Origin: Acidobacteriota bacterium
GTDB lineage: Bacteria > Acidobacteriota > Holophagae > Holophagales > Holophagaceae
Direction of reading: 5' to 3'
Length of the DNA stretch: 64,000 nucleotides
NCBI GenBank assembly: GCA_016195985.1
Contig: JACPYP010000020.1
Location: forward strand, 186,001 to 250,000
The stretch's first letter is position 1, and each line of letters begins with the position of its first letter. This document shows positions 1-64,000 of this stretch, one piece after another. The position numbers and the translations under genes are program-made. The notes beneath the pieces are model-generated. The model had not been told where the DNA came from. It made no database searches and saw only the letters and a list, made by a program, of their open reading frames with translations.

Positions 1-1
1 G

Positions 2-535
2 CGGTTCGGGGGCCAACCAGGGCAACCCATCACTCTGGCAGGCTTCATGCAGCAAATGGCGCGGCGAAACCGAACTGGGTTGGATCTCAAAAAACTCTGT
101 GATTGGATGATCTTGCACCCGGATACTAAAATCATCACGGATGTCAAAACCCAGAACATCTCAGCGCTATCACTGATTTTGAACCGCATCCCGAAGGCTC
201 GTCAACGTGTCATTCCGCAAGCCTATTCCTTTGACGAGTGGGACGCTCTTGTTGGCATGGGGTTTGATCGCGTCCTTCTTACGGTTTACAGACGGGCCCA
301 GCGAAGCTTCATGTTGCGAACCTTTATCACCAAACGTCACCCGTGGGGACTCACCCTTCCAAAGGATCGAGCTTCACACGACAGCATTGTCCAATTTGCC
401 CGTGACCACGGGGTTTATGTTTTCGCACACACGGTCAACACCCATACCGAGGCGCAGAATTTGATTAAATCAGGGGTTTCCGAGATCTATACAGACTTCC
501 TTCTTCCAATTGACGAGTCCGAATCGACCCCGTGA
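2..535 (+). CDS. Glycerophosphodiester phosphodiesterase family protein, C-terminal part (cut by window edge)
   Basis: The reading frame is open from base 2, so the gene begins outside the window; about 177 codons are visible. The visible part looks like the C-terminal half of a GDPD TIM barrel: a strand with KIITDVKTQN, then VIPQAYSFDEW, then a closing segment VYVFAHTVNT followed by SGVSEIYTDFL. In this family these are the late barrel strands that shape the phosphodiester site; the early catalytic His and Glu residues are outside the window. It would hydrolyse glycerophosphodiesters or a related polyol-phosphate ester. It converges with wecB, 47 bases away, and is on the strand opposite to the polysaccharide cluster. 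Confidence 0.7.
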   Translation, partial: RFGGQPGQPITLAGFMQQMARRNRTGLDLKKLCDWMILHPDTKIITDVKTQNISALSLILNRIPKARQRVIPQAYSFDEWDALVGMGFDRVLLTVYRRAQRSFMLRTFITKRHPWGLTLPKDRASHDSIVQFARDHGVYVFAHTVNTHTEAQNLIKSGVSEIYTDFLLPIDESESTP

Positions 536-582
536 CCAGAATTCACCTATCGCTGCGCAAGGGAATTCTTCCAGGAGGCAGA

Positions 583-1713
583 TCAGGAATGAAATGGCGC
601 AGCTGACAAAATCTCTGCGATCCGCGAAGAAGAAGATCCATCGCCATAGGGAAACCGCGGTTGAGCCATCCGCCGATAAGCTACGGGGTCAGACCATAGG
701 CGATCCGTTTCTCGACGGATAAGATCGGGGTCGGTTCCGACCAAAATTACTCCCCCCGCTTCGACAGCCTCAGGCCTTTCTGTCACGTCCCGGAATACCA
801 GAACCGGCTTGCCGAGGGCTGGCGCTTCTTCCTGGAGACCTCCGCTATCGGTGAGCACGAGGTAGGCTTGCTTTAGGACGCTGACCAAGGTGGGGTAATC
901 CAAGGGCTCCATGAGCTGTACATTGGGGAGGCCCCCAAGAATCTCGGAGGCTGGACCCTTCACATGCGGATTGGGATGTATTGGGTACAAAAGCCGTGCT
1001 TCAGGATGACGATGGGCGAAGTCGCGAATGGCATGGAGCGCCTGGCGGAGAGGCTCTCCAAAAATCTCTCTCCGATGAAGGGTTACCAACACCAGGCGCT
1101 CTCCCGGCTGGAGAGGGGGAATGGGAAGAGTTGGTAAATCCCTTCTTGCCGCGGTGGATAATAGGGCATCGATCACAGTGTTCCCGACAACGTGGATGCT
1201 GGACTCTGGGTAGCCCTCCCTGAGTAGAGCCTTCTGGGACATTTCCGTGGGCGCGAAATGCCAGCGGCTCAGTACAGCGGAAAGCCGACGCATACCCTCT
1301 TCGGGAAAGGGAGCCAAGAGGTTCCCGCTGCGTAATCCAGCCTCCACGTGGCCAAAGGGAATGCCCGCATAAAAGGCCGCCAAAGCGCTACAGAAAACCG
1401 TCGTTGTATCACCCTGTGCAAGCACGGCATGGGGTGCCGCCTCACGAAAAACCTGATCCAACGCCGGAACCAAGGTCCCGGTCAGCGTAGCCAGGGTTTG
1501 GTCTGGCTTCATCGCATCCAGGTCCCATTGAGGCTCCAGGCCAAACACCGCCAGCATCTGATCCAGGAGGCCCCGATGCTGAGCAGTTGCGAGAATGGGT
1601 GCCTCCACCCCCTGCTTACGGAGGGCGTGGACCACGGGAGCCATCTTGATGACCTCCGGGCGTGTGCCAACGACACAAATGACCCGGCGTTTGCTGAGTG
1701 AAAGAGGGTTCAT
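583..1713 (-). CDS. wecB: UDP-N-acetylglucosamine 2-epimerase (non-hydrolysing)
   Basis: A 376-residue protein of normal length for the WecB/MnaA family, which interconverts UDP-GlcNAc and UDP-ManNAc in the cytoplasm. Family marks seen: VVGTRPEVIKMAPVV near the N-terminus, HVEAGLRSG, a VTLHRRE segment, a late DSGGLQEEAPALGKPVLV and RDVTERPEAVEAG, the UDP-binding end. The start has a GGGAGA ribosome site 5 bases upstream. It is the last gene of the minus-strand polysaccharide operon. With the UDP-ManNAc dehydrogenase at 12532-13857 it would supply UDP-ManNAcA, a common acidic sugar of capsules and O-antigens. Confidence 0.95.
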   Translation of the reverse strand: MNPLSLSKRRVICVVGTRPEVIKMAPVVHALRKQGVEAPILATAQHRGLLDQMLAVFGLEPQWDLDAMKPDQTLATLTGTLVPALDQVFREAAPHAVLAQGDTTTVFCSALAAFYAGIPFGHVEAGLRSGNLLAPFPEEGMRRLSAVLSRWHFAPTEMSQKALLREGYPESSIHVVGNTVIDALLSTAARRDLPTLPIPPLQPGERLVLVTLHRREIFGEPLRQALHAIRDFAHRHPEARLLYPIHPNPHVKGPASEILGGLPNVQLMEPLDYPTLVSVLKQAYLVLTDSGGLQEEAPALGKPVLVFRDVTERPEAVEAGGVILVGTDPDLIRRETDRLWSDPVAYRRMAQPRFPYGDGSSSSRIAEILSAAPFHS

Positions 1714-1774
1714 ATTATCTCCCAGGATTAAATCCTATCGCTTGGTCGCCAATAAAGTCATCGACGTTGTAAGC

Positions 1775-3016
1775 TCACCCCTGCCGAGAAAGGCCGAGCA
1801 GTCCCTCAAAGGCTTCAGACGCCTGGTTCATCAGACGCTCGCGAATCAGGTTCTCCGCGACATACCGGCGCCCGATCGCCCCCATGGCCTCCGCCCGAAC
1901 AGGATCTGCTTTCAATTGGCGTACCGCTACCGCTAGCGCTTCCGGGTCATCCGGAGTAACGGTCAATCCGCCTTGTGATCGCCGCACGGCCTCGGCCGCC
2001 TCACCGATCCCACCATAGATCACGGGTCGGCCCGCAGCGAGGTACTCCCAAATTTTTGAGGGCTGAGCCGAAGCAAAGACTGGTTCTCCCCGGAGTTGTG
2101 CGTAAAGGACGTCGCCCGAGCGGTAGAGACAGCCCAAATCCGCTTGAGAGAGGTACCCAGGAAACGACACATTGGCAATTCCTTCGTCTTGGCACCGCTG
2201 CACAAGCTCTGCGCGCTCCACCCCTTCTCCGGCGATGATCACTTGGACACCGACAGGCTGCAACAATTTGGCTGCGCTCACCAACGTGCCTAAACCTTGT
2301 GGGTAGCCGATCAAACCGGCATATATCAAACGGAAGTCCTGGTCCCCGCGAGCGGTCCGATCCTCATGCTGAAGCGCATCAAAAAACGATTCTGATACAC
2401 CATTAGGCAAGAGCCTCGTTCGCTCCGCCAAAACGCCTCGCTGGATGAAATAAGCGCGTTGCCCTTCCGTGGTCGCCGTTAGCAGGTTCGCGCCCTTGGC
2501 AGTCCAGATCATCAATCGCTCAAGCCAATCTCCAGCCAGACGCTTGACTCCAGTTTCGCCGATGGCCTGCGTGTAGCGCCAGATCAAGTCACGGACATCC
2601 CAAACGAATTTGGCGCCTGTCAACTTAGAGACAATTCGGCCAAAGGGGCCCACGAACATGGAGGGCGACGACGCGATCACCAGGTCCGCTCGAGCGTTGA
2701 GGAGGTATATCCCTGAGGCGAACAGGGCAAAATAGATTTCCGCCAGCAGACGCAGGATCAAATTGCTCTTGGGAACAATCCAGGGGAGAAGCCGGTACAC
2801 CCGAACGCCATCTTCTTCCGTGCGCTGAATCGGACGATGAGAGAATCCGTCATAGATCCTGCCTTGGGGGTAGTTGGGCAACGGGGCGATCATGGTTACC
2901 CGATGCCCACGCTCACTCAGCGTTTTCGCCAAGGCTTGGAGGCGTTTCGCAGGTGCGCAGGTCTCGGGCGCATAGCTGCTCGCGATGAGGGTGATTCGCT
3001 TCAGTCTACTGTCCAT
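1775..3016 (-). CDS. Glycosyltransferase family 4 (WbuB-like)
   Basis: A 413-residue GT-B fold protein. The N-terminal half starts ITLIASSYAPETCAPAKR and carries PLPNYPQGRIYDG, typical of WbuB-like transferases of nucleotide-amino sugars. The C-terminal half has the donor-binding segment RLIYAGLIGYPQGLG and a late PSKIWEYLAAGRPVIY, where family 4 enzymes hold the nucleotide sugar. It probably adds a sugar to the lipid-linked repeat unit at the cytoplasmic face. The ATG at 3016 has AGGA four bases upstream and lies 16 bases inside the end of the heparinase-like gene, so the two are translationally coupled. Donor and acceptor cannot be read from sequence. Confidence 0.88.
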   Translation of the reverse strand: MDSRLKRITLIASSYAPETCAPAKRLQALAKTLSERGHRVTMIAPLPNYPQGRIYDGFSHRPIQRTEEDGVRVYRLLPWIVPKSNLILRLLAEIYFALFASGIYLLNARADLVIASSPSMFVGPFGRIVSKLTGAKFVWDVRDLIWRYTQAIGETGVKRLAGDWLERLMIWTAKGANLLTATTEGQRAYFIQRGVLAERTRLLPNGVSESFFDALQHEDRTARGDQDFRLIYAGLIGYPQGLGTLVSAAKLLQPVGVQVIIAGEGVERAELVQRCQDEGIANVSFPGYLSQADLGCLYRSGDVLYAQLRGEPVFASAQPSKIWEYLAAGRPVIYGGIGEAAEAVRRSQGGLTVTPDDPEALAVAVRQLKADPVRAEAMGAIGRRYVAENLIRERLMNQASEAFEGLLGLSRQG

Positions 3017-4659
3017 TCGATCCTGCTGGAAATATGGGCTGGTAACGTGACAGTCGTCGAGAGTTCCAGCGTCTGGTTTGGTATGGCTCGCCCGAATTCA
3101 GGACAATAAAGAGATGGCACCACTCGAGGAGTCCAACCTTCCGGTAACCAAATACGTGCTACTTCGCAGTCTTTGGCACTCAGAATGGCCAAGGGGCCTG
3201 ATACTTCCCATCGCAGATCCGGGTAGAGGTGAAAGAAGAGTTCGGCCCGGTGCTTGCCGCTTCCCTCAAGCTGGTCTGTTACCACAAGGCTCCCCGGACT
3301 CCAATTCCACTGCCGGAAATGATGAACGCCGAGGGATTCGTAGCCGGAATGTCCGGCCCTTACGAAGCCAGACTCCGGTTGCAGATCCACATGTACATCT
3401 CGGGGCTCGGCCCTATTTGCGACTCTGAAACTGCCCCAGATTTCAGACTGATCCAACCCATCTATCCTTAAGGTGTTGTGGGCCGAAGTTTCGCGATTCA
3501 TTCGCCTCATGGCCGGGTCTTGGTACGCGTAAACACCGGTATCAACCAGGACCCTGCGACCCGCCAGCGACAACTCAAAACTGAGGGTGTCGCAATGGCC
3601 ATGGCCCGGCTGATAAACCGGCCCCATGCCCCCCACATCCAGGATCAGGTAGTCTCCTCGATGAGAATCTCCGACCACGACATAACCCGAGGCTTCTAGG
3701 TGGCAGGAAGGCCTTTCCTGGCGAACGGATAGGCCAAGCCTCTCCGCATAAGTGAAGAGCGCCCTCGGGGTGGGTGCAATCCCAAAAGCCGCGTCATTGA
3801 ACAAGGAAATCTCGCCATCGGGATGACACATAGCCTGCAGCCATTCCAGCATTTTCGGAACTCGTTGCAGGATTGCACGATGTACATTAGGCGCCCGAGT
3901 TTGAAGGGTGCCGAGATTCAATAGATCGAGACACCCTTCCAGGATCAGGCTGTGGTACATAGGGCTCAGCTCATAGTGGGCCCCGTCTGCCAAGATCTGC
4001 TCTTCGAGTTCTTCAAGAAGAATGTCCTGTCCCTGCTTCAACCATCGCTCTGGCCCGGGGCCGTCGAACACAAGCCCTGCCCAAAGAAGAGCCTTTGCGT
4101 TCTCGAAAAGATGATTGGCCTGAATATGAAACTCGAAATTCCTTGCCAGATAGCCGGACTGAACGTAGAGGCTTTGAAGAATCACTGATGACGCGTTTCC
4201 CTCGCCGTGTCGGCTGAGCCACTTAAACCAATGGACCAACCGCATAGAAAGCGGGTAAGGATCCCACCCTAGGCTTCTAGGATTGCGGTTGTTCGTGATC
4301 CAGTCTTCCATCAGGTCCCGTCCCTGACGGAGGGAAAGACTCGCAAGGTATTCAAAATAATGAAGGTTATAGCGCCACAGCATGGACTTCGAGGTGATGT
4401 GCCAATCGACCTTTGAACGAAATTCGACGGGCTCATTCAGGAAGGTAAAAGTCCGTCCATCCGAGGACACATGGGACGGCAGGAAGTCCGTCCGAATGTC
4501 CTGAGCGTCGGGCCGGAGGACGGCCTGCCGCGGAGCATGAACACGGGAATACCGCTTCACCTTGGCGAACAGGCGGCCATAGACCTGAACGGGCTTCAGC
4601 CGCCGCAGTGTTCTCCAGTACAGCGGCAGTTTCTTGGCATGTGTGAGGAGCTTTGGCAA
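3001..4659 (-). CDS. Heparinase II/III family polysaccharide lyase-like protein
   Basis: A 552-residue protein. The N-terminal half is an alpha-helical toroid region (for example WRYNLHYFEYLASL, WDPYPLSMRLVHW, FEFHIQANHLFENAKALLWAG, ADGAHYELSPMYHSLILE). The C-terminal beta region contains GPVYQPGHGHCDTLSFEL, RVLVDTGVYAYQDPAMR and NRETSAHNTLRIDG, the conserved Heparinase_II_III blocks with candidate catalytic His and Tyr residues. Members linked to polysaccharide clusters may trim or modify uronate-containing polymer; no signal peptide is evident. The start is probably TTG at 4659, with AGGA about ten bases upstream and six bases after the stop of the preceding gene. Confidence 0.85.
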   Translation of the reverse strand: MPKLLTHAKKLPLYWRTLRRLKPVQVYGRLFAKVKRYSRVHAPRQAVLRPDAQDIRTDFLPSHVSSDGRTFTFLNEPVEFRSKVDWHITSKSMLWRYNLHYFEYLASLSLRQGRDLMEDWITNNRNPRSLGWDPYPLSMRLVHWFKWLSRHGEGNASSVILQSLYVQSGYLARNFEFHIQANHLFENAKALLWAGLVFDGPGPERWLKQGQDILLEELEEQILADGAHYELSPMYHSLILEGCLDLLNLGTLQTRAPNVHRAILQRVPKMLEWLQAMCHPDGEISLFNDAAFGIAPTPRALFTYAERLGLSVRQERPSCHLEASGYVVVGDSHRGDYLILDVGGMGPVYQPGHGHCDTLSFELSLAGRRVLVDTGVYAYQDPAMRRMNRETSAHNTLRIDGLDQSEIWGSFRVANRAEPRDVHVDLQPESGFVRAGHSGYESLGVHHFRQWNWSPGSLVVTDQLEGSGKHRAELFFHLYPDLRWEVSGPLAILSAKDCEVARIWLPEGWTPRVVPSLYCPEFGRAIPNQTLELSTTVTLPAHISSRIEWTVD

Positions 4660-4665
4660 TTGGGA

Positions 4666-6825
4666 CTATCCTGCACTCAAAGTCAGCGGTATACCCGAAT
4701 TAATCGACTCCTCTATAAGGAAAGTGGCTTGAGTCGTCGCAACAATTTCTTCAAACGCTATGGGTGACGGTTTTCCATCATGCACGGCCTCGAGGAAGGC
4801 TGAAAGTTCTTCGAAAAATCCCTTGTCCTGCCCCCTTGACTTGATCTTGGTAACCTTGCCACCAACACTCATTTCGAGTTCACGGAAATCGTTCAACACG
4901 CCCAGCCTTCCTCCGGCGAGTACCTCGATGCGCTCCTTGGGGTAGCCGGGATCACCACTGGACGAGTAAAGGATCGTACCGAGTGAGCCGTCCCGAAACT
5001 TGATGGTGACCGCCACATTGTCTCTAGCAATGGGATCGGCATGGTCCAACTTCAAAGTTTGCGCGAAAACACGCTCAGGCAGGCTTCCAGCCAGGAAGGT
5101 AAGGAGGTCCACGAAATGGCAGACCTCGCCAATAATCCTGCCACCTCCCTCGCCCGGGTGCTGGATCCAACTGTCCTGGGGAATAAGGCCAGCATTAATC
5201 CGATAAGTCATAACCAGGGGATGTTTCCCCCCTCCCATGAAGCGTTTTAGCTCGCGAGCATGGGGAGAGAACCGCCGGTTGAACCCCACCATCAGCACTG
5301 AACGAGACCGGCTGTTGGCCTCGATGATCCGAGCGAGCTCATCCTCATTCAGGCATAGTGGCTTCTCCACAAATACATGCTTACCTGCGGCCAAAGCCTT
5401 GATCACCTGATCCGCGTGAGCGTTGTGACGGGTCGCGATAAAGACCGTATTAACTTCCGGGTCTGCCAGAATCTCATCAGCAGTTGAAGCGGCGACCTCG
5501 ACACCCATTTTGGCCGCGACCGCCTGGGCCTTGGCTGGAGTTGCTGTAGCCACGGCGCGCAATCGCGTCTTCAGCTTCCGCAGGTGGGGAAACAGAACGC
5601 CCGTGGCGAAATTCCCCGCCCCGATGAGGCCAACCGCGGGAAGGTTGCCAGTCGCCTCCGATGCCACCTTTCCAACAGTCACCCCCCGGGGACAACCCGC
5701 CTCCAGCGGGGGATACTCAAGGACGATACCCATATAGGGTTCGAGGATTTTACCCTCAATGAGGTCATAGGCCCGAAGCGCATCCGCAAACGGGATGCGA
5801 TGCGTTATCAAGGGTTTTATGTTTAAAGATTTGGCCTTAATGAGGTCCAGGAAGGCGGCCATGTTCCGCTGTTCGGTCCAACGGACGTAACCGTACGGAT
5901 AATCATGGCCGCGCTCTTCATACTCAGGGTCGTAACGACCTGGGCCATAAGATGTCGAAAGCCGGAATTCGAGCTCCTTCTCGTAGTAATCCTTGCGAGG
6001 CAGATCCATGCCCACTGCGCCCACAGCCACCACTCGTCCCTTTTTGCGTGTGATGGCTCCAGCCAGTTCCACTGGGGCATTGCTCTTCGTGGCGGCCGTG
6101 ATGATAACTGAATCCACGCCACGTCCACCGCTACTGGTTTCGCAAGCAGAGGTAAAATCACATTCAGCCCCCGCGAAATCAGCACCAAATTGCCGTGCCA
6201 ATGCATTCTTCTCTGGATCCAAATCTGTGGCGATCACCCGGCATCCAGAGGCTTTCAATAACTGGACGGTCAACTGCCCCAGCAAGCCCAGTCCTACAAC
6301 TGCCACGATCTCGCCGAGCCTCGCCTCGGACTGACGCACCCCCTGCATGGCGATAGCGCCAAGTGTGACAAATGAAGCCTCTTCCATTTCCACGCCATCA
6401 GGTATTGGAACCGTCAGGTTCTTTGGGACCCAGATCACATCAGAATGGCTGGCATAACCCATACCCGCGCATGCCACCCGGTCCCCCGGAAGGAGTCCCT
6501 TCACTCCGGGGCCTACCTCCAAAATGGTTCCGGCAGCGCTGTATCCGAGCGGAAGCGGTGTCTCGAGTTTGCTCTGCACTTTGGAGAAAGTGGAGAGTAA
6601 ACCCTCCTTTTTCACCTTTGTCATGACCTGCCGAACCAAGTCAGGCCTCGCCATAGCCTTCCCGAGAAGGCTTTTCTTTGCAAATTGAACGATCATGCGC
6701 TCAGTGCCAGCACTAACCAAGGTGCGGTCGGTTTGAACCAGCACGCCGCCTTCCCGACACTCTGGCCATGGAACTTCGACACTCTGAAGATCACCCGTTT
6801 TGTAGTCCTGAATGATTTGCCGCAT
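4666..6825 (-). CDS. Bi-domain oxidoreductase (zinc-type alcohol dehydrogenase fused to Gfo/Idh/MocA dehydrogenase)
   Basis: A 719-residue fusion. Residues about 1-350 are a medium-chain dehydrogenase/reductase (PLGYSAAGTILEVGPGVKG, GDRVACAGMGYASHSD, Rossmann motif VVGLGLLGQLTVQLL). Residues about 375-719 are a Gfo/Idh/MocA enzyme starting VGLIGAGNFATGVLFPHL, with VFIATRHNAHADQVIKALAAGKHVFVEKPL (the EKP catalytic lysine; shown in two overlapping parts) and GEVCHFVDLLTFL. Such fusions occur in polysaccharide clusters next to heparinase-like genes and act on sugar or sugar-acid intermediates; substrate unknown. Its ATG shares one base with the aminotransferase stop (TAATG), so it is coupled to it. 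Confidence 0.88.
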   Translation of the reverse strand: MRQIIQDYKTGDLQSVEVPWPECREGGVLVQTDRTLVSAGTERMIVQFAKKSLLGKAMARPDLVRQVMTKVKKEGLLSTFSKVQSKLETPLPLGYSAAGTILEVGPGVKGLLPGDRVACAGMGYASHSDVIWVPKNLTVPIPDGVEMEEASFVTLGAIAMQGVRQSEARLGEIVAVVGLGLLGQLTVQLLKASGCRVIATDLDPEKNALARQFGADFAGAECDFTSACETSSGGRGVDSVIITAATKSNAPVELAGAITRKKGRVVAVGAVGMDLPRKDYYEKELEFRLSTSYGPGRYDPEYEERGHDYPYGYVRWTEQRNMAAFLDLIKAKSLNIKPLITHRIPFADALRAYDLIEGKILEPYMGIVLEYPPLEAGCPRGVTVGKVASEATGNLPAVGLIGAGNFATGVLFPHLRKLKTRLRAVATATPAKAQAVAAKMGVEVAASTADEILADPEVNTVFIATRHNAHADQVIKALAAGKHVFVEKPLCLNEDELARIIEANSRSRSVLMVGFNRRFSPHARELKRFMGGGKHPLVMTYRINAGLIPQDSWIQHPGEGGGRIIGEVCHFVDLLTFLAGSLPERVFAQTLKLDHADPIARDNVAVTIKFRDGSLGTILYSSSGDPGYPKERIEVLAGGRLGVLNDFRELEMSVGGKVTKIKSRGQDKGFFEELSAFLEAVHDGKPSPIAFEEIVATTQATFLIEESINSGIPLTLSAG

Positions 6826-7958
6826 TAGGCTCTCCAGAGGCTCGTCGGAAGTTGCTGGAAGGCCCGGACCACCTGTTCCATCTGGGAACGTGTGCCAATG
6901 CTGATCCGGATCATGTTCGCTAGACCAGCCATATAGCTTCGGTCACGCGCGTAAATGCGCGATTCGGCGAGCCCCTGAATCACCATCTTGGGCTCTGGAA
7001 CACGCATGAGCACGAAATTGGCACGACTGTCGAAGAGGACTCCGCCCATGGAGCGCATCATCTCAAGAAACCATGATCGAGCTGCGACAACCTCATCCAC
7101 GTAATCCTGAACGAGTTCGTAGCGATCCAGGAGTGCCTGGGCACCCACTTGCGCAAGCATGCTGATGTTCTTCGGATTCCGAACCTTATTCACGTGCCCC
7201 AAATTGGCAGATTGGGACACCAGGTACCCCAGGCGCAGGCCGGCAAGAGCGAAGGCTTTTGAAAAGGATCTGGCCACGAAGAGATTCGGAAACTCGCCGA
7301 TAAGGGGAAGAGAGCTGCTGCCCGCGAACTCAGCATAGGCCTCATCCACAACCATTACCGTCTCAGGAAACCTGCTCAAGAGAAACCGGATTTCCTCGGG
7401 TGGGATGAAATAGCCAATGGGATTGTTCGGGTTCACCAAGTACATGATTTTCGGACTGGAGGTCAAATGTTCCACTCGCCAAACGAATTCGTCGACGTTA
7501 AAACCGAGGGTATCGGCCAGGTTGACATGATGGACCTTGGCCCCGCAGCTTTCTACGTAAATACGAAAATTATCGTAAGTCGGTGCAAGCAGAATAGCCT
7601 CATCCCCCGGCATGACAAATGTCCGCACCAGTGCATCGAGCGCCACGTCGGAACCGGGAAACATGAGGATGTTTTCCGTCGGCACATTCAGGAGTTTCGT
7701 CAGGGGTTCCACAACCCTCCGGCATGTCACATCAGGGTACCAATTCACCACTCCCGCATGCGAAAGGAACCGTGAAACAGCATCAACCACTACAGGGTGA
7801 GTGAGCGTCCCTTCGTTCCAATCTAGCTTCAGGGCCCCAGATGCGTCCGGCATGCGCCAAACTTCCTGGCTAGACAGAATGTATTCCGCCAAATTGGCGA
7901 CAAAGGGCGTTGGCTCAGGATACCGCCTGGGTAGCGCTGGGGAGGAAGAGTTGGTCAC
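6825..7958 (-). CDS. HisC-like PLP-dependent aminotransferase (class I/II)
   Basis: A 377-residue fold-type I PLP enzyme related to histidinol-phosphate aminotransferase. Seen: LDWNEGTLTHP at the start of the domain, FPGSDVALDALVRTF, the NPNNPIGY segment, VVDEAYAEFAG and the Schiff-base lysine in ARSFSKAFALAGLRLGY, ending with an arginine in ANMIRISIGT for the substrate carboxylate or phosphate. I chose GTG at 7958 rather than the long upstream extension: it has a GAGG site and forms a GTGA overlap with the stop of the PHP gene. In this cluster it probably aminates a polymer precursor rather than making histidine; that is inference. Confidence 0.85.
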   Translation of the reverse strand: MTNSSSPALPRRYPEPTPFVANLAEYILSSQEVWRMPDASGALKLDWNEGTLTHPVVVDAVSRFLSHAGVVNWYPDVTCRRVVEPLTKLLNVPTENILMFPGSDVALDALVRTFVMPGDEAILLAPTYDNFRIYVESCGAKVHHVNLADTLGFNVDEFVWRVEHLTSSPKIMYLVNPNNPIGYFIPPEEIRFLLSRFPETVMVVDEAYAEFAGSSSLPLIGEFPNLFVARSFSKAFALAGLRLGYLVSQSANLGHVNKVRNPKNISMLAQVGAQALLDRYELVQDYVDEVVAARSWFLEMMRSMGGVLFDSRANFVLMRVPEPKMVIQGLAESRIYARDRSYMAGLANMIRISIGTRSQMEQVVRAFQQLPTSLWRA

Positions 7959-8752
7959 GGGATGGCCTCGTATTGGACGGGAACTGAATAGTAACGAGCG
8001 AGTTTTCGCCCGTATTTCCAGATCCGTATGCTGCGTTTCAGGGAATATGGAACCTTGGCGATGAGGGCCTGGTACCAATCGGTGTGTCGAAACCGCTGGA
8101 AGAACGTCTGTCGCTTTACTTTGGAAATATACCCCCGGGCCTTCAGCAGGCTGGTTGGCGCTTTGCTCATCGCCAAGCGTAGCGCGGCGGGGTTCACCGG
8201 CGAATCGAGGTCCATCTCTGTCACAAGCATCCCGACCTCCCATTGCCTGTGCGCATCGCTCGCAGCAATGCAGCGAAGCCCGTGAACCTGTGCCAAATCA
8301 CGGATCTCTTCCTGGAAGGGACTTAGATCGAACCCCCCGTTCCAGGCCTCGATGAAATCCGCCTCTTGGAGCGCCGCGGTAATTTCTTCAGCGCTGCTCA
8401 ACGGATTGCCAAGCAGACCACTCCCCGGCTTGAAGGGATGGGGGATGGAGATGAGCCCGCCCTGGTCTCTGATTGAGGCAAGAATTCCCTCGATGGGGCC
8501 CTGCTCTATCCGACGGTTGATGAAGAACCCAATGACGTGAACCCCCTTATCGGTGGTCACCTCCATGGACGGAATCAGGAAGACGCCCTGCCCACGCGCC
8601 TTCTCCAGGTCCTTTTCGGTCAGGCAAAATACATCATGTTCGGTGACTGCTACCGCATCGATGCCCTTCTCCCGGCATTCAGCAATCAGACCATCCAAGC
8701 TGGTAAACCCATCATGGGAAGATTCGGTGTGGCAATGCAGCTCAAACCGCAT
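7955..8752 (-). CDS. PHP-domain metal-dependent hydrolase
   Basis: A 265-residue PHP (polymerase and histidinol phosphatase) protein. Metal-binding motifs in order: FELHCHTESSHDG at residues 3-15, AVTEHD near residue 37, an ISIPHPF motif, and AASDAHRQWEVG. These match the HxH, EHD, HPF and SDAH signatures that hold two or three metal ions for phosphoester hydrolysis. The chosen ATG at 8752 lies 11 bases inside the end of the CapK-like gene, with a G-rich site just upstream; the longer frame adds a tail unlike the family. The substrate may be a phosphorylated sugar or a phosphoprotein of the polysaccharide pathway. Confidence 0.85.
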   Translation of the reverse strand: MRFELHCHTESSHDGFTSLDGLIAECREKGIDAVAVTEHDVFCLTEKDLEKARGQGVFLIPSMEVTTDKGVHVIGFFINRRIEQGPIEGILASIRDQGGLISIPHPFKPGSGLLGNPLSSAEEITAALQEADFIEAWNGGFDLSPFQEEIRDLAQVHGLRCIAASDAHRQWEVGMLVTEMDLDSPVNPAALRLAMSKAPTSLLKARGYISKVKRQTFFQRFRHTDWYQALIAKVPYSLKRSIRIWKYGRKLARYYSVPVQYEAIP

Positions 8753-10067
8753 CAGCCCCCCCCAGCATGGAAACAACCACACGCTTTTTTCCCTCACCGG
8801 TCTGCACAAACGCCTCATTCAAATGGATCTGAATATTGATGGCTTCACCCAACCGATCTTGAAGTTTGGTGCGCAACTCACGAAGCAAGGCCTCTCCAAA
8901 ATCCTGGGACTTAATATAGACTTCCAGACACCCAACCTCACGCTGTACCAGTTGGAAAGCAATGATGTTGGGCAGTTCATAAAACAGCGTGTAGAAGTTG
9001 ACACTAGGAATGATCCGGCCATCCGGGGTCCGAATGAAGTCGTCCGACCTTCCCTTAATGGCCTTGACAAGGGGCAAGGTTCTTCCGCATCCGCATAAAG
9101 CGCCATCTTCCGCCAATACCGCCACATCCCCGGTCTCGTACCTGATGAGGGGCATGGCAAGATTATGCAAGCAAGTTGCAACGATACGACGCTCGTTTTC
9201 CGGGAGTGAAGGGTCGGCGAGGAGCTCGCAATACCCGTATTCCAGGTTGATGTGGAGGCCTTGATGAGCCTCGCACTCATTCATCGTGATGGTTTCCTCC
9301 GACTGGCCGTACCAGTCAAACACGCTGGCTCCAAACACCCGCTCGATCGTCTCCCGGTAGACCGGCAACAGAGACTCTGAGGCTGTAAGAATACCTTTGA
9401 CTCTTGGAGCCGTGATCCCCTGCGCCTCTGCCATCTTTGCAAGGATATAGAGCGATGATGGATAGCCCCTCAGGTACTTCGGCTGCCATTCCCGAAGCTT
9501 TTCCAGATAAGCAGCCGCATTTTCAGGTGTCAAATGATAGGCGGACATGTACAGGAAATTCCGGATAGGATCCAGCTTCCAAAGCGGCTCACCAGCTTCA
9601 GGCACATAGGATCTCACGATAGCCATGCGATCCCGGAATCGATACCCCATCCAACTCCAATGACGCCATACGATTGCTTGCTCCATAACCCAATGATTCT
9701 TGGAAACCTGGATCACAAACGGCTCCCCAGTAGACCCGCTCGAGCGCAATTCCATCGCTTTGGCAGCCTCCATTGCATTCAATAGTTCAGAGCCGAGCCC
9801 CCGGGCTCTTGCCTTGGTCATGGTGGGGATTCGTTGCAGGTCGGCCATGGACCGAAAGTCCCGATCGGGATCGAAACCCAAATCGTGAAATAGTTTTTTA
9901 TAATATGGGACATTGCTCGCCGCCGAACGAAGCAACTCTCGGCACTTCACAACCTGGAATTGCTCAATTTGTTCCTGGCTCCAGCGCTGGGTTTGGGACA
10001 GGAACCTCTGTGACAAGAAGATCCCTTTTGCACTGAGCCATAAATCTTCCAGCAGGCTTACCTTCAA
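8742..10067 (-). CDS. CapK / phenylacetate-CoA ligase family adenylate-forming enzyme
   Basis: A 441-residue protein of the ANL superfamily, PaaK/CapK branch. Seen: RSSGSTGEPFVIQVS (the ATP-phosphate loop), LRGYPSSLYILAKMAEAQG, DWYGQSEETITMNECEAHQGLHI and LIRYETGDVAVL, then CGRTLPLVKAIKGRSDD. A PaaK enzyme would activate a carboxylate to an acyl-adenylate and CoA ester; members in capsule clusters may activate an acyl or amino-acid substituent for the polymer. The start is TTG at 10067, supported by a strong GGAGG six bases upstream. It is 17 bases after the flippase gene and overlaps the PHP gene. Confidence 0.87.
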   Translation of the reverse strand: MKVSLLEDLWLSAKGIFLSQRFLSQTQRWSQEQIEQFQVVKCRELLRSAASNVPYYKKLFHDLGFDPDRDFRSMADLQRIPTMTKARARGLGSELLNAMEAAKAMELRSSGSTGEPFVIQVSKNHWVMEQAIVWRHWSWMGYRFRDRMAIVRSYVPEAGEPLWKLDPIRNFLYMSAYHLTPENAAAYLEKLREWQPKYLRGYPSSLYILAKMAEAQGITAPRVKGILTASESLLPVYRETIERVFGASVFDWYGQSEETITMNECEAHQGLHINLEYGYCELLADPSLPENERRIVATCLHNLAMPLIRYETGDVAVLAEDGALCGCGRTLPLVKAIKGRSDDFIRTPDGRIIPSVNFYTLFYELPNIIAFQLVQREVGCLEVYIKSQDFGEALLRELRTKLQDRLGEAINIQIHLNEAFVQTGEGKKRVVVSMLGGADAV

Positions 10068-10084
10068 GGAATTCCTCCAAGTTG

Positions 10085-11335
10085 TTATGAGACGGCTCGT
10101 GCTGATCGGTAATTCGAGCCTGAGTTCCGTCCGACCATATATACCTTAATACCCATTAAAATGGCATAGCTACATAGAGATACCACCATCGCAAGCACTA
10201 ATCCATGGTCAGAGGCGAGCTTGAAAGGCGCCAGCAAACTGACTCCAAGAAATAAGCCGACCGAAGCCAACGAGACATAAAAAATGGTCCTAACCGATAC
10301 TCGCCCAATCAGTAGATTCGGCGTCAGCCACACGAGATACAAGAGCGGTGTAAGTAAAGGAATCACCCTCAAATACCCCATTTCTAAAACTTGCCCTTTA
10401 AATATGTATTTAAGGATCATTGGCAGCAAAGCATATAGAACGACTGCTCCGACCAAAATCCAAATGCTCGCTAGCCAAAGAAAGATGGTCTTCGAGGCTG
10501 ACTGGCTATTCCACAGGGTCGCCTGGAAAATGCTGGGATGAAGCGGCACGGAATAAATAACGGCAATGCCAGCAGAAAGAACAAGCTTATAAAGCGCCAC
10601 TTGTTGACTCCGCGCGAACAACGAGAAGACCAAAATGGCCAGCGTGTTGAAGGTCACAAACAAAAGGCGTGGTCCGCAAAGAAGCGCCACTTTTTGCGCC
10701 ATTCGTCTAACCCGGGTTCCTCCGATGCGCATTTTGGCCGTTAGAATCTCTTCGATTGTGGCGCGCGCATCACGCCACAATCCTGCCGCGCAGATCGCGT
10801 ATGTGGTGAATACGGACCAAAGTATCCCGCGGGCCCCCGTTCCCAGCATTGAGCAAAACAGCAACGGCAGCAGCGACAGAGACAAAGAAAAGAGTAGGCT
10901 GTTGCGGACGATGGCACTGCCATGTGCATTGCCCAGATTAATCGAAAGCAGGAGGGTATATAACCCCATCATCACCGTAATAGCCGTCATCAGAATGAAA
11001 TGTTCCAAAGCAATGCCAGCGGCCAGGGCATATACTGCCATAGCCACCCCTATAAAGGAGAAATAGACACCAATAATATTAAATAAGGCCCGGAGATGGG
11101 CGCCTCGTGTGTTCGGAAATCTAGATAACTGTACAACATAAGCAAACAAAGCCGATTCCACTAATCCCTGAGCAAAATATGGCAAACTCAGCATGGCGGA
11201 GACTCGACCGAACACCTCAAAACCCAAGAGCTTTGGGATAATCAAATTATTAACAAGCAACCCAATAAAAGATAGCAATTGGGCCAATGCCCCATAAATA
11301 TTTTTCTTAAGTAAGCTTCCCACTTGGGTCCTCAT
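10085..11335 (-). CDS. Wzx-like polysaccharide flippase (MATE/MOP superfamily)
   Basis: A 416-residue integral membrane protein with about twelve hydrophobic segments. The N-terminus, IYGALAQLLSFIGLLVNNLIIPKLLGFEVFGRVS (shown only to describe: positions about 20-53), has the typical lipid-flippase start of a first helix, a positive loop and the PxLG...YG-like pattern. It would move the undecaprenyl-linked repeat unit across the inner membrane. I prefer ATG at 11335 over the TTG at 11353, which has no ribosome site; both overlap the end of the preceding polymerase-like gene. The sequence is among the most AT-rich of the window. Confidence 0.8.
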   Translation of the reverse strand: MRTQVGSLLKKNIYGALAQLLSFIGLLVNNLIIPKLLGFEVFGRVSAMLSLPYFAQGLVESALFAYVVQLSRFPNTRGAHLRALFNIIGVYFSFIGVAMAVYALAAGIALEHFILMTAITVMMGLYTLLLSINLGNAHGSAIVRNSLLFSLSLSLLPLLFCSMLGTGARGILWSVFTTYAICAAGLWRDARATIEEILTAKMRIGGTRVRRMAQKVALLCGPRLLFVTFNTLAILVFSLFARSQQVALYKLVLSAGIAVIYSVPLHPSIFQATLWNSQSASKTIFLWLASIWILVGAVVLYALLPMILKYIFKGQVLEMGYLRVIPLLTPLLYLVWLTPNLLIGRVSVRTIFYVSLASVGLFLGVSLLAPFKLASDHGLVLAMVVSLCSYAILMGIKVYMVGRNSGSNYRSARAVS

Positions 11336-12518
11336 TCTCGATTTGAATCCCAATGGCTACAACAATTGCGATTAGGAATAATGACGGGATGTGACGCAGA
11401 GAGGGTTCGGTCATCCCAAATAAATGCAAGATGATAAGACTGGTGACCCCCCAATTTCTGACCAGTCCTCCAATTCTCCACAATGCCTGAATGCTGAAGA
11501 CCATTACCGCCAGATATGACAGAAGTCCGGTCACCCCCATGTCCATTAGCAGATAAACGAAAAAATTATGAAGATATCCAACCGTCGGATTCATTAATGC
11601 ATAGGAAGCAAGAAATTGGCTACTGGTAGAGCCATAGATCAGTTCCGTCGGGACAGGAAACCCCAGGCCCATTCCCCAGATAGGAGAGTCCATAAATCGA
11701 CTCAGTCCAAAGAGGTATTCATTGATTCGGCCTGATTCATCATCATTGATACGTTCCAAGGCCAGCGCGAACGGATTCATCCCGATTACCTGGATCATGA
11801 TCATCAAGCAACCCACCAGGACCAGGAGCATGATCACCAGCCGCTTGGAAACGCGCTTCTCCAAATATGCGAACAGCATGATTCCTAAAAGCAATGTCAG
11901 CAGATGGGCGCGCGAGCCAGAGAAGAGACTAATAGCGCTCAGGAAAACCACCGCGGCGATAGTAAAGCCACGATGGCGTTTTTGATAATTGAGCAGGGCA
12001 ATACCCGTAAGAGAACCGATCACAAAAATCGGCGATAGAGCGTCGCTGCTGATCTGGGATAGCCGGGTAAGCGCGCCCAAATCGATTCCACTGGCGATAA
12101 CCACAATCAGTTCCACAATCACCCGAAGGCCTGAAACCACGGCGGCCACAAGAACCATGGTTATGAGCTCTTGATAACTCGCTCGCTTGCGGCCGAGAAC
12201 ACTAATTACTAGCACGAAAAACAATAAAATCAAATTGGGTCCTAATCCCTTTAAATAGTCCCCGAGACCCGTCCCATTCAAATACGCTACAAAGAAGGAA
12301 AGACCGCAAAAAACCATGTATAGCCCGATCCATCGAAAGATCCGGCTTCTGGTTAGGAGGATCTGGATCCGGGGGTCCAGGAGCAACCATGTGGATGCCC
12401 CTAGACCAATTGCAAGCAAGGCAATCCCTCCTCCTACCAGCGGTGTGAGTTCAGAGGGGGCCGCGGGGATAAGGCCGACAAAGATCACCAGAAGGAAGAG
12501 GTAGACCTTCAGCAGCAT
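11307..12518 (-). CDS. O-antigen ligase / Wzy polymerase-like membrane protein
   Basis: A 403-residue multi-spanning membrane protein. The first transmembrane segment begins right at the chosen ATG at 12518 (LLKVYLFLLVIFVGLIP), which is why the longer soluble extension was dropped; no clear SD is seen. A periplasmic loop between later helices (about 275-345) contains RINDDESGRINEYLFGLSRF and MGLGFPVPTELIYG, resembling the Wzy_C/O-antigen-ligase loop. It probably polymerises repeat units or ligates the finished chain. It lies 13 bases after wecC and overlaps the flippase gene. Polymerase and ligase cannot be told apart from sequence alone. Confidence 0.75.
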   Translation of the reverse strand: MLLKVYLFLLVIFVGLIPAAPSELTPLVGGGIALLAIGLGASTWLLLDPRIQILLTRSRIFRWIGLYMVFCGLSFFVAYLNGTGLGDYLKGLGPNLILLFFVLVISVLGRKRASYQELITMVLVAAVVSGLRVIVELIVVIASGIDLGALTRLSQISSDALSPIFVIGSLTGIALLNYQKRHRGFTIAAVVFLSAISLFSGSRAHLLTLLLGIMLFAYLEKRVSKRLVIMLLVLVGCLMIMIQVIGMNPFALALERINDDESGRINEYLFGLSRFMDSPIWGMGLGFPVPTELIYGSTSSQFLASYALMNPTVGYLHNFFVYLLMDMGVTGLLSYLAVMVFSIQALWRIGGLVRNWGVTSLIILHLFGMTEPSLRHIPSLFLIAIVVAIGIQIENEDPSGKLT

Positions 12519-12531
12519 TGTAAAAGGCGGC

Positions 12532-13857
12532 TCAAGAGCCAGACAGGCTGAGGGCTTGAGCCATGGAATCCCGCTGCCCAGGGGAAACCGGCGTTGGAAG
12601 TAATAGCTTCCCCAGGAGTTGCACGACGAAACCAGCTGCATTCCAAACGCCAGCATCAACCAATTTACGAGTGTCGATCAGAAGCCGGCGGCGCATCAGT
12701 TTCCCAAGAGCCCCCGGATCCAGAAGCTTAAATTCATTGTGATCCACCATCAAAAGCACACAATCCGAATCGCGGAAGGCGTCCTCAAGACCAGATAGCG
12801 AATGTTCAAACCGCTCAACATGCGGATCATAGATACCTAGTTCAATGCCTTGAGCCTTTAGATCCGCGATGACCTCTAGGGACGGGCTTTCACGTGTATC
12901 ATCGACATTTCCCTTGTAAGAGACACCCAACAAGGTCACTTTGGGATTGGTTATCCCAACCAAGCTTTCTCGAACAAGCCCAGCCACGCGATGCGGCATC
13001 CCATCATTAATGTTGCGCGCCATGGCGATGAGCCGAGCGTCCTCCGGCAGCCTCTCCACCAGGAACCAGGGATCCACTGATATGCAATGGCCACCAACTC
13101 CGGGCCCGGGGTTGTGCAGGTGGACCCGGGGATGGTGGTTCGCGAATTGAATGACATCCCAGGCATTGATCCCGAGTTTCCCGCACAACACGGCCAACTC
13201 ATTGGCAAGGGCGATATTCACGTCCCGGTACGTGTTTTCCATGAGCTTGACCATCTCAGCGGTCGTCGCATCGGTGAGAATGATCTCTCCCGCCACGAAA
13301 CTTGCATAGAGATCGCGTGCCCGCTCTGCAGATTCCGTCGTCACGCCTCCAATGATCCGATCGTTTTCGATCAGTTCGTTAAGGATTCTTCCGGGCAACA
13401 CCCGCTCGGGGCTATGCGCAAGAAAGAGATCGACTCCAACAGTCAGCCCGCTTTCAGCAAGGATTGGGGCGAGGACATCGACCGTTGTGCGCGGAGGGGA
13501 AGTCGATTCCAAGATCACCAAGTTTCCTGCACGTAAGTAAGGAACGATGGCGCGAGCAGAAGCCTCCACGTAAGAGAGATCTGCTTTCTTGTCCTCTGTA
13601 ATGGGCGTGGGAACAGCCAAGATGAACGCATTTGCTTCAACAGGAGTAACACTCGCGCGCAAGTTTCCTGAATGAATAGCCGCCTGAACAACAGTTTTAA
13701 GGCCCGGTTCCTCGATGTGGATCTCACCGCGATTTACGATGTCCACAACGCGTTGACTGATGTCGACGCCCTGCACCCGGAAACCATTGCTCGCAAAAAC
13801 GCTAGCCGTCGGCAAGCCAATGTAGCCCAACCCAACAACGCAAATATCAATATCCAT
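12532..13857 (-). CDS. wecC: UDP-N-acetyl-D-mannosamine dehydrogenase
   Basis: A 441-residue UDP-sugar dehydrogenase that oxidises UDP-ManNAc to UDP-ManNAcA with two NAD. The Rossmann motif VVGLGYIGLPTASVF is at residues 5-20, ILESTSPP near residue 115, the helix NTYRDVNIALANELAVL near 205, and GPGVGGHCISVDPWFL near 250 holds the catalytic cysteine. The C-terminal nucleotide-binding part has VTLLGVSYKGNVDDTRESPS. ATG at 13857 was chosen because GAAGGA lies six bases upstream; a TTG five codons earlier has none. The neighbouring wecB supplies its substrate, which favours this role over UDP-glucose dehydrogenase. Confidence 0.9.
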   Translation of the reverse strand: MDIDICVVGLGYIGLPTASVFASNGFRVQGVDISQRVVDIVNRGEIHIEEPGLKTVVQAAIHSGNLRASVTPVEANAFILAVPTPITEDKKADLSYVEASARAIVPYLRAGNLVILESTSPPRTTVDVLAPILAESGLTVGVDLFLAHSPERVLPGRILNELIENDRIIGGVTTESAERARDLYASFVAGEIILTDATTAEMVKLMENTYRDVNIALANELAVLCGKLGINAWDVIQFANHHPRVHLHNPGPGVGGHCISVDPWFLVERLPEDARLIAMARNINDGMPHRVAGLVRESLVGITNPKVTLLGVSYKGNVDDTRESPSLEVIADLKAQGIELGIYDPHVERFEHSLSGLEDAFRDSDCVLLMVDHNEFKLLDPGALGKLMRRRLLIDTRKLVDAGVWNAAGFVVQLLGKLLLPTPVSPGQRDSMAQALSLSGS

Positions 13858-14003
13858 ACATATCCTTCTCAATCCTCAAGACGTGCGCCGTTCAAAAAAC
13901 TGAAATCTCTACGCCTTTCGTTATCTCAAAATGGAATCAAACCGCCGCCCAACAACTACCATCTTCCTCCTCATCATGAACAATGAAAAATACGTTTCAA
14001 CCA

Positions 14004-14990
14004 TCAATGCTCTCCGTTCGAGGGTGCGGTAGCTTCTCCGCCTGCAGCGATGGCTTTATATTTCAACCACTCCAGATTGAACCTCAGCCAGGCCCCCGTC
14101 CCCGCAAGCAAGGTGACTAACAGAACCAGCATGGATCGCGACGGGCGACTCTTTTCGATGGGAAGATGCCCGGGATCAAGCACATTCAAAATGGGAACAT
14201 CGTTTTTTTCTTCAAGAAGGGCCTGCTCACGATTCATGGCCAAGGTCGTTACAAGCTGTTGCCGGAGGCGGAGCTCATTTTCAAGACGGCTGCCCATGAG
14301 TCTTACTGCTGGATCTGCACTTCCGAGGTAGTTTCGGTTGCCAACCAAAAATCGTGAAAAAGCATGTTCTGCTTCATCCATCTCCTTGCGGGCATCCGCA
14401 AGGCGGGCCTCAGCAAATATAGCCTTCGCTCCTCCCCGAGTACGCCCCTTCTCTTGCAGGAACCCCTCAAGCAATCGACCAGACTGCTGAACCAGGAGCT
14501 GCGAAAGCTCAGGAGACTTCGTTTCGGCACCTATGGTAATGACCTTTGATTTCACATCTCGACTTGAAGATAGGATCTCATTGAGTTTTTTTACCGCCCG
14601 ATCCACATTCTTCTCGCCGATATAGTCATACAGAGTGCCTCGGACCAAATGTTCAGGGCCAAATCTCCAAGAGCGTACGTGATATTTAAACTCGGTCCGA
14701 AGAAGCTGCTCTCTAATCCATCTGCTGTTGACGACATCGGTGAAATTAGCATCATTGCTGTCTCCACCGGGAACACTGACACCAAGCGCCGCGGCGGCGT
14801 TCGCAAGTCCTCCAAGATTCCCGCTCAAGCCTTTCGATTCCACAGGAAGAAGACGAAGCTCTGACCTGTAGTAATTCGGAAGAAACACAATGATCCCTGC
14901 TGCCAGGATCCCTGCAGCGAGAGTCCACCGCAGCGGCTTCAGATGAACGGGCCGCGGCTGGGCAGATTGAGGTTTCGTCGACTCAGTCAT
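14004..14990 (-). CDS. Wzz/Chain-length determinant family protein
   Basis: About 328 residues with the Wzz layout: a first transmembrane helix near residues 22-40 (WTLAAGILAAGIIVFLP), a large periplasmic region with helical segments around RGGAKAIFAEARLADARKEM, and a second helix near the C-terminus (SMLVLLVTLLAGTGAWLRF). A Pro-rich stretch ILNVLDPGHLPIEKSRPSRS precedes the last helix, as in Wzz/BcsG-type co-polymerases. No tyrosine-kinase domain is present. It would set polymer length in a Wzy-dependent pathway. It is the first gene of the polysaccharide operon, 60 bases beyond the rpoC terminator. The exact start (14990 or 15020) is uncertain because no clear SD is seen. Confidence 0.8.
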   Translation of the reverse strand: MTESTKPQSAQPRPVHLKPLRWTLAAGILAAGIIVFLPNYYRSELRLLPVESKGLSGNLGGLANAAAALGVSVPGGDSNDANFTDVVNSRWIREQLLRTEFKYHVRSWRFGPEHLVRGTLYDYIGEKNVDRAVKKLNEILSSSRDVKSKVITIGAETKSPELSQLLVQQSGRLLEGFLQEKGRTRGGAKAIFAEARLADARKEMDEAEHAFSRFLVGNRNYLGSADPAVRLMGSRLENELRLRQQLVTTLAMNREQALLEEKNDVPILNVLDPGHLPIEKSRPSRSMLVLLVTLLAGTGAWLRFNLEWLKYKAIAAGGEATAPSNGEH

Positions 14991-15049
14991 ATGAATTAAG
15001 TGTAGTCGAATCTTGGCCAAACCGGGAACTTACGGGTTGTGCAGAACAA

Positions 15050-15082
15050 CACAAAAAAGGGCGGGAATCGTCCCGCCCTTTC
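15050..15082 (-). terminator. Intrinsic terminator of the rpoBC operon
   Basis: On the minus strand an 8-bp perfect GC-rich stem (GGGCGGGA / TCCCGCCC, extended by A-T pairs) with a four-base loop is followed by a run of six T. It lies 20 bases after the rpoC stop and separates the RNA-polymerase operon from the polysaccharide cluster. Confidence 0.93.
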
Positions 15083-15101
15083 AGACACCCGCTTATTTGA
15101 A

Positions 15102-19340
<4,239 letters not shown>

Positions 19341-19382
19341 GGGGACCTCTCAGGATTCGTCGGAAACGGAAGGGGTGGGAGA

Positions 19383-23774
<4,392 letters not shown>

Positions 23775-24138
23775 GGTTCGCTCCAGGTGAAGTTGGCGGA
23801 ACCTTCTAGGACGGCTCACAGCACGGTGATTCACAGCTATGGGCCTTGAGCAAAGACGGCTTTATCCCGGAACCGCGGCCCCGGGAGTGGTTCAATGTTG
23901 AGACGGCTTCCGGCCCCGGTACGCAGCGATGGCCACCCCGCCACCCATCAGTGGAAGGTGCAGCCCAGAAACGAGGATGGCGCGACGACGGCGGGCGTTT
24001 GGCAACCAAGGGCCTTTATGGGGGCAAAACCGTGCGGGAATACCGGACGGAAGGAATAATCGTACCACATCCAGACAAAACCGCAAAGCGCAAGGTGCGA
24101 GACGCACCCCACGCTTTGCGTTAATGCTGTGATCGAAA
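23775..24138. other. 364-base gap between rplL and rpoB
   Basis: No credible gene is seen here on either strand; the short frames lack family features and good ribosome sites. The rplL-proximal end holds the terminator-like hairpin described separately. The remaining roughly 300 bases would be the leader of rpoBC or carry a secondary rpoB promoter, as in other bacteria, but I could not pick a convincing -35/-10 pair. Confidence 0.6.
24077..24120 (-). terminator. rplL-rpoB attenuator / terminator hairpin
   Basis: A two-part stem: outer arms CGCAAAGCG / CGCTTTGCG (perfect 9 bp) and inner arms GGTGCG / CGCACC around a 3-base loop, followed on the minus strand by GTTTTGTC. It begins 19 bases after the rplL stop. 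In E. coli a partial terminator at the same place lowers rpoBC relative to the ribosomal genes; the same role is likely here. Confidence 0.75.
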
Positions 24139-24516
<378 letters not shown>

Positions 24517-24564
24517 GATGGTCTCCTAAATGCGAAATGAGGTTTTTGATTCGGGGTTGAGGCG

Positions 24565-25053
24565 CTACTCGCCGGCCTTCTGCTTGCGGATGCCATCGAG
24601 GGCGACCGTCAGACCGGAGATGGGGTACTGCATGAGGAACAGCAGCTTGGAAATGAGCACCTCGCGGCTGGGCAGATCGGCGAGGACCTGAAGCTGCTTG
24701 GCGTCGATCAGTTTGCCATCCATGACGCCAGCCTTGAAGGTGGCGGCCGGATTGTCCTTCAGGAAGCCGTTGACGGCCTTGGCCAGGGCGATGACATCGT
24801 CCTTGGTGGTGGCGATGGCGCTCGAGCCCTTGAAGGAACCACCCAGCATCTCGAAGGAAGTGTCCTTCACGGCCAGGCGGAGCAGGGTGTTCTTGCTGAC
24901 GCGGTACTGAGCCTTGCTCTCGCGGATGCTCTTGCGGAAGGCCGTGTCCTTGCCCACCACGAGACCCTTGAACTCGATCACGACAGCCGAGGTGGCCGAC
25001 GCGAAGGTTTCCTTGAGAACAGCGACTTCGGCGATCTTCTTGTTCTTTTCCAT
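24565..25053 (-). CDS. rplJ: 50S ribosomal protein L10
   Basis: A 162-residue protein that anchors L7/L12 dimers to the 23S rRNA stalk base. Seen: KIAEVAVLKETFASATSAVV, then VGKDTAFRKSIRESKAQYRV, and the LPSREVLISKLLFLMQYPIS C-terminal helix start. The ATG at 25053 was chosen over the longer frame because AGGAGG lies six bases before it. The gap to rplA is only ten bases, so the long leader that binds L10 in E. coli is absent here and autoregulation, if any, must use another site. Confidence 0.98.
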   Translation of the reverse strand: MEKNKKIAEVAVLKETFASATSAVVIEFKGLVVGKDTAFRKSIRESKAQYRVSKNTLLRLAVKDTSFEMLGGSFKGSSAIATTKDDVIALAKAVNGFLKDNPAATFKAGVMDGKLIDAKQLQVLADLPSREVLISKLLFLMQYPISGLTVALDGIRKQKAGE

Positions 25054-25063
25054 GGTCAGCCTC

Positions 25064-25753
25064 CTACTTCTCAACGCTGGTGTTGAGGGTGACCGAGGGG
25101 CCCATGGTGGAGGCGAGGTACATCGTCTTCACGTATTTGCCCTTGGCCGTGGCAGGCTTGGCCTTGTGAACGGCATCGATGAGCGCCTTGGCATTCTCTT
25201 CCAGCTTTTCGACGCCGAAAGAAAGCTTGCCCACGGGCGCGTGGATGATGCCGGTCTTGTCGACGCGGTATTCCACCTTGCCGGCCTTGATTTCCTTGAT
25301 GGCCTTGGCCACATCGAAAGTCACGGTTCCGGTCTTGGGGTTGGGCATGAGGCCGCGGGGACCCAGCACCTTACCGAGGCGGCCGACGCCCTTCATCATG
25401 TCCGGGGTCGCGACCAGGGCATCAAAATCAAGGAACCCGCCGGCGATCTTCTCCACCAGCTCGTCCCCGCCCACGATCTCGGCGCCCGCTGCTTCCGCTT
25501 CCTTGATCTTCTCGCCACCTGCGATCACCGCCACACGCATGGTCTTGCCCGTTCCGTGGGGCAGGACGATGGTGCCACGGACCATCTGGTCCGCGTGGCG
25601 GGGATCCACTCCGAGCCTCATGTGCACTTCCACGGTCTCATCGAACTTGGCGAACGCCACGTCCTTCACCGCAGTAAGAGCATCCTTCAGCTCGTAGGGG
25701 CGATCCTCGATCTTGGCCGCGGCAGCCCGGTACTTCTTTCCAGGTTTTGCCAT
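25064..25753 (-). CDS. rplA: 50S ribosomal protein L1
   Basis: A 229-residue L1 of normal length that forms the mobile L1 stalk near the E site. Seen: [58 protein letters not shown] and the end [22 protein letters not shown] at 25753 has a GGAG site. It lies 115 bases after rplK; that spacer holds a GC-rich inverted repeat (about 25840-25862) that may help mRNA processing. L1 often represses its own operon by binding the rplK leader. Confidence 0.98.
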
Positions 25754-25868
25754 ATTGGCTCCATTCGAACGATCTCCCGCGATGACGGTCGCGGTAGCCG
25801 GGATTGCTACACGTTGCAGCGCTCCAACAAAAGGGCGTCGCGCGGGGTTGAGACCCGCGCGGAAAGGA

Positions 25869-26300
25869 TTAGTCGACGACTTCGACGCCCATGGAACGGG
25901 CGGAACCGGCGATGGAACGAACGGCGGCTTCGAGGCTGCCGGCGGTCAGATCAGGCATCTTCACCTTGGCGATCTCGGCGAGCTGGGCCTGGGTGATCTT
26001 GCCGACCTTCTGCTTGTTGGGCGTGGCGCTGCCCTTGTCGAGGCCGATTTTCTTCTTGATCAGCACGGCGGCGGGAGGGGTCTTCAGGATGAAGCTGAAA
26101 CTGCGGTCCGCGTAAACCGTGATCACCACGGGAAGGGTGGTGCCCTTCTCGACGGCGGTCACCGACTTCGCGTTGAACTGCTTCACGAACTCCATGATGT
26201 TGACGCCATGCTGGCCCAACGCAGGGCCCACAGGAGGGGCCGGGGTGGCTTCGCCAGCGGGCAGCTGCAGCTTGATGTAGCCAGTGATTTTCTTTGCCAT
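25869..26300 (-). CDS. rplK: 50S ribosomal protein L11
   Basis: A 143-residue L11 that binds the GTPase-associated centre of 23S rRNA. It starts [20 protein letters not shown] with [20 protein letters not shown], then [20 protein letters not shown], and ends in the RNA-binding domain with [17 protein letters not shown] at 26300 was chosen over the longer frame for its GGAG site and exact family start. Upstream a terminator-like hairpin separates it from nusG. Confidence 0.98.
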
Positions 26301-26380
26301 GTGAACGCTCCCGCGGTGGATTCCGGCATGCGCCGGCAACGGCCGCCCTGATGGGTGGCGCAGAGGCCACCGGGTTGAAA

Positions 26381-26406
26381 AGTCCCGGCCCTAAAGGACC
26401 GGGACT
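26381..26406 (-). terminator. Terminator-like hairpin between nusG and rplK
   Basis: Arms AGTCCCGG / CCGGGACT (perfect 8 bp) around a ten-base loop, followed on the minus strand by TTTTC. It is 33 bases after nusG and 80 bases before rplK. It may be a weak terminator, or part of the rplK leader where L1 acts in other bacteria. Confidence 0.6.
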
Positions 26407-26438
26407 AGAAAGTCTACTAGAAAAGCGCGAAACACGCG

Positions 26439-27086
26439 TCAGCGTTTTTCGACCTGGATGAAGTCCAGCTCCACCGGGGTGGAACGGCCGAAGACCGTGA
26501 CCATGACCTTGATGGTGGAGCGCTCCTCGTGGATCTCCTCCACATCGCCCTCGAAATTGGCGAAGGGGCCATCGATGATGCGGACCTTCTCGCCCTTCTC
26601 GAAGTGGTACTTCGGCTTGGGCTTTTCCTGGGTCTCTTCGGTGTGGTGCATGATCTGGCGGACTTCCTCATCCGTCAGGGGCGTGGGCCGCTTCTTGTTG
26701 GCGCCCACGAAGCTCGTGACCTTGGGGGTGTTCCGCACCAAGTGCCAGTCGGCGTCAGCCATCTCCACGGATCCGTCGGGCTTGCGCTCCACCTGGATCT
26801 GCACGAGCAGGTAGCCCGGGAAGGACTTGCGCTTCTTGACGACGCGCTCCTTCTTGCCGGACTTGGCGTCGACCTTCATCTCTTCATAGGTCTCTTCGGG
26901 GATCTGAATGTCGCCGAAGCTCTCGTCGCGCTCTTCCATCTTGATGCGCTGGCGGAGGTGCTCCATCACCTTGGCCTCGTAGCCAGAATAGGTGTGGATG
27001 ATGAACCACTTCAGCTCGCGGCCCTGATGGGACTGGGCTGGAGCGGTCTGCGGGGTGTCCTGGGGGGTGCTGATGAGATCGGTCAT
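26439..27086 (-). CDS. nusG: Transcription termination/antitermination factor NusG
   Basis: A 215-residue NusG, somewhat longer than the roughly 180 of E. coli because of a Gln/Ser-rich N-terminal tail (about 24 residues) and an insertion around residues 50-75. The NGN domain starts [20 protein letters not shown] and continues with SFPGYLLVQ and [19 protein letters not shown]. The KOW domain near the C-terminus has [20 protein letters not shown]. It binds RNA polymerase and couples it to Rho or the ribosome. GGAGG lies upstream of the ATG; secE precedes it by 13 bases. Confidence 0.97.
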
Positions 27087-27099
27087 GGCTGCCTCCGCT

Positions 27100-27294
27100 T
27101 CAGCGGGCCTTCAGGAAGAAGTATGCAAAGCCCTTGGAAAAGACATAATCCACAGCCCAAAGGAATGCCCCGACGAACACTGAAACGACCACCACCGTCC
27201 AGGCAGAGGTCATGACCTTCTCTTTGCTGGGCCAATCCACCCGGTTGAGCTCAGCCGCAAGATCCTTGGCCTGTTGCTTGATGGCACCGATCAC
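27100..27294 (-). CDS. secE: Protein translocase subunit SecE
   Basis: A 64-residue single-span SecE, the usual short bacterial form. An amphipathic N-terminal helix with ELNRVDWPSKEKVMTSAW is the conserved SecE signature, followed by the membrane helix TVVVVSVFVGAFLWAVDYVF. It clamps the SecY channel in the inner membrane. Start is GTG at 27294 with only a weak G-rich site. An intrinsic-terminator-like structure ends 30 bases upstream, so expression seems to depend on readthrough from the tuf/tRNA-Trp unit or on a promoter within that unit. Confidence 0.95.
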   Translation of the reverse strand: MIGAIKQQAKDLAAELNRVDWPSKEKVMTSAWTVVVVSVFVGAFLWAVDYVFSKGFAYFFLKAR

Positions 27295-27324
27295 GATGGA
27301 CCCCGTGGAAAGGACGTCGGTCAG

Positions 27325-27359
27325 AAAAACCTGGCCCCGAGCGGGTTCGCCGGGGCCAG
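27325..27359 (-). terminator. Intrinsic terminator after tRNA-Trp
   Basis: On the minus strand a perfect 9-bp stem (CTGGCCCCG / CGGGGCCAG) with an 11-base loop, then GTTTTTC. It lies 4 bases beyond the tRNA-Trp CCA end and only 30 bases before the secE start. Confidence 0.85.
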
Positions 27360-27363
27360 AACG

Positions 27364-27439
27364 TGGCAGGGGAGACAGGGATCGAACCCGCGACCTGCGG
27401 ATTTGGAGTCCGCTGCTCTACCAGCTGAGCTACTCCCCT
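27364..27439 (-). tRNA. tRNA-Trp (anticodon CCA)
   Basis: A 76-base cloverleaf with acceptor arms AGGGGAG / CTCCCCT, discriminator G and encoded CCA. The anticodon stem GCGGA / TCCGC holds a loop CTCCAAA with anticodon CCA. The T-loop GTTCGATCC is standard. It sits between rpmG and secE, the common place for tRNA-Trp in bacteria. Confidence 0.98.
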
Positions 27440-27445
27440 GTGGGA

Positions 27446-27473
27446 CCGCCCGGCTTCTGGTGGAGCCGGGCGG
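27446..27473 (-). other. Perfect GC-rich hairpin between rpmG and tRNA-Trp
   Basis: Arms CCGCCCGGCT / AGCCGGGCGG (10 bp, no mismatch) around an eight-base loop, with no T run on either side. It could protect the rpmG mRNA end or direct RNase processing of the tRNA precursor. Confidence 0.6.
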
Positions 27474-27490
27474 GAAACCCTGGACGAGAC

Positions 27491-27640
27491 CTACTTCGTC
27501 TCGCGGTGGATCTTGTAACCGCCACAGAAACGGCAGAACTTGTTGAACTCAAGCTTGCCCGTGGTGGTCTTCTTGTTCTTGGTGGTGCTGTAGTTCTTAC
27601 GCTTGCATTCCTGGCACTGCAGGTGAACGATGTCGCGCAT
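27491..27640 (-). CDS. rpmG: 50S ribosomal protein L33
   Basis: A 49-residue L33 of the zinc-binding (C+) type: cysteines C9/C12 in LQCQECKRKNY and C36/C39 in FCRFCGGYK. It starts MRDIVHLQCQ and ends YKIHRETK. AGGAGG lies five bases before the ATG. It is a small subunit-surface protein of the 50S ribosome. It lies 29 bases after tuf, in the tuf-rpmG-tRNA-Trp-secE-nusG order found in many bacteria. Confidence 0.97.
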   Translation of the reverse strand: MRDIVHLQCQECKRKNYSTTKNKKTTTGKLEFNKFCRFCGGYKIHRETK

Positions 27641-27669
27641 GGGGACCTCCTAGGTCGGGCAGATCGGCT

Positions 27670-28863
<1,194 letters not shown>

Positions 28864-28921
28864 GGATTACCTCCTGAAGGGTGGGAGAGAAGATGAAGGG
28901 AAACAGTTCGAAACAAAAGGG

Positions 28922-28996
<75 letters not shown>

Positions 28997-29060
28997 TTTG
29001 AACCTTCCCGCCGAAGCGGGGGCCTTGCCATCGGCCGGGCGGAACCGGCGGATGGGAGGG

Positions 29061-29137
<77 letters not shown>

Positions 29138-29186
29138 GTGGAACTGACCGTGAACGGGACCCAGCCCTTCCCCGAAAAGGGAGGAC

Positions 29187-29273
29187 TGGTGCCGAGAGAA
29201 GGATTCGAACCTCCGTAACGCGTTGCGTGGCAGATTTACAGTCTGCTGCCATTAACCACTCGGCCATCTCGGC
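29187..29273 (-). tRNA. tRNA-Tyr (anticodon GTA)
   Basis: An 87-base class II tRNA with a long variable arm (CACGCAACGCGTTACG). Acceptor GCCGAGA / TCTCGGC, discriminator A, encoded CCA. The anticodon stem GCAGA / TCTGC holds CTGTAAA, anticodon GTA. It is the first tRNA of the tuf unit. Confidence 0.98.
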
Positions 29274-29278
29274 ATGCT

Positions 29279-29307
29279 TGTCCAGCGCCCCTCCCGGGGC
29301 TTGTCAA
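29279..29307 (-). promoter_or_regulatory. Candidate promoter of the tRNA-Tyr/Gly/Thr-tuf unit
   Basis: On the minus strand a perfect -35 TTGACA is followed after 17 bases by TGGACA, a weak -10, ending six bases before the tRNA-Tyr 5' end. The -35 and spacing fit a stable-RNA promoter; the poor -10 keeps confidence low. Confidence 0.35.
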
Positions 29308-29310
29308 TCA

Positions 29311-29330
29311 CTCCTGGGCAAGCCCAGGAG
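29311..29330. other. Perfect 9-bp hairpin upstream of the tRNA operon
   Basis: Arms CTCCTGGGC / GCCCAGGAG separated by two bases. It lies between the end of rlmB and the candidate tRNA promoter and may, with the hairpin at 29335-29359, insulate the two units. Confidence 0.55.
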
Positions 29331-29334
29331 GGCT

Positions 29335-29359
29335 CCCAAACGAAGCCCCGAAGGGCTCC
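29335..29359 (-). terminator. Candidate terminator after the RlmB-like gene
   Basis: On the minus strand GGAGCCC, a TTCG loop and GGGCTTC form a 7-bp stem (one G-T pair), followed by GTTTGGG. The T run is short, so it may be weak. It lies about 70 bases after the stop. Confidence 0.5.
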
Positions 29360-29430
29360 GTGTCAGGGTCACTGCGAGGCAGGGCTTTCCTGACAGGGAA
29401 CTCGAAAGGTATCACGGCATCGTGACGTCC

Positions 29431-30177
29431 TCAAGAGGAAACTTCTCGACTGCCACCCCCGCGGCGCGCCAGGACGCGAAACAGGGTGACCGCCGCAGCC
29501 GCGGAAACGTTCAGGCTCTCGATGCCTCCGGGCATGTGGATGTGCAACAGGCCATCGCAGCGCTCCCGGATTTTAAGGTGCAGGCCTTCGCCCTCCGCGC
29601 CCATCACCAGTACCGTGGCGCGGTCGAAGGCCTCTTCCAGGTAATCGCGGCTGCCCTCGCCTGCGGCCAGGCCGTAGATCCAGGCTCCGGCTTCCTTCAG
29701 GTCATCCAGAGCCCGCCCCAGATTCACCACGCGGCACACGGGCACTCGCCCAGCCGTGCCCGCACTGGCGCGGACCACGGTTTCATTCACGGCGGCAGAA
29801 CGTCGTTCGGGAAGAATCACTCCGTCCACGGCGGCGGCGGCGGCGGAGCGCAGGATGGCCCCCAGATTGTGAGGATCGGTGACGCCGTCAAGGGCCAGCA
29901 GCAGAGCCGCCTTCCCCTTCGCCCTTACGGCCTCGACCACGTCCTCGAAGGCCGCGTAGGCAAAGGGGCCCCCTTCGCCCAGCACGCCCTGATGCCGCTG
30001 CCCCTGGGCCCGGCGATCGAGGCTCTCCATGGGCTCCCGATGGATGACCACGCCGGCCGAGCGGGCTTCGGAAATCAGCTTCGCCACCCGACCGAAGGCG
30101 GCCGGCGCCACCCACAGGGAATGCAGCTCGCCCCGGGCGACCGCCTCCTCGCAGGCATGTGGGCCCAGGAAACGCAT
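29431..30177 (-). CDS. RlmB-like 23S rRNA/tRNA 2'-O-ribose methyltransferase (SpoU/TrmH family)
   Basis: A 248-residue SPOUT enzyme with the three SpoU motifs that form the knotted AdoMet site: motif 1 DPHNLGAILRSA, motif 2 VMGAEGEGLHLKIRE, and motif 3 ESLNVSAAAAVTLFRVL. The N-terminal 75 residues are a substrate-binding domain (EAVARGELHSLWVA, KLISEARSAGVVIHRE) like that of RlmB, which methylates G2251 of 23S rRNA in E. coli. Another SpoU target cannot be excluded. The start directly follows the stop of the FadL-like gene, so the two are probably co-transcribed. Confidence 0.85.
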   Translation of the reverse strand: MRFLGPHACEEAVARGELHSLWVAPAAFGRVAKLISEARSAGVVIHREPMESLDRRAQGQRHQGVLGEGGPFAYAAFEDVVEAVRAKGKAALLLALDGVTDPHNLGAILRSAAAAAVDGVILPERRSAAVNETVVRASAGTAGRVPVCRVVNLGRALDDLKEAGAWIYGLAAGEGSRDYLEEAFDRATVLVMGAEGEGLHLKIRERCDGLLHIHMPGGIESLNVSAAAAVTLFRVLARRGGGSREVSS

Positions 30178-31545
30178 CTAGAACGTCTTCTTGTAGCCGA
30201 GGGCCATGAGGTGGCCCATGCCTTCCAGCCTCTGGCGGGTGCCCACGGAACGGTAGCCGGCCGAGCTCCACACGCCGTTCAGGCGAGAGGTGTCCTGATC
30301 CTCGCTCTGGCGGTACTGGTAGCCCAGGTTCAACTCACCGCCCCACATCTTGTGCCCGAGCCCCACCGAGAAGGCGGCTGTGCGGGCCCCGCCCAGCAGC
30401 GGCTCCGTGACGTTCTCCTGGACACTGCGCTGGTCCAGCGAGAGCCCGCCACGCAACGTCCAGAACTTGCCCATCTCGACTTCCGCCGAAACGAACACGC
30501 CCAGATGGCTCTTGCCCCGGGGCAGCTCCCAGGGGGTCGATACGGTTCCCGATGGCGTCTGGATGGACGCAAAGGACGGCGCCTGCAGCCCCCCGGAGGT
30601 CCACCTCAGATCCGCCTCCCAGGTCACCATCGGGCTGAGCCGGTGGCGCACGCCGAAGGTCGTCTGCGAAGGCAGCTCCAGATTCCCCTGCCCCGGCGTG
30701 GCCAGCGAGGCGGCCAGCAGCGTGGCGACGCGGGCACTCGTCCCAAGAGGCGGGGCGCTCAGACCATCGTTGGCGTAGGCCCCCAGAGCCGAGTCGCGCA
30801 GGCCGGCCTTCATATTAGGGGCGCCCTTGAGCCCAGACTGATGGGCGAAACCCAGAGTCCAGCGGGGATTGAGCGCCCACCGGGCTCCCAACGAGTAGCT
30901 CGGCACGACCTTGTTGCCGCTCTGTCCCACCCGCTGCTCCACCAGGCCGTTCACCGCATTGGAGCCCGAGCCAGGCAGGGCTGCGTCATTCGGCACGTTC
31001 AGGCGCATCACGCTGCTGGATTCGTACGACAAGCGCGCCACGCCCACACCGAGGCCCACGGAGATGTTCGGGTTGAGGGCCCAGGCAGCCTGGACCTCCA
31101 TGCGCTTGGCGGAAAGGTCGATGCCGTCGCCCAGGTAGCGGCTGGGGGCGTCGTCGGGGAGCCTGCCGTGGCGGAGGTAGGGCTCGTCCACCTTCAGGCC
31201 CAGGGTCCAGCCAGAAGCCATGCGGGCGGCAAAGCCGAAGGCGCCGATGGCCCGGTTGCGATCCATGCTGTACCGGGACTTCTGGTCCGATTCCAGGCTC
31301 TCCTGGAAGGACGAGGTCTCCAATCCGGCTGCCAGATAGAAGCCGCCCTTCTCCTTGAGGGAGGCCAACAGGGAGGGATTGGTCGCCGCGGCTTCCAGGC
31401 TGTAGCCGAAAGCCACCTGCGCGCCGCCACGGGCGATGCCGACGGGATCGGAGGCGGGCAGGGCCATGCTTTGGGCAGCGGCCGGAAGGGCGCACACGCC
31501 CAGCGCCAGACCCACTCGGATCACTCCACGAACCACTTCGGCCAT
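30178..31545 (-). CDS. OmpP1/FadL-like outer membrane protein
   Basis: A 455-residue protein with a signal peptide (cut near ALPAAAQS, residues 20-26) and a beta-barrel pattern of alternating hydrophobic residues. The stretch GIARGGAQVAFGYSLEAAATNPSLL is the FadL-type start, where the plug domain carries an NP motif (shown split: GIARGGAQVAF, AAATNPSLL). Repeated strands such as WTLGFAHQSGLKG and LGYQYRQSEDQ end in a C-terminal MALGYKKTF with terminal Phe, as in outer membrane proteins. It probably takes up hydrophobic compounds. GGGAGG lies upstream of the ATG. Confidence 0.78.
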   Translation of the reverse strand: MAEVVRGVIRVGLALGVCALPAAAQSMALPASDPVGIARGGAQVAFGYSLEAAATNPSLLASLKEKGGFYLAAGLETSSFQESLESDQKSRYSMDRNRAIGAFGFAARMASGWTLGLKVDEPYLRHGRLPDDAPSRYLGDGIDLSAKRMEVQAAWALNPNISVGLGVGVARLSYESSSVMRLNVPNDAALPGSGSNAVNGLVEQRVGQSGNKVVPSYSLGARWALNPRWTLGFAHQSGLKGAPNMKAGLRDSALGAYANDGLSAPPLGTSARVATLLAASLATPGQGNLELPSQTTFGVRHRLSPMVTWEADLRWTSGGLQAPSFASIQTPSGTVSTPWELPRGKSHLGVFVSAEVEMGKFWTLRGGLSLDQRSVQENVTEPLLGGARTAAFSVGLGHKMWGGELNLGYQYRQSEDQDTSRLNGVWSSAGYRSVGTRQRLEGMGHLMALGYKKTF

Positions 31546-31668
31546 ACCCTACGCCTCCCGAGACACGCCTCTTGAATGATCTGAACCCGGGAAGGGTTCA
31601 AACCCAAGGCTCCAGGATCGCCAAAAGATCACGATTCACCAAGCGAAGTGTTCCGGCCCCGTTCCCGC

Positions 31669-31959
31669 CTAACGCTCCGATTCCCCCATGAACCGCACCA
31701 GGAGGCGGTCCACCAGCTCCCAGATCTCGATGAGGGCTGCAAGACACATGGCCAAGCCGATACCCAGGGCCACAGCCCTGCCCCAGGGGCCGATGACCAT
31801 CCGGCAGAACGCGGGCCAATGCCACAGGACCGTCGGCAGCTTCAGCCGCCCGTAGAAGGCCAACGTGGACAGAAGCATCCCACCCCAAAGCAGGTAGAAG
31901 AACCTCAGCGCTCGTAGGAGGACGTCCCAGGTGAAGGGACGAGGGCGGGAAACAGGCAT
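31669..31959 (-). CDS. Small two-span membrane protein of unknown function
   Basis: A 96-residue hydrophobic protein, start chosen at 31959 because the longer frame is Gly-rich shadow sequence. It has two likely membrane segments, FFYLLWGGMLLSTLAFYG at about residues 19-36 and VALGIGLAMCLAALIEIWEL at about 62-81, with basic residues before the first. I do not recognise a family. There is no clear SD. It lies 71 bases after the TSUP exporter gene on the same strand and upstream of the FadL-like gene. Confidence 0.55.
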   Translation of the reverse strand: MPVSRPRPFTWDVLLRALRFFYLLWGGMLLSTLAFYGRLKLPTVLWHWPAFCRMVIGPWGRAVALGIGLAMCLAALIEIWELVDRLLVRFMGESER

Positions 31960-32030
31960 GGAGGGACCAGCATAACCGGGGAAGCCGGAAACGCCCCCGG
32001 GAAGGTGGCCCCCAAAAAGATCAACCAGGG

Positions 32031-32804
32031 TCAACCCTGGAGGGTCTGCCACCCGAGACGGAGGATCAGCGCCACCACCACCGCGATGAACACCCCCCGG
32101 ACCCAGCCGCTGCCCTTGCTGAGGGCCACGTGGGCCCCCAGGTAGCCCCCCACCCCGTTGGCCACCGCCATGCCCAGGGCCACCGAAGGAATCCAGCTGC
32201 CCTGCCATACGAAGAGCCCCATGGCCGTGAGATTCGAGGCCCAGTTCACGCTCTTGGCCATGGCTGAGGCCCGCAGGAAGTCGAAGCCCAGGATGGCCAC
32301 GAAGAGGAAGATCAGCAGCGATCCTGTCCCGGGCCCGAAGAAGCCATCGTAGAAGCCCAGGGCCGCCGCAATGAGCGCCGCCAGGCCGCGCTGGTGCCCC
32401 AGCCCGAAACGCGGGGCATGCAGGTGCCCCAGGTCGGGCTTGAGCAGGGTGAAAGCCAGCATGGCCACGAGCAGAGCCAGCATCACCGGCCGGAGGAAAT
32501 CCCCGTGGACACGGTACGTGAGCCAGACTCCGAAGCAGGCGCCGGCGGCCGAGGCCAGCACCGGACCGACCATCTCCCGCCAGGCCAGGGTGCCCGATCG
32601 AAGGAACTTCCCCGCCGCCATGGTGGTGCCCGTGCAGGCCACCACCTTGTTGGTCCCCAGCAGCGTGGGGAGAGACGTGCCCGCGGGCAGGGCGATCATG
32701 AGGGCGGGCACCGTGATGAGCCCGCCCCCGCCCACGATGGCATCGATGAACCCCGCCAGCAGGGCGGCGAGCATAAGAAGGAGAAGGGCGGGCAAGGCGA
32801 GCAT
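32031..32804 (-). CDS. TSUP family (TauE/SafE) anion exporter
   Basis: A 257-residue protein with about eight membrane segments in two repeats. Signature: LAGFIDAIVGGGGLITVPAL at residues 15-34 and its second-half partner LGFYDGFFGPGTGSLLIFLF near residue 150, both with the GGG/GPGTG turn typical of the family. TSUP proteins move sulfite, sulfoacetate or other organosulfur anions across the inner membrane; the substrate here is not shown by context. The ATG lies at the very start of the first helix. It is 65 bases after frr on the same strand. Confidence 0.88.
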   Translation of the reverse strand: MLALPALLLLMLAALLAGFIDAIVGGGGLITVPALMIALPAGTSLPTLLGTNKVVACTGTTMAAGKFLRSGTLAWREMVGPVLASAAGACFGVWLTYRVHGDFLRPVMLALLVAMLAFTLLKPDLGHLHAPRFGLGHQRGLAALIAAALGFYDGFFGPGTGSLLIFLFVAILGFDFLRASAMAKSVNWASNLTAMGLFVWQGSWIPSVALGMAVANGVGGYLGAHVALSKGSGWVRGVFIAVVVALILRLGWQTLQG

Positions 32805-32869
32805 CGGGGCGGAGGCCTAAAGAGCCGCAACCCGCGAGGGGCCGCAGAAACCAGTACGAGGCGATCTCC

Positions 32870-33445
32870 TCAGACCTTCAGGATCTCGACTTCTTTGTGT
32901 TTCAGAGCCTCGTCGATCTCCTTGACGTGGAGGTCCGTGAGCTTCTGGATGTCGTCCAGAGCCTTCTTCGCCGCGTCTTCGGAGATATGGCCTTCCTTGG
33001 CCTTCTCGAGCTTCTTCACGTCCTCGTTGGCGTCCCGGCGGATGTTGCGCACGCCGGTCTTGATCTCCTCGCCGAGCCGGTGCAGCACCTTCACCAGTTC
33101 CCGGCGGCGCTCCTCGGTGAGCATGGGGATGGGCAAGCGGATGACGTTGCCATCGTTGCCTGGGTTGATTCCCAGTTCGGATTTCAGAATGGCGGTTTCG
33201 ATGGCCTTGATGGCGCTCTTGTCGAAGGGCTGGACCACCAGCATGCCCGCTTCGGGCACGGACACGGTGGCCATCTGGTTCACGGGCACCACAGATCCGT
33301 AATACTCCACATGCACGTTGTCCAGCAGGCTGGCGTTGGCGCGGCCCGTGCGGATGGTGGCCATCTCCTTCTTCAGGGCCTCTACGGATGAATGCATCCG
33401 GCGCTTGGCTTCCTGAAGGATGGTGTCGGGGGTCTGGACAGACAT
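32870..33445 (-). CDS. frr: Ribosome recycling factor
   Basis: A 191-residue RRF, the usual length is about 185. Seen: RMHSSVEALKKEMATIRTGRANASLLDNV (split here: EMATIRTGRANASLL), VEYYGSVVPVNQMATVSVPE, SELGINPGNDGNVIRLPIP, LTEERRRELVKVLHRLGEE and VRNIRRDANEDVKKLEKAKE. It splits post-termination ribosomes together with EF-G. GAGG lies upstream of the ATG. The pyrH and tsf genes that often precede frr are not adjacent. Confidence 0.98.
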   Translation of the reverse strand: MSVQTPDTILQEAKRRMHSSVEALKKEMATIRTGRANASLLDNVHVEYYGSVVPVNQMATVSVPEAGMLVVQPFDKSAIKAIETAILKSELGINPGNDGNVIRLPIPMLTEERRRELVKVLHRLGEEIKTGVRNIRRDANEDVKKLEKAKEGHISEDAAKKALDDIQKLTDLHVKEIDEALKHKEVEILKV

Positions 33446-33546
33446 GAGGACCTCGCTTGTACAACCTTCCTTTATACCGCAGGGGCGGGTCCGCCGCAGG
33501 CTCCTCCCCGCGTGCTAGAGTGGGGGCACTTCTCCCGAGGTCCCCC

Positions 33547-34410
33547 ATGCGCACCCTCCGGTTGCTGGCCCCTTTGGCATCCCTGACCCTCATTCCTGCA
33601 TGGGCCGCCGCCCCGGCCGCCACAGAAATGGCCCTCACCAGCGCGGATGGATTCGCCCTCAAGGGCACCCTCACGCTGCCCGCCGCCAAGGGCAAGGTTC
33701 CGGTGGTCATCCTGGCCCACCAGTTCGGCTCCGACCGCACCGGCTGGGCTCCCCTAGCGGATCGCCTGGCCGCGCGCGGCATCGGCACCCTGGCGCTCGA
33801 CCTCCGTGGTCATGGAGCCAGCACCCAGAAAAATGGAGCGCAGCTGGCCGTGACGGCGAACCTGCCTGCCTCGGCCAAAACCGTGGCCCTGGATCAGATC
33901 CCCGCCGACCTGGTCCAAGCCGCCGCCTGGCTCCGCAAGCAGCCCGGCGTCGATGGCCGCCGCATCGGCCTGGCCGGCGCCAGCCTGGGCGCCTTTTCCG
34001 CGCTGCTGGCCACCCCCGAGGTCCATGCCCTCGCGGTGCTTGGCCTCAGCCCCGCGGGCAACGTGGCCTTCGGCGACGGGGCCCAGGACAAGCTGAAGCA
34101 GGCGGTGCTCCGGGGCCGCGCTTCCACGCTGATCCTCACCGCCTACGGCGACAAGGAGTCCACGGAGAACGCTTCCTCCCTGAAGGATCTGCCCGGCATC
34201 GCCCTCAGCGCCGTCGACGGCGAGGCCCATGGTTTCGCCTTCCTCAAGGACCGCGCTGATCTCATGGCCGTCTTCTTCGGGGAATACCTCACCTACCACC
34301 ATCTGGGCGAAACCCGGACCGCCGCCGCCGCGAAGCCCGCCACCGCCCCAAAGAACGTCATCAACGAACAGACCTTGGCGGAGCGCGCCAAGGGCGAGGC
34401 GCCGAAATAG
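33547..34410 (+). CDS. Secreted alpha/beta hydrolase (dienelactone-hydrolase-like)
   Basis: A 287-residue protein with a cleavable signal peptide (TLRLLAPLASLTLIPAWAAA). The hydrolase part has the oxyanion region VVILAHQFGSDRTGW, LALDLRGHGAST, the nucleophile elbow GLAGASLGAFS (G-x-S-x-G with Ser about residue 143), an acid in TAYGDKES and the catalytic His in DGEAHGFAF. This is an esterase or peptidase-type periplasmic enzyme; substrate unknown. The start was moved to ATG 33547 for the signal peptide and the GAGG site. It is divergent from frr. Confidence 0.83.
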   Translation: MRTLRLLAPLASLTLIPAWAAAPAATEMALTSADGFALKGTLTLPAAKGKVPVVILAHQFGSDRTGWAPLADRLAARGIGTLALDLRGHGASTQKNGAQLAVTANLPASAKTVALDQIPADLVQAAAWLRKQPGVDGRRIGLAGASLGAFSALLATPEVHALAVLGLSPAGNVAFGDGAQDKLKQAVLRGRASTLILTAYGDKESTENASSLKDLPGIALSAVDGEAHGFAFLKDRADLMAVFFGEYLTYHHLGETRTAAAAKPATAPKNVINEQTLAERAKGEAPK

Positions 34411-34437
34411 CGCGCCTTCGATCCTTTCCAACGAAAC

Positions 34438-34463
34438 AGGGGCGGTCCTTCCGGGCCGCCCCT
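34438..34463. terminator. Terminator-like hairpin between the hydrolase and aceA
   Basis: Arms AGGGGCGG / CCGCCCCT around a ten-base loop. On the minus strand it is followed by TGTTTCGTT and lies 20 bases after the aceA stop; it can also end the convergent hydrolase transcript. Confidence 0.65.
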
Positions 34464-34482
34464 GCCGCTTGGGCCAACCGCC

Positions 34483-35757
34483 CTAATGGAACTGCTGGGC
34501 CTCGGTGGAGCCCGCCAGGGCCAGGGTGGAAGCCAGGCCCCCGCTGATGGCCTGGGCCACTTCGTCGAAGTAGCCGGTGCCCACTTCGCGCTGGTGCTTG
34601 GTGGCCGTGTAGCCCCTCTCTTCCGAGGCGAACTCCGCCTCCTGCAACCGGGCGTAGGCGGTCATGTGCTCGGTGCGGTAGGCGTTGGCCAGCTCGAACA
34701 TGCCGTGGTTGAGGCTGTGGAAGCCCGCCAGGGTGATGAACTGGAACTTGTAGCCCATGGCGTTCAGCTCCTTCTGGAAGGTGGCGATCTCCTTGTCCGA
34801 GAGTTTTTTCTTCCAGTTGAACGAGGGCGAGCAGTTGTAGGCCAGCAGCTTGCCGGGAAACGCCGCATGCACGCCCTCTGCGAACTCCTTGGCCTCCTTC
34901 AGGTCCGGCGTGGAGGTCTCGCACCAGATCAGGTCGGCATAAGGCGCGTAGGCCTTGGCCCGGGCGATGGCCATCTGGACGCCGCCCGTGATGCAGTGGA
35001 AGCCCTCCGGCGTGCGCTCTCCCGTGAGGAAGGGCTTGTCCCGCTCGTCGATGTCCGACGTGATGAGGCGGGCGGAATCCGCGTCCGTGCGGGCGATGAT
35101 GAGGGTGGGCACGTCCATGACGTCCGCCGCCAGGCGGGCCGCCACGAGGGTGCGGATAAAGTGGCCCGTGGGGATGAGCACCTTCCCGCCCAGATGGCCG
35201 CACTTCTTCTCGCTGGAGAGCTGATCCTCGAAGTGGACGCCGGCGGCGCCCGCCTCGATCATGCCCTTCATGAGCTCGTAGGCGTTGAGGGGCCCGCCGA
35301 AGCCGGCCTCGGCATCGGCGACGATGGGAAGGAACCAGTCGCGGCTGATGCCGCCCTCGCCGTGCTCCACCTGGTCCGCCCGCTGCAGGGCGCCGTTCAG
35401 CCGTTTCACCAGAGCGGGCACCGAATTGGCCGGATAGAGGCTCTGGTCCGGGTAGGTCTGGCCCGAGAGGTTGGCATCCGCCGCCACCTGCCAGCCCGAG
35501 CAGTAGATGGCCTTGAGCCCGGCCTTGGCCATCTGCACCGCCTGGCCGCCGCTCAGGGCCCCCAGGGCCCGGGTGGGCTCCTCGTTCTGGAGCAGCTTCC
35601 AAAGCTTGCGGGCTCCCATTTGGGCCAGGGTGTGCTCGATGCGGATGCTGCCACGAAGCTTCTTCACCGTGGCGGCAGTGTAGGGCCGGGTGATGCCCTC
35701 CCAGCGCTGGGCGGCGAAATCGTCTTCGATGGGCGGAATGGGAAAGCGGGGGGTCAT
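34483..35757 (-). CDS. aceA: Isocitrate lyase
   Basis: A 424-residue enzyme that splits isocitrate into succinate and glyoxylate, the first step of the glyoxylate bypass for growth on acetate or fatty acids. Seen: [23 protein letters not shown] (start of the barrel, split here as [16 protein letters not shown]), [20 protein letters not shown], the catalytic KKCGHLGGK, and [17 protein letters not shown]. No malate synthase lies in the window. The gene is read away from a RamB/ScfR-type regulator across 150 bases that hold repeated GTCAA boxes, so acetate-dependent control is likely. Confidence 0.97.
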
Positions 35758-35790
35758 GGAGCACCTCGAAAAGGTTGTGGGTGGCGTGAT

Positions 35791-35823
35791 GTCAAAGATT
35801 GACTTATTCTTTGGCGAGTCAAT
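35791..35823. promoter_or_regulatory. Inverted GTCAA boxes in the aceA/regulator intergenic region
   Basis: Two overlapping dyads: GTCAA-AGA-TTGAC (35791-35803) and ATTGACT, 12 bases, AGTCAAT (35798-35823, perfect 7-bp arms). A further AGTCAATT occurs at 35861. Their position between divergent promoters suggests an operator; the binding protein is inferred to be the adjacent regulator. Confidence 0.5.
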
Positions 35824-35881
35824 GAACGGCTGATTTAATAGGGGTTAAGTTGAAAATTTCAGTCAATTCGCACACCTCATT

Positions 35882-35898
35882 TTGTAAATACTTGTAAA
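35882..35898 (+). promoter_or_regulatory. Direct repeat TTGTAAA x2 before the regulator start
   Basis: TTGTAAA occurs at 35882-35888 and 35892-35898, one helical turn apart, 10 bases before the regulator ATG. It resembles the TTTGCAAA-type site known for corynebacterial RamB, so autoregulation is possible. Confidence 0.4.
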
Positions 35899-35907
35899 CG
35901 AGGCCTC

Positions 35908-37350
35908 ATGCCCTCTCCCGCGCCCACCAAGCCCGCCGCCCGTCTCGGGGCCAAAATCCGCCTCCTCCGCCGTCAGGAAGGCCTGAGCCAGGTCCAGCTG
36001 GCCGAGGCCTTGGCCATCAGTCCCAGCTACTTAAACCTCATCGAGGGCAACAAGCGCCCCCTCACGGCGCCCCTGCTCATCCGCCTCGCCCAACAGTTCA
36101 AACTGGACCTGAAGGCCCTGGCCCCCGAGGAGGACCAGCGCCTGTCGGATGACCTCATGGAGGTCTTCGGCGACCCCCTCTTCGAACCCATGGACCTGCA
36201 GGCACAGGATGTGCGAGAGCTGGTCCAGAACAATCCCACCCTGGGCCGGGCCGTTTTCGAGCTCTACCGGGCCTACCAGCATGCCCAGGACAGCCTGGGC
36301 ACCCTGTCCGCCAAGCTCAGCGACGGCCAGGGCTACGACCCCGAGGCCACCCGCCTGCCCTCCGAGGAGGTCGGCGACTTCATCCAGCAGACCATGAACC
36401 ACTTCCCGGAGCTGGAAGACGCTGCTGAGGCCCTTTGGGAGCAGTCGCCGCTGGACGCGGAAAACCCGTACCCCGGCCTGGTGTCCATCATGGAGGCTCG
36501 TGGCATCGCCATCCGCATTCACCGGGTGTCCGAGGGCCCCGGCCTCCTGAGGCGCTTCGACCCAGACCGGCGCATCCTCAGCCTTTCCGAACTGCTGCCC
36601 CAGCGCAGCCGCACCTTCCAGCTGGCCCACCAGCTCGCCCTGCTGGACCACAGCGACCTGTTGGACCAACTCACGGTCCACCCCCTGCTCCGGACGCCCG
36701 CCTCCCGGGCCCTGGCCCGGGTGGCCCTGGGCAACTATTTCGCCAGCGCCGTCCTGATGCCCTACGAGCGGTTCCTGAAGGCAGCGAAGCTGGAACGCTA
36801 TGACATCGAGATCCTGGCCCGGCGCTTCCAGGCCAGCTTCGAGCAGGTCTGCCATCGCCTCACGACCTTGCGAAGACCCGGCGCCGAGGGCGTGCCCTTC
36901 CACTTTCTGCGCCTGGACATCGCGGGGAACATCTCAAAGAGTTTTTCCGCCTCAGGCATCCGCTTCGCCCGCTTTTCCGGTGCCTGCCCCCGCTGGAACG
37001 CCCACGCGGCCTTCCTCACGCCGGGCCTCATCCGCACCCAGATCAGCGAGATGCCCGACGGCCGCAAGTATTTCTGCATCGCCCGCACCCTGCAGAAGGA
37101 TACGGGCGGCTACCGGGGCCAGCACGCCATGCAGGCCCTGGGCCTGGGCTGCGACATCGGCCACGCCAAGGAGCTCATCTACGCCGACGGCCTGCGCCTC
37201 GACCAGCCCCCCGTTCCCATCGGCGTCACCTGCCGCCTTTGCGAGCGCACCGACTGCGAGCAGCGGGCCTTCCCGCCCCTGCAGCAGGCCCTCAGGGTCG
37301 AAGAGAACTTGCGCCGCACGAGTTTCTACGCGCGGCTCGAAGGCAGTTGA
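35908..37350 (+). CDS. RamB/ScfR-type XRE transcriptional regulator (DUF955/DUF2083)
   Basis: A 480-residue regulator. An XRE helix-turn-helix lies at residues 12-68 (LGAKIRLLRRQEGLSQVQLA, SPSYLNLIEGNKRPLT). The middle IrrE-like part has RTFQLAHQLALLDH, where the usual HExxH zinc site is degenerate. The C-terminal end carries CRLCERTDCEQRAFPPL, the DUF2083 cysteine motif of short-chain-fatty-acyl regulators. Corynebacterial RamB, with this layout, represses isocitrate lyase and malate synthase; ScfR types respond to propionyl-CoA or related esters. Here it is divergent from aceA, a context match. GAGG lies four bases before the ATG. Confidence 0.88.
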   Translation: MPSPAPTKPAARLGAKIRLLRRQEGLSQVQLAEALAISPSYLNLIEGNKRPLTAPLLIRLAQQFKLDLKALAPEEDQRLSDDLMEVFGDPLFEPMDLQAQDVRELVQNNPTLGRAVFELYRAYQHAQDSLGTLSAKLSDGQGYDPEATRLPSEEVGDFIQQTMNHFPELEDAAEALWEQSPLDAENPYPGLVSIMEARGIAIRIHRVSEGPGLLRRFDPDRRILSLSELLPQRSRTFQLAHQLALLDHSDLLDQLTVHPLLRTPASRALARVALGNYFASAVLMPYERFLKAAKLERYDIEILARRFQASFEQVCHRLTTLRRPGAEGVPFHFLRLDIAGNISKSFSASGIRFARFSGACPRWNAHAAFLTPGLIRTQISEMPDGRKYFCIARTLQKDTGGYRGQHAMQALGLGCDIGHAKELIYADGLRLDQPPVPIGVTCRLCERTDCEQRAFPPLQQALRVEENLRRTSFYARLEGS

Positions 37351-37385
37351 TCCGTTCGCCCAGCAGATCCCGGCTTAGAAGAAGC

Positions 37386-37524
37386 GGAACGCAGAGGACA
37401 CAGAGGGGCACGGAGGATGCAGAGAAAAACAGGGGTCAGGCCCCTGCCGGTGACTCTGAAGCGAGTGACGCCTTTCCGCCGGTCCAAGGAACACGTACTC
37501 CTTCCTCTGTGCCCTCTGTGTTCC
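37386..37524. repeat. Intergenic inverted repeat after the regulator gene
   Basis: Left arm (37386-37406) and right arm (37504-37524) are 21 bases long and match at 19 positions as inverted copies (GGAACGCAGAGGACACAGAG against GGAACACAGAGGGCACAGAG). A short inner hairpin AGGGG / CCCCT lies between. The CAGAGG-rich arms look like a dispersed palindromic element. No transposase is present. Confidence 0.7.
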
Positions 37525-37556
37525 AGCCTTTCTTCAAGAGATCCCAAAGCCAGACA

Positions 37557-38621
37557 TCAGCCCCGCCCCAGCCGCCCCGCAGGCTCCTCGATCCAGCGAT
37601 GCGCCAGGGCCGCGCCCAGGATGGCCAGGGCCAGGGACACACTGAACCCCCACGGCCCCGCCAGATGGGGGGCCACCAGCTTCATGGTGAAGGGGTGCAA
37701 CAAGTAGAGGCCGTAGCTCCAGTCGCCCAGCCGTGAGAGCTGCCGGCCGGTCCAGCCGGGCCGCACGGTTTGTGAAAAGGCAGCGAGGGCCACCAGGGCC
37801 GTTACCACCAGCAGATAGAGGTAGCGGATCCAGCCCGTGAGCACCGTCAGATGGTCGAAGAACAACGGCGAGGGGCGCAGCAGGATCCACAGCAGCAGCA
37901 CGCACAGAAGCAGGGCCATTCTGGGATCCAATCGTCTCTGCGTCCCCGCGTGAAGCCCCGCCAGCAGGCCGCCCCAGGCCAGAAGGAAAAGCTGGTTGGG
38001 CGCCAGCACGTAGGCATGGAAATGGTTCCAAGGTTCCTGGCTCATCACGCCGTGCAGCGTGGCGGGCAGGCTCCACGCCCACAATCCAAGGGCCAGCGCC
38101 GCCAGGAAGACCAGCCCGCCCCGGGGACCGGATTTCTCCTGCAGCCAGGCCAAGGCCGGGTAGGCAGCGTAGAGCAGGGCCACCAGGCCCACGTACCAGC
38201 CCCCGGTCACCAGAGCATGGTTGGGGTGGATGGCGCCGAAGGCGAGGCTGAGGTTTTCGGCGATGAAACGCAGGGAGGGTTCGGGCCCCATGCCCAGATG
38301 GAAGACCACGTTCAGGGCGCAGGCCAAGTAGAACACCGGCGCCAGCCGGAGGAAGCGCCGCAGCCAGAATCGGCCCACACCTTCTTTCTGGATCCGTAGC
38401 CAGGGGGCCGTGCGGAAGAGCAGGAAGCCGCTCAGCACGAAGAAGGCCGACACGCCGAAATTCCCCGCCTTGGCGATGGCCATGTTCCAGGCCGATCCCG
38501 AACGGGTGAGCTCGAACCACACGCTGAGGTGGTAGACCGCCACGCCCAGCGCCAGGATGCCACGGAGGGGATCCAGCCAACCCAAACGCTGGGCCTTGCC
38601 CAGTTCAGTCGCCACAAGCAC
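37557..38621 (-). CDS. Acyltransferase family 3 membrane protein (OafA/YrhL-like)
   Basis: A 354-residue protein with about ten membrane segments. It opens with LDPLRGILALGVAVYHLSVW, the usual start of the family with the catalytic His in the first helix, then GNFGVSAFFVLSGFLLFRTA and RFWLRRFLRLAPVFYLA. Such enzymes move acetyl or other acyl groups from the cytoplasm onto sugars of surface polysaccharide. Start GTG at 38621 is tentative. Both flanking intergenic spaces carry long inverted repeats. No polysaccharide genes are adjacent, so the target is unknown. Confidence 0.85.
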   Translation of the reverse strand: MLVATELGKAQRLGWLDPLRGILALGVAVYHLSVWFELTRSGSAWNMAIAKAGNFGVSAFFVLSGFLLFRTAPWLRIQKEGVGRFWLRRFLRLAPVFYLACALNVVFHLGMGPEPSLRFIAENLSLAFGAIHPNHALVTGGWYVGLVALLYAAYPALAWLQEKSGPRGGLVFLAALALGLWAWSLPATLHGVMSQEPWNHFHAYVLAPNQLFLLAWGGLLAGLHAGTQRRLDPRMALLLCVLLLWILLRPSPLFFDHLTVLTGWIRYLYLLVVTALVALAAFSQTVRPGWTGRQLSRLGDWSYGLYLLHPFTMKLVAPHLAGPWGFSVSLALAILGAALAHRWIEEPAGRLGRG

Positions 38622-38642
38622 CCCAGCGCGGAAAGGATCGAT

Positions 38643-38740
38643 CCACCGATTTCACAGATTACACAGACAAGCATCCCGGGGTACAGGTAGCCCGGAAGGC
38701 TGAATTTCTTCCACCTGTGTGAATCTGTGAAATCTGTGGA
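38643..38740. repeat. Intergenic inverted repeat between purM and the acyltransferase
   Basis: The left arm (38643-38667, GATTTCACAGATTACACAG) and right arm (38711-38740) are inverted copies of a CCACxGATTTCACAGATTxACAC motif, with about 45 bases between. This type of ATTTCACAGATT palindrome is dispersed in many bacterial genomes. No transposase is present. Confidence 0.72.
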
Positions 38741-38762
38741 CCAAAATCCTTTGGCCTGAGTC

Positions 38763-39797
38763 CTACCGGTAGGTCACCACGCCGCTGCCCTTCACGAGGC
38801 GGCCCAGCACCCAGGCGGGTTCCTCGGCCTGATGCAGGTCGTTGAGCACCTCCTCGGCCCGGTCCGCCTTTGCCACCAGCACCATGCCTACGCCCAGGTT
38901 CAGGGCTTGACGGGCATCCTCAAGGCTGAGGCCGCCCTTCTCCATGAGGAACCGGAAGAGGGCCGGGATCTCCCAGCTGGCCGTGTCGATCTCGGCGTCC
39001 AGGGTTCCCGGCAGCACGCGGGGGAGGTTGTCCGTGAGGCCGCCGCCCGTGATGTGGGCCATGGCCACCAGCTTGCCGGCCTTCACCAGGGGCATGACCT
39101 GGCTGAGGTAGCTGCGGTGGATGGCCAGCAGGGCCTCGGCCACGGTCTTGCCCGTGCCGGGCAGGGGATCGTTCACCTCAAGCTTTTCCAGCTCGAAGCA
39201 GACCTTGCGGGCCAGGGAGTAGCCATTGGTGTGCAGGCCGGAACTGGGCAGGCCGATGAGCACGTCGCCCTCGCCCATGGCCTCCAGACGGGGCAGCAGG
39301 TCCGCCTCATCCACCACGCCCACGATGGTCCCCGCCACGTCCACCTCACCCTCGGCGTAGACACCGGGCATCTCGGCCAGCTCACCGCCGATGAGGGCCG
39401 AGCCCGCATCCTTGCAGGCGGTGGCCATACCTTTCACGATCTGCTCGATGACTTCAGGCTCGAGCCGCTGGGCGGCAATGTAATCCAGAAAGAACAGGGG
39501 GCGGGCCCCCTGCACCAGGATGTCGTTGATGCAGTGGTTCACCAGATCCTGACCCACCGTGTCCCAGATGCCGGCGCGGCGGGCCACCTTCATCTTGGTG
39601 CCCACCCCATCCATGCTGCTCACGAGAATGGGCTTGGCTTCGGGGAAGCGGGCGTCGAAAAGCCCGCCGAACAATCCGATGTCGCTGCGGACGCCGGGGG
39701 TCTTGGTGCCCTTCACGTGGGGCTTGATGCGGCGAAGCGCCTCGTCCTGGCGGTTGATGTCCACGCCGCTGGACGCGTAACTGACCTTCTCGCTCAT
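38763..39797 (-). CDS. purM: Phosphoribosylformylglycinamidine cyclo-ligase (AIR synthetase)
   Basis: A 344-residue PurM that closes the imidazole ring of FGAM with ATP in purine synthesis. Seen: YASSGVDINRQDEALRRIKP, LVSSMDGVGTKMKVARRAG, NHCINDILVQGARPLFFLDY, ALIGGELAEMPGVYAEGEVD, DVLIGLPSSGLHTNGYSLAR and MAHITGGGLTDNLPRVLPG, each a conserved PurM block. ATG at 39797 was chosen for its GGGAGG site. It is divergent from the Ala-rich orphan gene at 39904. Confidence 0.97.
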   Translation of the reverse strand: MSEKVSYASSGVDINRQDEALRRIKPHVKGTKTPGVRSDIGLFGGLFDARFPEAKPILVSSMDGVGTKMKVARRAGIWDTVGQDLVNHCINDILVQGARPLFFLDYIAAQRLEPEVIEQIVKGMATACKDAGSALIGGELAEMPGVYAEGEVDVAGTIVGVVDEADLLPRLEAMGEGDVLIGLPSSGLHTNGYSLARKVCFELEKLEVNDPLPGTGKTVAEALLAIHRSYLSQVMPLVKAGKLVAMAHITGGGLTDNLPRVLPGTLDAEIDTASWEIPALFRFLMEKGGLSLEDARQALNLGVGMVLVAKADRAEEVLNDLHQAEEPAWVLGRLVKGSGVVTYR

Positions 39798-39903
39798 GGC
39801 CCCTCCCGAATCTTCCATGATCCCACAAGCTGATTTCCGCCCCCAGGGCAAACCTCCTGTCGGAAAGGGCCCATTGCCGGAAAAGGCCTATCATGGGAGT
39901 GCC

Positions 39904-40560
39904 ATGGACGCCCTTTCGGTCAACCCCCTCGCCCTGGCCGCCGTGAACGCGGCCAGCGCCCTGCGTCCCCTCGCCGTCACAGCTCCGGCAACCTCCACCA
40001 CCCTGACGGCCCAGGATCTGGCCCAAAGCCTTTTCCGGCAGAGCCTTCAGGCCGCCGCGGGCTTCCCCTTGGCCGAACCCACCACGGGAATGCTCAGCCT
40101 GGCCCCGGAAGCCACCGCTTCCCTGCTGGCCTCTCTGAACGCGCCCCAGGCCGCAGCCTCCACCACCCCCCAGCCGCCTGCGGTCCAGGCCACGGCGGAT
40201 ACGAGCTCCACGGCGCCCTCCCCTAATCCTCCCGCGACCATTGCTGGCGATGCGCTTCCGGGACAGGATGCCTTCGCAGCCAGTTCCAGCCTGGATTTCG
40301 CCATGGAGGCGGCCCTGCGCTTCGGATCCGGCGTGGCCGGTTCCAGCGCCCCCGCCCCTGCGGCCCCCACCCGGGGCGCGGAGCTGGTGCGGGATGCGGC
40401 CTCCGTCATTAGCACCGGAGGCGTGCAGCCCCATGCGGGAGGCCCCGGTCCCGAGGCTTTCCTCCGCGCCCAGGCGAACCTCGCCCGCATCCTTCGGGAC
40501 TACCAGGCCGTCTCCACTCCTGCTCAGCCCCAAGCCGCGGGCGTCGATCTCCTGGCCTGA
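39904..40560 (+). CDS. Ala/Pro-rich hypothetical protein
   Basis: A 218-residue protein with no family I recognise. It is rich in Ala, Pro, Ser and Thr, with a low-complexity middle (about residues 82-125) between a front part LSVNPLALAAVNAASALRPL and a back part ending PEAFLRAQANLARILRDYQA, which looks helical. There is no signal peptide or membrane segment. ATG at 39904 has GGGAG four bases upstream; codon use matches the core genome. A related-looking orphan lies at 40798, and a 40-residue membrane micropeptide lies between them on the other strand. Confidence 0.65.
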   Translation: MDALSVNPLALAAVNAASALRPLAVTAPATSTTLTAQDLAQSLFRQSLQAAAGFPLAEPTTGMLSLAPEATASLLASLNAPQAAASTTPQPPAVQATADTSSTAPSPNPPATIAGDALPGQDAFAASSSLDFAMEAALRFGSGVAGSSAPAPAAPTRGAELVRDAASVISTGGVQPHAGGPGPEAFLRAQANLARILRDYQAVSTPAQPQAAGVDLLA

Positions 40561-40683
40561 TCAGCGGAGCAGGGCCCAAAGCAGGGCGGTCCCGACGGCC
40601 ACGATCCAAGCCTGCAACACCCAGCGGTCCACCCGCCGGGCCTGGGGCGCGGCAGCTCGGGTAGGGGACGGCGTTTCGGACAT
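40561..40683 (-). CDS. 40-residue single-span membrane micropeptide
   Basis: A 40-codon frame starting MSETPSPTRAAAPQARRVDR, followed by one hydrophobic helix (WVLQAWIVAVGTALLWALL) and a terminal Arg. Positive residues before the helix predict an N-in orientation. GAGGAG lies six bases before the ATG, a stronger site than most genes nearby. It sits tail to tail with the Ala-rich gene ending at 40560. No family is recognised; a chance frame is possible but the SD and clean topology argue for a real small gene. Confidence 0.55.
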   Translation of the reverse strand: MSETPSPTRAAAPQARRVDRWVLQAWIVAVGTALLWALLR

Positions 40684-40797
40684 GGGCGCTCCTCAGGAAG
40701 AGAGCGCCAGGTTGGACGGCGGGTTGAGCCCCTCAGGGAAATGCCTCAACTTTCCAGGCGCAGCTGCCGAAGCGTATGGACAAGGAGGGAGGCGCGC

Positions 40798-41274
40798 ATG
40801 AACGTGAACGGACTGGGCGCCCTCAGCGCTTACACCTACCAGAGCGCCCTCACCCAAACCGGCAGCGCCAACCAGGCCCTCAGTCAGGCCCTGAGCGCAA
40901 GCCAGGCCCAGATCAACGATTTGAGCGCCCTGTTCTCCAGCACGGGATCCGAGGATCCCCTGGCCGGCCTCAGCGGCGCCTCCGGCCTCAGCGGCTTGAA
41001 CGCCCTGTCCTATTCCACGGCCTCGTCCCTGGGCCAGGATTCAGCCGCCCTCCAGGCCCTGCTGGGCTCCACCTCGCCCACCGCCAGCCTTTCCTCCCTC
41101 TTCTCCGCCTCAGATGGTCTTTCGGTATCCGCCTCCGTCCTGGCGCCGGATGCCACCGCCGCCCTGGTCCGCTACACCTACGACCAGAGCCAGAACCATT
41201 CGGCCTCCCTGGGCCAGGCCCTCGCCTCCGGGCAGCAGACGCTGCTGTCTTCCGGGTTGAACCTGCTGGCATAG
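40798..41274 (+). CDS. Ser/Ala/Leu-rich hypothetical protein
   Basis: A 158-residue protein rich in Ser, Ala, Leu and Gln (GLGALSAYTYQSALTQTGSA, SQALSASQAQINDLSALFSS, ending SGQQTLLSSGLNLLA). It has no signal peptide or membrane helix and looks partly like a coiled or filament-type sequence, but I recognise no family. GGAGGGAGG just before ATG 40798 gives a firm start. The composition resembles the orphan at 39904, so the two may be distant relatives; alignment would be needed to say so. Confidence 0.65.
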   Translation: MNVNGLGALSAYTYQSALTQTGSANQALSQALSASQAQINDLSALFSSTGSEDPLAGLSGASGLSGLNALSYSTASSLGQDSAALQALLGSTSPTASLSSLFSASDGLSVSASVLAPDATAALVRYTYDQSQNHSASLGQALASGQQTLLSSGLNLLA

Positions 41275-41334
41275 GGGCTGCTCCCTCTGCGCTTCGTGAC
41301 CCAGGGGCCGGCACGGGCGTACACTGGCCCCCAC

Positions 41335-41898
41335 ATGGTCATGCCGCCTTTTCTCCCCATTGATCGCGCCGCGTCCGAAACGGCTGTGCGCGATCTGTTG
41401 CGAAGCCTCGGCCAGGATCCCGACTCGCCCGAACTGAAGGACACGCCGTCCCGCGTGGCGGAATTCTGGACGGAGCGCCTGGCCGGTTATGGCATCGACC
41501 TGGCCGCAGAATTGCAGCCCCTGCCCGGCGACTTGGCGCCCGTGCCCATCATCCTGGAGCGCATCCCTTTCGTGAGCACCTGCGAACATCACCTGGCCCC
41601 CTTTGAAGGCCACGCCACCATCGGTTACCTGCCGGGAGCAGGCGGCACTGTGGGGCTCAGCAAGCTGGTCCGCGTGGTGCAGGCCTTCGCCTGGCGCCTG
41701 CAGGTGCAGGAGCGCATGGCTACCCAGATCGCCGAGGCTCTTCAAGCCCGTTTGCGGCCCGCAGCCTGGGGCGTCAACCTGGTGGCGGTCCACACCTGCA
41801 TGAGCCACCGGGGCGTGAAAACACCGGGCGTCCCCGTGCGCACCACCCTCCTGGGCGGCGCCTGGGAGGCCAACCCGCCGGGGCCCTTCCGGGTCTGA
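41335..41898 (+). CDS. folE: GTP cyclohydrolase I
   Basis: About 187 residues. It converts GTP to dihydroneopterin triphosphate, the first step of folate (and queuosine) synthesis. Zinc and active-site residues are seen in PFVSTCEHHLAPFEGHATIG (Cys and His) and VHTCMSHRGVKTPG (second Cys). The helix GLSKLVRVVQAFAWRLQVQERMATQIA is also conserved (split: LVRVVQAFAWRLQVQERM). Start ATG 41335 or 41341 cannot be decided; no strong SD is seen. The stop is followed six bases later by the STAS-like gene, so the two may be co-transcribed. Confidence 0.93.
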   Translation: MVMPPFLPIDRAASETAVRDLLRSLGQDPDSPELKDTPSRVAEFWTERLAGYGIDLAAELQPLPGDLAPVPIILERIPFVSTCEHHLAPFEGHATIGYLPGAGGTVGLSKLVRVVQAFAWRLQVQERMATQIAEALQARLRPAAWGVNLVAVHTCMSHRGVKTPGVPVRTTLLGGAWEANPPGPFRV

Positions 41899-41904
41899 GC
41901 GGCC

Positions 41905-42276
41905 ATGTACACGGTCACCTCCAATCCCGAGCAGAACCGCCTCTACATCACCCTGGCGGGACACATGGAGGGCCTGGAACGGCAGGCGGCCTCCAAGGCC
42001 CTGATCGCGGAGGCCGCCAAGCTGAGCCCCGGTTTCGACGTGGTCACGGACATCTCGGCCCTTCACGCCACCAACGAAGAGGGCTTCAAGGATCTGCTCC
42101 GGGTGAAGGCCACCCTCAAGCTGAAGGGCGTCGGCCACATCATCCGCGTGGTGAGGATTCCCCTCAGCCACCTCCAGTTCGAGCGGATCACCCAGCAGGC
42201 CGGTTACGAATCCGAGTACGTGAACAGCGTGGAAGAGGCCGACCGGCGCCTGGATGAACTCAGGGCCGGTTCCTGA
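41905..42276 (+). CDS. STAS-like / SpoIIAA-type small protein
   Basis: A 123-residue soluble protein. The pattern LYITLAGHMEGLERQAASKA, FDVVTDISALHATNEEGFKD and GHIIRVVRI, alternating short strands and helices, resembles the STAS-like fold of anti-sigma-factor antagonists and membrane-stalk proteins, but no conserved phosphoserine is certain. Function is therefore unknown. It is 6 bases after folE. The ATG at 41905 lacks a clear SD and may be translated by coupling. Confidence 0.6.
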   Translation: MYTVTSNPEQNRLYITLAGHMEGLERQAASKALIAEAAKLSPGFDVVTDISALHATNEEGFKDLLRVKATLKLKGVGHIIRVVRIPLSHLQFERITQQAGYESEYVNSVEEADRRLDELRAGS

Positions 42277-42325
42277 CCCGGTGCCACGCCATGCCCTGTC
42301 CAGTCAGGGCAGCTACCCTGGATCC

Positions 42326-42643
42326 ATGTCCCTCCCCACCCCGGAACTGAAACTCGGCTACGAGCTGTTTTCCAAGCTGCTGAACTGGGCGGCGGGCAAG
42401 CGGCAATCCAAGCGTCTGGAAGCGCTGAAATCCGCGGCCTTCCAGGAACTGCTGAAGGGTGAAGCCGCGGATCTGGATCTGGTGGCCTCCGCACTCAAAG
42501 AGATCCACAAGGCCGCGGATACCTCCGCCAAGGCCATCCGGCTGGAACACCTCTACGACAACGCTGCCCACCCGCCGGCCAAGGACAAGAAACCGGAGCG
42601 GCGGAGGAAGCCCGCCAAGAAAGGCGGCCCCTCCAAGGCCTGA
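42326..42643 (+). CDS. Small helical hypothetical protein with basic tail
   Basis: A 105-residue protein. Residues about 5-75 are predicted helical (LGYELFSKLLNWAAGKRQSK, FQELLKGEAADLDLVASALK), and the last 25 residues are Lys/Arg/Pro-rich (KDKKPERRRKPAKKGG), possibly nucleic-acid or membrane binding. No family is recognised. ATG 42326 was chosen because the upstream part of the frame is unlike the neighbours. It lies 49 bases after the STAS-like gene. Confidence 0.55.
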   Translation: MSLPTPELKLGYELFSKLLNWAAGKRQSKRLEALKSAAFQELLKGEAADLDLVASALKEIHKAADTSAKAIRLEHLYDNAAHPPAKDKKPERRRKPAKKGGPSKA

Positions 42644-42726
42644 ACCAAGTGGACGGGTGGTTTTTCGCCCGTACTGGCCGTTTCCACCAGCCCAGTTTGA
42701 ATTAGGGTTGGTGGAGGGAGGTCAGG

Positions 42727-44199
42727 GTGCTGCTGGAACTCAAAGGCGAAGGCCGGCAACCGGCGGGGCGGCAAATCGTCGCGCAGATCCAATGCCTCAT
42801 TCAGGAAGGCCACCTGAGCCCCGGCGAATGCCTGCCCTCCACCCGCCGCCTGGGCGAACAGCTGGGCCTGCACCGTTCCACCATCGCCGGGGCCTACCAG
42901 GAACTCTGGGCCCTGGGCTGGCTGGAGCTGCGCCCGGGCGCGCTGCCCCGGGTGCGCCGCCGGGGGGCCCTGATGACGCCCACGACACCCATCACTGGCC
43001 AGTTCCCCTGGGCCGAACGGATGGTGGTTCCTCCGGCCGAACCGAGCCCCCTACCCATCCCTGGGGCGCCTGGGGGCCCCATCTCCTTCAACGCCCTCGG
43101 CATGGATCCCCGCCTCATGCCCCTGGAGCCCCTGGCCCGTTCCCTGAAGGCTGTTCTGCGGCGCGAGGGCGCCCAGCTGCTGGACTATGGCGATCCCCAG
43201 GGCCTGGCGGCCTTCCGCGCATGCCTGTCCCACCGGATGGCCCAGCATGGGATCACGGCCACGCCCGAGGAAATCCTGGTCACCCACGGCGCCCAGCAGG
43301 CCCTGGACCTGGCCCTCGCGGGACTCGCCCGGCCCGGCGATGCGATTCTGGTGGAATCCCCCACCTACAACCAGATGCTGAAGCTCCTGGCCCTGCGGCA
43401 AGTGCGGCCCGTGCCCATGCCTACCGGGGCCGACGGGCTGGATCTGCAAGCGCTCGAAGCCCTGATCCAGAAAGAGCGGCCGGCCCTTCTCTACACCATG
43501 CCCAGCTTCCAGAACCCCACGGGACGCAGCCTCACCCAGGCCCAGCGCGAGGGCCTCCTGGCCCTGTGCGAACGGTACGGACTGCCCATTCTGGAGGACG
43601 GCTTCGAGGAGGAGATGACCTACTTCGGGCGCCCCGTCCTCCCCCTGAAATCCATGGACCGGAGCGGGCTGGTGCTCTATTCCGGCACCTTCTCCAAGGT
43701 GCTCTTCCCGGGGCTGCGCGTGGGCTGGCTGGTGGGCTCCAGGGCCTGCGTCGAAACCCTCGCCACCGTCCGGAGGGCAGTGGATCTGGGTACGCCGCCC
43801 CTGCTGCAGGCGGCCTTGGAGGACTTCATCCGCAAGGGGCACTTCGACCAGCACCTCGCCCGCCTTCACCGCGCCTTCCGCCGGCGCATGGCCGCCTGCC
43901 TGGCCGCCCTGCGCCGGGAGCTGGATCCCGAGCAGGTCTGTTGGGAGCCGCCCCTGGGCGGGTACCTCGTCTGGCTGAGGGTGCTGGGCCTCCCCGAAAA
44001 CCTGGACCTGGAAGAGGCGCTGCGGGCCCATGGCGTTCAAGTTCGCTCGGGCAGCCGCTTCTTCATCGAACCTGCGAAGGGTGGCCCCTACCTCCGCCTA
44101 TCGATCTCGAACCTCGATGAGACCGAGATTGTCCGGGGCATCGCGCGCCTGGGGGCTGGGCTGCGGGCGCTGAAGGCCACGCACCCTCCTCCCCGCTAA
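42727..44199 (+). CDS. MocR-family GntR regulator with aminotransferase domain
   Basis: A 490-residue fusion. Residues about 1-75 are a GntR winged helix (RQIVAQIQCLIQEGHLSPGE, LPSTRRLGEQLGLHRSTIAG). Residues about 120-490 are a class I/II aminotransferase with YGDPQGLAAFRACLSHRMAQ, LVTHGAQQALDLALAGLARP, PSFQNPTGRSL and the PLP lysine in YSGTFSKVLFPGLRVGWLVG. Relatives (PdxR, GabR, TauR) use PLP and an amine ligand to control genes. Target genes are not clear from context. The start is GTG at 42727 with GGAGGGAGG upstream. Confidence 0.92.
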   Translation: MLLELKGEGRQPAGRQIVAQIQCLIQEGHLSPGECLPSTRRLGEQLGLHRSTIAGAYQELWALGWLELRPGALPRVRRRGALMTPTTPITGQFPWAERMVVPPAEPSPLPIPGAPGGPISFNALGMDPRLMPLEPLARSLKAVLRREGAQLLDYGDPQGLAAFRACLSHRMAQHGITATPEEILVTHGAQQALDLALAGLARPGDAILVESPTYNQMLKLLALRQVRPVPMPTGADGLDLQALEALIQKERPALLYTMPSFQNPTGRSLTQAQREGLLALCERYGLPILEDGFEEEMTYFGRPVLPLKSMDRSGLVLYSGTFSKVLFPGLRVGWLVGSRACVETLATVRRAVDLGTPPLLQAALEDFIRKGHFDQHLARLHRAFRRRMAACLAALRRELDPEQVCWEPPLGGYLVWLRVLGLPENLDLEEALRAHGVQVRSGSRFFIEPAKGGPYLRLSISNLDETEIVRGIARLGAGLRALKATHPPPR

Positions 44200-44253
44200 C
44201 CCCGTCCCATTCCCCAATTCCACCTGCGCGGGCTCCGCCCGCAAGGAGAAGCC

Positions 44254-45030
44254 ATGCCTTTCGCCAACGCCTACGCCGATGCCACTCGGGCCGCCTCCTA
44301 CGCGGAGCTGGCCTTCCCGGGCACCTATCACCTGGCCTTCCGGGACCTGCCCGGCCTCCTGGGCAGGCCCTTCGCGGGGGCGCTGGCCCTGGACTTCGGC
44401 TGCGGCGCCGGAAGATCCACTCGCTTCCTGAAGACCCTGGGCTTCGACACCGAAGGCGTGGATCTCTCCGAAGCCATGCTCAGCCAGGCCCGCCAGCGGG
44501 ATCCCCAGGGCACCTACCTCCAAGTGCCCGACGGCGACCTGTCCCTCCTTGCCACGGCGCGCTACGACCGCATCCTGTCCGCCTTCACCTTCGACAACGT
44601 GCGCGCCGAAAGCAAGGCGTCCTTGTTCCACCACCTGGCCCGCCTGCTGCGGCCCGGCGGACGCCTGCTCAACCTCGTCAGCTCGGAAGACCTCTACCGC
44701 CTGGAGTGGGCCTCCTTCAGCACGGCACCCTTCCCCGCCAACCGCACCGCCCGCTCCGGAGATCCGGTGTTCACGGTGATGAAGGACGTGCCCGATGCCC
44801 GGCCCGTGGAAGACATCTGCTGCCCCGAAGCGGAATTCCTGGAGCTGTACCGGGCCGCAGGCCTGCGCCGCGTCCATGCCCACCTGCCTCTCGGCCTCCC
44901 CTCGGAACCCTTCGCGTGGATCCACGAAACAACCATCGCCCCCTGGCGCATCGACGTGCTGGAAGCCCTGCCCTCCAAACAACCGGCGGCCCTGGGCCGC
45001 GTGTCCGGCCTCTTCACCGGCGCCTGCTGA
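44254..45030 (+). CDS. Class I SAM-dependent methyltransferase
   Basis: A 258-residue cytoplasmic methyltransferase. Motif I ALDFGCGAGRSTRFLKTLGF lies near residues 47-66 and binds AdoMet; GVDLSEAMLSQARQRDPQG is motif II, and YDRILSAFTFDNV with LARLLRPGGRLLNLVSSED is the post-motif region. The substrate is unknown. AAGGAGA precedes the ATG by five bases. It is 54 bases after the MocR gene on the same strand, and a strong terminator follows. Confidence 0.87.
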   Translation: MPFANAYADATRAASYAELAFPGTYHLAFRDLPGLLGRPFAGALALDFGCGAGRSTRFLKTLGFDTEGVDLSEAMLSQARQRDPQGTYLQVPDGDLSLLATARYDRILSAFTFDNVRAESKASLFHHLARLLRPGGRLLNLVSSEDLYRLEWASFSTAPFPANRTARSGDPVFTVMKDVPDARPVEDICCPEAEFLELYRAAGLRRVHAHLPLGLPSEPFAWIHETTIAPWRIDVLEALPSKQPAALGRVSGLFTGAC

Positions 45031-45035
45031 GTCAA

Positions 45036-45070
45036 AAACGAAGACCCCGGAAAACCCGGGGTCTTCGTTT
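45036..45070. terminator. Bidirectional intrinsic terminator
   Basis: Perfect 15-bp arms AAACGAAGACCCCGG / CCGGGGTCTTCGTTT around a five-base loop, with T runs on the plus-strand side and, after the AAAAA on the left, on the minus strand. It lies between the convergent methyltransferase and nuclease genes and can end both. Confidence 0.95.
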
Positions 45071-45091
45071 CGTCGGTGCTCTTTGGTGGCG

Positions 45092-48000
45092 CTAGTAGCC
45101 CTGGATCTGGAAGTCGTCCAGGTTGAAGCGGGTGGTGCCCCCGGCCGTTTTGCGGAACTCGAAACGGATGGGACCCGGCACGTTCAGGGTGAACACAGCG
45201 GGGGTCAGGTCGATGGAACTGCTGACCACGGCCGGACCGGCCATGGTCCAGGTGCTGCCTGAGTTGGTGGAGTACCACAGCTCCCAGGTGGAATTCGCAT
45301 CTGTGCCGAACTTGGCGTGGTTGACGCTCACGGTCTGGGCGCCCTTGGGGTAGTCGAAAGCCATGGTCACGATGCCGTTGCGGACGCGGACGCTCTGCAG
45401 TCCGGTCTTGCGGTCCGTGGCGCTGGTGCCCACCAGAGCGTCGTTAAGCGTCCAGACGCCGGAGGGGAAGGTTACGTTGCCCGTGGCATAACCCGTCTTC
45501 GTTCCGGATTCGAAGCCCTCGGTCAGCGTGTTGCTGGCCGCCGCATCGACCTTGAGGAGGAAGGTCCGCGTGGTGGTGGAACCGTCGCCGTCGGTGATGC
45601 TGACGGTGAGGGTGGCGCTTCCGGTCTGGCCCGCGGCGGGATTGAGCACCAGGGTGACGGCGCCGGAGGCGTTGGTCACCTGGATGCCGGTGGCGGGCAG
45701 CAGCACCGCATTGTCCGAAACCGCCGCCACCTGGAGATCCCGGGCCAGGGTGCGGTCATCGGCCACTGTGAAGGAAACCGTGGCGGCCAGGCCCGCGGTG
45801 GTGGCCTGGTCCGGCAGCAGGGCCGGCGCCGTGGTGGGCGCCGCGTTGCTGGAGGCGGGCGGAATCACGCGGATCACCCGGGTGATGGTGTTGCTGCCAC
45901 CCAGACTGTCGCTGACGCTGAAGGAGGCGTTGAAGGTGCCGGTGCTGGTGTAGAGGTGGGTGGCGCTGAGGCCGGCGCCGGAAGGCGTGGCGTCGCCGAA
46001 GGTCCAGGTCGCCGATGCGATGGTGGTGGCCGCATCCGCGCTGGCATTGGGCGTGGCCGCTCCTGCGAAGCCGAGTTCTGTGCCCAGGTCGATGGTGGTG
46101 TCGTAGCTGGGCTGGATCATGTGCACGTTGGGGCCCACGGCCTGCTCGAAGGGCGGCCGCCAGCCGCGCACGTCCACGGTGGCCTTCCAGGCGGGGATGT
46201 CCAAACCGGGGGCCACGGTGGCGAGGTTCGGGAAGAAATCCAGGCCCGTGAGCGACTCCAGATGGGCCACCGAAGTCACGTAGCCCGTGAGGGTGGCGGT
46301 GCTGTTGACCAGTCCCCAGGTGTTGGGCATGAGCATGGCCAGCACCTCGGGATGGCCCGCGGCGGTTTCATGGACCACGATCTTGTAGCAGGCCACGGGG
46401 ATGGCGATGTTCAGGCCCGGGGTCACCCGGGAATGCCACCAAGCCGGAGCGGCCGGGAAAACAGAACCGGTGTAGACCCAAACCCGGCCCTTGAAGGAGG
46501 TCAGGCCGTCGGTGTCGCCGCCCTGAGTGCCGCCGATGGCATCCTCCAGCTTCTGCCAGGTCTGCTGGTTGAACTGGGAGATCTGGGGCACCAGGTTGCT
46601 CATGATGGTGGCGTCGTCGCCCGCCACGGGCGTGTAGCGGTAGGACACGTCGGCCCGGGGCACTTGGTGGCCGCGGTCATAGCTGTCCGGGTAGCTGGCG
46701 CCGCCCGTGTAGATGCCCGTGTAGTCGTCCTTGCCCACCTGGGGCGCGGCGAGGCGCGGATCGGCCTTGTAGTCGGCCGTGGAATTCGCGTAGGGCTGGT
46801 GGACGGGGAAGTTCACGTAGGCCGTCCACACCGGGTTCTTCAGGGTTTCGTCGTATCCCAGACGGAAGGCGCCGTTGGGGAAGCTCACCGCGTTGACATG
46901 GAACGAAGGCAGCACCGTCAGAGGACGGCTGGGCACTGGCACGGGGTCGCCCGCGTAGGTGGGCGAGGACACTGAGGCCACCGCGTTCACGGAGACGCTT
47001 TCGGTGCTGAGAGAGCCTTCGCTCACGGTGACGGAATAGGCTGCGGCGTTGGTGGCGAACTCTGTGGAGGCCACGGTGTAGGACGCCGAGGTGGCGCCGT
47101 CCAGGACCACGCCATCCTTCTTCCAGACGTAGCCCAGGGTGCCTCCGTTGTTGGCCTTGGCGGTGACGGTGAAGGTCACGGAATCCGGGGGCAGCACGGT
47201 CTGCGACTGGGGTTGCACCTCGATGGTGGGCGGCGTGTGGACCTTGAGCTGGGCCGCCAGCGACGTGGCCGAGGCCGTGGTGCCGTTGAGGGTGCTGGTG
47301 ACCACCACGTCGTAGGCGCCTGCATCGGCGCCCGTGGCGCTGGCGAGATTGAAGGTGGCCTGGGTGGCGCCCGGGAGGGGAGCCTGATCCTTGCGCCACT
47401 GGTAGCTCAGGGCCCCGCCCACCTCAGAGGTGGCGGCCACCGTGAAGGAGACCGGCGTCCCCTGGTCCACGGTCTGGCCCTGGGGCTGAAGGGTGATGAC
47501 CGGCGGCACGTTCACGCCCAGCGCCGCGGGGGCCGACTGGGTCGTGGTGAGCGTTCCATTCAGCGTGTTGGTCACCAGGACGTCGTAGACTCCGGCATCC
47601 GCCGCCTGGACGCTGGCGATGGCATAGCTGGACCCGTTGGCACCGGCCAGCGCCACGCCGCCCTTGCGCCACTGGTACCCCAGGGCGCCGCCGGGCTGCA
47701 CGCTGGCCTGCACGCTGAAAGCGGCGGCGCTGCCCTGAACCAGGTTCAGGCTGACAGGTTGGGCGCTGATCACCGGGGGCAGGTTCACCTGCAGCAGGGC
47801 GGGCCGGGACGAAGTCGAGGCCGCCGTCCCGTTCAGGGTGTTGGTCACGATCACGTCGTAGAGACCGGCATCTCCGGCGGCGGCGGGCAGGTTGAGGGCC
47901 GGGGCCACCGCCCCGGGAACCGCCACGCCTCCCCTGCGCCACTGGTAGCTGAGAACGCCCGAGCCGCTGGCCGCCACGGACAGGGAGGCGGGAGCGCCCA

Positions 48001-48460
48001 GCACCACGGTCAGGCCCTGGGGCTGGCTCTGGATCTGGGGCGGCAGGTTCACGGTGAGCACCGCGGGCGCGCTGACCACGTGGCCTGTGGGGTTGCTCAC
48101 GGTGACGGTGTAGGTGCCCGCGCTGCGGGCGTGAACATCATGGATGATCAGGACCGGAGCGTCCCAACCCACGCGGCGGCCATCCTTCCGCCACTGGTAG
48201 CTCAGCCAGGCGGGCTTGCCCGTGGCTACCACCTTGAACGCCACCCGCTGGCCCAGGAGCGCCGTCTGACTGAGGGGCTGGGTGAGGATGGTGATGTGCG
48301 CGGGCCGGTGCCGGTCCTGCGGCCCGAAGGAGTCTGGCCCGCGGCTGTCCTCCTGATGGGGAGGGTCGGCTGCGATGGCGGCGGGGGCCGGAGATGCGAA
48401 GATGAACCTGCCGAACAAGCCCAGGCAGACAAGGGAGTACACAAACCTTCTGGCCAGCAT
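45092..48460 (-). CDS. Secreted multi-Ig DNA/RNA non-specific endonuclease
   Basis: A 1122-residue exported protein. A signal peptide (RRFVYSLVCLGLFGRFIFAS) is followed by five Ig-like domains (about 56-138, 142-226, 230-317, 321-407, 411-496), each with the YQWRK/DAGxY core. A NucA/NUC1-type nuclease follows (about 530-770): DRGHQVPRAD at 595 gives the catalytic His, SNLVPQISQFNQQTWQKLED near 622-640 the metal-binding Asn and Glu. A PKD-like domain (ATWTFGDATPSG), a cadherin-like domain and a C-terminal jelly-roll-like domain complete it. ATG 48460 was chosen for AGGAGG and the signal peptide. It may free phosphate or nucleotides or destroy extracellular DNA. Confidence 0.88.
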   Translation of the reverse strand: MLARRFVYSLVCLGLFGRFIFASPAPAAIAADPPHQEDSRGPDSFGPQDRHRPAHITILTQPLSQTALLGQRVAFKVVATGKPAWLSYQWRKDGRRVGWDAPVLIIHDVHARSAGTYTVTVSNPTGHVVSAPAVLTVNLPPQIQSQPQGLTVVLGAPASLSVAASGSGVLSYQWRRGGVAVPGAVAPALNLPAAAGDAGLYDVIVTNTLNGTAASTSSRPALLQVNLPPVISAQPVSLNLVQGSAAAFSVQASVQPGGALGYQWRKGGVALAGANGSSYAIASVQAADAGVYDVLVTNTLNGTLTTTQSAPAALGVNVPPVITLQPQGQTVDQGTPVSFTVAATSEVGGALSYQWRKDQAPLPGATQATFNLASATGADAGAYDVVVTSTLNGTTASATSLAAQLKVHTPPTIEVQPQSQTVLPPDSVTFTVTAKANNGGTLGYVWKKDGVVLDGATSASYTVASTEFATNAAAYSVTVSEGSLSTESVSVNAVASVSSPTYAGDPVPVPSRPLTVLPSFHVNAVSFPNGAFRLGYDETLKNPVWTAYVNFPVHQPYANSTADYKADPRLAAPQVGKDDYTGIYTGGASYPDSYDRGHQVPRADVSYRYTPVAGDDATIMSNLVPQISQFNQQTWQKLEDAIGGTQGGDTDGLTSFKGRVWVYTGSVFPAAPAWWHSRVTPGLNIAIPVACYKIVVHETAAGHPEVLAMLMPNTWGLVNSTATLTGYVTSVAHLESLTGLDFFPNLATVAPGLDIPAWKATVDVRGWRPPFEQAVGPNVHMIQPSYDTTIDLGTELGFAGAATPNASADAATTIASATWTFGDATPSGAGLSATHLYTSTGTFNASFSVSDSLGGSNTITRVIRVIPPASSNAAPTTAPALLPDQATTAGLAATVSFTVADDRTLARDLQVAAVSDNAVLLPATGIQVTNASGAVTLVLNPAAGQTGSATLTVSITDGDGSTTTRTFLLKVDAAASNTLTEGFESGTKTGYATGNVTFPSGVWTLNDALVGTSATDRKTGLQSVRVRNGIVTMAFDYPKGAQTVSVNHAKFGTDANSTWELWYSTNSGSTWTMAGPAVVSSSIDLTPAVFTLNVPGPIRFEFRKTAGGTTRFNLDDFQIQGY

Positions 48461-48495
48461 GGCCACCTCCTGGAAAAGAGCGATGAGCAACACGG

Positions 48496-48519
48496 GAAGA
48501 TGATCCAACCATCATCTTC
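48496..48519. promoter_or_regulatory. Perfect 9-bp inverted repeat upstream of the nuclease gene
   Basis: GAAGATGAT, six bases, ATCATCTTC, about 35 bases before the nuclease ATG in an AT-rich stretch that also holds TATAAT on the minus strand (near 48575). It could be an operator or a 5'-UTR hairpin; the protein is not known. Confidence 0.5.
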
Positions 48520-48668
48520 GTTACGAAAATCTTTTCTTTGTTAAGAAGCAGTAAAAAGAGGGTTTAACGCGAATTATAAACGAAATAACCAGAAATTACC
48601 GCCATGATGGGTCCAGTTTCCAAGCCCCGGGCGGTCTGTGGTCGAATGGTCCTTTCCGCGGAGTCCGC

Positions 48669-49205
48669 ATGCGCGTCCTCGCCCTGTCCGGCAGCCTCCG
48701 GTCCCAGTCGCTGAATACCCTGCTTCTGAAGGAGGCATCCCGCCTGGCGCCCGAGGGCATGGCCTTCACTTTCTGGGAACAGCTGGACGACCTGCCCCAC
48801 TTCAGCCCCGAGCGGGACGAAGATCCGCTGCCCCCGGCCGTGGCGGATCTGCGGGCCCGGTTCCACGAGGCCGATGCCCTGCTGTTCTGCACGCCGGAGT
48901 ACATCCACGCCATGCCCGCGGTGCTGAAGAACCTGCTGGAGTGGGTGGTGTCCTCCGGAGACTGCGTGGGCAAGCCTGCCGCGGCGTGGAGCGTGTCGCC
49001 CTCCCTGGAAGGCGGGGCCCGCGCCCAGGCCTCCCTGGTCCACACGCTGGAAGTGATGTCGGCGAAGGTGGTGGCGGAGGCCTCGCTCTGCCTCAGCCTG
49101 GCCCGCTCCGGGCTGGATGGAGACGGGCGCCTGAAGGATTCTGATCAGGCCGCCTCGCTGCGCGGCGCCTTGAACCGCCTTCATGCCCAGATGGCGGCTT
49201 CATGA
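48669..49205 (+). CDS. NADPH-dependent FMN reductase family protein
   Basis: A 178-residue flavodoxin-fold protein. It starts RVLALSGSLRSQSLNTLLLK, the phosphate-binding loop for FMN (SGSLRxxSxN), and has LLFCTPEYIHAMPAVLKNLLEW, the flavin-binding loop with the EY motif (split as LLFCTPEYIHAMP). Relatives reduce quinones, chromate or azo compounds, or supply reduced FMN. GGAG lies upstream of the ATG. It overlaps the YaiI gene by four bases (ATGA), so the two are translated together. Confidence 0.9.
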   Translation: MRVLALSGSLRSQSLNTLLLKEASRLAPEGMAFTFWEQLDDLPHFSPERDEDPLPPAVADLRARFHEADALLFCTPEYIHAMPAVLKNLLEWVVSSGDCVGKPAAAWSVSPSLEGGARAQASLVHTLEVMSAKVVAEASLCLSLARSGLDGDGRLKDSDQAASLRGALNRLHAQMAAS

Positions 49206-49678
49206 ACCCAGCGATCCCCGATACACGCATCTTCGTGGATGCCGATGCCTGCCCCGTGAAGGAGGAAATCTTCCGCGTGGCCACCCGCTGCGGTTTGAAG
49301 GTGCTGGTGGTCTCCAACTCGCCCCTGCGGCTGCCCCGCAACCCCCTGGTGGAGGCCATTGTGGTCGCCAAGGGCCAGTTCGATGGTGCCGATGATTGGA
49401 TCGTCGAGCAGATCACGGATCGCGATATCGCCGTCACGGCGGACATCCCCCTGGCGGCCCGCTGCCTGGAGAAGGGCGCCCGGGCTCTGGATGCGAAGGG
49501 CAAGGTCTATTCACCGGATTCCATCGGCGATGCCTTGGCCAGCCGGGAATTGATGGCGCAGTTGCGGGCCATGGGCGAGATGGGGGGCGGACCGCCCCCC
49601 TTCTCGGCCCGGGACCGTTCGACTTTCCTGCAACGACTGGACGACCTGGTCCAGGCGCTGAAGCGCTCGAGGCGGTAG
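49202..49678 (+). CDS. YaiI/YqxD family protein (DUF188)
   Basis: A 158-residue protein of the YaiI/YqxD (DUF188) family, which has a PIN-like fold. Conserved: IFVDADACPVKEEIFRVATR (acidic site), DDWIVEQITDRDIAVTADIP and ARALDAKGKVYSPDSIGDAL, all family signatures. The biochemical role of the family is not established; nuclease-like acidic residues suggest an RNA or metal function. It overlaps the FMN reductase gene by four bases. Confidence 0.92.
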   Translation: MNPAIPDTRIFVDADACPVKEEIFRVATRCGLKVLVVSNSPLRLPRNPLVEAIVVAKGQFDGADDWIVEQITDRDIAVTADIPLAARCLEKGARALDAKGKVYSPDSIGDALASRELMAQLRAMGEMGGGPPPFSARDRSTFLQRLDDLVQALKRSRR

Positions 49679-49729
49679 ACTGCACCTTAGGGCTGAGTCG
49701 GCTTCACCCTTTTTGTGATCGGATTCGCC

Positions 49730-49921
49730 ATGGCCCGAAAGCCCAACTACAACTTCGAAAAACGACAGAAGGACCTGGCCCGCCAGAAGAAGAAGGAAGA
49801 GAAATTGCAAAAGAAGGCCCTCAAGAAGGACGCCTTGGGCAATGACATTCCGGAAACCGAAGGCCAGGAAGAAGGCGCTGATGAGGCCGAAACCGGATCA
49901 ACCGAGACCGGAGAGGCCTGA
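49730..49921 (+). CDS. Small basic/acidic conserved-looking protein
   Basis: A 63-residue protein starting MARKPNYNFEKRQKDLARQK, with a Lys-rich helix (KKEEKLQKKALKKDALG) and an acidic tail rich in Glu and Gly. Similar short proteins that begin ARKPNYNFEKRQKEL are known in other bacteria, with no assigned function. No membrane segment. The upstream region has no clear SD; start chosen at ATG 49730 because it matches the usual N-terminus. Confidence 0.65.
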   Translation: MARKPNYNFEKRQKDLARQKKKEEKLQKKALKKDALGNDIPETEGQEEGADEAETGSTETGEA

Positions 49922-49997
49922 AGGATTCTCGGCATTTCGAGGATTCGGGTCTCGGCTGGTCGGTAACATCCAGGGTGCGCGCCCCGCAAAAATTATC

Positions 49998-50007
49998 GAA
50001 TATATTC
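49998..50007. promoter_or_regulatory. AT-rich palindrome upstream of rubrerythrin
   Basis: GAATATATTC is a perfect palindrome within an AT-rich patch (49988-50030) that stands out in a GC-rich genome; TTGACT follows at 50014. It is a candidate operator for a Fur/PerR-type or other stress regulator about 77 bases before the rubrerythrin start. Confidence 0.35.
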
Positions 50008-50083
50008 AATGATTTGACTTATTGCTTTGGCATGGAGATGGCTCTACCTTGATGCCGCCGCTCGCGGCCTCACAGGAGACATC

Positions 50084-50548
50084 ATGTCCTTCACCGACTC
50101 CAGGACCCACCAGAACCTCAAGGCCGCCTTCGCCGGGGAAAGCCAGGCGAACCGGCGCTACACCTGGATGGCCCAGGTCGCGGAGAAGGAAGGCCTGCCC
50201 GAGGTGGCCAGCCTGTTCAAGCACAGCGCCGACGGCGAGACGGGCCACGCCCTGCGGCACCTGATGTACCTCGCCGCGCAGGCGGGCGATCCGGCCACGG
50301 GCCTGCCCCTGGGCGACACGCTCACCAACCTGAAGTCCGCGGTGGCTGGCGAGACCTACGAGTACACCGACATGTATCCCGAATTCGCCCGGGTGGCCCG
50401 CGAGGAAGGCCACACCGAGATCGCGGCTTGGTTCGAGACGCTGGCCAAGGTGGAGCGCTTCCATGCGGGCCGCTTTCAGGACGCGCTAACCCGGCTCCAG
50501 GCAGGCAGCATCGCCAAGCCCGATGCCGACATCGCGAAGCACATCTGA
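50084..50548 (+). CDS. Rubrerythrin-family diiron protein
   Basis: A 154-residue four-helix ferritin-like protein. Iron-binding Glu and His are in [60 protein letters not shown] and [20 protein letters not shown], the four expected helices. The rubredoxin domain is missing, so it is the short type (rubrerythrin-like/erythrin). It would reduce peroxide in anaerobes or microaerophiles. ATG 50084 has AGGAG seven bases upstream. It heads a run of oxygen-defence genes. Confidence 0.9.
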
Positions 50549-50565
50549 CCAGGTTGAGGATCCCC

Positions 50566-51114
50566 ATGCTGCTAGCCTTCGACCCCGCGAGTGAACGCGC
50601 CCGCTTCGAATCCCGTCAGACTTTCCTGGCCCGTCAGGCCTCGCTGCGACTGGACCTGACCACGGGCATCACTTTCCAGCCGGAAACCGCCGAAAGCGTC
50701 GAGGATCAGGTGGTCGAGACCCTCTGGGCCGAAGGCATGACGCTGGAAACCGCTCCGGCTGAGGACGTGGCCGAATCCCGGGCCTCCTTCGCCGTGCTGG
50801 CGCCCCGCCGCGAACCGGGCGGCCGCAGCATCGTCGCCACCCTGTTCCTCGGTTTTCCCGACGGAACGCGCGATGCCAAGCTCGCCGCCCTCCATCGCTT
50901 CCCGGATCAGCTCCGGCTTGAACTGAGCGATGGTTCCTTCGCCCTTCCCGCCGTGGACCGCGGCGCCGCGGGGCCCGAGGACCGACTGCCTTCGGTGCTG
51001 GCCCTGCGCTTCACCGTTCCGGACGGCTGCAGCATCGCCGCCCTCGTCTCCAACCACGCCGAAGTCTCCGGCCGCTGGCCCGCGCCCGCGTCCTGGGCCT
51101 CCTGGCTTTCCTGA
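50566..51114 (+). CDS. DUF3501-like protein
   Basis: A 182-residue soluble protein. The pattern SRQTFLARQASLRLDLTTG, FQPETAESVEDQVVETLWAE, RSIVATLFLGFPDGTRDAKL and LPSVLALRFTVPDG fits the DUF3501 family, which is often encoded beside rubrerythrin. The function is unknown. It lies 17 bases after the rubrerythrin gene and 9 bases before the dps-like gene, so it is probably in the same operon. Family assignment is from memory of the pattern and is moderate. Confidence 0.65.
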   Translation: MLLAFDPASERARFESRQTFLARQASLRLDLTTGITFQPETAESVEDQVVETLWAEGMTLETAPAEDVAESRASFAVLAPRREPGGRSIVATLFLGFPDGTRDAKLAALHRFPDQLRLELSDGSFALPAVDRGAAGPEDRLPSVLALRFTVPDGCSIAALVSNHAEVSGRWPAPASWASWLS

Positions 51115-51123
51115 GGAGATCCC

Positions 51124-51567
51124 ATGAATCCATCCGTCATCAACCACCTGAATGCCGAACTGGCCACCGCCTTCGTGCTGGCCCTCAATGCCAAGCGCTA
51201 CCACTGGACCGTCAGCGGCCCCCACTTCCGCGACTATCACCTGCGCTTCGAGGATCTCTACACCGCCGCAGACGGTACCGTGGACGAACTGGCGGAGCGC
51301 ATCCGCATGTTGGGCGGCCTGCCGCTGCATGCCCCCTCCCAGATCGAGGCGCAGACCAAGGCGGCCATCTCCAACCCCGGCGCGCGGCTGGATTCCAAGG
51401 CCATGCTGCAGGAGGCTCTGTCCAACGAGGAAGCCACCATCGCCCTCATGCACGAAGGCATCGACCTGGCCAACGGCGCTGGCGACCCGGGCACGGCGGA
51501 CCTCCTCACCCGCTTCGTGCAGGTTCACCAGAAGGAGGCCTGGTTCCTTCACGAGATGTTGGGATAG
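51124..51567 (+). CDS. Dps-family DNA-binding ferritin-like protein
   Basis: A 147-residue Dps. The ferroxidase-site helix is clear: NAKRYHWTVSGPHFRDYHLR then FEDLYTAADGTVDELAERIR, giving His31-type, Asp and Glu iron ligands. The rest is the usual four-helix bundle. It stores iron by using peroxide as oxidant and protects DNA as a dodecamer; the Lys-rich DNA-binding N-terminal tail is absent, so DNA binding is doubtful. GAGGAG lies upstream of the ATG. It is the third gene of the stress group. Confidence 0.9.
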   Translation: MNPSVINHLNAELATAFVLALNAKRYHWTVSGPHFRDYHLRFEDLYTAADGTVDELAERIRMLGGLPLHAPSQIEAQTKAAISNPGARLDSKAMLQEALSNEEATIALMHEGIDLANGAGDPGTADLLTRFVQVHQKEAWFLHEMLG

Positions 51568-51640
51568 TCTGGTTTCTCCGAATTCCGACTTTTTTGGTAA
51601 ACTACTCGTCCACGCCCCCCCTGCCTCCAAGGAGATGACC

Positions 51641-52219
51641 ATGGCCTACACCGCCAAATCCTATGACCATTTGAAGGGCGGCGCCCTGAAGGGGCTCAGC
51701 GACGCCCAGCTGGACCAGCACTTCACCCTCTACAAAGGCTACGTCACCAAGCTGAACGAGATCGAAGAGAAGCTGGCGGCAGTGGACAACACCAAGCCCA
51801 ACTACTCCTTCAACGAATACAGCGAGCTGAAGCGCCGCGAAGCAGTGGCCTTCAACGGCTCCTTCCTGCACGAACTCTACTTCGAGAACCTGGGCGCCGA
51901 CAGCACCGTGAGCGCCGGCCTCAAGGCCGCCCTGGATGCCGCCGGCGGCCAGGACAAAGTCATCGCCGATCTGAAGGCCACGGCCATGGGCGGCCCCGGC
52001 TGGGCCCTGCTCACCCGCAACCGCCGCGACGGCAAGCTGCACACCTACTTCGTGGCCGAGCACCACCTGGGCCTGCCCATCGAGCAGGACCTGCTCGTGG
52101 TGCTGGACAGCTGGGAGCATGCGTTTATGGTCGACTATGGCATCGCCCGCGCGAAATACCTCGACGCCTTCGTCGAGAACATCAAGTGGAGCGAAGTCAG
52201 TCAGCGCTTCGGGAAATAG
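51641..52219 (+). CDS. Superoxide dismutase, Fe/Mn family
   Basis: A 192-residue cytoplasmic SodA/SodB homologue. The four metal ligands are in place: His27 in LDQHFTLYKGYV, His77 in FNGSFLHELYFENL, Asp156 and His160 in LDSWEHAFMVDYG. Where Fe- and Mn-SODs usually place a metal-tuning Gln, AEHHLGLP at 139-146 suggests a His instead. The metal cannot be predicted with confidence. ATG 51641 was chosen for AAGGAG. It ends the oxygen-defence group. Confidence 0.93.
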   Translation: MAYTAKSYDHLKGGALKGLSDAQLDQHFTLYKGYVTKLNEIEEKLAAVDNTKPNYSFNEYSELKRREAVAFNGSFLHELYFENLGADSTVSAGLKAALDAAGGQDKVIADLKATAMGGPGWALLTRNRRDGKLHTYFVAEHHLGLPIEQDLLVVLDSWEHAFMVDYGIARAKYLDAFVENIKWSEVSQRFGK

Positions 52220-52295
52220 GCGCACCACCGAACGCATGCTCAAGGTTGGGCCCTTTCGGGGGCCCTCCTTTTTCTCTGGGCCGCTCGCCCCTCCC

Positions 52296-53138
52296 CTAGC
52301 GCAGGCCGGCCAGGGCCTTGGACCAGGCCACGACTTCGGGGCCGGGCTTGGGCAGTTCCGGGAGGCGATCCGCCGCTTCCATGTAGCGGCGGACCAGGGC
52401 CGCGGGGCCCTCCCGGAGGCTGGCCTTCAGCCCCTCTGCGCCTTGGGCTCTGTCCACGCCGTAGGCGAAGAGCATTCCGGAAATGGCGGCGTACTTGGAC
52501 CAGAAGGGGCCCTGGTTGGCGTCGAGCAGCAGCTTGGGCGTGGCCTTTCCCTGGCGGATGGCCAGGAGAGCCGCCTCCAGATCCTTGAGGGCCCGCTCGG
52601 CCCTTTCCGCAGGAAAGCCCTTGGCGCGGAGTTTGGCCTGGTCCGCCAGGAAGTGGCCCATGCCTTCGTTCTGGGTTGTGAGGAGGAGGGATTCGGCGGG
52701 CGTCAGGGCCGAATCCTGCGTGTGGCGCGGATCCCTTTCCCGCAGGGTGCCGTAGCAGATGTGAAAGACTTCGTGGCGGAGGACGTTCATGGCTCCGGCT
52801 GCCTGAGCCTCGGAAGTCTCTCCATAACTGCGGCCGGCCACCAGGCAGGCGTTCAGCAGGATCACCAGCCGGCCCTGCTCGTCCTCGACCTGGCTGCCGT
52901 CCCTGAGGCTGAAGCGCCGGACATACATGTCGCCCCAGACGGGAAATCCGTTGGCCACCACCTTCACCTCGACCTTGAGGCCGGGCAGGGGAGGAAAAAG
53001 CGGCGCCAGCTCCGCGTCCAAATGGGTGGGATCGGCCCGGTGCAGCGCCTGGAGGAAGGCCTCCATGTGAGCGGGACTCGGCAGGGCCGGAAGCTCCGCG
53101 GGTAGGTCTCCGAAGGAGCCCCAACTCGCCTCGGCCAT
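52296..53138 (-). CDS. Putative zinc metallopeptidase (HExxH), main part of an apparently frameshifted gene
   Basis: A 280-residue frame with LRHEVFHICYG at residues 120-130, an HExxH zinc site, and LTTQNEGMGHFLADQ near 153-167 that can supply the third ligand, as in gluzincin peptidases. It resembles uncharacterised DUF5700-like proteins. The signal peptide lies upstream in another frame (53143-53302), across a run of six G where one extra G would join them. So the true protein is probably about 335 residues and exported. As sequenced, only this frame, from ATG 53138, could be made. Confidence 0.6.
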   Translation of the reverse strand: MAEASWGSFGDLPAELPALPSPAHMEAFLQALHRADPTHLDAELAPLFPPLPGLKVEVKVVANGFPVWGDMYVRRFSLRDGSQVEDEQGRLVILLNACLVAGRSYGETSEAQAAGAMNVLRHEVFHICYGTLRERDPRHTQDSALTPAESLLLTTQNEGMGHFLADQAKLRAKGFPAERAERALKDLEAALLAIRQGKATPKLLLDANQGPFWSKYAAISGMLFAYGVDRAQGAEGLKASLREGPAALVRRYMEAADRLPELPKPGPEVVAWSKALAGLR

Positions 53139-53302
53139 CTGCCCCCCTCGGTGGCGGCGCTGGCCGCCTCCCAGGAGGCAGGCCTCTGCGGCGCGGTCCG
53201 GGCCCGGGCGATCCAGGCCTGGGCGCCCCGGTCATCCACCTGCACCTGGGCCATCAGGGGAAACAACGCCGTCAGGAGCAGGAAGGAAGGGGCGAAGCGC
53301 AT
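53139..53302 (-). pseudogene. Signal-peptide fragment of the frameshifted metallopeptidase
   Basis: From ATG 53302 the frame reads MRFAPSFLLLTALFPLMAQV, an evident signal peptide, then QAWIARARTAP and SWEAASAATEGG up to the six-G run at 53142-53147. After that run it goes out of frame with the HExxH part; one added G restores a continuous reading. The cause is either a real mutation or a homopolymer sequencing error. Confidence 0.6.
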
Positions 53303-53440
53303 CTCACAAGTATGCGGCGCCCGGGCCTGCGTGGCCGTCACAGTGGCCCTGGCCAGCGGATGCGGGAACGAACCGCTTCTTCGGCCCCCCCGAACGGACG
53401 GCACCGTTCTAATCTTGGGCATGTTTCCCGGGAGGGCGCA

Positions 53441-54099
53441 GTGCCACGCAAGGATCAGGCTGTGGAAGAGCAGGCCCTCTTGGGCGCGGGCCTCTTCCGG
53501 TTTCTCAAGGATCTGAAGGCGCACAACGATCGGGAATGGTTCGCCGAGAACAAGGCCCGCTTCGAAACTGAACGCGACGCCCTGTTGGGCCTCATCGGCG
53601 CCTTCGGCGGCCCCCTGTCCGCCATCAGCCGCCACTTCGTCGCCGACCCGCGGCCCTCGGGCGGCTCCCTGTTCCGGATCTACCGCGACACGCGCTTCGC
53701 CAAGGACAAGAGCCCCTACAAGACGCATTTCGCGGCCCACTTCCCGCATCGCGGCGGGGACGCCGGGGGCGTTCACGGGCCCGGCTTCTACCTCCACCTG
53801 GAGCCCGGCGGCGGCCTCTGGCATCCGGAGCCCGGCCCACTGTTCAAGGTGCGCCAGGCCATCGTGGCCAAGCCCGCGGCCTGGAGATCGAGGGCGAGGC
53901 CTTGAAGCGTGTGCCCCAGGGTTTCGACGCCGCCCACCCCTGCGCCGAGGATCTCAAGCTCAAGGACTTCTACGTCACCTGCAGCTTCACGGACGTGGAA
54001 GTGCTCGGCCCAGACTTCCTCGGCCGGGTGGCCGGAGCCTGCCGGAGCGCGGCCCCCCTGGTCGCCTTCCTGTGCAAGGCCATGGACCTGCCCTGGTAA
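53441..54099 (+). pseudogene. DUF2461 family protein, disrupted by a frameshift/deletion
   Basis: The first part, from GTG 53441 (GGGAGGG upstream), reads FRFLKDLKAHNDREWFAENK, LFRIYRDTRFAKDKSPYKTH and GPGFYLHLEPGGGLWHPEPG, the DUF2461 (TIGR02453-type) pattern. It stops near 53905 at WRSRARP. The family's C-terminal part continues in another frame from about 53880: EIEGEALKRVPQGFD, EDLKLKDFYVTCSF and LVAFLCKAMDLPW. A deletion of 3n+1 bases near 53880-53890 explains this. Function of the family is unknown. It is divergent from the other frameshifted gene. Confidence 0.7.
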
Positions 54100-54220
54100 T
54101 GCAAACCGGCGGATTCATCCCCTGATCCGACATCCAGCCGCCCGTCCCCGGCGTATCCATCTCTGACCCCGAAAGGGGCGGAAACGCTTTGATCCGGGCC
54201 TCGCCCGGAAGGAGGGGTGC

Positions 54221-55165
54221 GTGGGTTCGGAGATGGATCGGCTGACCTTCATGAAGCTGTTGGGCATCGGCGGGGCGGTATTCGCCACGGGGGTTCCCGG
54301 CTTTTCGGAAGCGCTGGGTTCCGCGGCCAAGGCCTCGGACTTCTACTTTGTGCAGCTCACGGATACGCACTGGGGTTTCGAGGGCCCCAAGGCAAACCCC
54401 GAGGCCATGGGCACCCTCGGCAAGGCCATCGATGCCGTGAACGCCCTCGACCCGCAGCCGGATTTCGTCGTCTTCACCGGTGACCTCACCCACATCACGG
54501 ATGACGCCGCGCTCCGCCGCAGGCGCATGGCGGAATTCAAGCAGCAGGCGGGTCGCCTCCGGGCCAGGCAGATCCGGTACCTGCCCGGCGAGCATGACGC
54601 TTCAGGCGACCAGGGCGAGGCCTACAGGGAGGCTTTCGGTCCCTCTCGCTATGTCTTCGCGCACAAGGGCATCCACTTCATCGCGCTGGACAATGTGTCC
54701 CAGGAGGGCTCCATCCTTGGCGAAGAACAGCTCAAATGGTTCGCCGGGACATTGGGCCACGTGCCCAAGGACGCGCCTCTGGTGATCTTCGCCCACCGTC
54801 CCCTCTTCCCCTTGTACCCCGATTGGGACTGGACCACCACCGACGGCCAGTTGGCCCTCGACCTGCTGAAAAACCACCGCTTCGTGACGGTGTTCTACGG
54901 GCACATCCATCAGGAGCACCACCACACCACCGGCCACATCCACCACCACGCGGCCACCTCGTTGATCTTTCCCCTTCCTGCTCCGGGTTCTACGCCCAAA
55001 CGGGCCCCGGTGCCCTGGGATCCAGCCCATCCCTACCAGGGCCTGGGCTTCCGGCAGATCCACGCCCAGCCGGGCCAACAGAAGGCAGGGGATGGCGAAG
55101 GGCTGCTCCAGGTCTCCGAAAAAGCCCTGGCCGCCACCCAGAAACCCGCGGGAACACCCGCATGA
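54221..55165 (+). CDS. Calcineurin-like metallophosphoesterase
   Basis: A 314-residue phosphoesterase. The binuclear metal site is spelled out: VQLTDTHWGF (D, H), VVFTGDLTH (D), LPGEHDASGD (where GNHD is usual), IFAHRPLFP (H) and FYGHIHQEHHH (GHxH). The N-terminal hydrophobic stretch KLLGIGGAVFATGVPGF is a likely export or anchor segment. GTG 54221 has AAGGAGG six bases upstream; ATG 54233 is an alternative. It overlaps the Rieske gene by four bases, so the pair is an operon. Substrate is unknown. Confidence 0.88.
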   Translation: MGSEMDRLTFMKLLGIGGAVFATGVPGFSEALGSAAKASDFYFVQLTDTHWGFEGPKANPEAMGTLGKAIDAVNALDPQPDFVVFTGDLTHITDDAALRRRRMAEFKQQAGRLRARQIRYLPGEHDASGDQGEAYREAFGPSRYVFAHKGIHFIALDNVSQEGSILGEEQLKWFAGTLGHVPKDAPLVIFAHRPLFPLYPDWDWTTTDGQLALDLLKNHRFVTVFYGHIHQEHHHTTGHIHHHAATSLIFPLPAPGSTPKRAPVPWDPAHPYQGLGFRQIHAQPGQQKAGDGEGLLQVSEKALAATQKPAGTPA

Positions 55166-55641
55166 TGCCGAAATCCTGTTGCGACGGAATGGGGGTGGAG
55201 GTTCGGTCCCGCCGGGTCTTTTGCACATCCCTCTGCGCCTTGGCGGCTGCGGCGGCCCTGCCCGGCCAGGCCCAGACCCCCAACGGCGGCGCCAAAGGGC
55301 CCGATCCCCAACCGCTGAAGACCACCGATGTGACCCGAGCCCAGATGCCCCCTGGCAAGGTGCTCGACTTCCGCAGGCTGGGAGCCTTCTACCTCCTGGC
55401 CGACGACAAGGGTGTCTTCGCCCTGACGGCGGTCTGCACCCACCGCGGTTGCCTGGTGCTCTCCGAGGGCGCCGCCGGTTTCGGCTGCCCCTGCCACGAC
55501 AGCGCCTACAACCTCCAAGGAGAAGTGACCGAAGGCCCCGCCAAACGGCCTCTGCGCCACCTCTCGGTGAAGGAGGTCACGCCCAAGGGCCCTCTGCAAG
55601 TGGATATCTCCACCACCGTGCCATCGGACACACGGCTTTGA
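55162..55641 (+). CDS. Exported Rieske [2Fe-2S] protein
   Basis: A 159-residue protein. The cluster motifs are CTHRGC and CPCHDSAY (Cys-x-His and Cys-x2-His), 16-20 residues apart. A twin-arginine-like leader, RSRRVFCTSLCALAAAAALPG, suggests Tat export with the cluster already inserted, as for other Rieske proteins. It is too small for a cytochrome bc1 subunit with its own helix anchor, so it may donate or accept electrons for another periplasmic enzyme, or accompany the metallophosphoesterase. ATG 55162 overlaps the stop of that gene. Confidence 0.88.
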   Translation: MMPKSCCDGMGVEVRSRRVFCTSLCALAAAAALPGQAQTPNGGAKGPDPQPLKTTDVTRAQMPPGKVLDFRRLGAFYLLADDKGVFALTAVCTHRGCLVLSEGAAGFGCPCHDSAYNLQGEVTEGPAKRPLRHLSVKEVTPKGPLQVDISTTVPSDTRL

Positions 55642-55715
55642 ACGGCGCGCCCCGCATCCCAAACCGCGTCGCGGGACTGGCCAGGAAAGGACAGGAGGGC
55701 CAGCATGGATCCACC

Positions 55716-56777
55716 ATGCCCCTCCCCTTCCTCAACGACCCCTCCGGCCCGCCAGGCGAAGAGGATGCGGAGCTGTTGCGGCGCGTGCGCAACGGCGAGG
55801 AGCCGGCTTTGCAGCAACTGCACCGGCGCTACGCACCGCTGATTTTCCACTTGGCCTGTCGCGCCCTGGACCGGGCGGCGGCAGAAGAGATCGTGCAGGA
55901 CACGTTTCTCGCCGTGTGGCGGCGGGCCGGGGATTTCGATCCTGCGAAGGGATCCTTCCGAACGTGGCTGGTGAGCATCGGCCGCCACCGCATGCTGGAT
56001 GAATTGCGCGCCCGCTCCCGGCGGCCCCAGGCCGACGGCGAATTGGCCCTGGATCAAGCCGCCTTCTCCGCCCAGGACCCCCTTCCCGACGAAACCCTGT
56101 GGCGGGAGTACCAGCGCGACGCCGTATCCGAGGCCATGGCGGCCCTGCCTGAGCCCCAGCGCGCGGCCCTGCGCCTCGCCTTCTTCGCGGACCTCAGCCA
56201 TCAGGAAGTGGCCAAGGCCCTCAAGGTGCCGCTGGGCACCGCCAAGACGCGCATCCGCAGCGGCCTGAGGCTGCTGGAGCGGCATCTGGGCGGCCTGGTG
56301 GCCCTCCTCCTCGTGGCCTTGGCGGGGGCCGGCTCCTGGATCTGGCGCCGTGCGGGCGAGGCGGCACAGACGCGCCAGGCCCTCCACCTGCTTTCGGACA
56401 GCCAAACGAAGGCCCTCCGCCTGGTGCCGGATCCGGCCCCGGCTTCGCCCGAAACAGGCCTTCACGCCACCTTCCGCAGCGCCCCCGGCGCGGGCCTGGC
56501 GGTGCTGATGCAGACGCGCTTCCCCCAGCCCGCCCCGGGAAGCCATCACGTGCTTTGGATCCGCACCGGCCAGGGATGGCAGCACGTGGATCTCCGGCCC
56601 CCCGAGGACAGCGGGAAGGGATGGAGCATCCTGGAGGCCCCGTGGATGGACCAGGGCTGGCCCCTGGAACTGCGCGTCACCGTCGAAGCCGCATCCGCGA
56701 TCCCGTCCGCGGCCCAACCTTCAGGTCCCACCCTGGCCGTCTGGCGGGAGGCGGAAAGCTCTCCGGCAGCACCTTAG
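55716..56777 (+). CDS. ECF-type sigma factor fused to membrane helix and RskA-like anti-sigma domain
   Basis: A 353-residue fusion. Sigma region 2 lies at residues 34-100 (RALDRAAAEEIVQDTFLAVW, FRTWLVSIGRHRMLDELRAR). Region 4 lies at 135-190 (LPEPQRAALRLAFFADLSHQ, VPLGTAKTRIRSGLRLLERH). Directly after comes a membrane helix at 191-209 (LGGLVALLLVALAGAGSWIW), then residues 210-343 resemble the C-terminal sensor domain of RskA-type anti-sigma factors (GAGLAVLMQTRFPQPAPGSH, GPTLAVW). The zinc anti-sigma helix domain is missing. It would be a membrane-tethered sigma factor. It follows the metallophosphoesterase-Rieske operon by 74 bases; the start is weakly supported. Confidence 0.82.
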   Translation: MPLPFLNDPSGPPGEEDAELLRRVRNGEEPALQQLHRRYAPLIFHLACRALDRAAAEEIVQDTFLAVWRRAGDFDPAKGSFRTWLVSIGRHRMLDELRARSRRPQADGELALDQAAFSAQDPLPDETLWREYQRDAVSEAMAALPEPQRAALRLAFFADLSHQEVAKALKVPLGTAKTRIRSGLRLLERHLGGLVALLLVALAGAGSWIWRRAGEAAQTRQALHLLSDSQTKALRLVPDPAPASPETGLHATFRSAPGAGLAVLMQTRFPQPAPGSHHVLWIRTGQGWQHVDLRPPEDSGKGWSILEAPWMDQGWPLELRVTVEAASAIPSAAQPSGPTLAVWREAESSPAAP

Positions 56778-56955
56778 GGTCCAGATCCCCGCCGGTCCCT
56801 CCGATGGAGTATCGTCGCGGAAGCCCGCCGTCCCTGGAGGCCGCCTGCCCCTTCCACCCGTTCCCCATCCCGCCGGTCCGGCGCTCCGCGTCGAGCGCCG
56901 CCAGCACGGGGGCGGCGAGTTCCTCGTCGAGCCTGTAGGAGAAAGCCTGGTCTGC

Positions 56956-57678
56956 GTGACTCTGGGCGGGGCGCTGAAGGTCGAGCAGCGCTCGGAGGGA
57001 CAGACCCGCGAGATGGTGCTTCATCCAGGTTGCATCCAGGTCATGCCCGAAGGTGATGCGCGCCTCTTCCGCCACGCGGAGGTGGCCGACCATCTCCACT
57101 TGCACCTTCCCAACCGCCTCACGGCGCGGATCGCAGCCGGCATGGGGCGGCGCTCCGGCGGCCTCGTTCCGGAATGGCAGGCGGACGATCCCGCCGTCCA
57201 CCAGCTGGCCTTGTCCCTGTGGGAGGAATCCCATGCGGGGGGCCCTCGCGGCCCCCTGTTCAGCGATGGGCTGTCCACGGCCCTCACGGCCCACCTTCTG
57301 GCCCGCTACGGCGCCGCCGGCCCGGGCGCGGAGGCCCCGCCCCGCCTCTCCAAGGGCATGCTGAAGCGCGTGCTGGAGTTCATGGACAGCCACCTGTCCT
57401 CGGACCCCTCCCTGGAAGATCTGGCGGCCGTGGCGGAACTGAGCCCTTCGCACTTCTCGACACTCTTCCGCCAGGCCACAGGGGTCTCGCCTTACCAGTT
57501 CCTCACGCGGCGCCGCGTGGAGCGGGCCCAGGAGCTGCTGTCCGCCACGAATACACCCATCGCCGCCATCGCCGTGCAGGTGGGCTTCTACGACCAGAGC
57601 CACCTCACGCGCCACATGCGGCGGCTGACGGGGCTGACGCCCCGCGCCCTCCGGAAGGCCGACCGCGGAATGTCGTAG
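56956..57678 (+). CDS. AraC-family transcriptional regulator (5' end uncertain)
   Basis: At least 240 residues. The two C-terminal helix-turn-helix units are typical: SLEDLAAVAELSPSHFSTLF, GVSPYQFLTRRRVERAQELL, then IAAIAVQVGFYDQSHLTRHM and RRLTGLTPRALRK. The N-terminal part is a cupin-like ligand domain whose front (FLVEPVGESLVCV) extends upstream of the GTG at 56956 in the same frame without a start codon. A likely N-terminus (MEYRRGSPPSLEAACPFHPF) begins at 56804 in another frame, so a frameshift near 56870-56900 is suspected. It may control the SDR gene downstream. Confidence 0.75.
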   Translation: MTLGGALKVEQRSEGQTREMVLHPGCIQVMPEGDARLFRHAEVADHLHLHLPNRLTARIAAGMGRRSGGLVPEWQADDPAVHQLALSLWEESHAGGPRGPLFSDGLSTALTAHLLARYGAAGPGAEAPPRLSKGMLKRVLEFMDSHLSSDPSLEDLAAVAELSPSHFSTLFRQATGVSPYQFLTRRRVERAQELLSATNTPIAAIAVQVGFYDQSHLTRHMRRLTGLTPRALRKADRGMS

Positions 57679-57812
57679 GCGGGTTTTCCGCAGGATCGTC
57701 CCAAGGCCCCGCCCAACGTCCAAGAAGGGGCGCCTGGTTCTTCCGAGACTGAGGCCCTGCTCGGGCCCTGCCCGTTCCGGCGGCCGAGATCGCCCCTTCA
57801 GAAGGAAACCCC

Positions 57813-58568
57813 ATGACCACCCAACCCCTCCTCGGCAAAGTGGCCCTCGTGGCCGGAGGCGCCAAGAATCTCGGCGGGCTCATCAGCCGCAGCCTCGCGG
57901 ATGCAGGCGCCGCCGTCCTCGTCCACTACAACAGCCCGGCCAGCCGCGAGGCAGCCGAGGCCACCGTGTCCGCCATCCAGCAGTCGGGCGGCAAAGCCCT
58001 CGCCCTCCAGGCGGACCTCACGGGAGTCCAGGAGATCCGCCGCCTCTTCGACACAGCCATCCACCAGTTCGGCCGCGTGGATATCGCCATCAACACCGCG
58101 GGCAAAGTGTTGAAGAAACCCATCACCGACACGACCGAAGCGGAATTCGACGAGCTGTTCGCCCTCAACGCGAAGGCCGCCTACTTCTTCGTCCAGGAAG
58201 CCGGCCGGCGCCTGGAGCGGGACGGCAAGATCATTTCCATCGCCACCTCCCTGCTGGCGGCCTTCACGGGCCACTACTCCGCCTACGCGGCCAGCAAAGC
58301 CCCCCTGGAACACCTCGTCCGGGCTGCCGCCAAGGAGCTCGCCTCTCGCAACATTTCGGTCAACAACGTGGCGCCCGGCCCCCTGGACACGCCCTTCTTC
58401 CACGGCCAGGAATCGCCTGAGAGCGTGGCCTACCTCAGCGCCGCCAGCATGAACGGCCAGCTGGGCGACATCCGCGACATCGCCCCCATCGTGCGCTTCC
58501 TCGCCACCGAGGGCTGGTGGATCAACGGGCAGACCCTCTTCGCCAACGGTGCCTTCGCCACCCGCTAA
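57813..58568 (+). CDS. Short-chain dehydrogenase/reductase
   Basis: A 251-residue Rossmann enzyme. The cofactor loop is VAGGAKNLGGLISRSLADAG, with the usual TGxxxGxG changed to GGAKNLGG. Catalytic Ser, Tyr and Lys are in SIATSLLAAFTGHYSAYAAS and the following K (YAASK). It has NAAG-type INTAGKV and ends with WWINGQTLFANGAF, like FabG-type enzymes. It reduces a carbonyl or oxidises an alcohol, substrate unknown. GAAGGAAA precedes the ATG. It lies 134 bases after the AraC gene, a common regulator-target pairing. Confidence 0.88.
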   Translation: MTTQPLLGKVALVAGGAKNLGGLISRSLADAGAAVLVHYNSPASREAAEATVSAIQQSGGKALALQADLTGVQEIRRLFDTAIHQFGRVDIAINTAGKVLKKPITDTTEAEFDELFALNAKAAYFFVQEAGRRLERDGKIISIATSLLAAFTGHYSAYAASKAPLEHLVRAAAKELASRNISVNNVAPGPLDTPFFHGQESPESVAYLSAASMNGQLGDIRDIAPIVRFLATEGWWINGQTLFANGAFATR

Positions 58569-58586
58569 CGCCCCTGCGCCTCGACA

Positions 58587-59639
58587 TCATCGCCCCTGGG
58601 CGGCCCGGGAGGCCCTGAGCACGGCCCGGAATACTTCTTCGACGCCCTGGGCGTCCAGGCCCGAGGCCTGCGCCCAGGCCCGCCGTGCCTGCAGCTGGGC
58701 GCTTTCCCGCTCGGGATCGTGCACGGGCAGCTTGAGCTCTGCCTTGGCGCGCCCAGCTCGGAGCACCAGCTCCGTGCGACGGGCCAGCAAGGCCACCAGC
58801 TCCTGGTCGAGCGCGTCGATGTGATCGCGGGCTTCTTGAAGGGCCGGAGAGCGCGAACCCAGATCGGGGATGGACAGCTGCTCGTCGGCCCCGCTCACCA
58901 CCGCATCCGCCAGACTTTGATGGATGGCCGAAAGGGCCTCCAGCAGCCCCTCGCGGGCCCCGGCAGCGAAAGGGTTCTGGTTCTGCAGGGCCGCGAAGAG
59001 GTGGCCCGCGTCCTCCCGCACGGATTCCAGCGTCCGGGCGATGGCGTGGAAGGAGGGCGGCGTGAAGGGGAGTTCCGCCCCGGCGCCCACGGCCAGCAGC
59101 CCCTTGGCGATGAAGAAGGTGAGGGCGTGGGTGGTGGCCATCACGCGATCGTGATCCTCGGGGCTCTGGCGGAGCACCTCGCAGCCCAGGCCGGCGAAGA
59201 GGTTTTCCACCGCCAGGGCCGCCGCCGGATGGCGGGCCGAGGGGCACAGCACCACCCGCAGGGGACGCTCGGCCCGGGCCAGGCTCACGGGTCCGAAGAG
59301 CGGATGGGTGCCGGCGTGGGGAATGGCCGCGCCCAACTGTTCTTCCAACACGGCGCAGGGGCCCGCCTTCACGCTGCCCACATCGAACACCAGGTGGTCC
59401 GCCCGGAGGTGGGGCCTCAGATCCCTCAAGGCCCCCGCCAGGGCGGGCACCGGCACCGCCAGCACCAGGGAGTCGCTGACCTCCGCGAGCTGACGGGCGC
59501 TGCCCGCCCGGAGCTCCGCAGGCATCTCCTCAGCCGAACCGCCCCCCGCATCCCAGGCCCGATAGCTGTGGCCGGCCTCGCGGAGCAGCGCGCCCAGCGC
59601 CCTCCCGAAGCGGCCATAGCCCAGGATGCCGATGCGCAT
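58587..59639 (-). CDS. Prephenate dehydrogenase with C-terminal chorismate mutase domain
   Basis: A 350-residue protein for tyrosine synthesis. The N-terminal part is TyrA: NAD motif GILGYGRFGRAL at residues 4-15, LVFDVGSVKAGPCAVLEEQL, HAGTHPLFGPVSLA and MATTHALTFFIAKGLL, the usual landmarks. Residues about 265-350 form an AroQ-type chorismate mutase (EARDHIDALDQELVALLARR, AGRAKAELKLPVHDPERESA). In the E. coli T-protein the mutase is at the N-terminus; here it is at the C-terminus. ATG 59639 has GGGAGA upstream. It follows the thioredoxin-like gene by 26 bases. Confidence 0.85.
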   Translation of the reverse strand: MRIGILGYGRFGRALGALLREAGHSYRAWDAGGGSAEEMPAELRAGSARQLAEVSDSLVLAVPVPALAGALRDLRPHLRADHLVFDVGSVKAGPCAVLEEQLGAAIPHAGTHPLFGPVSLARAERPLRVVLCPSARHPAAALAVENLFAGLGCEVLRQSPEDHDRVMATTHALTFFIAKGLLAVGAGAELPFTPPSFHAIARTLESVREDAGHLFAALQNQNPFAAGAREGLLEALSAIHQSLADAVVSGADEQLSIPDLGSRSPALQEARDHIDALDQELVALLARRTELVLRAGRAKAELKLPVHDPERESAQLQARRAWAQASGLDAQGVEEVFRAVLRASRAAQGR

Positions 59640-59665
59640 GAGATCTCCCGTGATGAAGGGAAATC

Positions 59666-59896
59666 CTACCGCAGCCACTCCTGGATGGCCGCCGTGGTCG
59701 GCACATGGCCTTGGCTCTTCACCACCCCATCCACCACCAGCCCAGGGGTGCTCATCACGCCCCGGGCCACGATGGCGGGGTAGTCCGTGACTTTCACCAG
59801 GGTGAAATCCACGCCCAGGCCTCTGGCCGCTTCTTCCGCCCGCTCGGCCAGCAGCTTGCACTTGGCGCATCCGGTGCCCAGCACTTCGATTTTCAC
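59666..59896 (-). CDS. Small redox-active thioredoxin-like protein
   Basis: A 76-residue protein of the thioredoxin_3 (redox-active disulfide protein 2) type. The active-site CAKC is in VLGTGCAKCKLL at residues 5-16, with cis-Pro in MSTPGLVVDG and a final helix TTAAIQEWL. Start GTG at 59896 has GGAG five bases upstream. It is 8 bases after the ArsP-like permease gene; such pairs are common and may deliver or reduce a metalloid or sulfur species. Not an RNA or DNA enzyme. Confidence 0.88.
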   Translation of the reverse strand: MKIEVLGTGCAKCKLLAERAEEAARGLGVDFTLVKVTDYPAIVARGVMSTPGLVVDGVVKSQGHVPTTAAIQEWLR

Positions 59897-59904
59897 GGTC
59901 GCTC

Positions 59905-60990
59905 CTACATCAGGATGTTGAACAGGTACCCCACCAGCACGATGCCCAGGGTCACGACGCCCAGGAAGGTGGCGATCAGGGTGGGGCGCAGCACCTTCCG
60001 CAGGATGATGGTTTCGGGCAACGACAGTCCCGCCACCGCCATCATGAACGCCAGCGCCGTTCCCAGGGCCGCGCCTTTGGCCAGCAGCACCTGCACGATG
60101 GGGATGATGCCCGCCGCGCTGGCGTAGAGCGGCACGCCGATGAGCACGGCCAGAGGCACGCTCCACCAGGAGGACTTGCCCATGAAACGGGCCAGCAATT
60201 CCGCCGGCACATAGCCATGGAGGAAGGCCCCCACCGCGATGCCCGCCAGCACGTAGAGCCACACCTTGCCGACGATGTCGCGGGTGGCCTGCAGGGCTTG
60301 ATTGAGGCGGGCGGAAAAGCCCAGGGCCCCTCCGGCATCCACCGAGGCCTCGAAGGGAATCTCCATCACCCAGGCTTCCAGGTGCCGTTCCATGCGGAGC
60401 TTCCCGATGACCCAGCCTGACAGGAAGGCGATGGTCACGCCCGTAATGGTGTAGAGCAGCGCGATGCGCCAGCCGAAGAGGCCCAGCAGCAGGAAGAGCG
60501 CCACTTCATTCACCATGGGGGCCGAGATGAGAAAACTGAAGGTCGCTCCCAGGGGCACCCCCACGCGCACGAAACCGATGAAGAGCGGCACCGCGGAGCA
60601 AGAGCAGAAGGGCGTGGCGATGCCCAGGAGGGAGGCCAGCAGGTTCCCCCAGACGCCGGTGCGCTTCGCCAGCAGATCACGGGTGCGCTCGGGACTGATG
60701 AAGGTCTGCACGAAACTCACGCCCAGCACCACCAGCCCGAGAAGCAGCAGCACCTTGGGTCCGTCGTAGGCGAAGAAGGCCACCGCCTCGCCCAGCCGGC
60801 TGCCGGGCCGCAGGCCCAGGAGGTGGAAGGCCAGGCCGTCGGCCAGAGGCTTCAGGACCAGGTACAGCGCGATCCAAGCCGGGAGGGCGGCCAACAGCCA
60901 CCCCCCCGAAGCCCAGAAACCTGGACCGGCTTGTTTCGCTGGGGTTGCCGCCGTTCCGGCGCAGCCGCAGGCATTCACATCGCCGCTCAT
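59905..60990 (-). CDS. ArsP-like permease (DUF318 / UPF0718 family)
   Basis: A 361-residue inner-membrane protein with about ten spans. It carries GIATPFCSCSAVPLFIGFVR near residues 140-160, the cysteine-containing motif of the ArsP/YraQ family, and VPLYASAAGIIPIVQVLLAK in the second half (an inverted repeat of it). ArsP exports trivalent methylarsenicals such as methylarsenite and roxarsone products. The N-terminal NACGCAG may bind metal. ATG 60990 has GGAGG upstream and is 4 bases from the arsM stop, so the two are coupled. Confidence 0.85.
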   Translation of the reverse strand: MSGDVNACGCAGTAATPAKQAGPGFWASGGWLLAALPAWIALYLVLKPLADGLAFHLLGLRPGSRLGEAVAFFAYDGPKVLLLLGLVVLGVSFVQTFISPERTRDLLAKRTGVWGNLLASLLGIATPFCSCSAVPLFIGFVRVGVPLGATFSFLISAPMVNEVALFLLLGLFGWRIALLYTITGVTIAFLSGWVIGKLRMERHLEAWVMEIPFEASVDAGGALGFSARLNQALQATRDIVGKVWLYVLAGIAVGAFLHGYVPAELLARFMGKSSWWSVPLAVLIGVPLYASAAGIIPIVQVLLAKGAALGTALAFMMAVAGLSLPETIILRKVLRPTLIATFLGVVTLGIVLVGYLFNILM

Positions 60991-60994
60991 GCTC

Positions 60995-61861
60995 TCATCC
61001 TCCGCAGCAGGTGGGCGCGCAACCGCAGGCCCGTCCACTCGGTTCTTTGAATCCTTCCACCTGGATGCTCAACACCGCTTCCGCCGCCAGGCCCAGTTCC
61101 TCGGCGCTGAGCCCAGGGTTCCGCTCCCGAGCCGCCTCCAGGAATTCCGGCGAGAACAGTTCGAGGCTGTGGACCCGTTCGCCCAACACGGCCACCCCGC
61201 TGAAACCCGCCGCCTGGATGGCGCCCAGGTAATCCGCCTTGAGGAGCGCTCCGGCCACGCAGGCGCCATAGGCGTCCAGATCCTGAGCCAGGGCTTCGGG
61301 CAGAGGACGGGCCAGCACCATGTCCGCCACGAAGAGCCGCCCGCCGGGCTTCAGCACCCGGTGCGCTTCGCGGAACACCCGGGCCTTGTCCGTGCTGAGG
61401 TTCACCACGCAGTTGGAGATGATCACATCCACGGCGGCATCGGCCACGGGCAGGTTTTCGATGTCGCCCAGGCGGAACTCGACATTGGCGTAACCGTGCT
61501 TCCCGGCCAGCGTGGTGGCCCGTTGGATCATCTCGGGCGTCATGTCCACGCCGATGACACGGCCCTCCGGCCCGACGCGCTTCGAGGCCAGGAAGGCGTC
61601 GAAGCCCGCGCCGGAGCCCAAGTCCAGCACCGTCTCTCCCGGCTTCAGGGAGGCCAGGGCCACGGGGTTGCCGCACCCCAGGCCCAGGTTGGCCCCCTCC
61701 GGCACGGCCTGGAGATCCTGGTCGGCATAGCCCGACTGAAGGCTCGTTTCCTCCGGGGCGCACGATCCGCATGCAGAGATCGGTCCGCAACAACCTTGGT
61801 TCTGGGTGACGACACCGGCGTAGCGTTTCCGCACAGCGGCTTTGATGGTTTGGGAATCCAT
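60995..61861 (-). CDS. arsM: Arsenite S-adenosylmethionine methyltransferase
   Basis: A 288-residue ArsM that methylates As(III) to volatile or exportable forms. AdoMet motif I is VLDLGSGAGFDAFLASKRVG, followed by VIGVDMTPEMIQRA. Arsenic-binding cysteines: NQGCCGPISACGSCAPEE near 22-36, ISNCVVNLS near 150, GACVAG near 200, and a Cys-rich end RACGCAPTCCGG. It sits between arsR and the ArsP-like permease, matching a make-and-export organoarsenical pathway. Confidence 0.95.
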   Translation of the reverse strand: MDSQTIKAAVRKRYAGVVTQNQGCCGPISACGSCAPEETSLQSGYADQDLQAVPEGANLGLGCGNPVALASLKPGETVLDLGSGAGFDAFLASKRVGPEGRVIGVDMTPEMIQRATTLAGKHGYANVEFRLGDIENLPVADAAVDVIISNCVVNLSTDKARVFREAHRVLKPGGRLFVADMVLARPLPEALAQDLDAYGACVAGALLKADYLGAIQAAGFSGVAVLGERVHSLELFSPEFLEAARERNPGLSAEELGLAAEAVLSIQVEGFKEPSGRACGCAPTCCGG

Positions 61862-61931
61862 GGTGATTCCTTTCGAGGGGCAGAGGTTCCCCGGGACGCC
61901 TCGGCATCCGGGTCTCCAGGAAGGTGGAAGG

Positions 61932-62279
61932 TCAGTCCCCGCTGCAGCAGGGCGAAGGTTTGGCTTTCTTTCGGGGCTTGGACTCGGCGCCGCCGGAGCA
62001 GCAGTCCTCCCAGAGGTACTCGGTCAGGGCGCGCAGCGCGCCGAACTCCGCGCGGTAGCGCAGGGTGGTGCCTTCCCGGGCCACGGAAACCAACCCCGCC
62101 TCGGCCAGCGAAGCCAGGTGGTGGCTGAGGGTGGAGGCGGGAATCTCCAGGCGCGCCTGTAGTTCCCCAGCGGGCGTCCCCGCCACAGGACCCTGCACCA
62201 CGCTGCGGAGGATGGTCAGGCGCACCGGGTGGCCCAGGGCTTTCAGCTGTTCCGCTGCCTGCTCCACCAACCGCCGCAT
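61932..62279 (-). CDS. arsR: ArsR/SmtB-family repressor
   Basis: A 115-residue repressor. The winged helix is PVRLTILRSVVQGPVAGTPA, EIPASTLSHHLASLAEAGLV and EGTTLRYRA. The canonical DNA-recognition-helix CVC site for arsenic is not present; instead cysteine pairs lie at the C-terminus (WEDCCSGG and KPSPCCSGD), a layout seen in some ArsR subtypes. AGGAGG lies five bases before ATG 62279, which was preferred over the longer frame. It is downstream of acr3-arsC and reads on into arsM. Confidence 0.92.
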   Translation of the reverse strand: MRRLVEQAAEQLKALGHPVRLTILRSVVQGPVAGTPAGELQARLEIPASTLSHHLASLAEAGLVSVAREGTTLRYRAEFGALRALTEYLWEDCCSGGAESKPRKKAKPSPCCSGD

Positions 62280-62307
62280 GAACTCCTCCTGGCCTAATTC
62301 TAGAATT

Positions 62308-62338
62308 ATCGAAATAACATGCAAGACCTAATTTCGAT
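62308..62338. promoter_or_regulatory. Candidate ArsR operator upstream of arsR
   Basis: Perfect inverted repeat ATCGAAAT / ATTTCGAT with 15 bases between, in an AT-rich patch 28 bases before the arsR start and just after the arsC stop. It fits a repressor site for the arsR-arsM-permease part of the cluster, giving it its own promoter. Confidence 0.6.
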
Positions 62339-62350
62339 TTTCATGGAAAT

Positions 62351-62770
62351 TCAACCCGGCCAGCCCCGCTGCCCGCCCAAGGCCTCCAGATGGCGCCGGA
62401 TCTCGTCGCGAGCCGCCCGGAACCGGACGCGCAGATCCTCGGGCGACAGGGCCGGATCGTCGCTGGCGGGATCGGGGACCGGCCAGTGCAGCCGCTCCGC
62501 CTGGCCCAGAAAGGCGGGGCAGACTTCCTCGGCACAGAGGGTGATCACCAGATCCACGGTGGCGGAGTCGATGTCCGATACCGCTTTGGAACGGTGGGAC
62601 GAGGCATCGATGCCCAGTTCATGAAGGGCTTCCACTGCATAGGGGTTCACCCGGCTGGGCCTGCTGCCCGCGCTCTGGATGAGAAATCCCGGGAAGAGCT
62701 GGCGGGCCAAGCCTTCGCCCATCTGGGATCGGGCACTGTTGGCCACGCAGAGGAAAAGAAGGGATGGCAT
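62351..62770 (-). CDS. arsC: Arsenate reductase, LMW-phosphatase type (thioredoxin-coupled)
   Basis: A 139-residue ArsC. The phosphatase-like loop [20 protein letters not shown] holds the nucleophile Cys8 (C-x5-R). The two further redox Cys are in [13 protein letters not shown], as in the S. aureus pI258-type enzyme, which passes electrons from thioredoxin. It reduces arsenate to arsenite. The chosen ATG 62770 has AGGAG overlapping the acr3 stop, so it is coupled to the efflux gene. Confidence 0.94.
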
Positions 62771-62777
62771 GAAACTC

Positions 62778-63851
62778 CTACTTGCAGCATCCGGCATCGG
62801 CAAGGCTGGCGGACTCATCCGGGAACCAGCGCTTCCGCAGGCGCAGCGACACGTTCACCAAGCCGATGAGCACGGGGACTTCCACCAGGGGGCCGATGAC
62901 CGCCGCGAAGGCCGCTCCGTGGCCCAGTCCGAAGGTGGCCACGGCCACGGCGATGGCCAGTTCAAAGTTGTTGCTGGCGGCGGTGAAACTGAGCGTGGCG
63001 CTTTGGGGATAGTTCGCGCCCGCCTTCTTCGACAGCCAGAAGCTGGCCAGGAACATCACCAGGAAATAGATCAACAGGGGCAGCGCCACCCGCAACACAT
63101 CCGTGGGCTGGGCGAGGATCTGGCGCCCCTGCAGGCTGAACATGGCCACGATGGTGAAGAGCAGGGCCACCAGCGTGACCGGGCTGATCTTGGGAACGAA
63201 GACGCGGTGGTACCAATCGAGCCCCTTGACCGCCCCCAGCACTTTCCGCGTGAGGTAGCCCGCGATGAAGGGAATCCCCAGGTAGATGAAAACACTGGCG
63301 GCAATCTGCTGGATGGTGATGCCCACCCGCACGCCCTGCAGACCCAGCTTCGGCGGCAGCACAGTGATGAAGAGCCAGGCGTACCCGCTGAAGAAAAGCA
63401 CTTGGAAGATGGAATTGAAGGCCACGAGCCCGGCGCAGTATTCCGTGTCACCTGCCGCCAGGTCGTTCCACACGATGACCATGGCGATGCAGCGGGCCAG
63501 CCCGATGAGGATGAGGCCCACCATGAGCTCGGGCCGGTCGCGCAGAAAGAGGATCGCCAGCCCTGTCATCAGCAGGGGACCGATGATCCAGTTCTGCAGC
63601 AGGGAAAGTCCCAGCACCCGGCGGTTCCTGAAGACCAGATGCAGTTCCTCGTAGCGCACCTTGGCCAGGGGCGGGTACATCATCACGATGAGGCCCAGGG
63701 CCAGGGGCAGGCTGGTGCTGCCGGCGTTCCAGGCGTTCAGCGCGGCGTTGAAGCCCGGCGCGAAGCGGCCGAGCAGGATGCCCGCCGCCATGGCCAAAAA
63801 GATCCACAGCGTCAGGTAGCGATCAAGGAAGGACAACCGGCCCGAAGCCAT
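62778..63851 (-). CDS. acr3: Arsenite efflux transporter Acr3
   Basis: A 357-residue ten-span permease of the ArsB/Acr3 (BASS) fold that exports As(III) using the proton gradient. The conserved cysteine of helix 4 is in [20 protein letters not shown] near residue 120. Other landmarks are [36 protein letters not shown] and [19 protein letters not shown] near residue 300. It ends with GCC, a metalloid-type tail. The gene lies 8 bases after a partial Cys-rich gene. Confidence 0.96.
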
Positions 63852-63859
63852 GGTGGCGC

Positions 63860-64000
63860 CTAGCGGCAGTCGCAGCCGTCGCCGCAGGAGCCCTTCTCCT
63901 CGCCGGATTCTTCGCAGGAGCAGGATCCGCCGCAGCAGCCGCCGCCCTCGGTGAGGGTGGATTCCGCCAGGGCCATCATGATGGAATGCGGATCGCCCTT
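63860..64000 (-). CDS. Cys-rich protein, C-terminal part (cut by window edge)
   Basis: Only the last 46 residues are in the window, ending [20 protein letters not shown] and SCGDGCDCR. The eight Cys in the tail suggest metal or metalloid binding. The visible part before it, [13 protein letters not shown], shows no motif I recognise. It precedes acr3 by 8 bases on the same strand and probably belongs to the arsenic operon. It could be an ArsR-, ArsD- or permease-type protein; the rest is outside the window. Confidence 0.6.

Follow-up and report, generated by a model that had tools for sequence, protein, structure and literature searches.

An ScfR-family regulator divergent from isocitrate lyase in Geothrix, with conserved candidate operators between the two genes

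The aceA-regulator locus

The window analysed here, a stretch of 64,000 nucleotides from an Acidobacteriota genome that its relatives place in Geothrix, carries an isocitrate lyase gene (aceA) and a regulator gene of the ScfR family in divergent orientation (Table 1). The 150-base interval 35758-35907 is the entire space between aceA and the regulator's ATG at 35908. The regulator scores 211.1 bits against PF09856 (cut-off 24), and its Pfam domains are an HTH (residues 14-71), a Peptidase_M78/IrrE domain (196-319) in which HExxH is absent, and a ScfRs domain (320-474), which we take to be the former DUF2083. This is the HTH, IrrE-like and ScfRs layout of the ScfR / IsaR family, and no other PF09856 match occurs in the window genome. 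A first-pass annotation had described aceA as divergent from an ScfR-type regulator with an HTH, a degenerate IrrE domain and DUF2083; the open reading frames, NF011645 and the Pfam domains bear out both the gene arrangement and the layout. Elsewhere in the window, GC content is 0.48-0.58 over positions 1-16000 versus 0.61-0.71 in the rest, a possible island, and inverted near-repeats that resemble a repeat element, 'gcagaggacacagagggg' and 'cctctgtgccctctgtgttcc', were noticed by eye at 37380-37545, downstream of the regulator.

Table 1. Genes flanking the interval and the putative regulatory elements within it (window coordinates)
Feature	Position	Strand	Evidence
aceA, isocitrate lyase, 424 aa	34483..35757	-	NCBIfam NF011645 equivalog, 742.1 bits (cut-off 562); open reading frame
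Box A, TGTCAA	35790..35795	+	93 bp ahead of the tandem; majority identity 1.00 in 24 Geothrix rows
Box B, ATTGAC (GTCAAT on the minus strand; inverted partner of box A)	35798..35803	-	TTGAC majority identity 1.00; GTCAANNNTTGAC occurs once in the window genome
Box C, GTCAAT	35818..35823	+	Majority identity 0.96
Possible aceA -10, TATTAA	35835..35840	-	TTGACT lies 20 bp ahead on the same strand; inferred from sequence
Box E, (A)GTCAAT	35862..35867	+	Majority identity 1.00; AGTCA ends 17 nt before the tandem
Candidate tandem operator, first half-box TGTAAA	35883..35888	+	TTGTAAA conservation 0.98
Candidate tandem operator, second half-box TGTAAA	35893..35898	+	Period 10; 9 bp before the regulator ATG; conservation 0.96
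ScfR-family regulator, 480 aa (HTH, degenerate IrrE, ScfRs domain)	35908..37350	+	Pfam PF09856, 1e-62

The regulator had also been likened to RamB, and in the corynebacterial sense this does not hold (the definitions of class 1 and class 2 RamB used here are as cited in PMC10370305). The regulator reaches 418.7 bits against a cut-off of 700 for the NCBI RamB equivalog NF038139, less than the prp-linked Rhodococcus and pcc-linked Azospirillum proteins, and the 150-base gap contains no TTTGCAAA-type operator of class 1 RamB. On this score and the missing TTTGCAAA, direct orthology to corynebacterial RamB was rejected. Eight other ScfR proteins also fall under 700 bits: Rhodococcus prp-linked (584.6), Streptomyces (569.7), Nocardia (557.5), Azospirillum pcc-linked (541.5), P. 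alcaliphilus aceBA-linked (440.7), Minicystis (440.2), Nitrospirillum, with its N-terminus cut (434.6), and a second ScfR from one further genome, G034 (421.9). The window regulator is among the furthest from NF038139, together with the aceA-linked proteins, the second ScfR of G034 being equally far. The latter (locus L036, 8393-9757) is 40% identical to the window regulator, lies about 3 kb from an aceA-like stretch (30% identical), and is probably a propionate regulator.

In an unrooted tree of 39 rows, built without named class 1 RamB, seven rows on the MccR/PccR side split off at 97/97, leaving the Paracoccus/Thioclava RamB proteins and a 28-row clan with the window regulator together, on separate branches. 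The window locus has a glyoxylate-cycle gene divergent from the regulator, as class 2 RamB loci do. The regulator is an ScfR that probably works in the manner of class 2 RamB, and we do not file it as class 1.

Half-boxes in the gap and their conservation in Geothrix

GTCAA occurs in the gap at 35791, 35818 and 35862, TTGAC at 35799, and TTGTAAA at 35882 and 35892; the first-pass annotation had placed these motifs correctly to within one base, its 35861 being the A that precedes GTCAA. To set the chance level, the gap was dinucleotide-shuffled 5000 times. The four GTCAA motifs on both strands (shuffle mean 0.49) were reached by 3 of the 5000, and the two TTGTAAA motifs likewise by 3; for the pattern [TA]GT[AC]AA, six were observed versus a mean of 0.52, a count that no shuffle equalled, and the single tandem pair of TGT[AC]AA was reached by 2 of the 5000. 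The tandem in the window is TGTAAATACTTGTAAA, with a period of 10. It is the only site in the 4.26 Mb window genome that matches TGTAAAN{2,5}TGTAAA, and the pattern TGTMAAN{3,4}TGTMAA has two sites, the second in an AT-rich stretch in which no pathway gene was recognised. With strict matches to these two patterns, at those spacings, no wider regulon was found in the window genome. Malate synthase is encoded elsewhere in that genome, and neither strand of the 13 kb surrounding it carries a TGTMAA box.

The GTCAA and TTGTAAA boxes seem to be forms of a single half-box, TGT(A/C)AA, because the same slot holds TGTCAAT in some Geothrix and TGTAAAT in others. One or both tandem halves read TGTCAA instead of TGTAAA at L021, L028, L029 and L030 and in G011, and TGTCAA and TGTAAA are mixed in the gaps of other Holophagaceae. 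The two box types that the earlier account listed separately are present, and probably not distinct.

Conservation was scored per column, as majority identity, across the gaps of 24 Geothrix. Its mean is 0.98 over the 36 box positions, versus 0.81 for the other 114 positions of the gap (Mann-Whitney p 3e-9; 24 rows); for comparison, 149 four-fold sites of the regulator stand at 0.79 and the 150 bases after the regulator at 0.52 (23 rows). Retention of the boxes in relatives had been proposed beforehand as a test, and they are nearly invariant in the 24 Geothrix. There are also conserved stretches outside the boxes, at 35806-35811 (0.92) and 35831-35846 (0.94). Spacing is conserved as well: the distance from box A to the tandem is exactly 93 bp, and the gap from the AGTCA of box E to the tandem is 17 nt, each in 25 of 27 Geothrix rows, with L021 and L029 deviating in both cases. 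Ahead of box A, the aceA leader is of variable length (32 to 54 bases) while the 93 bp stay fixed.

Linkage and operators across relatives

Geothrix are iron-reducing acetate users. Among 36 other genomes of the genus, aceA was found in 34 and the regulator in 33, fragments counted. Two genomes, G009 (99% complete) and G027 (71%), have neither gene, and in G036 aceA is present and the contig ends at its start. In G009 the aceA and malate synthase queries had no match, and the regulator query had none past the HTH.

A scan of genome contigs, in which the best 80 of 510 candidates gave 79 loci and which thus covers the nearest relatives rather than the whole family, found aceA (54 loci) or aceB (22) divergent from the regulator within 500 bp at 76 of the 79, in several phyla. 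At 33 of these 79 loci the regulator is at least 81% identical to that of the window; these are Geothrix or close kin, and many are also among the 36 genomes above. Two of the three exceptions to the linkage are contig ends, and the third, L126, is a genuine absence over the 2.5 kb of upstream sequence available.

In the distant gaps, a strict tandem of TGTMAA on the regulator's strand is present in 23 of 45, versus 0.04 expected from shuffles, and the reversed orientation in none. The operator code is not uniform across loci, since the remaining 22 gaps, including that of L116, the closest non-Geothrix locus, are without the strict tandem, and a TTTGCAAA-type box occurs in 7 of 47 gaps, all alphaproteobacterial. 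Half-box pairs of the present kind were seen in all four Paracoccus/Thioclava aceBA gaps with a loose pattern that has no shuffle control. One aceA gap from Azospirillum has TTTGTAAA boxes 16 bp apart and lacks the strict pair; one pcc-linked gap from Azospirillum and one prp-linked gap from Pseudochrobactrum have TTCGCAAA/TTTGCAAA-type boxes, and in one prp-linked gap from Rhodococcus neither was seen.

Of 23 other loci, 9 have another box at a distance of 81-97 bp from the tandem (0.53 expected); among 13 clade representatives picked by hand the count is 5 (0.31 expected). This bin was chosen after the distances were seen. Enrichment is similar at 14-34 bp (10 of 23 loci versus 0.65 expected; 5 of 13 representatives), in line with the spacing in Paracoccus and that of box E. 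The bins of 60-80, 100-117 and 118-138 bp are at chance level, and that of 35-55 bp is not clearly so (2 of 23 loci; 2 of 13 representatives, reached by 19 of 400 shuffles).

In Geothrix further from the window (G001, G019, G021 and G028), as in other Holophagaceae and at myxobacterial loci, it is aceB-aceA that is divergent from the regulator, and this arrangement is therefore probably ancestral. In the window and its closer kin, aceA lies directly behind the former operon promoter. We read these gene orders as the loss of aceB from the ancestral operon, with the candidate operators and their spacing kept, which would tie the boxes to the glyoxylate promoter. At L035 (G011) the gap is 353 bases long and combines the aceA leader and the operator region with a 32-base match to aceB; on the same reading this would be a transitional form of the loss.

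A probable glyoxylate-shunt switch and its relation to known systems

What the regulator might sense can be judged from M. tuberculosis PrpR (MtPrpR). By residue mapping on PDB 6cz6, Cys360, 442, 445 and 450 match the 4Fe-4S ligands of MtPrpR; CX2CX4C is present in all 61 regulators collected, and the upstream Cys is present in the window regulator. Equivalents of four CoA-contact residues of MtPrpR, the adenine-sandwich Phe240 and His319 together with Arg338 and Lys347, are kept, while Phe155, Arg159, Arg348, Lys217 and Lys410 are replaced by Ser152, Gly156, Ser345, Leu214 and Ala407, respectively. The CoA-ester pocket thus appears only partly conserved, and CoA-ester binding is predicted. 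Ligand choice in MtPrpR is set by residue 155, and in its F155H mutant residues 155, 159 and 348 hold the succinyl group (PMC6765138); residue 155 is Phe in MtPrpR, His in MtRamB and Ser152 here. Because all three residues are changed in the window regulator, succinyl-CoA bound as in the mutant seems an unlikely candidate. Intermediates of the ethylmalonyl-CoA pathway are likewise unlikely ligands, and the pathway was rejected as a signal source, since no crotonyl-CoA carboxylase/reductase in the window genome exceeds the cut-off (best 166, cut-off 378.55). The regulator probably senses acetate-derived molecules, and acetyl-CoA or another fatty acyl-CoA is our guess.

Read along the aceA strand, TTGACT (35866-35861) precedes TATTAA (35840-35835) by 20 bp, and box E, which reads ATTGAC on that strand, could double as a -35 element. 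If these hexamers are the promoter, the centre of the tandem would lie near -62 and box A/B near +31. Start-site positions are inferred because a promoter scan gave no sigma-70 promoter-like site.

We consider it probable that the gap is a local switch for the glyoxylate shunt, in which the ScfR regulator binds the TGT(A/C)AA half-boxes and regulates its own gene as well as aceA. The regulator, with its HTH and an acyl-CoA pocket predicted to be stiffened by a 4Fe-4S cluster, would bind half-boxes in the shared promoter region. The main site for activating aceA, at about -62 of the inferred start, would be the tandem together with box E; the tandem, so close to the regulator's ATG, may also dampen expression of the regulator itself. 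Box A/B, which lies past the inferred aceA start, would offer the same tetramer a second site, and aceA would stay off until the tetramer's shape changed in response to an acyl-CoA that signals acetate or fatty-acid use. Activation from the tandem combined with a second site downstream fits the anatomy of the gap and the RamB of P. denitrificans, which is a tetramer in solution and seems both to activate and to repress (PMC10370305).

A bolder generalisation, which we offer as tentative, is that in several phyla a single ScfR tetramer spans a pair of TGTMAA operators, about 83-95 bp from each other (a fixed 93 bp in Geothrix), on either side of an ace promoter, and that the ligand in Geothrix is an acyl-CoA other than succinyl-, propionyl- or methylmalyl-CoA, the acyl-CoAs tied to the ScfR family in the cited papers.

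There is also the question of whether the regulator activates or represses. It might repress aceA, with acetate relieving the repression, as RamB does in Corynebacterium and M. tuberculosis: RamB represses aceA in C. glutamicum (PMC4448153) and icl1 in M. tuberculosis (PMC6765138), and the stretch from the inferred aceA start to the aceA ATG, a place for a repressor to act, contains boxes A, B and C. We regard this as unlikely, given the NF038139 score below the equivalog cut-off and the absence of a TTTGCAAA-type box; in addition, no strong aceA promoter was found, which suits an activated gene, although as evidence this is weak. In Paracoccus, moreover, where gene order and half-boxes are similar, deleting ramB silences a reporter that carries the aceB upstream region (PMC10370305). 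In P. denitrificans RamB is an activator of aceB-icl; mutation of both boxes abolishes its binding and mutation of either abolishes reporter activity (PMC10370305). Because the window regulator resembles this class 2 RamB, a shown activator, activation of aceA is likelier by analogy than repression.

A further scenario involves two factors, the ScfR protein binding only the TGTAAA tandem, in autoregulation, and the GTCAA boxes serving another regulator. The inverted arrangement of boxes A and B, as against the direct repeat of the tandem, would suit such a division, but the swap of TGTCAA and TGTAAA in the same slot in Geothrix and other Holophagaceae, the mixture of both letters in the Paracoccus boxes of PMC10370305, and the fixed spacing of box A, box E and the tandem make it quite improbable. 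That the boxes are promoter or leader-RNA elements rather than operators is very improbable indeed: TTGAC does resemble a -35 hexamer, but the scans gave no sigma-70 pair and no Rfam match at gathering scores in 35600-36000, and the same half-boxes stand at other positions in distant gaps.

We therefore return to a single regulator acting on TGT(A/C)AA half-boxes as the preferred reading. Among the papers listed in searches of open-access literature, none dealt with ScfR control of aceA in Geothrix or the Acidobacteriota, and the founding ScfR paper may have predicted such members earlier. What we count as new is the fixed 93-bp spacing between box A and the tandem in Geothrix, the second box at 81-97 bp, the changed ligand-selecting residues, and the loss of aceB with the operators kept. 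The first-pass annotation had suggested that RamB-like acetate control would be extended to another phylum. An ScfR gene divergent from isocitrate lyase, with conserved candidate operators, does exist in the Acidobacteriota; control there would be an addition and not the first extension, because control beyond the Actinobacteria was shown earlier in Paracoccus, of the Pseudomonadota (PMC10370305). For a group of regulators tied to the glyoxylate shunt in several phyla, an operator code can now be predicted. We suggest that Geothrix, through its pocket residues, its fixed operator spacing and the loss of aceB with the promoter kept, offers a natural series in which to study changes of ligand and the choice between activation and repression in ScfR proteins.

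Among known and related systems, the loci L077-L081 represent another family of the same class, in which an XRE-IrrE regulator is also divergent from aceB-aceA; this regulator is without the ScfRs domain (three of five checked by Pfam), and the gaps hold GCGAATATTCGC-like palindromes. At L077 such a palindrome abuts TTGACA upstream of aceB, in what looks like a repressor-type arrangement. The class 1 RamB of C. glutamicum shares with the window regulator its domain layout and aceA as target, but its operator, of the AA/GAACTTTGCAAA type (PMC4448153), is not in the window gap. M. tuberculosis PrpR/RamB (PDB 6cz6) matches the window regulator at 6e-87 over residues 75-476, and its TTTGCAAA-type operator (PMC6765138) is again unlike the gap.

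The parallel studied by experiment is the class 2 RamB of P. denitrificans, which, like the window regulator, is of the ScfR family, is divergent from glyoxylate-cycle genes and has TGTMA-like half-boxes. The Paracoccus proteins compared, those of P. alcaliphilus, P. aminophilus and P. versutus, are 42-43% identical to the window regulator, and all three keep Arg159, where the window regulator has Gly156. The RamB oligonucleotide of P. denitrificans contains the half-boxes AGTCA, TGTCA, TGTAA and TGTCA with gaps of 4, 18 and 4 (PMC10370305), so that the inter-box gap is 18 nt, as compared with 17 nt between box E and the tandem in Geothrix. The upstream site consists of paired half-boxes in Paracoccus and of the single half-box E in Geothrix, which differs too in having a further candidate site at 93 bp.

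Follow-up and report, generated by a model that had tools for sequence, protein, structure and literature searches.

The window analysed here, a stretch of 64,000 nucleotides from a member of the Holophagaceae (Acidobacteriota), contains a three-gene operon on the forward strand. The first gene (54221 to 55165) encodes an exported metallophosphoesterase (Metallophos, 1.6e-12), and the second (55162 to 55641) an exported Rieske [2Fe-2S] protein with the ligand motif CTHRGC...CPCH, identified by a Rieske match (2.6e-12) and by synteny. Its start overlaps the stop of the metallophosphoesterase gene (ATGA). The third gene (55716 to 56777) is a single open frame of 353 codons for amino acids, with the stop codon at 56775 to 56777, in which a sigma factor, a membrane anchor and an RskA_C-like ectodomain form one chain. 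The ATG at 55716 is common to the Geothrix orthologues; an ATG located 11 bases further upstream was rejected as the start, being out of frame and lost in one orthologous locus (L037). A candidate ECF-type promoter lies in front of the first gene, at 54131 to 54156 on the forward strand, with a -35 element CATCCA, a 13-base spacer and a -10 element GGCGTAT, and was recognized as conserved upstream DNA. None of the operon's genes was recognized as encoding a protease, and inspection of the gene neighbours revealed no TonB-dependent receptor gene in it.

Genes for rubrerythrin, a Dps-like ferritin and a Fe/Mn superoxide dismutase are found a few kb upstream of the operon (50084 to 52219), a setting that recurs in many orthologous loci. 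A probable arsenic cluster, consisting of genes for an ArsP-type permease, an ArsM-like methyltransferase and an ArsR-like regulator (59908 to 62324, reverse strand), is likewise kept downstream in many of them.

A reading made from the sequence alone had described the third gene as an ECF sigma factor with regions 2 and 4, a membrane helix and an RskA-like sensor in one frame, preceded by an exported metallophosphoesterase and a Rieske protein. Domain matches and hydrophobicity bear out this architecture, and both neighbours are as described. The sigma part (residues 15-190; 55758 to 56285, forward strand) is matched by Sigma70_r2 at residues 35-103 (7.5e-19) and by Sigma70_r4_2 at residues 135-186 (2.9e-11), both well above cut-off, and TIGR02937 scores 100.8 bits (cut-off 42.9). 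Matches are confined to models of region 2, of region 4 and of whole ECF factors, and regions 1.1 and 3 are absent, which is the ECF layout. A Foldseek search with the cytosolic part returned sigmaE, AlgU, SigK and SigW. Hydrophobicity and the structure model place the membrane helix at about residues 191-210 (56286 to 56345, forward strand); every homologue of the fusion has a hydrophobic peak at approximately residues 191-209, and the gap between region 4 and the membrane helix is only about four residues. The remainder of the chain, about residues 213-345 (56352 to 56750, forward strand), is a predicted exported beta domain. In the window protein itself, the RskA_C match to this part (residues 195-338) stays below the Pfam cut-off (E = 0.0024 when the C-terminal part is searched alone). 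The assignment is nevertheless firm because the C-terminal parts of relatives match RskA_C: each of the 18 aligned sequences does so, the best with 2.7e-11, and the proteins of G529 and G082 exceed the curated cut-off of 29.4 bits, the scores being 41 and 62.5 bits. Foldseek yielded only weak matches of the ectodomain to Ig/FN3-like beta-sandwiches, none below 0.001, and a likeness to dUTPase in a profile search of PDB sequences consisted of weak matches that we regard as chance. We infer a topology in which the sigma factor is cytosolic and the RskA-like domain is exported.

The zinc anti-sigma helices that normally grip a sigma factor were said to be missing from the chain, and this proved correct: neither zf-HC2 nor RskA_N matches the window protein or any of the three other fusions scanned, and the fusion has no FecR match either. 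The separate RskA proteins of Acidobacteriota carry zf-HC2 and/or RskA_N in addition to RskA_C, although some of these matches are weak. It is conceivable that a separate anti-sigma factor encoded elsewhere clamps the sigma factor and that the anchor merely positions it, and there are indeed four zf-HC2 matches in the source genome. Two of them, however, adjoin by coordinates two of this genome's three further ECF-like sigma hits and thus have partners of their own, the fused domain is the only RskA_C instance in the genome, and in the loci that were inspected the fusion has no anti-sigma gene as a neighbour. We therefore consider a clamp supplied in trans very doubtful.

The fusion is present in 21 genomes, 16 of which belong to the Geothrix genus group, three to a sister genus of the same family (G082, G089 and G094) and two to another acidobacterial class (G336 and G529). 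Within the Geothrix genus group, most of the proteins are 65-73% identical to the window fusion, and that of G001 is 47% identical. An assembly error or a local deletion had been named as the explanation to fear should the fusion be unique and relatives have a separate zinc-domain anti-sigma gene. As the same fusion is carried by many independent genomes, cultured isolates among them, an artefact is refuted for practical purposes. The neighbours are conserved as well, with the order metallophosphoesterase, Rieske protein, fusion in 19 of 19 Holophagaceae loci, of which that of G082 has an extra membrane-protein frame between the Rieske gene and the fusion. In the other class, the middle gene of the G336 operon encodes a CuA-type cupredoxin in place of the Rieske protein, and the fusion of G529 is preceded by a DoxX-like gene. 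The product of this latter gene (L186, 2984-3544) has a weak match to HvfX, a family involved in the maturation of copper-binding peptides.

Maximum-likelihood analysis of the sigma domains places the fused sigma factors in a single clade (bootstrap 98, SH-aLRT 98), which was also recovered in a quick tree of 110 rows (support 97). Their sister group consists of acidobacterial sigma factors, most of which have a separate RskA-like gene (approximately 260-300 residues) directly 3' of the sigma gene. A single fusion event accompanied by loss of the anti-sigma domain thus explains the data; transfer of the fusion between lineages is possible. A long sigma factor at locus L058 was considered and discarded, its tail being an unrelated multi-helix one.

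The family could also represent a sigma/RskA pair in decay, deprived of its clamp and controlled only by transcription or slow turnover. Occurrence in Geothrix is patchy (13 of 37 genomes of the genus in one survey), and the ectodomain changes more quickly than the sigma part does: the median dN/dS (NG86) is 0.16 in the sigma part and 0.36 in the ectodomain, with 0.50 in the membrane helix, all three values being rough since dS is near 0.8. Judged from these codon comparisons, however, both halves of the fusion are under purifying selection, and the frame is intact in 21 genomes from two classes, which makes decay very improbable. By the same measure, sequence constraint on the membrane helix is not strong beyond hydrophobicity.

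In 14 aligned Geothrix loci, the DNA 5' of the metallophosphoesterase gene is variable except for two blocks, CATCC and CGTAT, and variants of the motif occur at L138, L134, L135 and L136. The exact sequence CATCCA-N13-GGCGTAT is found once in the window; an R-degenerate -35 pattern of the RATCCR type has no match there, the window motif starting with CATCCA. The operons of the other class have CATCCA-N13-GGTGTAT (G336) and CATCCA-N13-GGTGTAC (G529), with equal spacing, and the motif is kept despite their different first genes (metallophosphoesterase and DoxX, respectively). A strict pattern search of 20 genomes, ten of them carriers, found the operon site in nine of the ten carriers. The few remaining matches lay elsewhere than in the operon, one of these sites being nearly identical in carriers and non-carriers, and the operon was the sole carrier-specific target. 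With a slightly relaxed motif, a search of 202 loci returned the fusion operons, those same extra sites and one match in L049. This coupling of motif and fusion suggests that the candidate promoter is recognized by the fused sigma factor.

The two upstream genes had originally been taken as a hint at a periplasmic redox or phosphate signal. Because the conserved promoter precedes the metallophosphoesterase gene, they are more likely outputs than signals, and we regard both proteins as probably co-expressed targets of the switch; within Geothrix, the metallophosphoesterase is found only in genomes that carry the fusion. The redox part of the proposal is plausible, since the redox protein has been exchanged for a cupredoxin in G336, but phosphate sensing by the fusion is unsupported and was set aside.

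Related metallophosphoesterases are encoded together with exported redox proteins and ECF sigma factors at other loci as well, including some from other phyla. On the Mycobacteroides abscessus plasmid NC_021278.1 (L183), genes for an ECF sigma factor, a membrane Rieske protein, a cupredoxin and a metallophosphoesterase follow each other in this order. The membrane protein (L183, 2712-3416), which has a C-terminal Rieske domain and overlaps the stop of the sigma gene, may act as an anti-sigma factor whose sensor is the Rieske domain. In Cupriavidus and Gemmatirosa (L181 and L182), an ECF sigma factor and a zinc-finger anti-sigma factor are encoded near a metallophosphoesterase and a cupredoxin, and a second Geothrix locus (L137, in G016) combines a metallophosphoesterase, a membrane protein, a cytochrome c and a divergent sigma/zinc-finger anti-sigma pair. 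It is a reasonable guess that loci of this kind share an envelope redox role across phyla.

Fusions of sigma factors with membrane sensors are already known. The closest parallel is IutY of Pseudomonas putida (ECF243), in which a cytosolic ECF sigma factor is followed by one transmembrane segment and a periplasmic domain, and which is released by Prc and RseP (PMC5411451, PMC9249621). A 168-residue form of IutY lacks the membrane segment, the periplasmic part begins near residue 187, and a length of 237 residues leaves about 50 of them in the periplasm (PMC5411451, PMC9249621). By these numbers, a cytosolic clamp would hardly fit into IutY, if at all. The acidobacterial fusion likewise has one membrane segment close behind region 4, a periplasmic domain of anti-sigma type and no cytosolic clamp. 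It differs from IutY in that its exported domain is RskA_C-like and its operon has no receptor gene, whereas IutY has a FecR-like domain that is partnered by a TonB-dependent receptor; the phylum and the target genes are different, too. C-terminal membrane extensions are also found in the sigma factors of ECF48, ECF52 (SCO4117) and ECF53 of Actinobacteria, but in these a zinc-finger anti-sigma domain, which the fusion does not have, separates the sigma factor from the membrane, and ECF52 has a carbohydrate-binding domain. SigK/RskA (ECF18/ECF19) and the acidobacterial sigma/RskA pairs resemble the fusion in their parts, its sigma domain being near SigK models and its ectodomain being RskA_C, but they divide these parts between two proteins and include a cytoplasmic anti-sigma domain, whereas the fusion is one chain without it. 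RskA of M. tuberculosis is cut by Rip1 (PMC7509140).

The reading from sequence alone had named two possibilities for such a tethered sigma factor, freeing by proteolysis and action in place. With IutY as the tested precedent, we favour, with a probability of roughly two in three, a model in which the tethered sigma factor is held inactive at the membrane and then released by proteolysis. The sigma factor would be synthesized already tethered, with region 4 running straight into the membrane helix, and fixation at the membrane would keep the full-length chain off promoters without an anti-sigma clamp. An envelope signal, for which redox or metal stress is a guess, would meet the exported RskA-like domain; a periplasmic site-1 protease would then trim this domain and an RseP-like site-2 protease would cut the membrane helix. 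The freed sigma factor would transcribe its own operon from CATCCA-N13-GGCGTAT, yielding the exported metallophosphoesterase, the exported Rieske protein and more of the fusion protein. Inactivity through tethering and activation by proteolysis are both inferred steps. Two site-2 protease matches are present in the source genome, which is weak support because nearly all bacteria have such proteases, as seen in control genomes.

A tethered sigma factor might also bind promoters near the membrane, which would speak against release. The sigma factor would then act uncut, and the state of the ectodomain would be passed through a continuous helix to the DNA-reading helix in the manner of ToxR or CadC. 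The AlphaFold model of the full-length fusion (mean pLDDT 81.5; pTM 0.45; relative placement of the domains unreliable) shows the last helix of region 4 and the membrane segment as a single helix (residues 173-227), modelled without a break from the recognition helix onwards. An AlphaFold model of the membrane helix plus ectodomain has a pLDDT of 88. The distance between sigma part and membrane is nearly constant across homologues, as this mode of action would have it. However, AlphaFold frequently models two helices as one where a hinge separates them, and the continuity may be of this kind. With a gap of about four residues, RNA polymerase and promoter DNA would moreover face steric difficulty in docking, and IutY, the one tested protein with such a layout, needs proteolysis. 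Action in place is thus unlikely in our view, and its full form, a cleavage-free membrane-embedded sigma factor whose unbroken helix couples the exported domain to the DNA-reading helix so that operon transcription starts at the membrane surface, is more unlikely still.

Our literature search returned no RskA-type fusion without a clamp and no such operon, and nothing on point regarding metallophosphoesterase/cupredoxin/sigma modules and membrane-anchored sigma factors; the fusion may already have an ECF group number. What is new here is the gene order conserved in 19 Holophagaceae loci and the conserved ECF-type promoter in front of the operon. For holding their sigma factor, most ECF systems depend on an anti-sigma domain. 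The fusion family has kept the RskA sensor and dropped the clamp, a parallel to IutY with its FecR-type sensor. Since the clamp has been dropped in both, tethering alone may suffice for control, and this solution has apparently evolved on at least two occasions. Because a probable promoter is known and the system consists of one protein and one operon, the off-state and the release of a tethered sigma factor can be tested directly. The layout of the fusion may be a compact design for envelope sensors.
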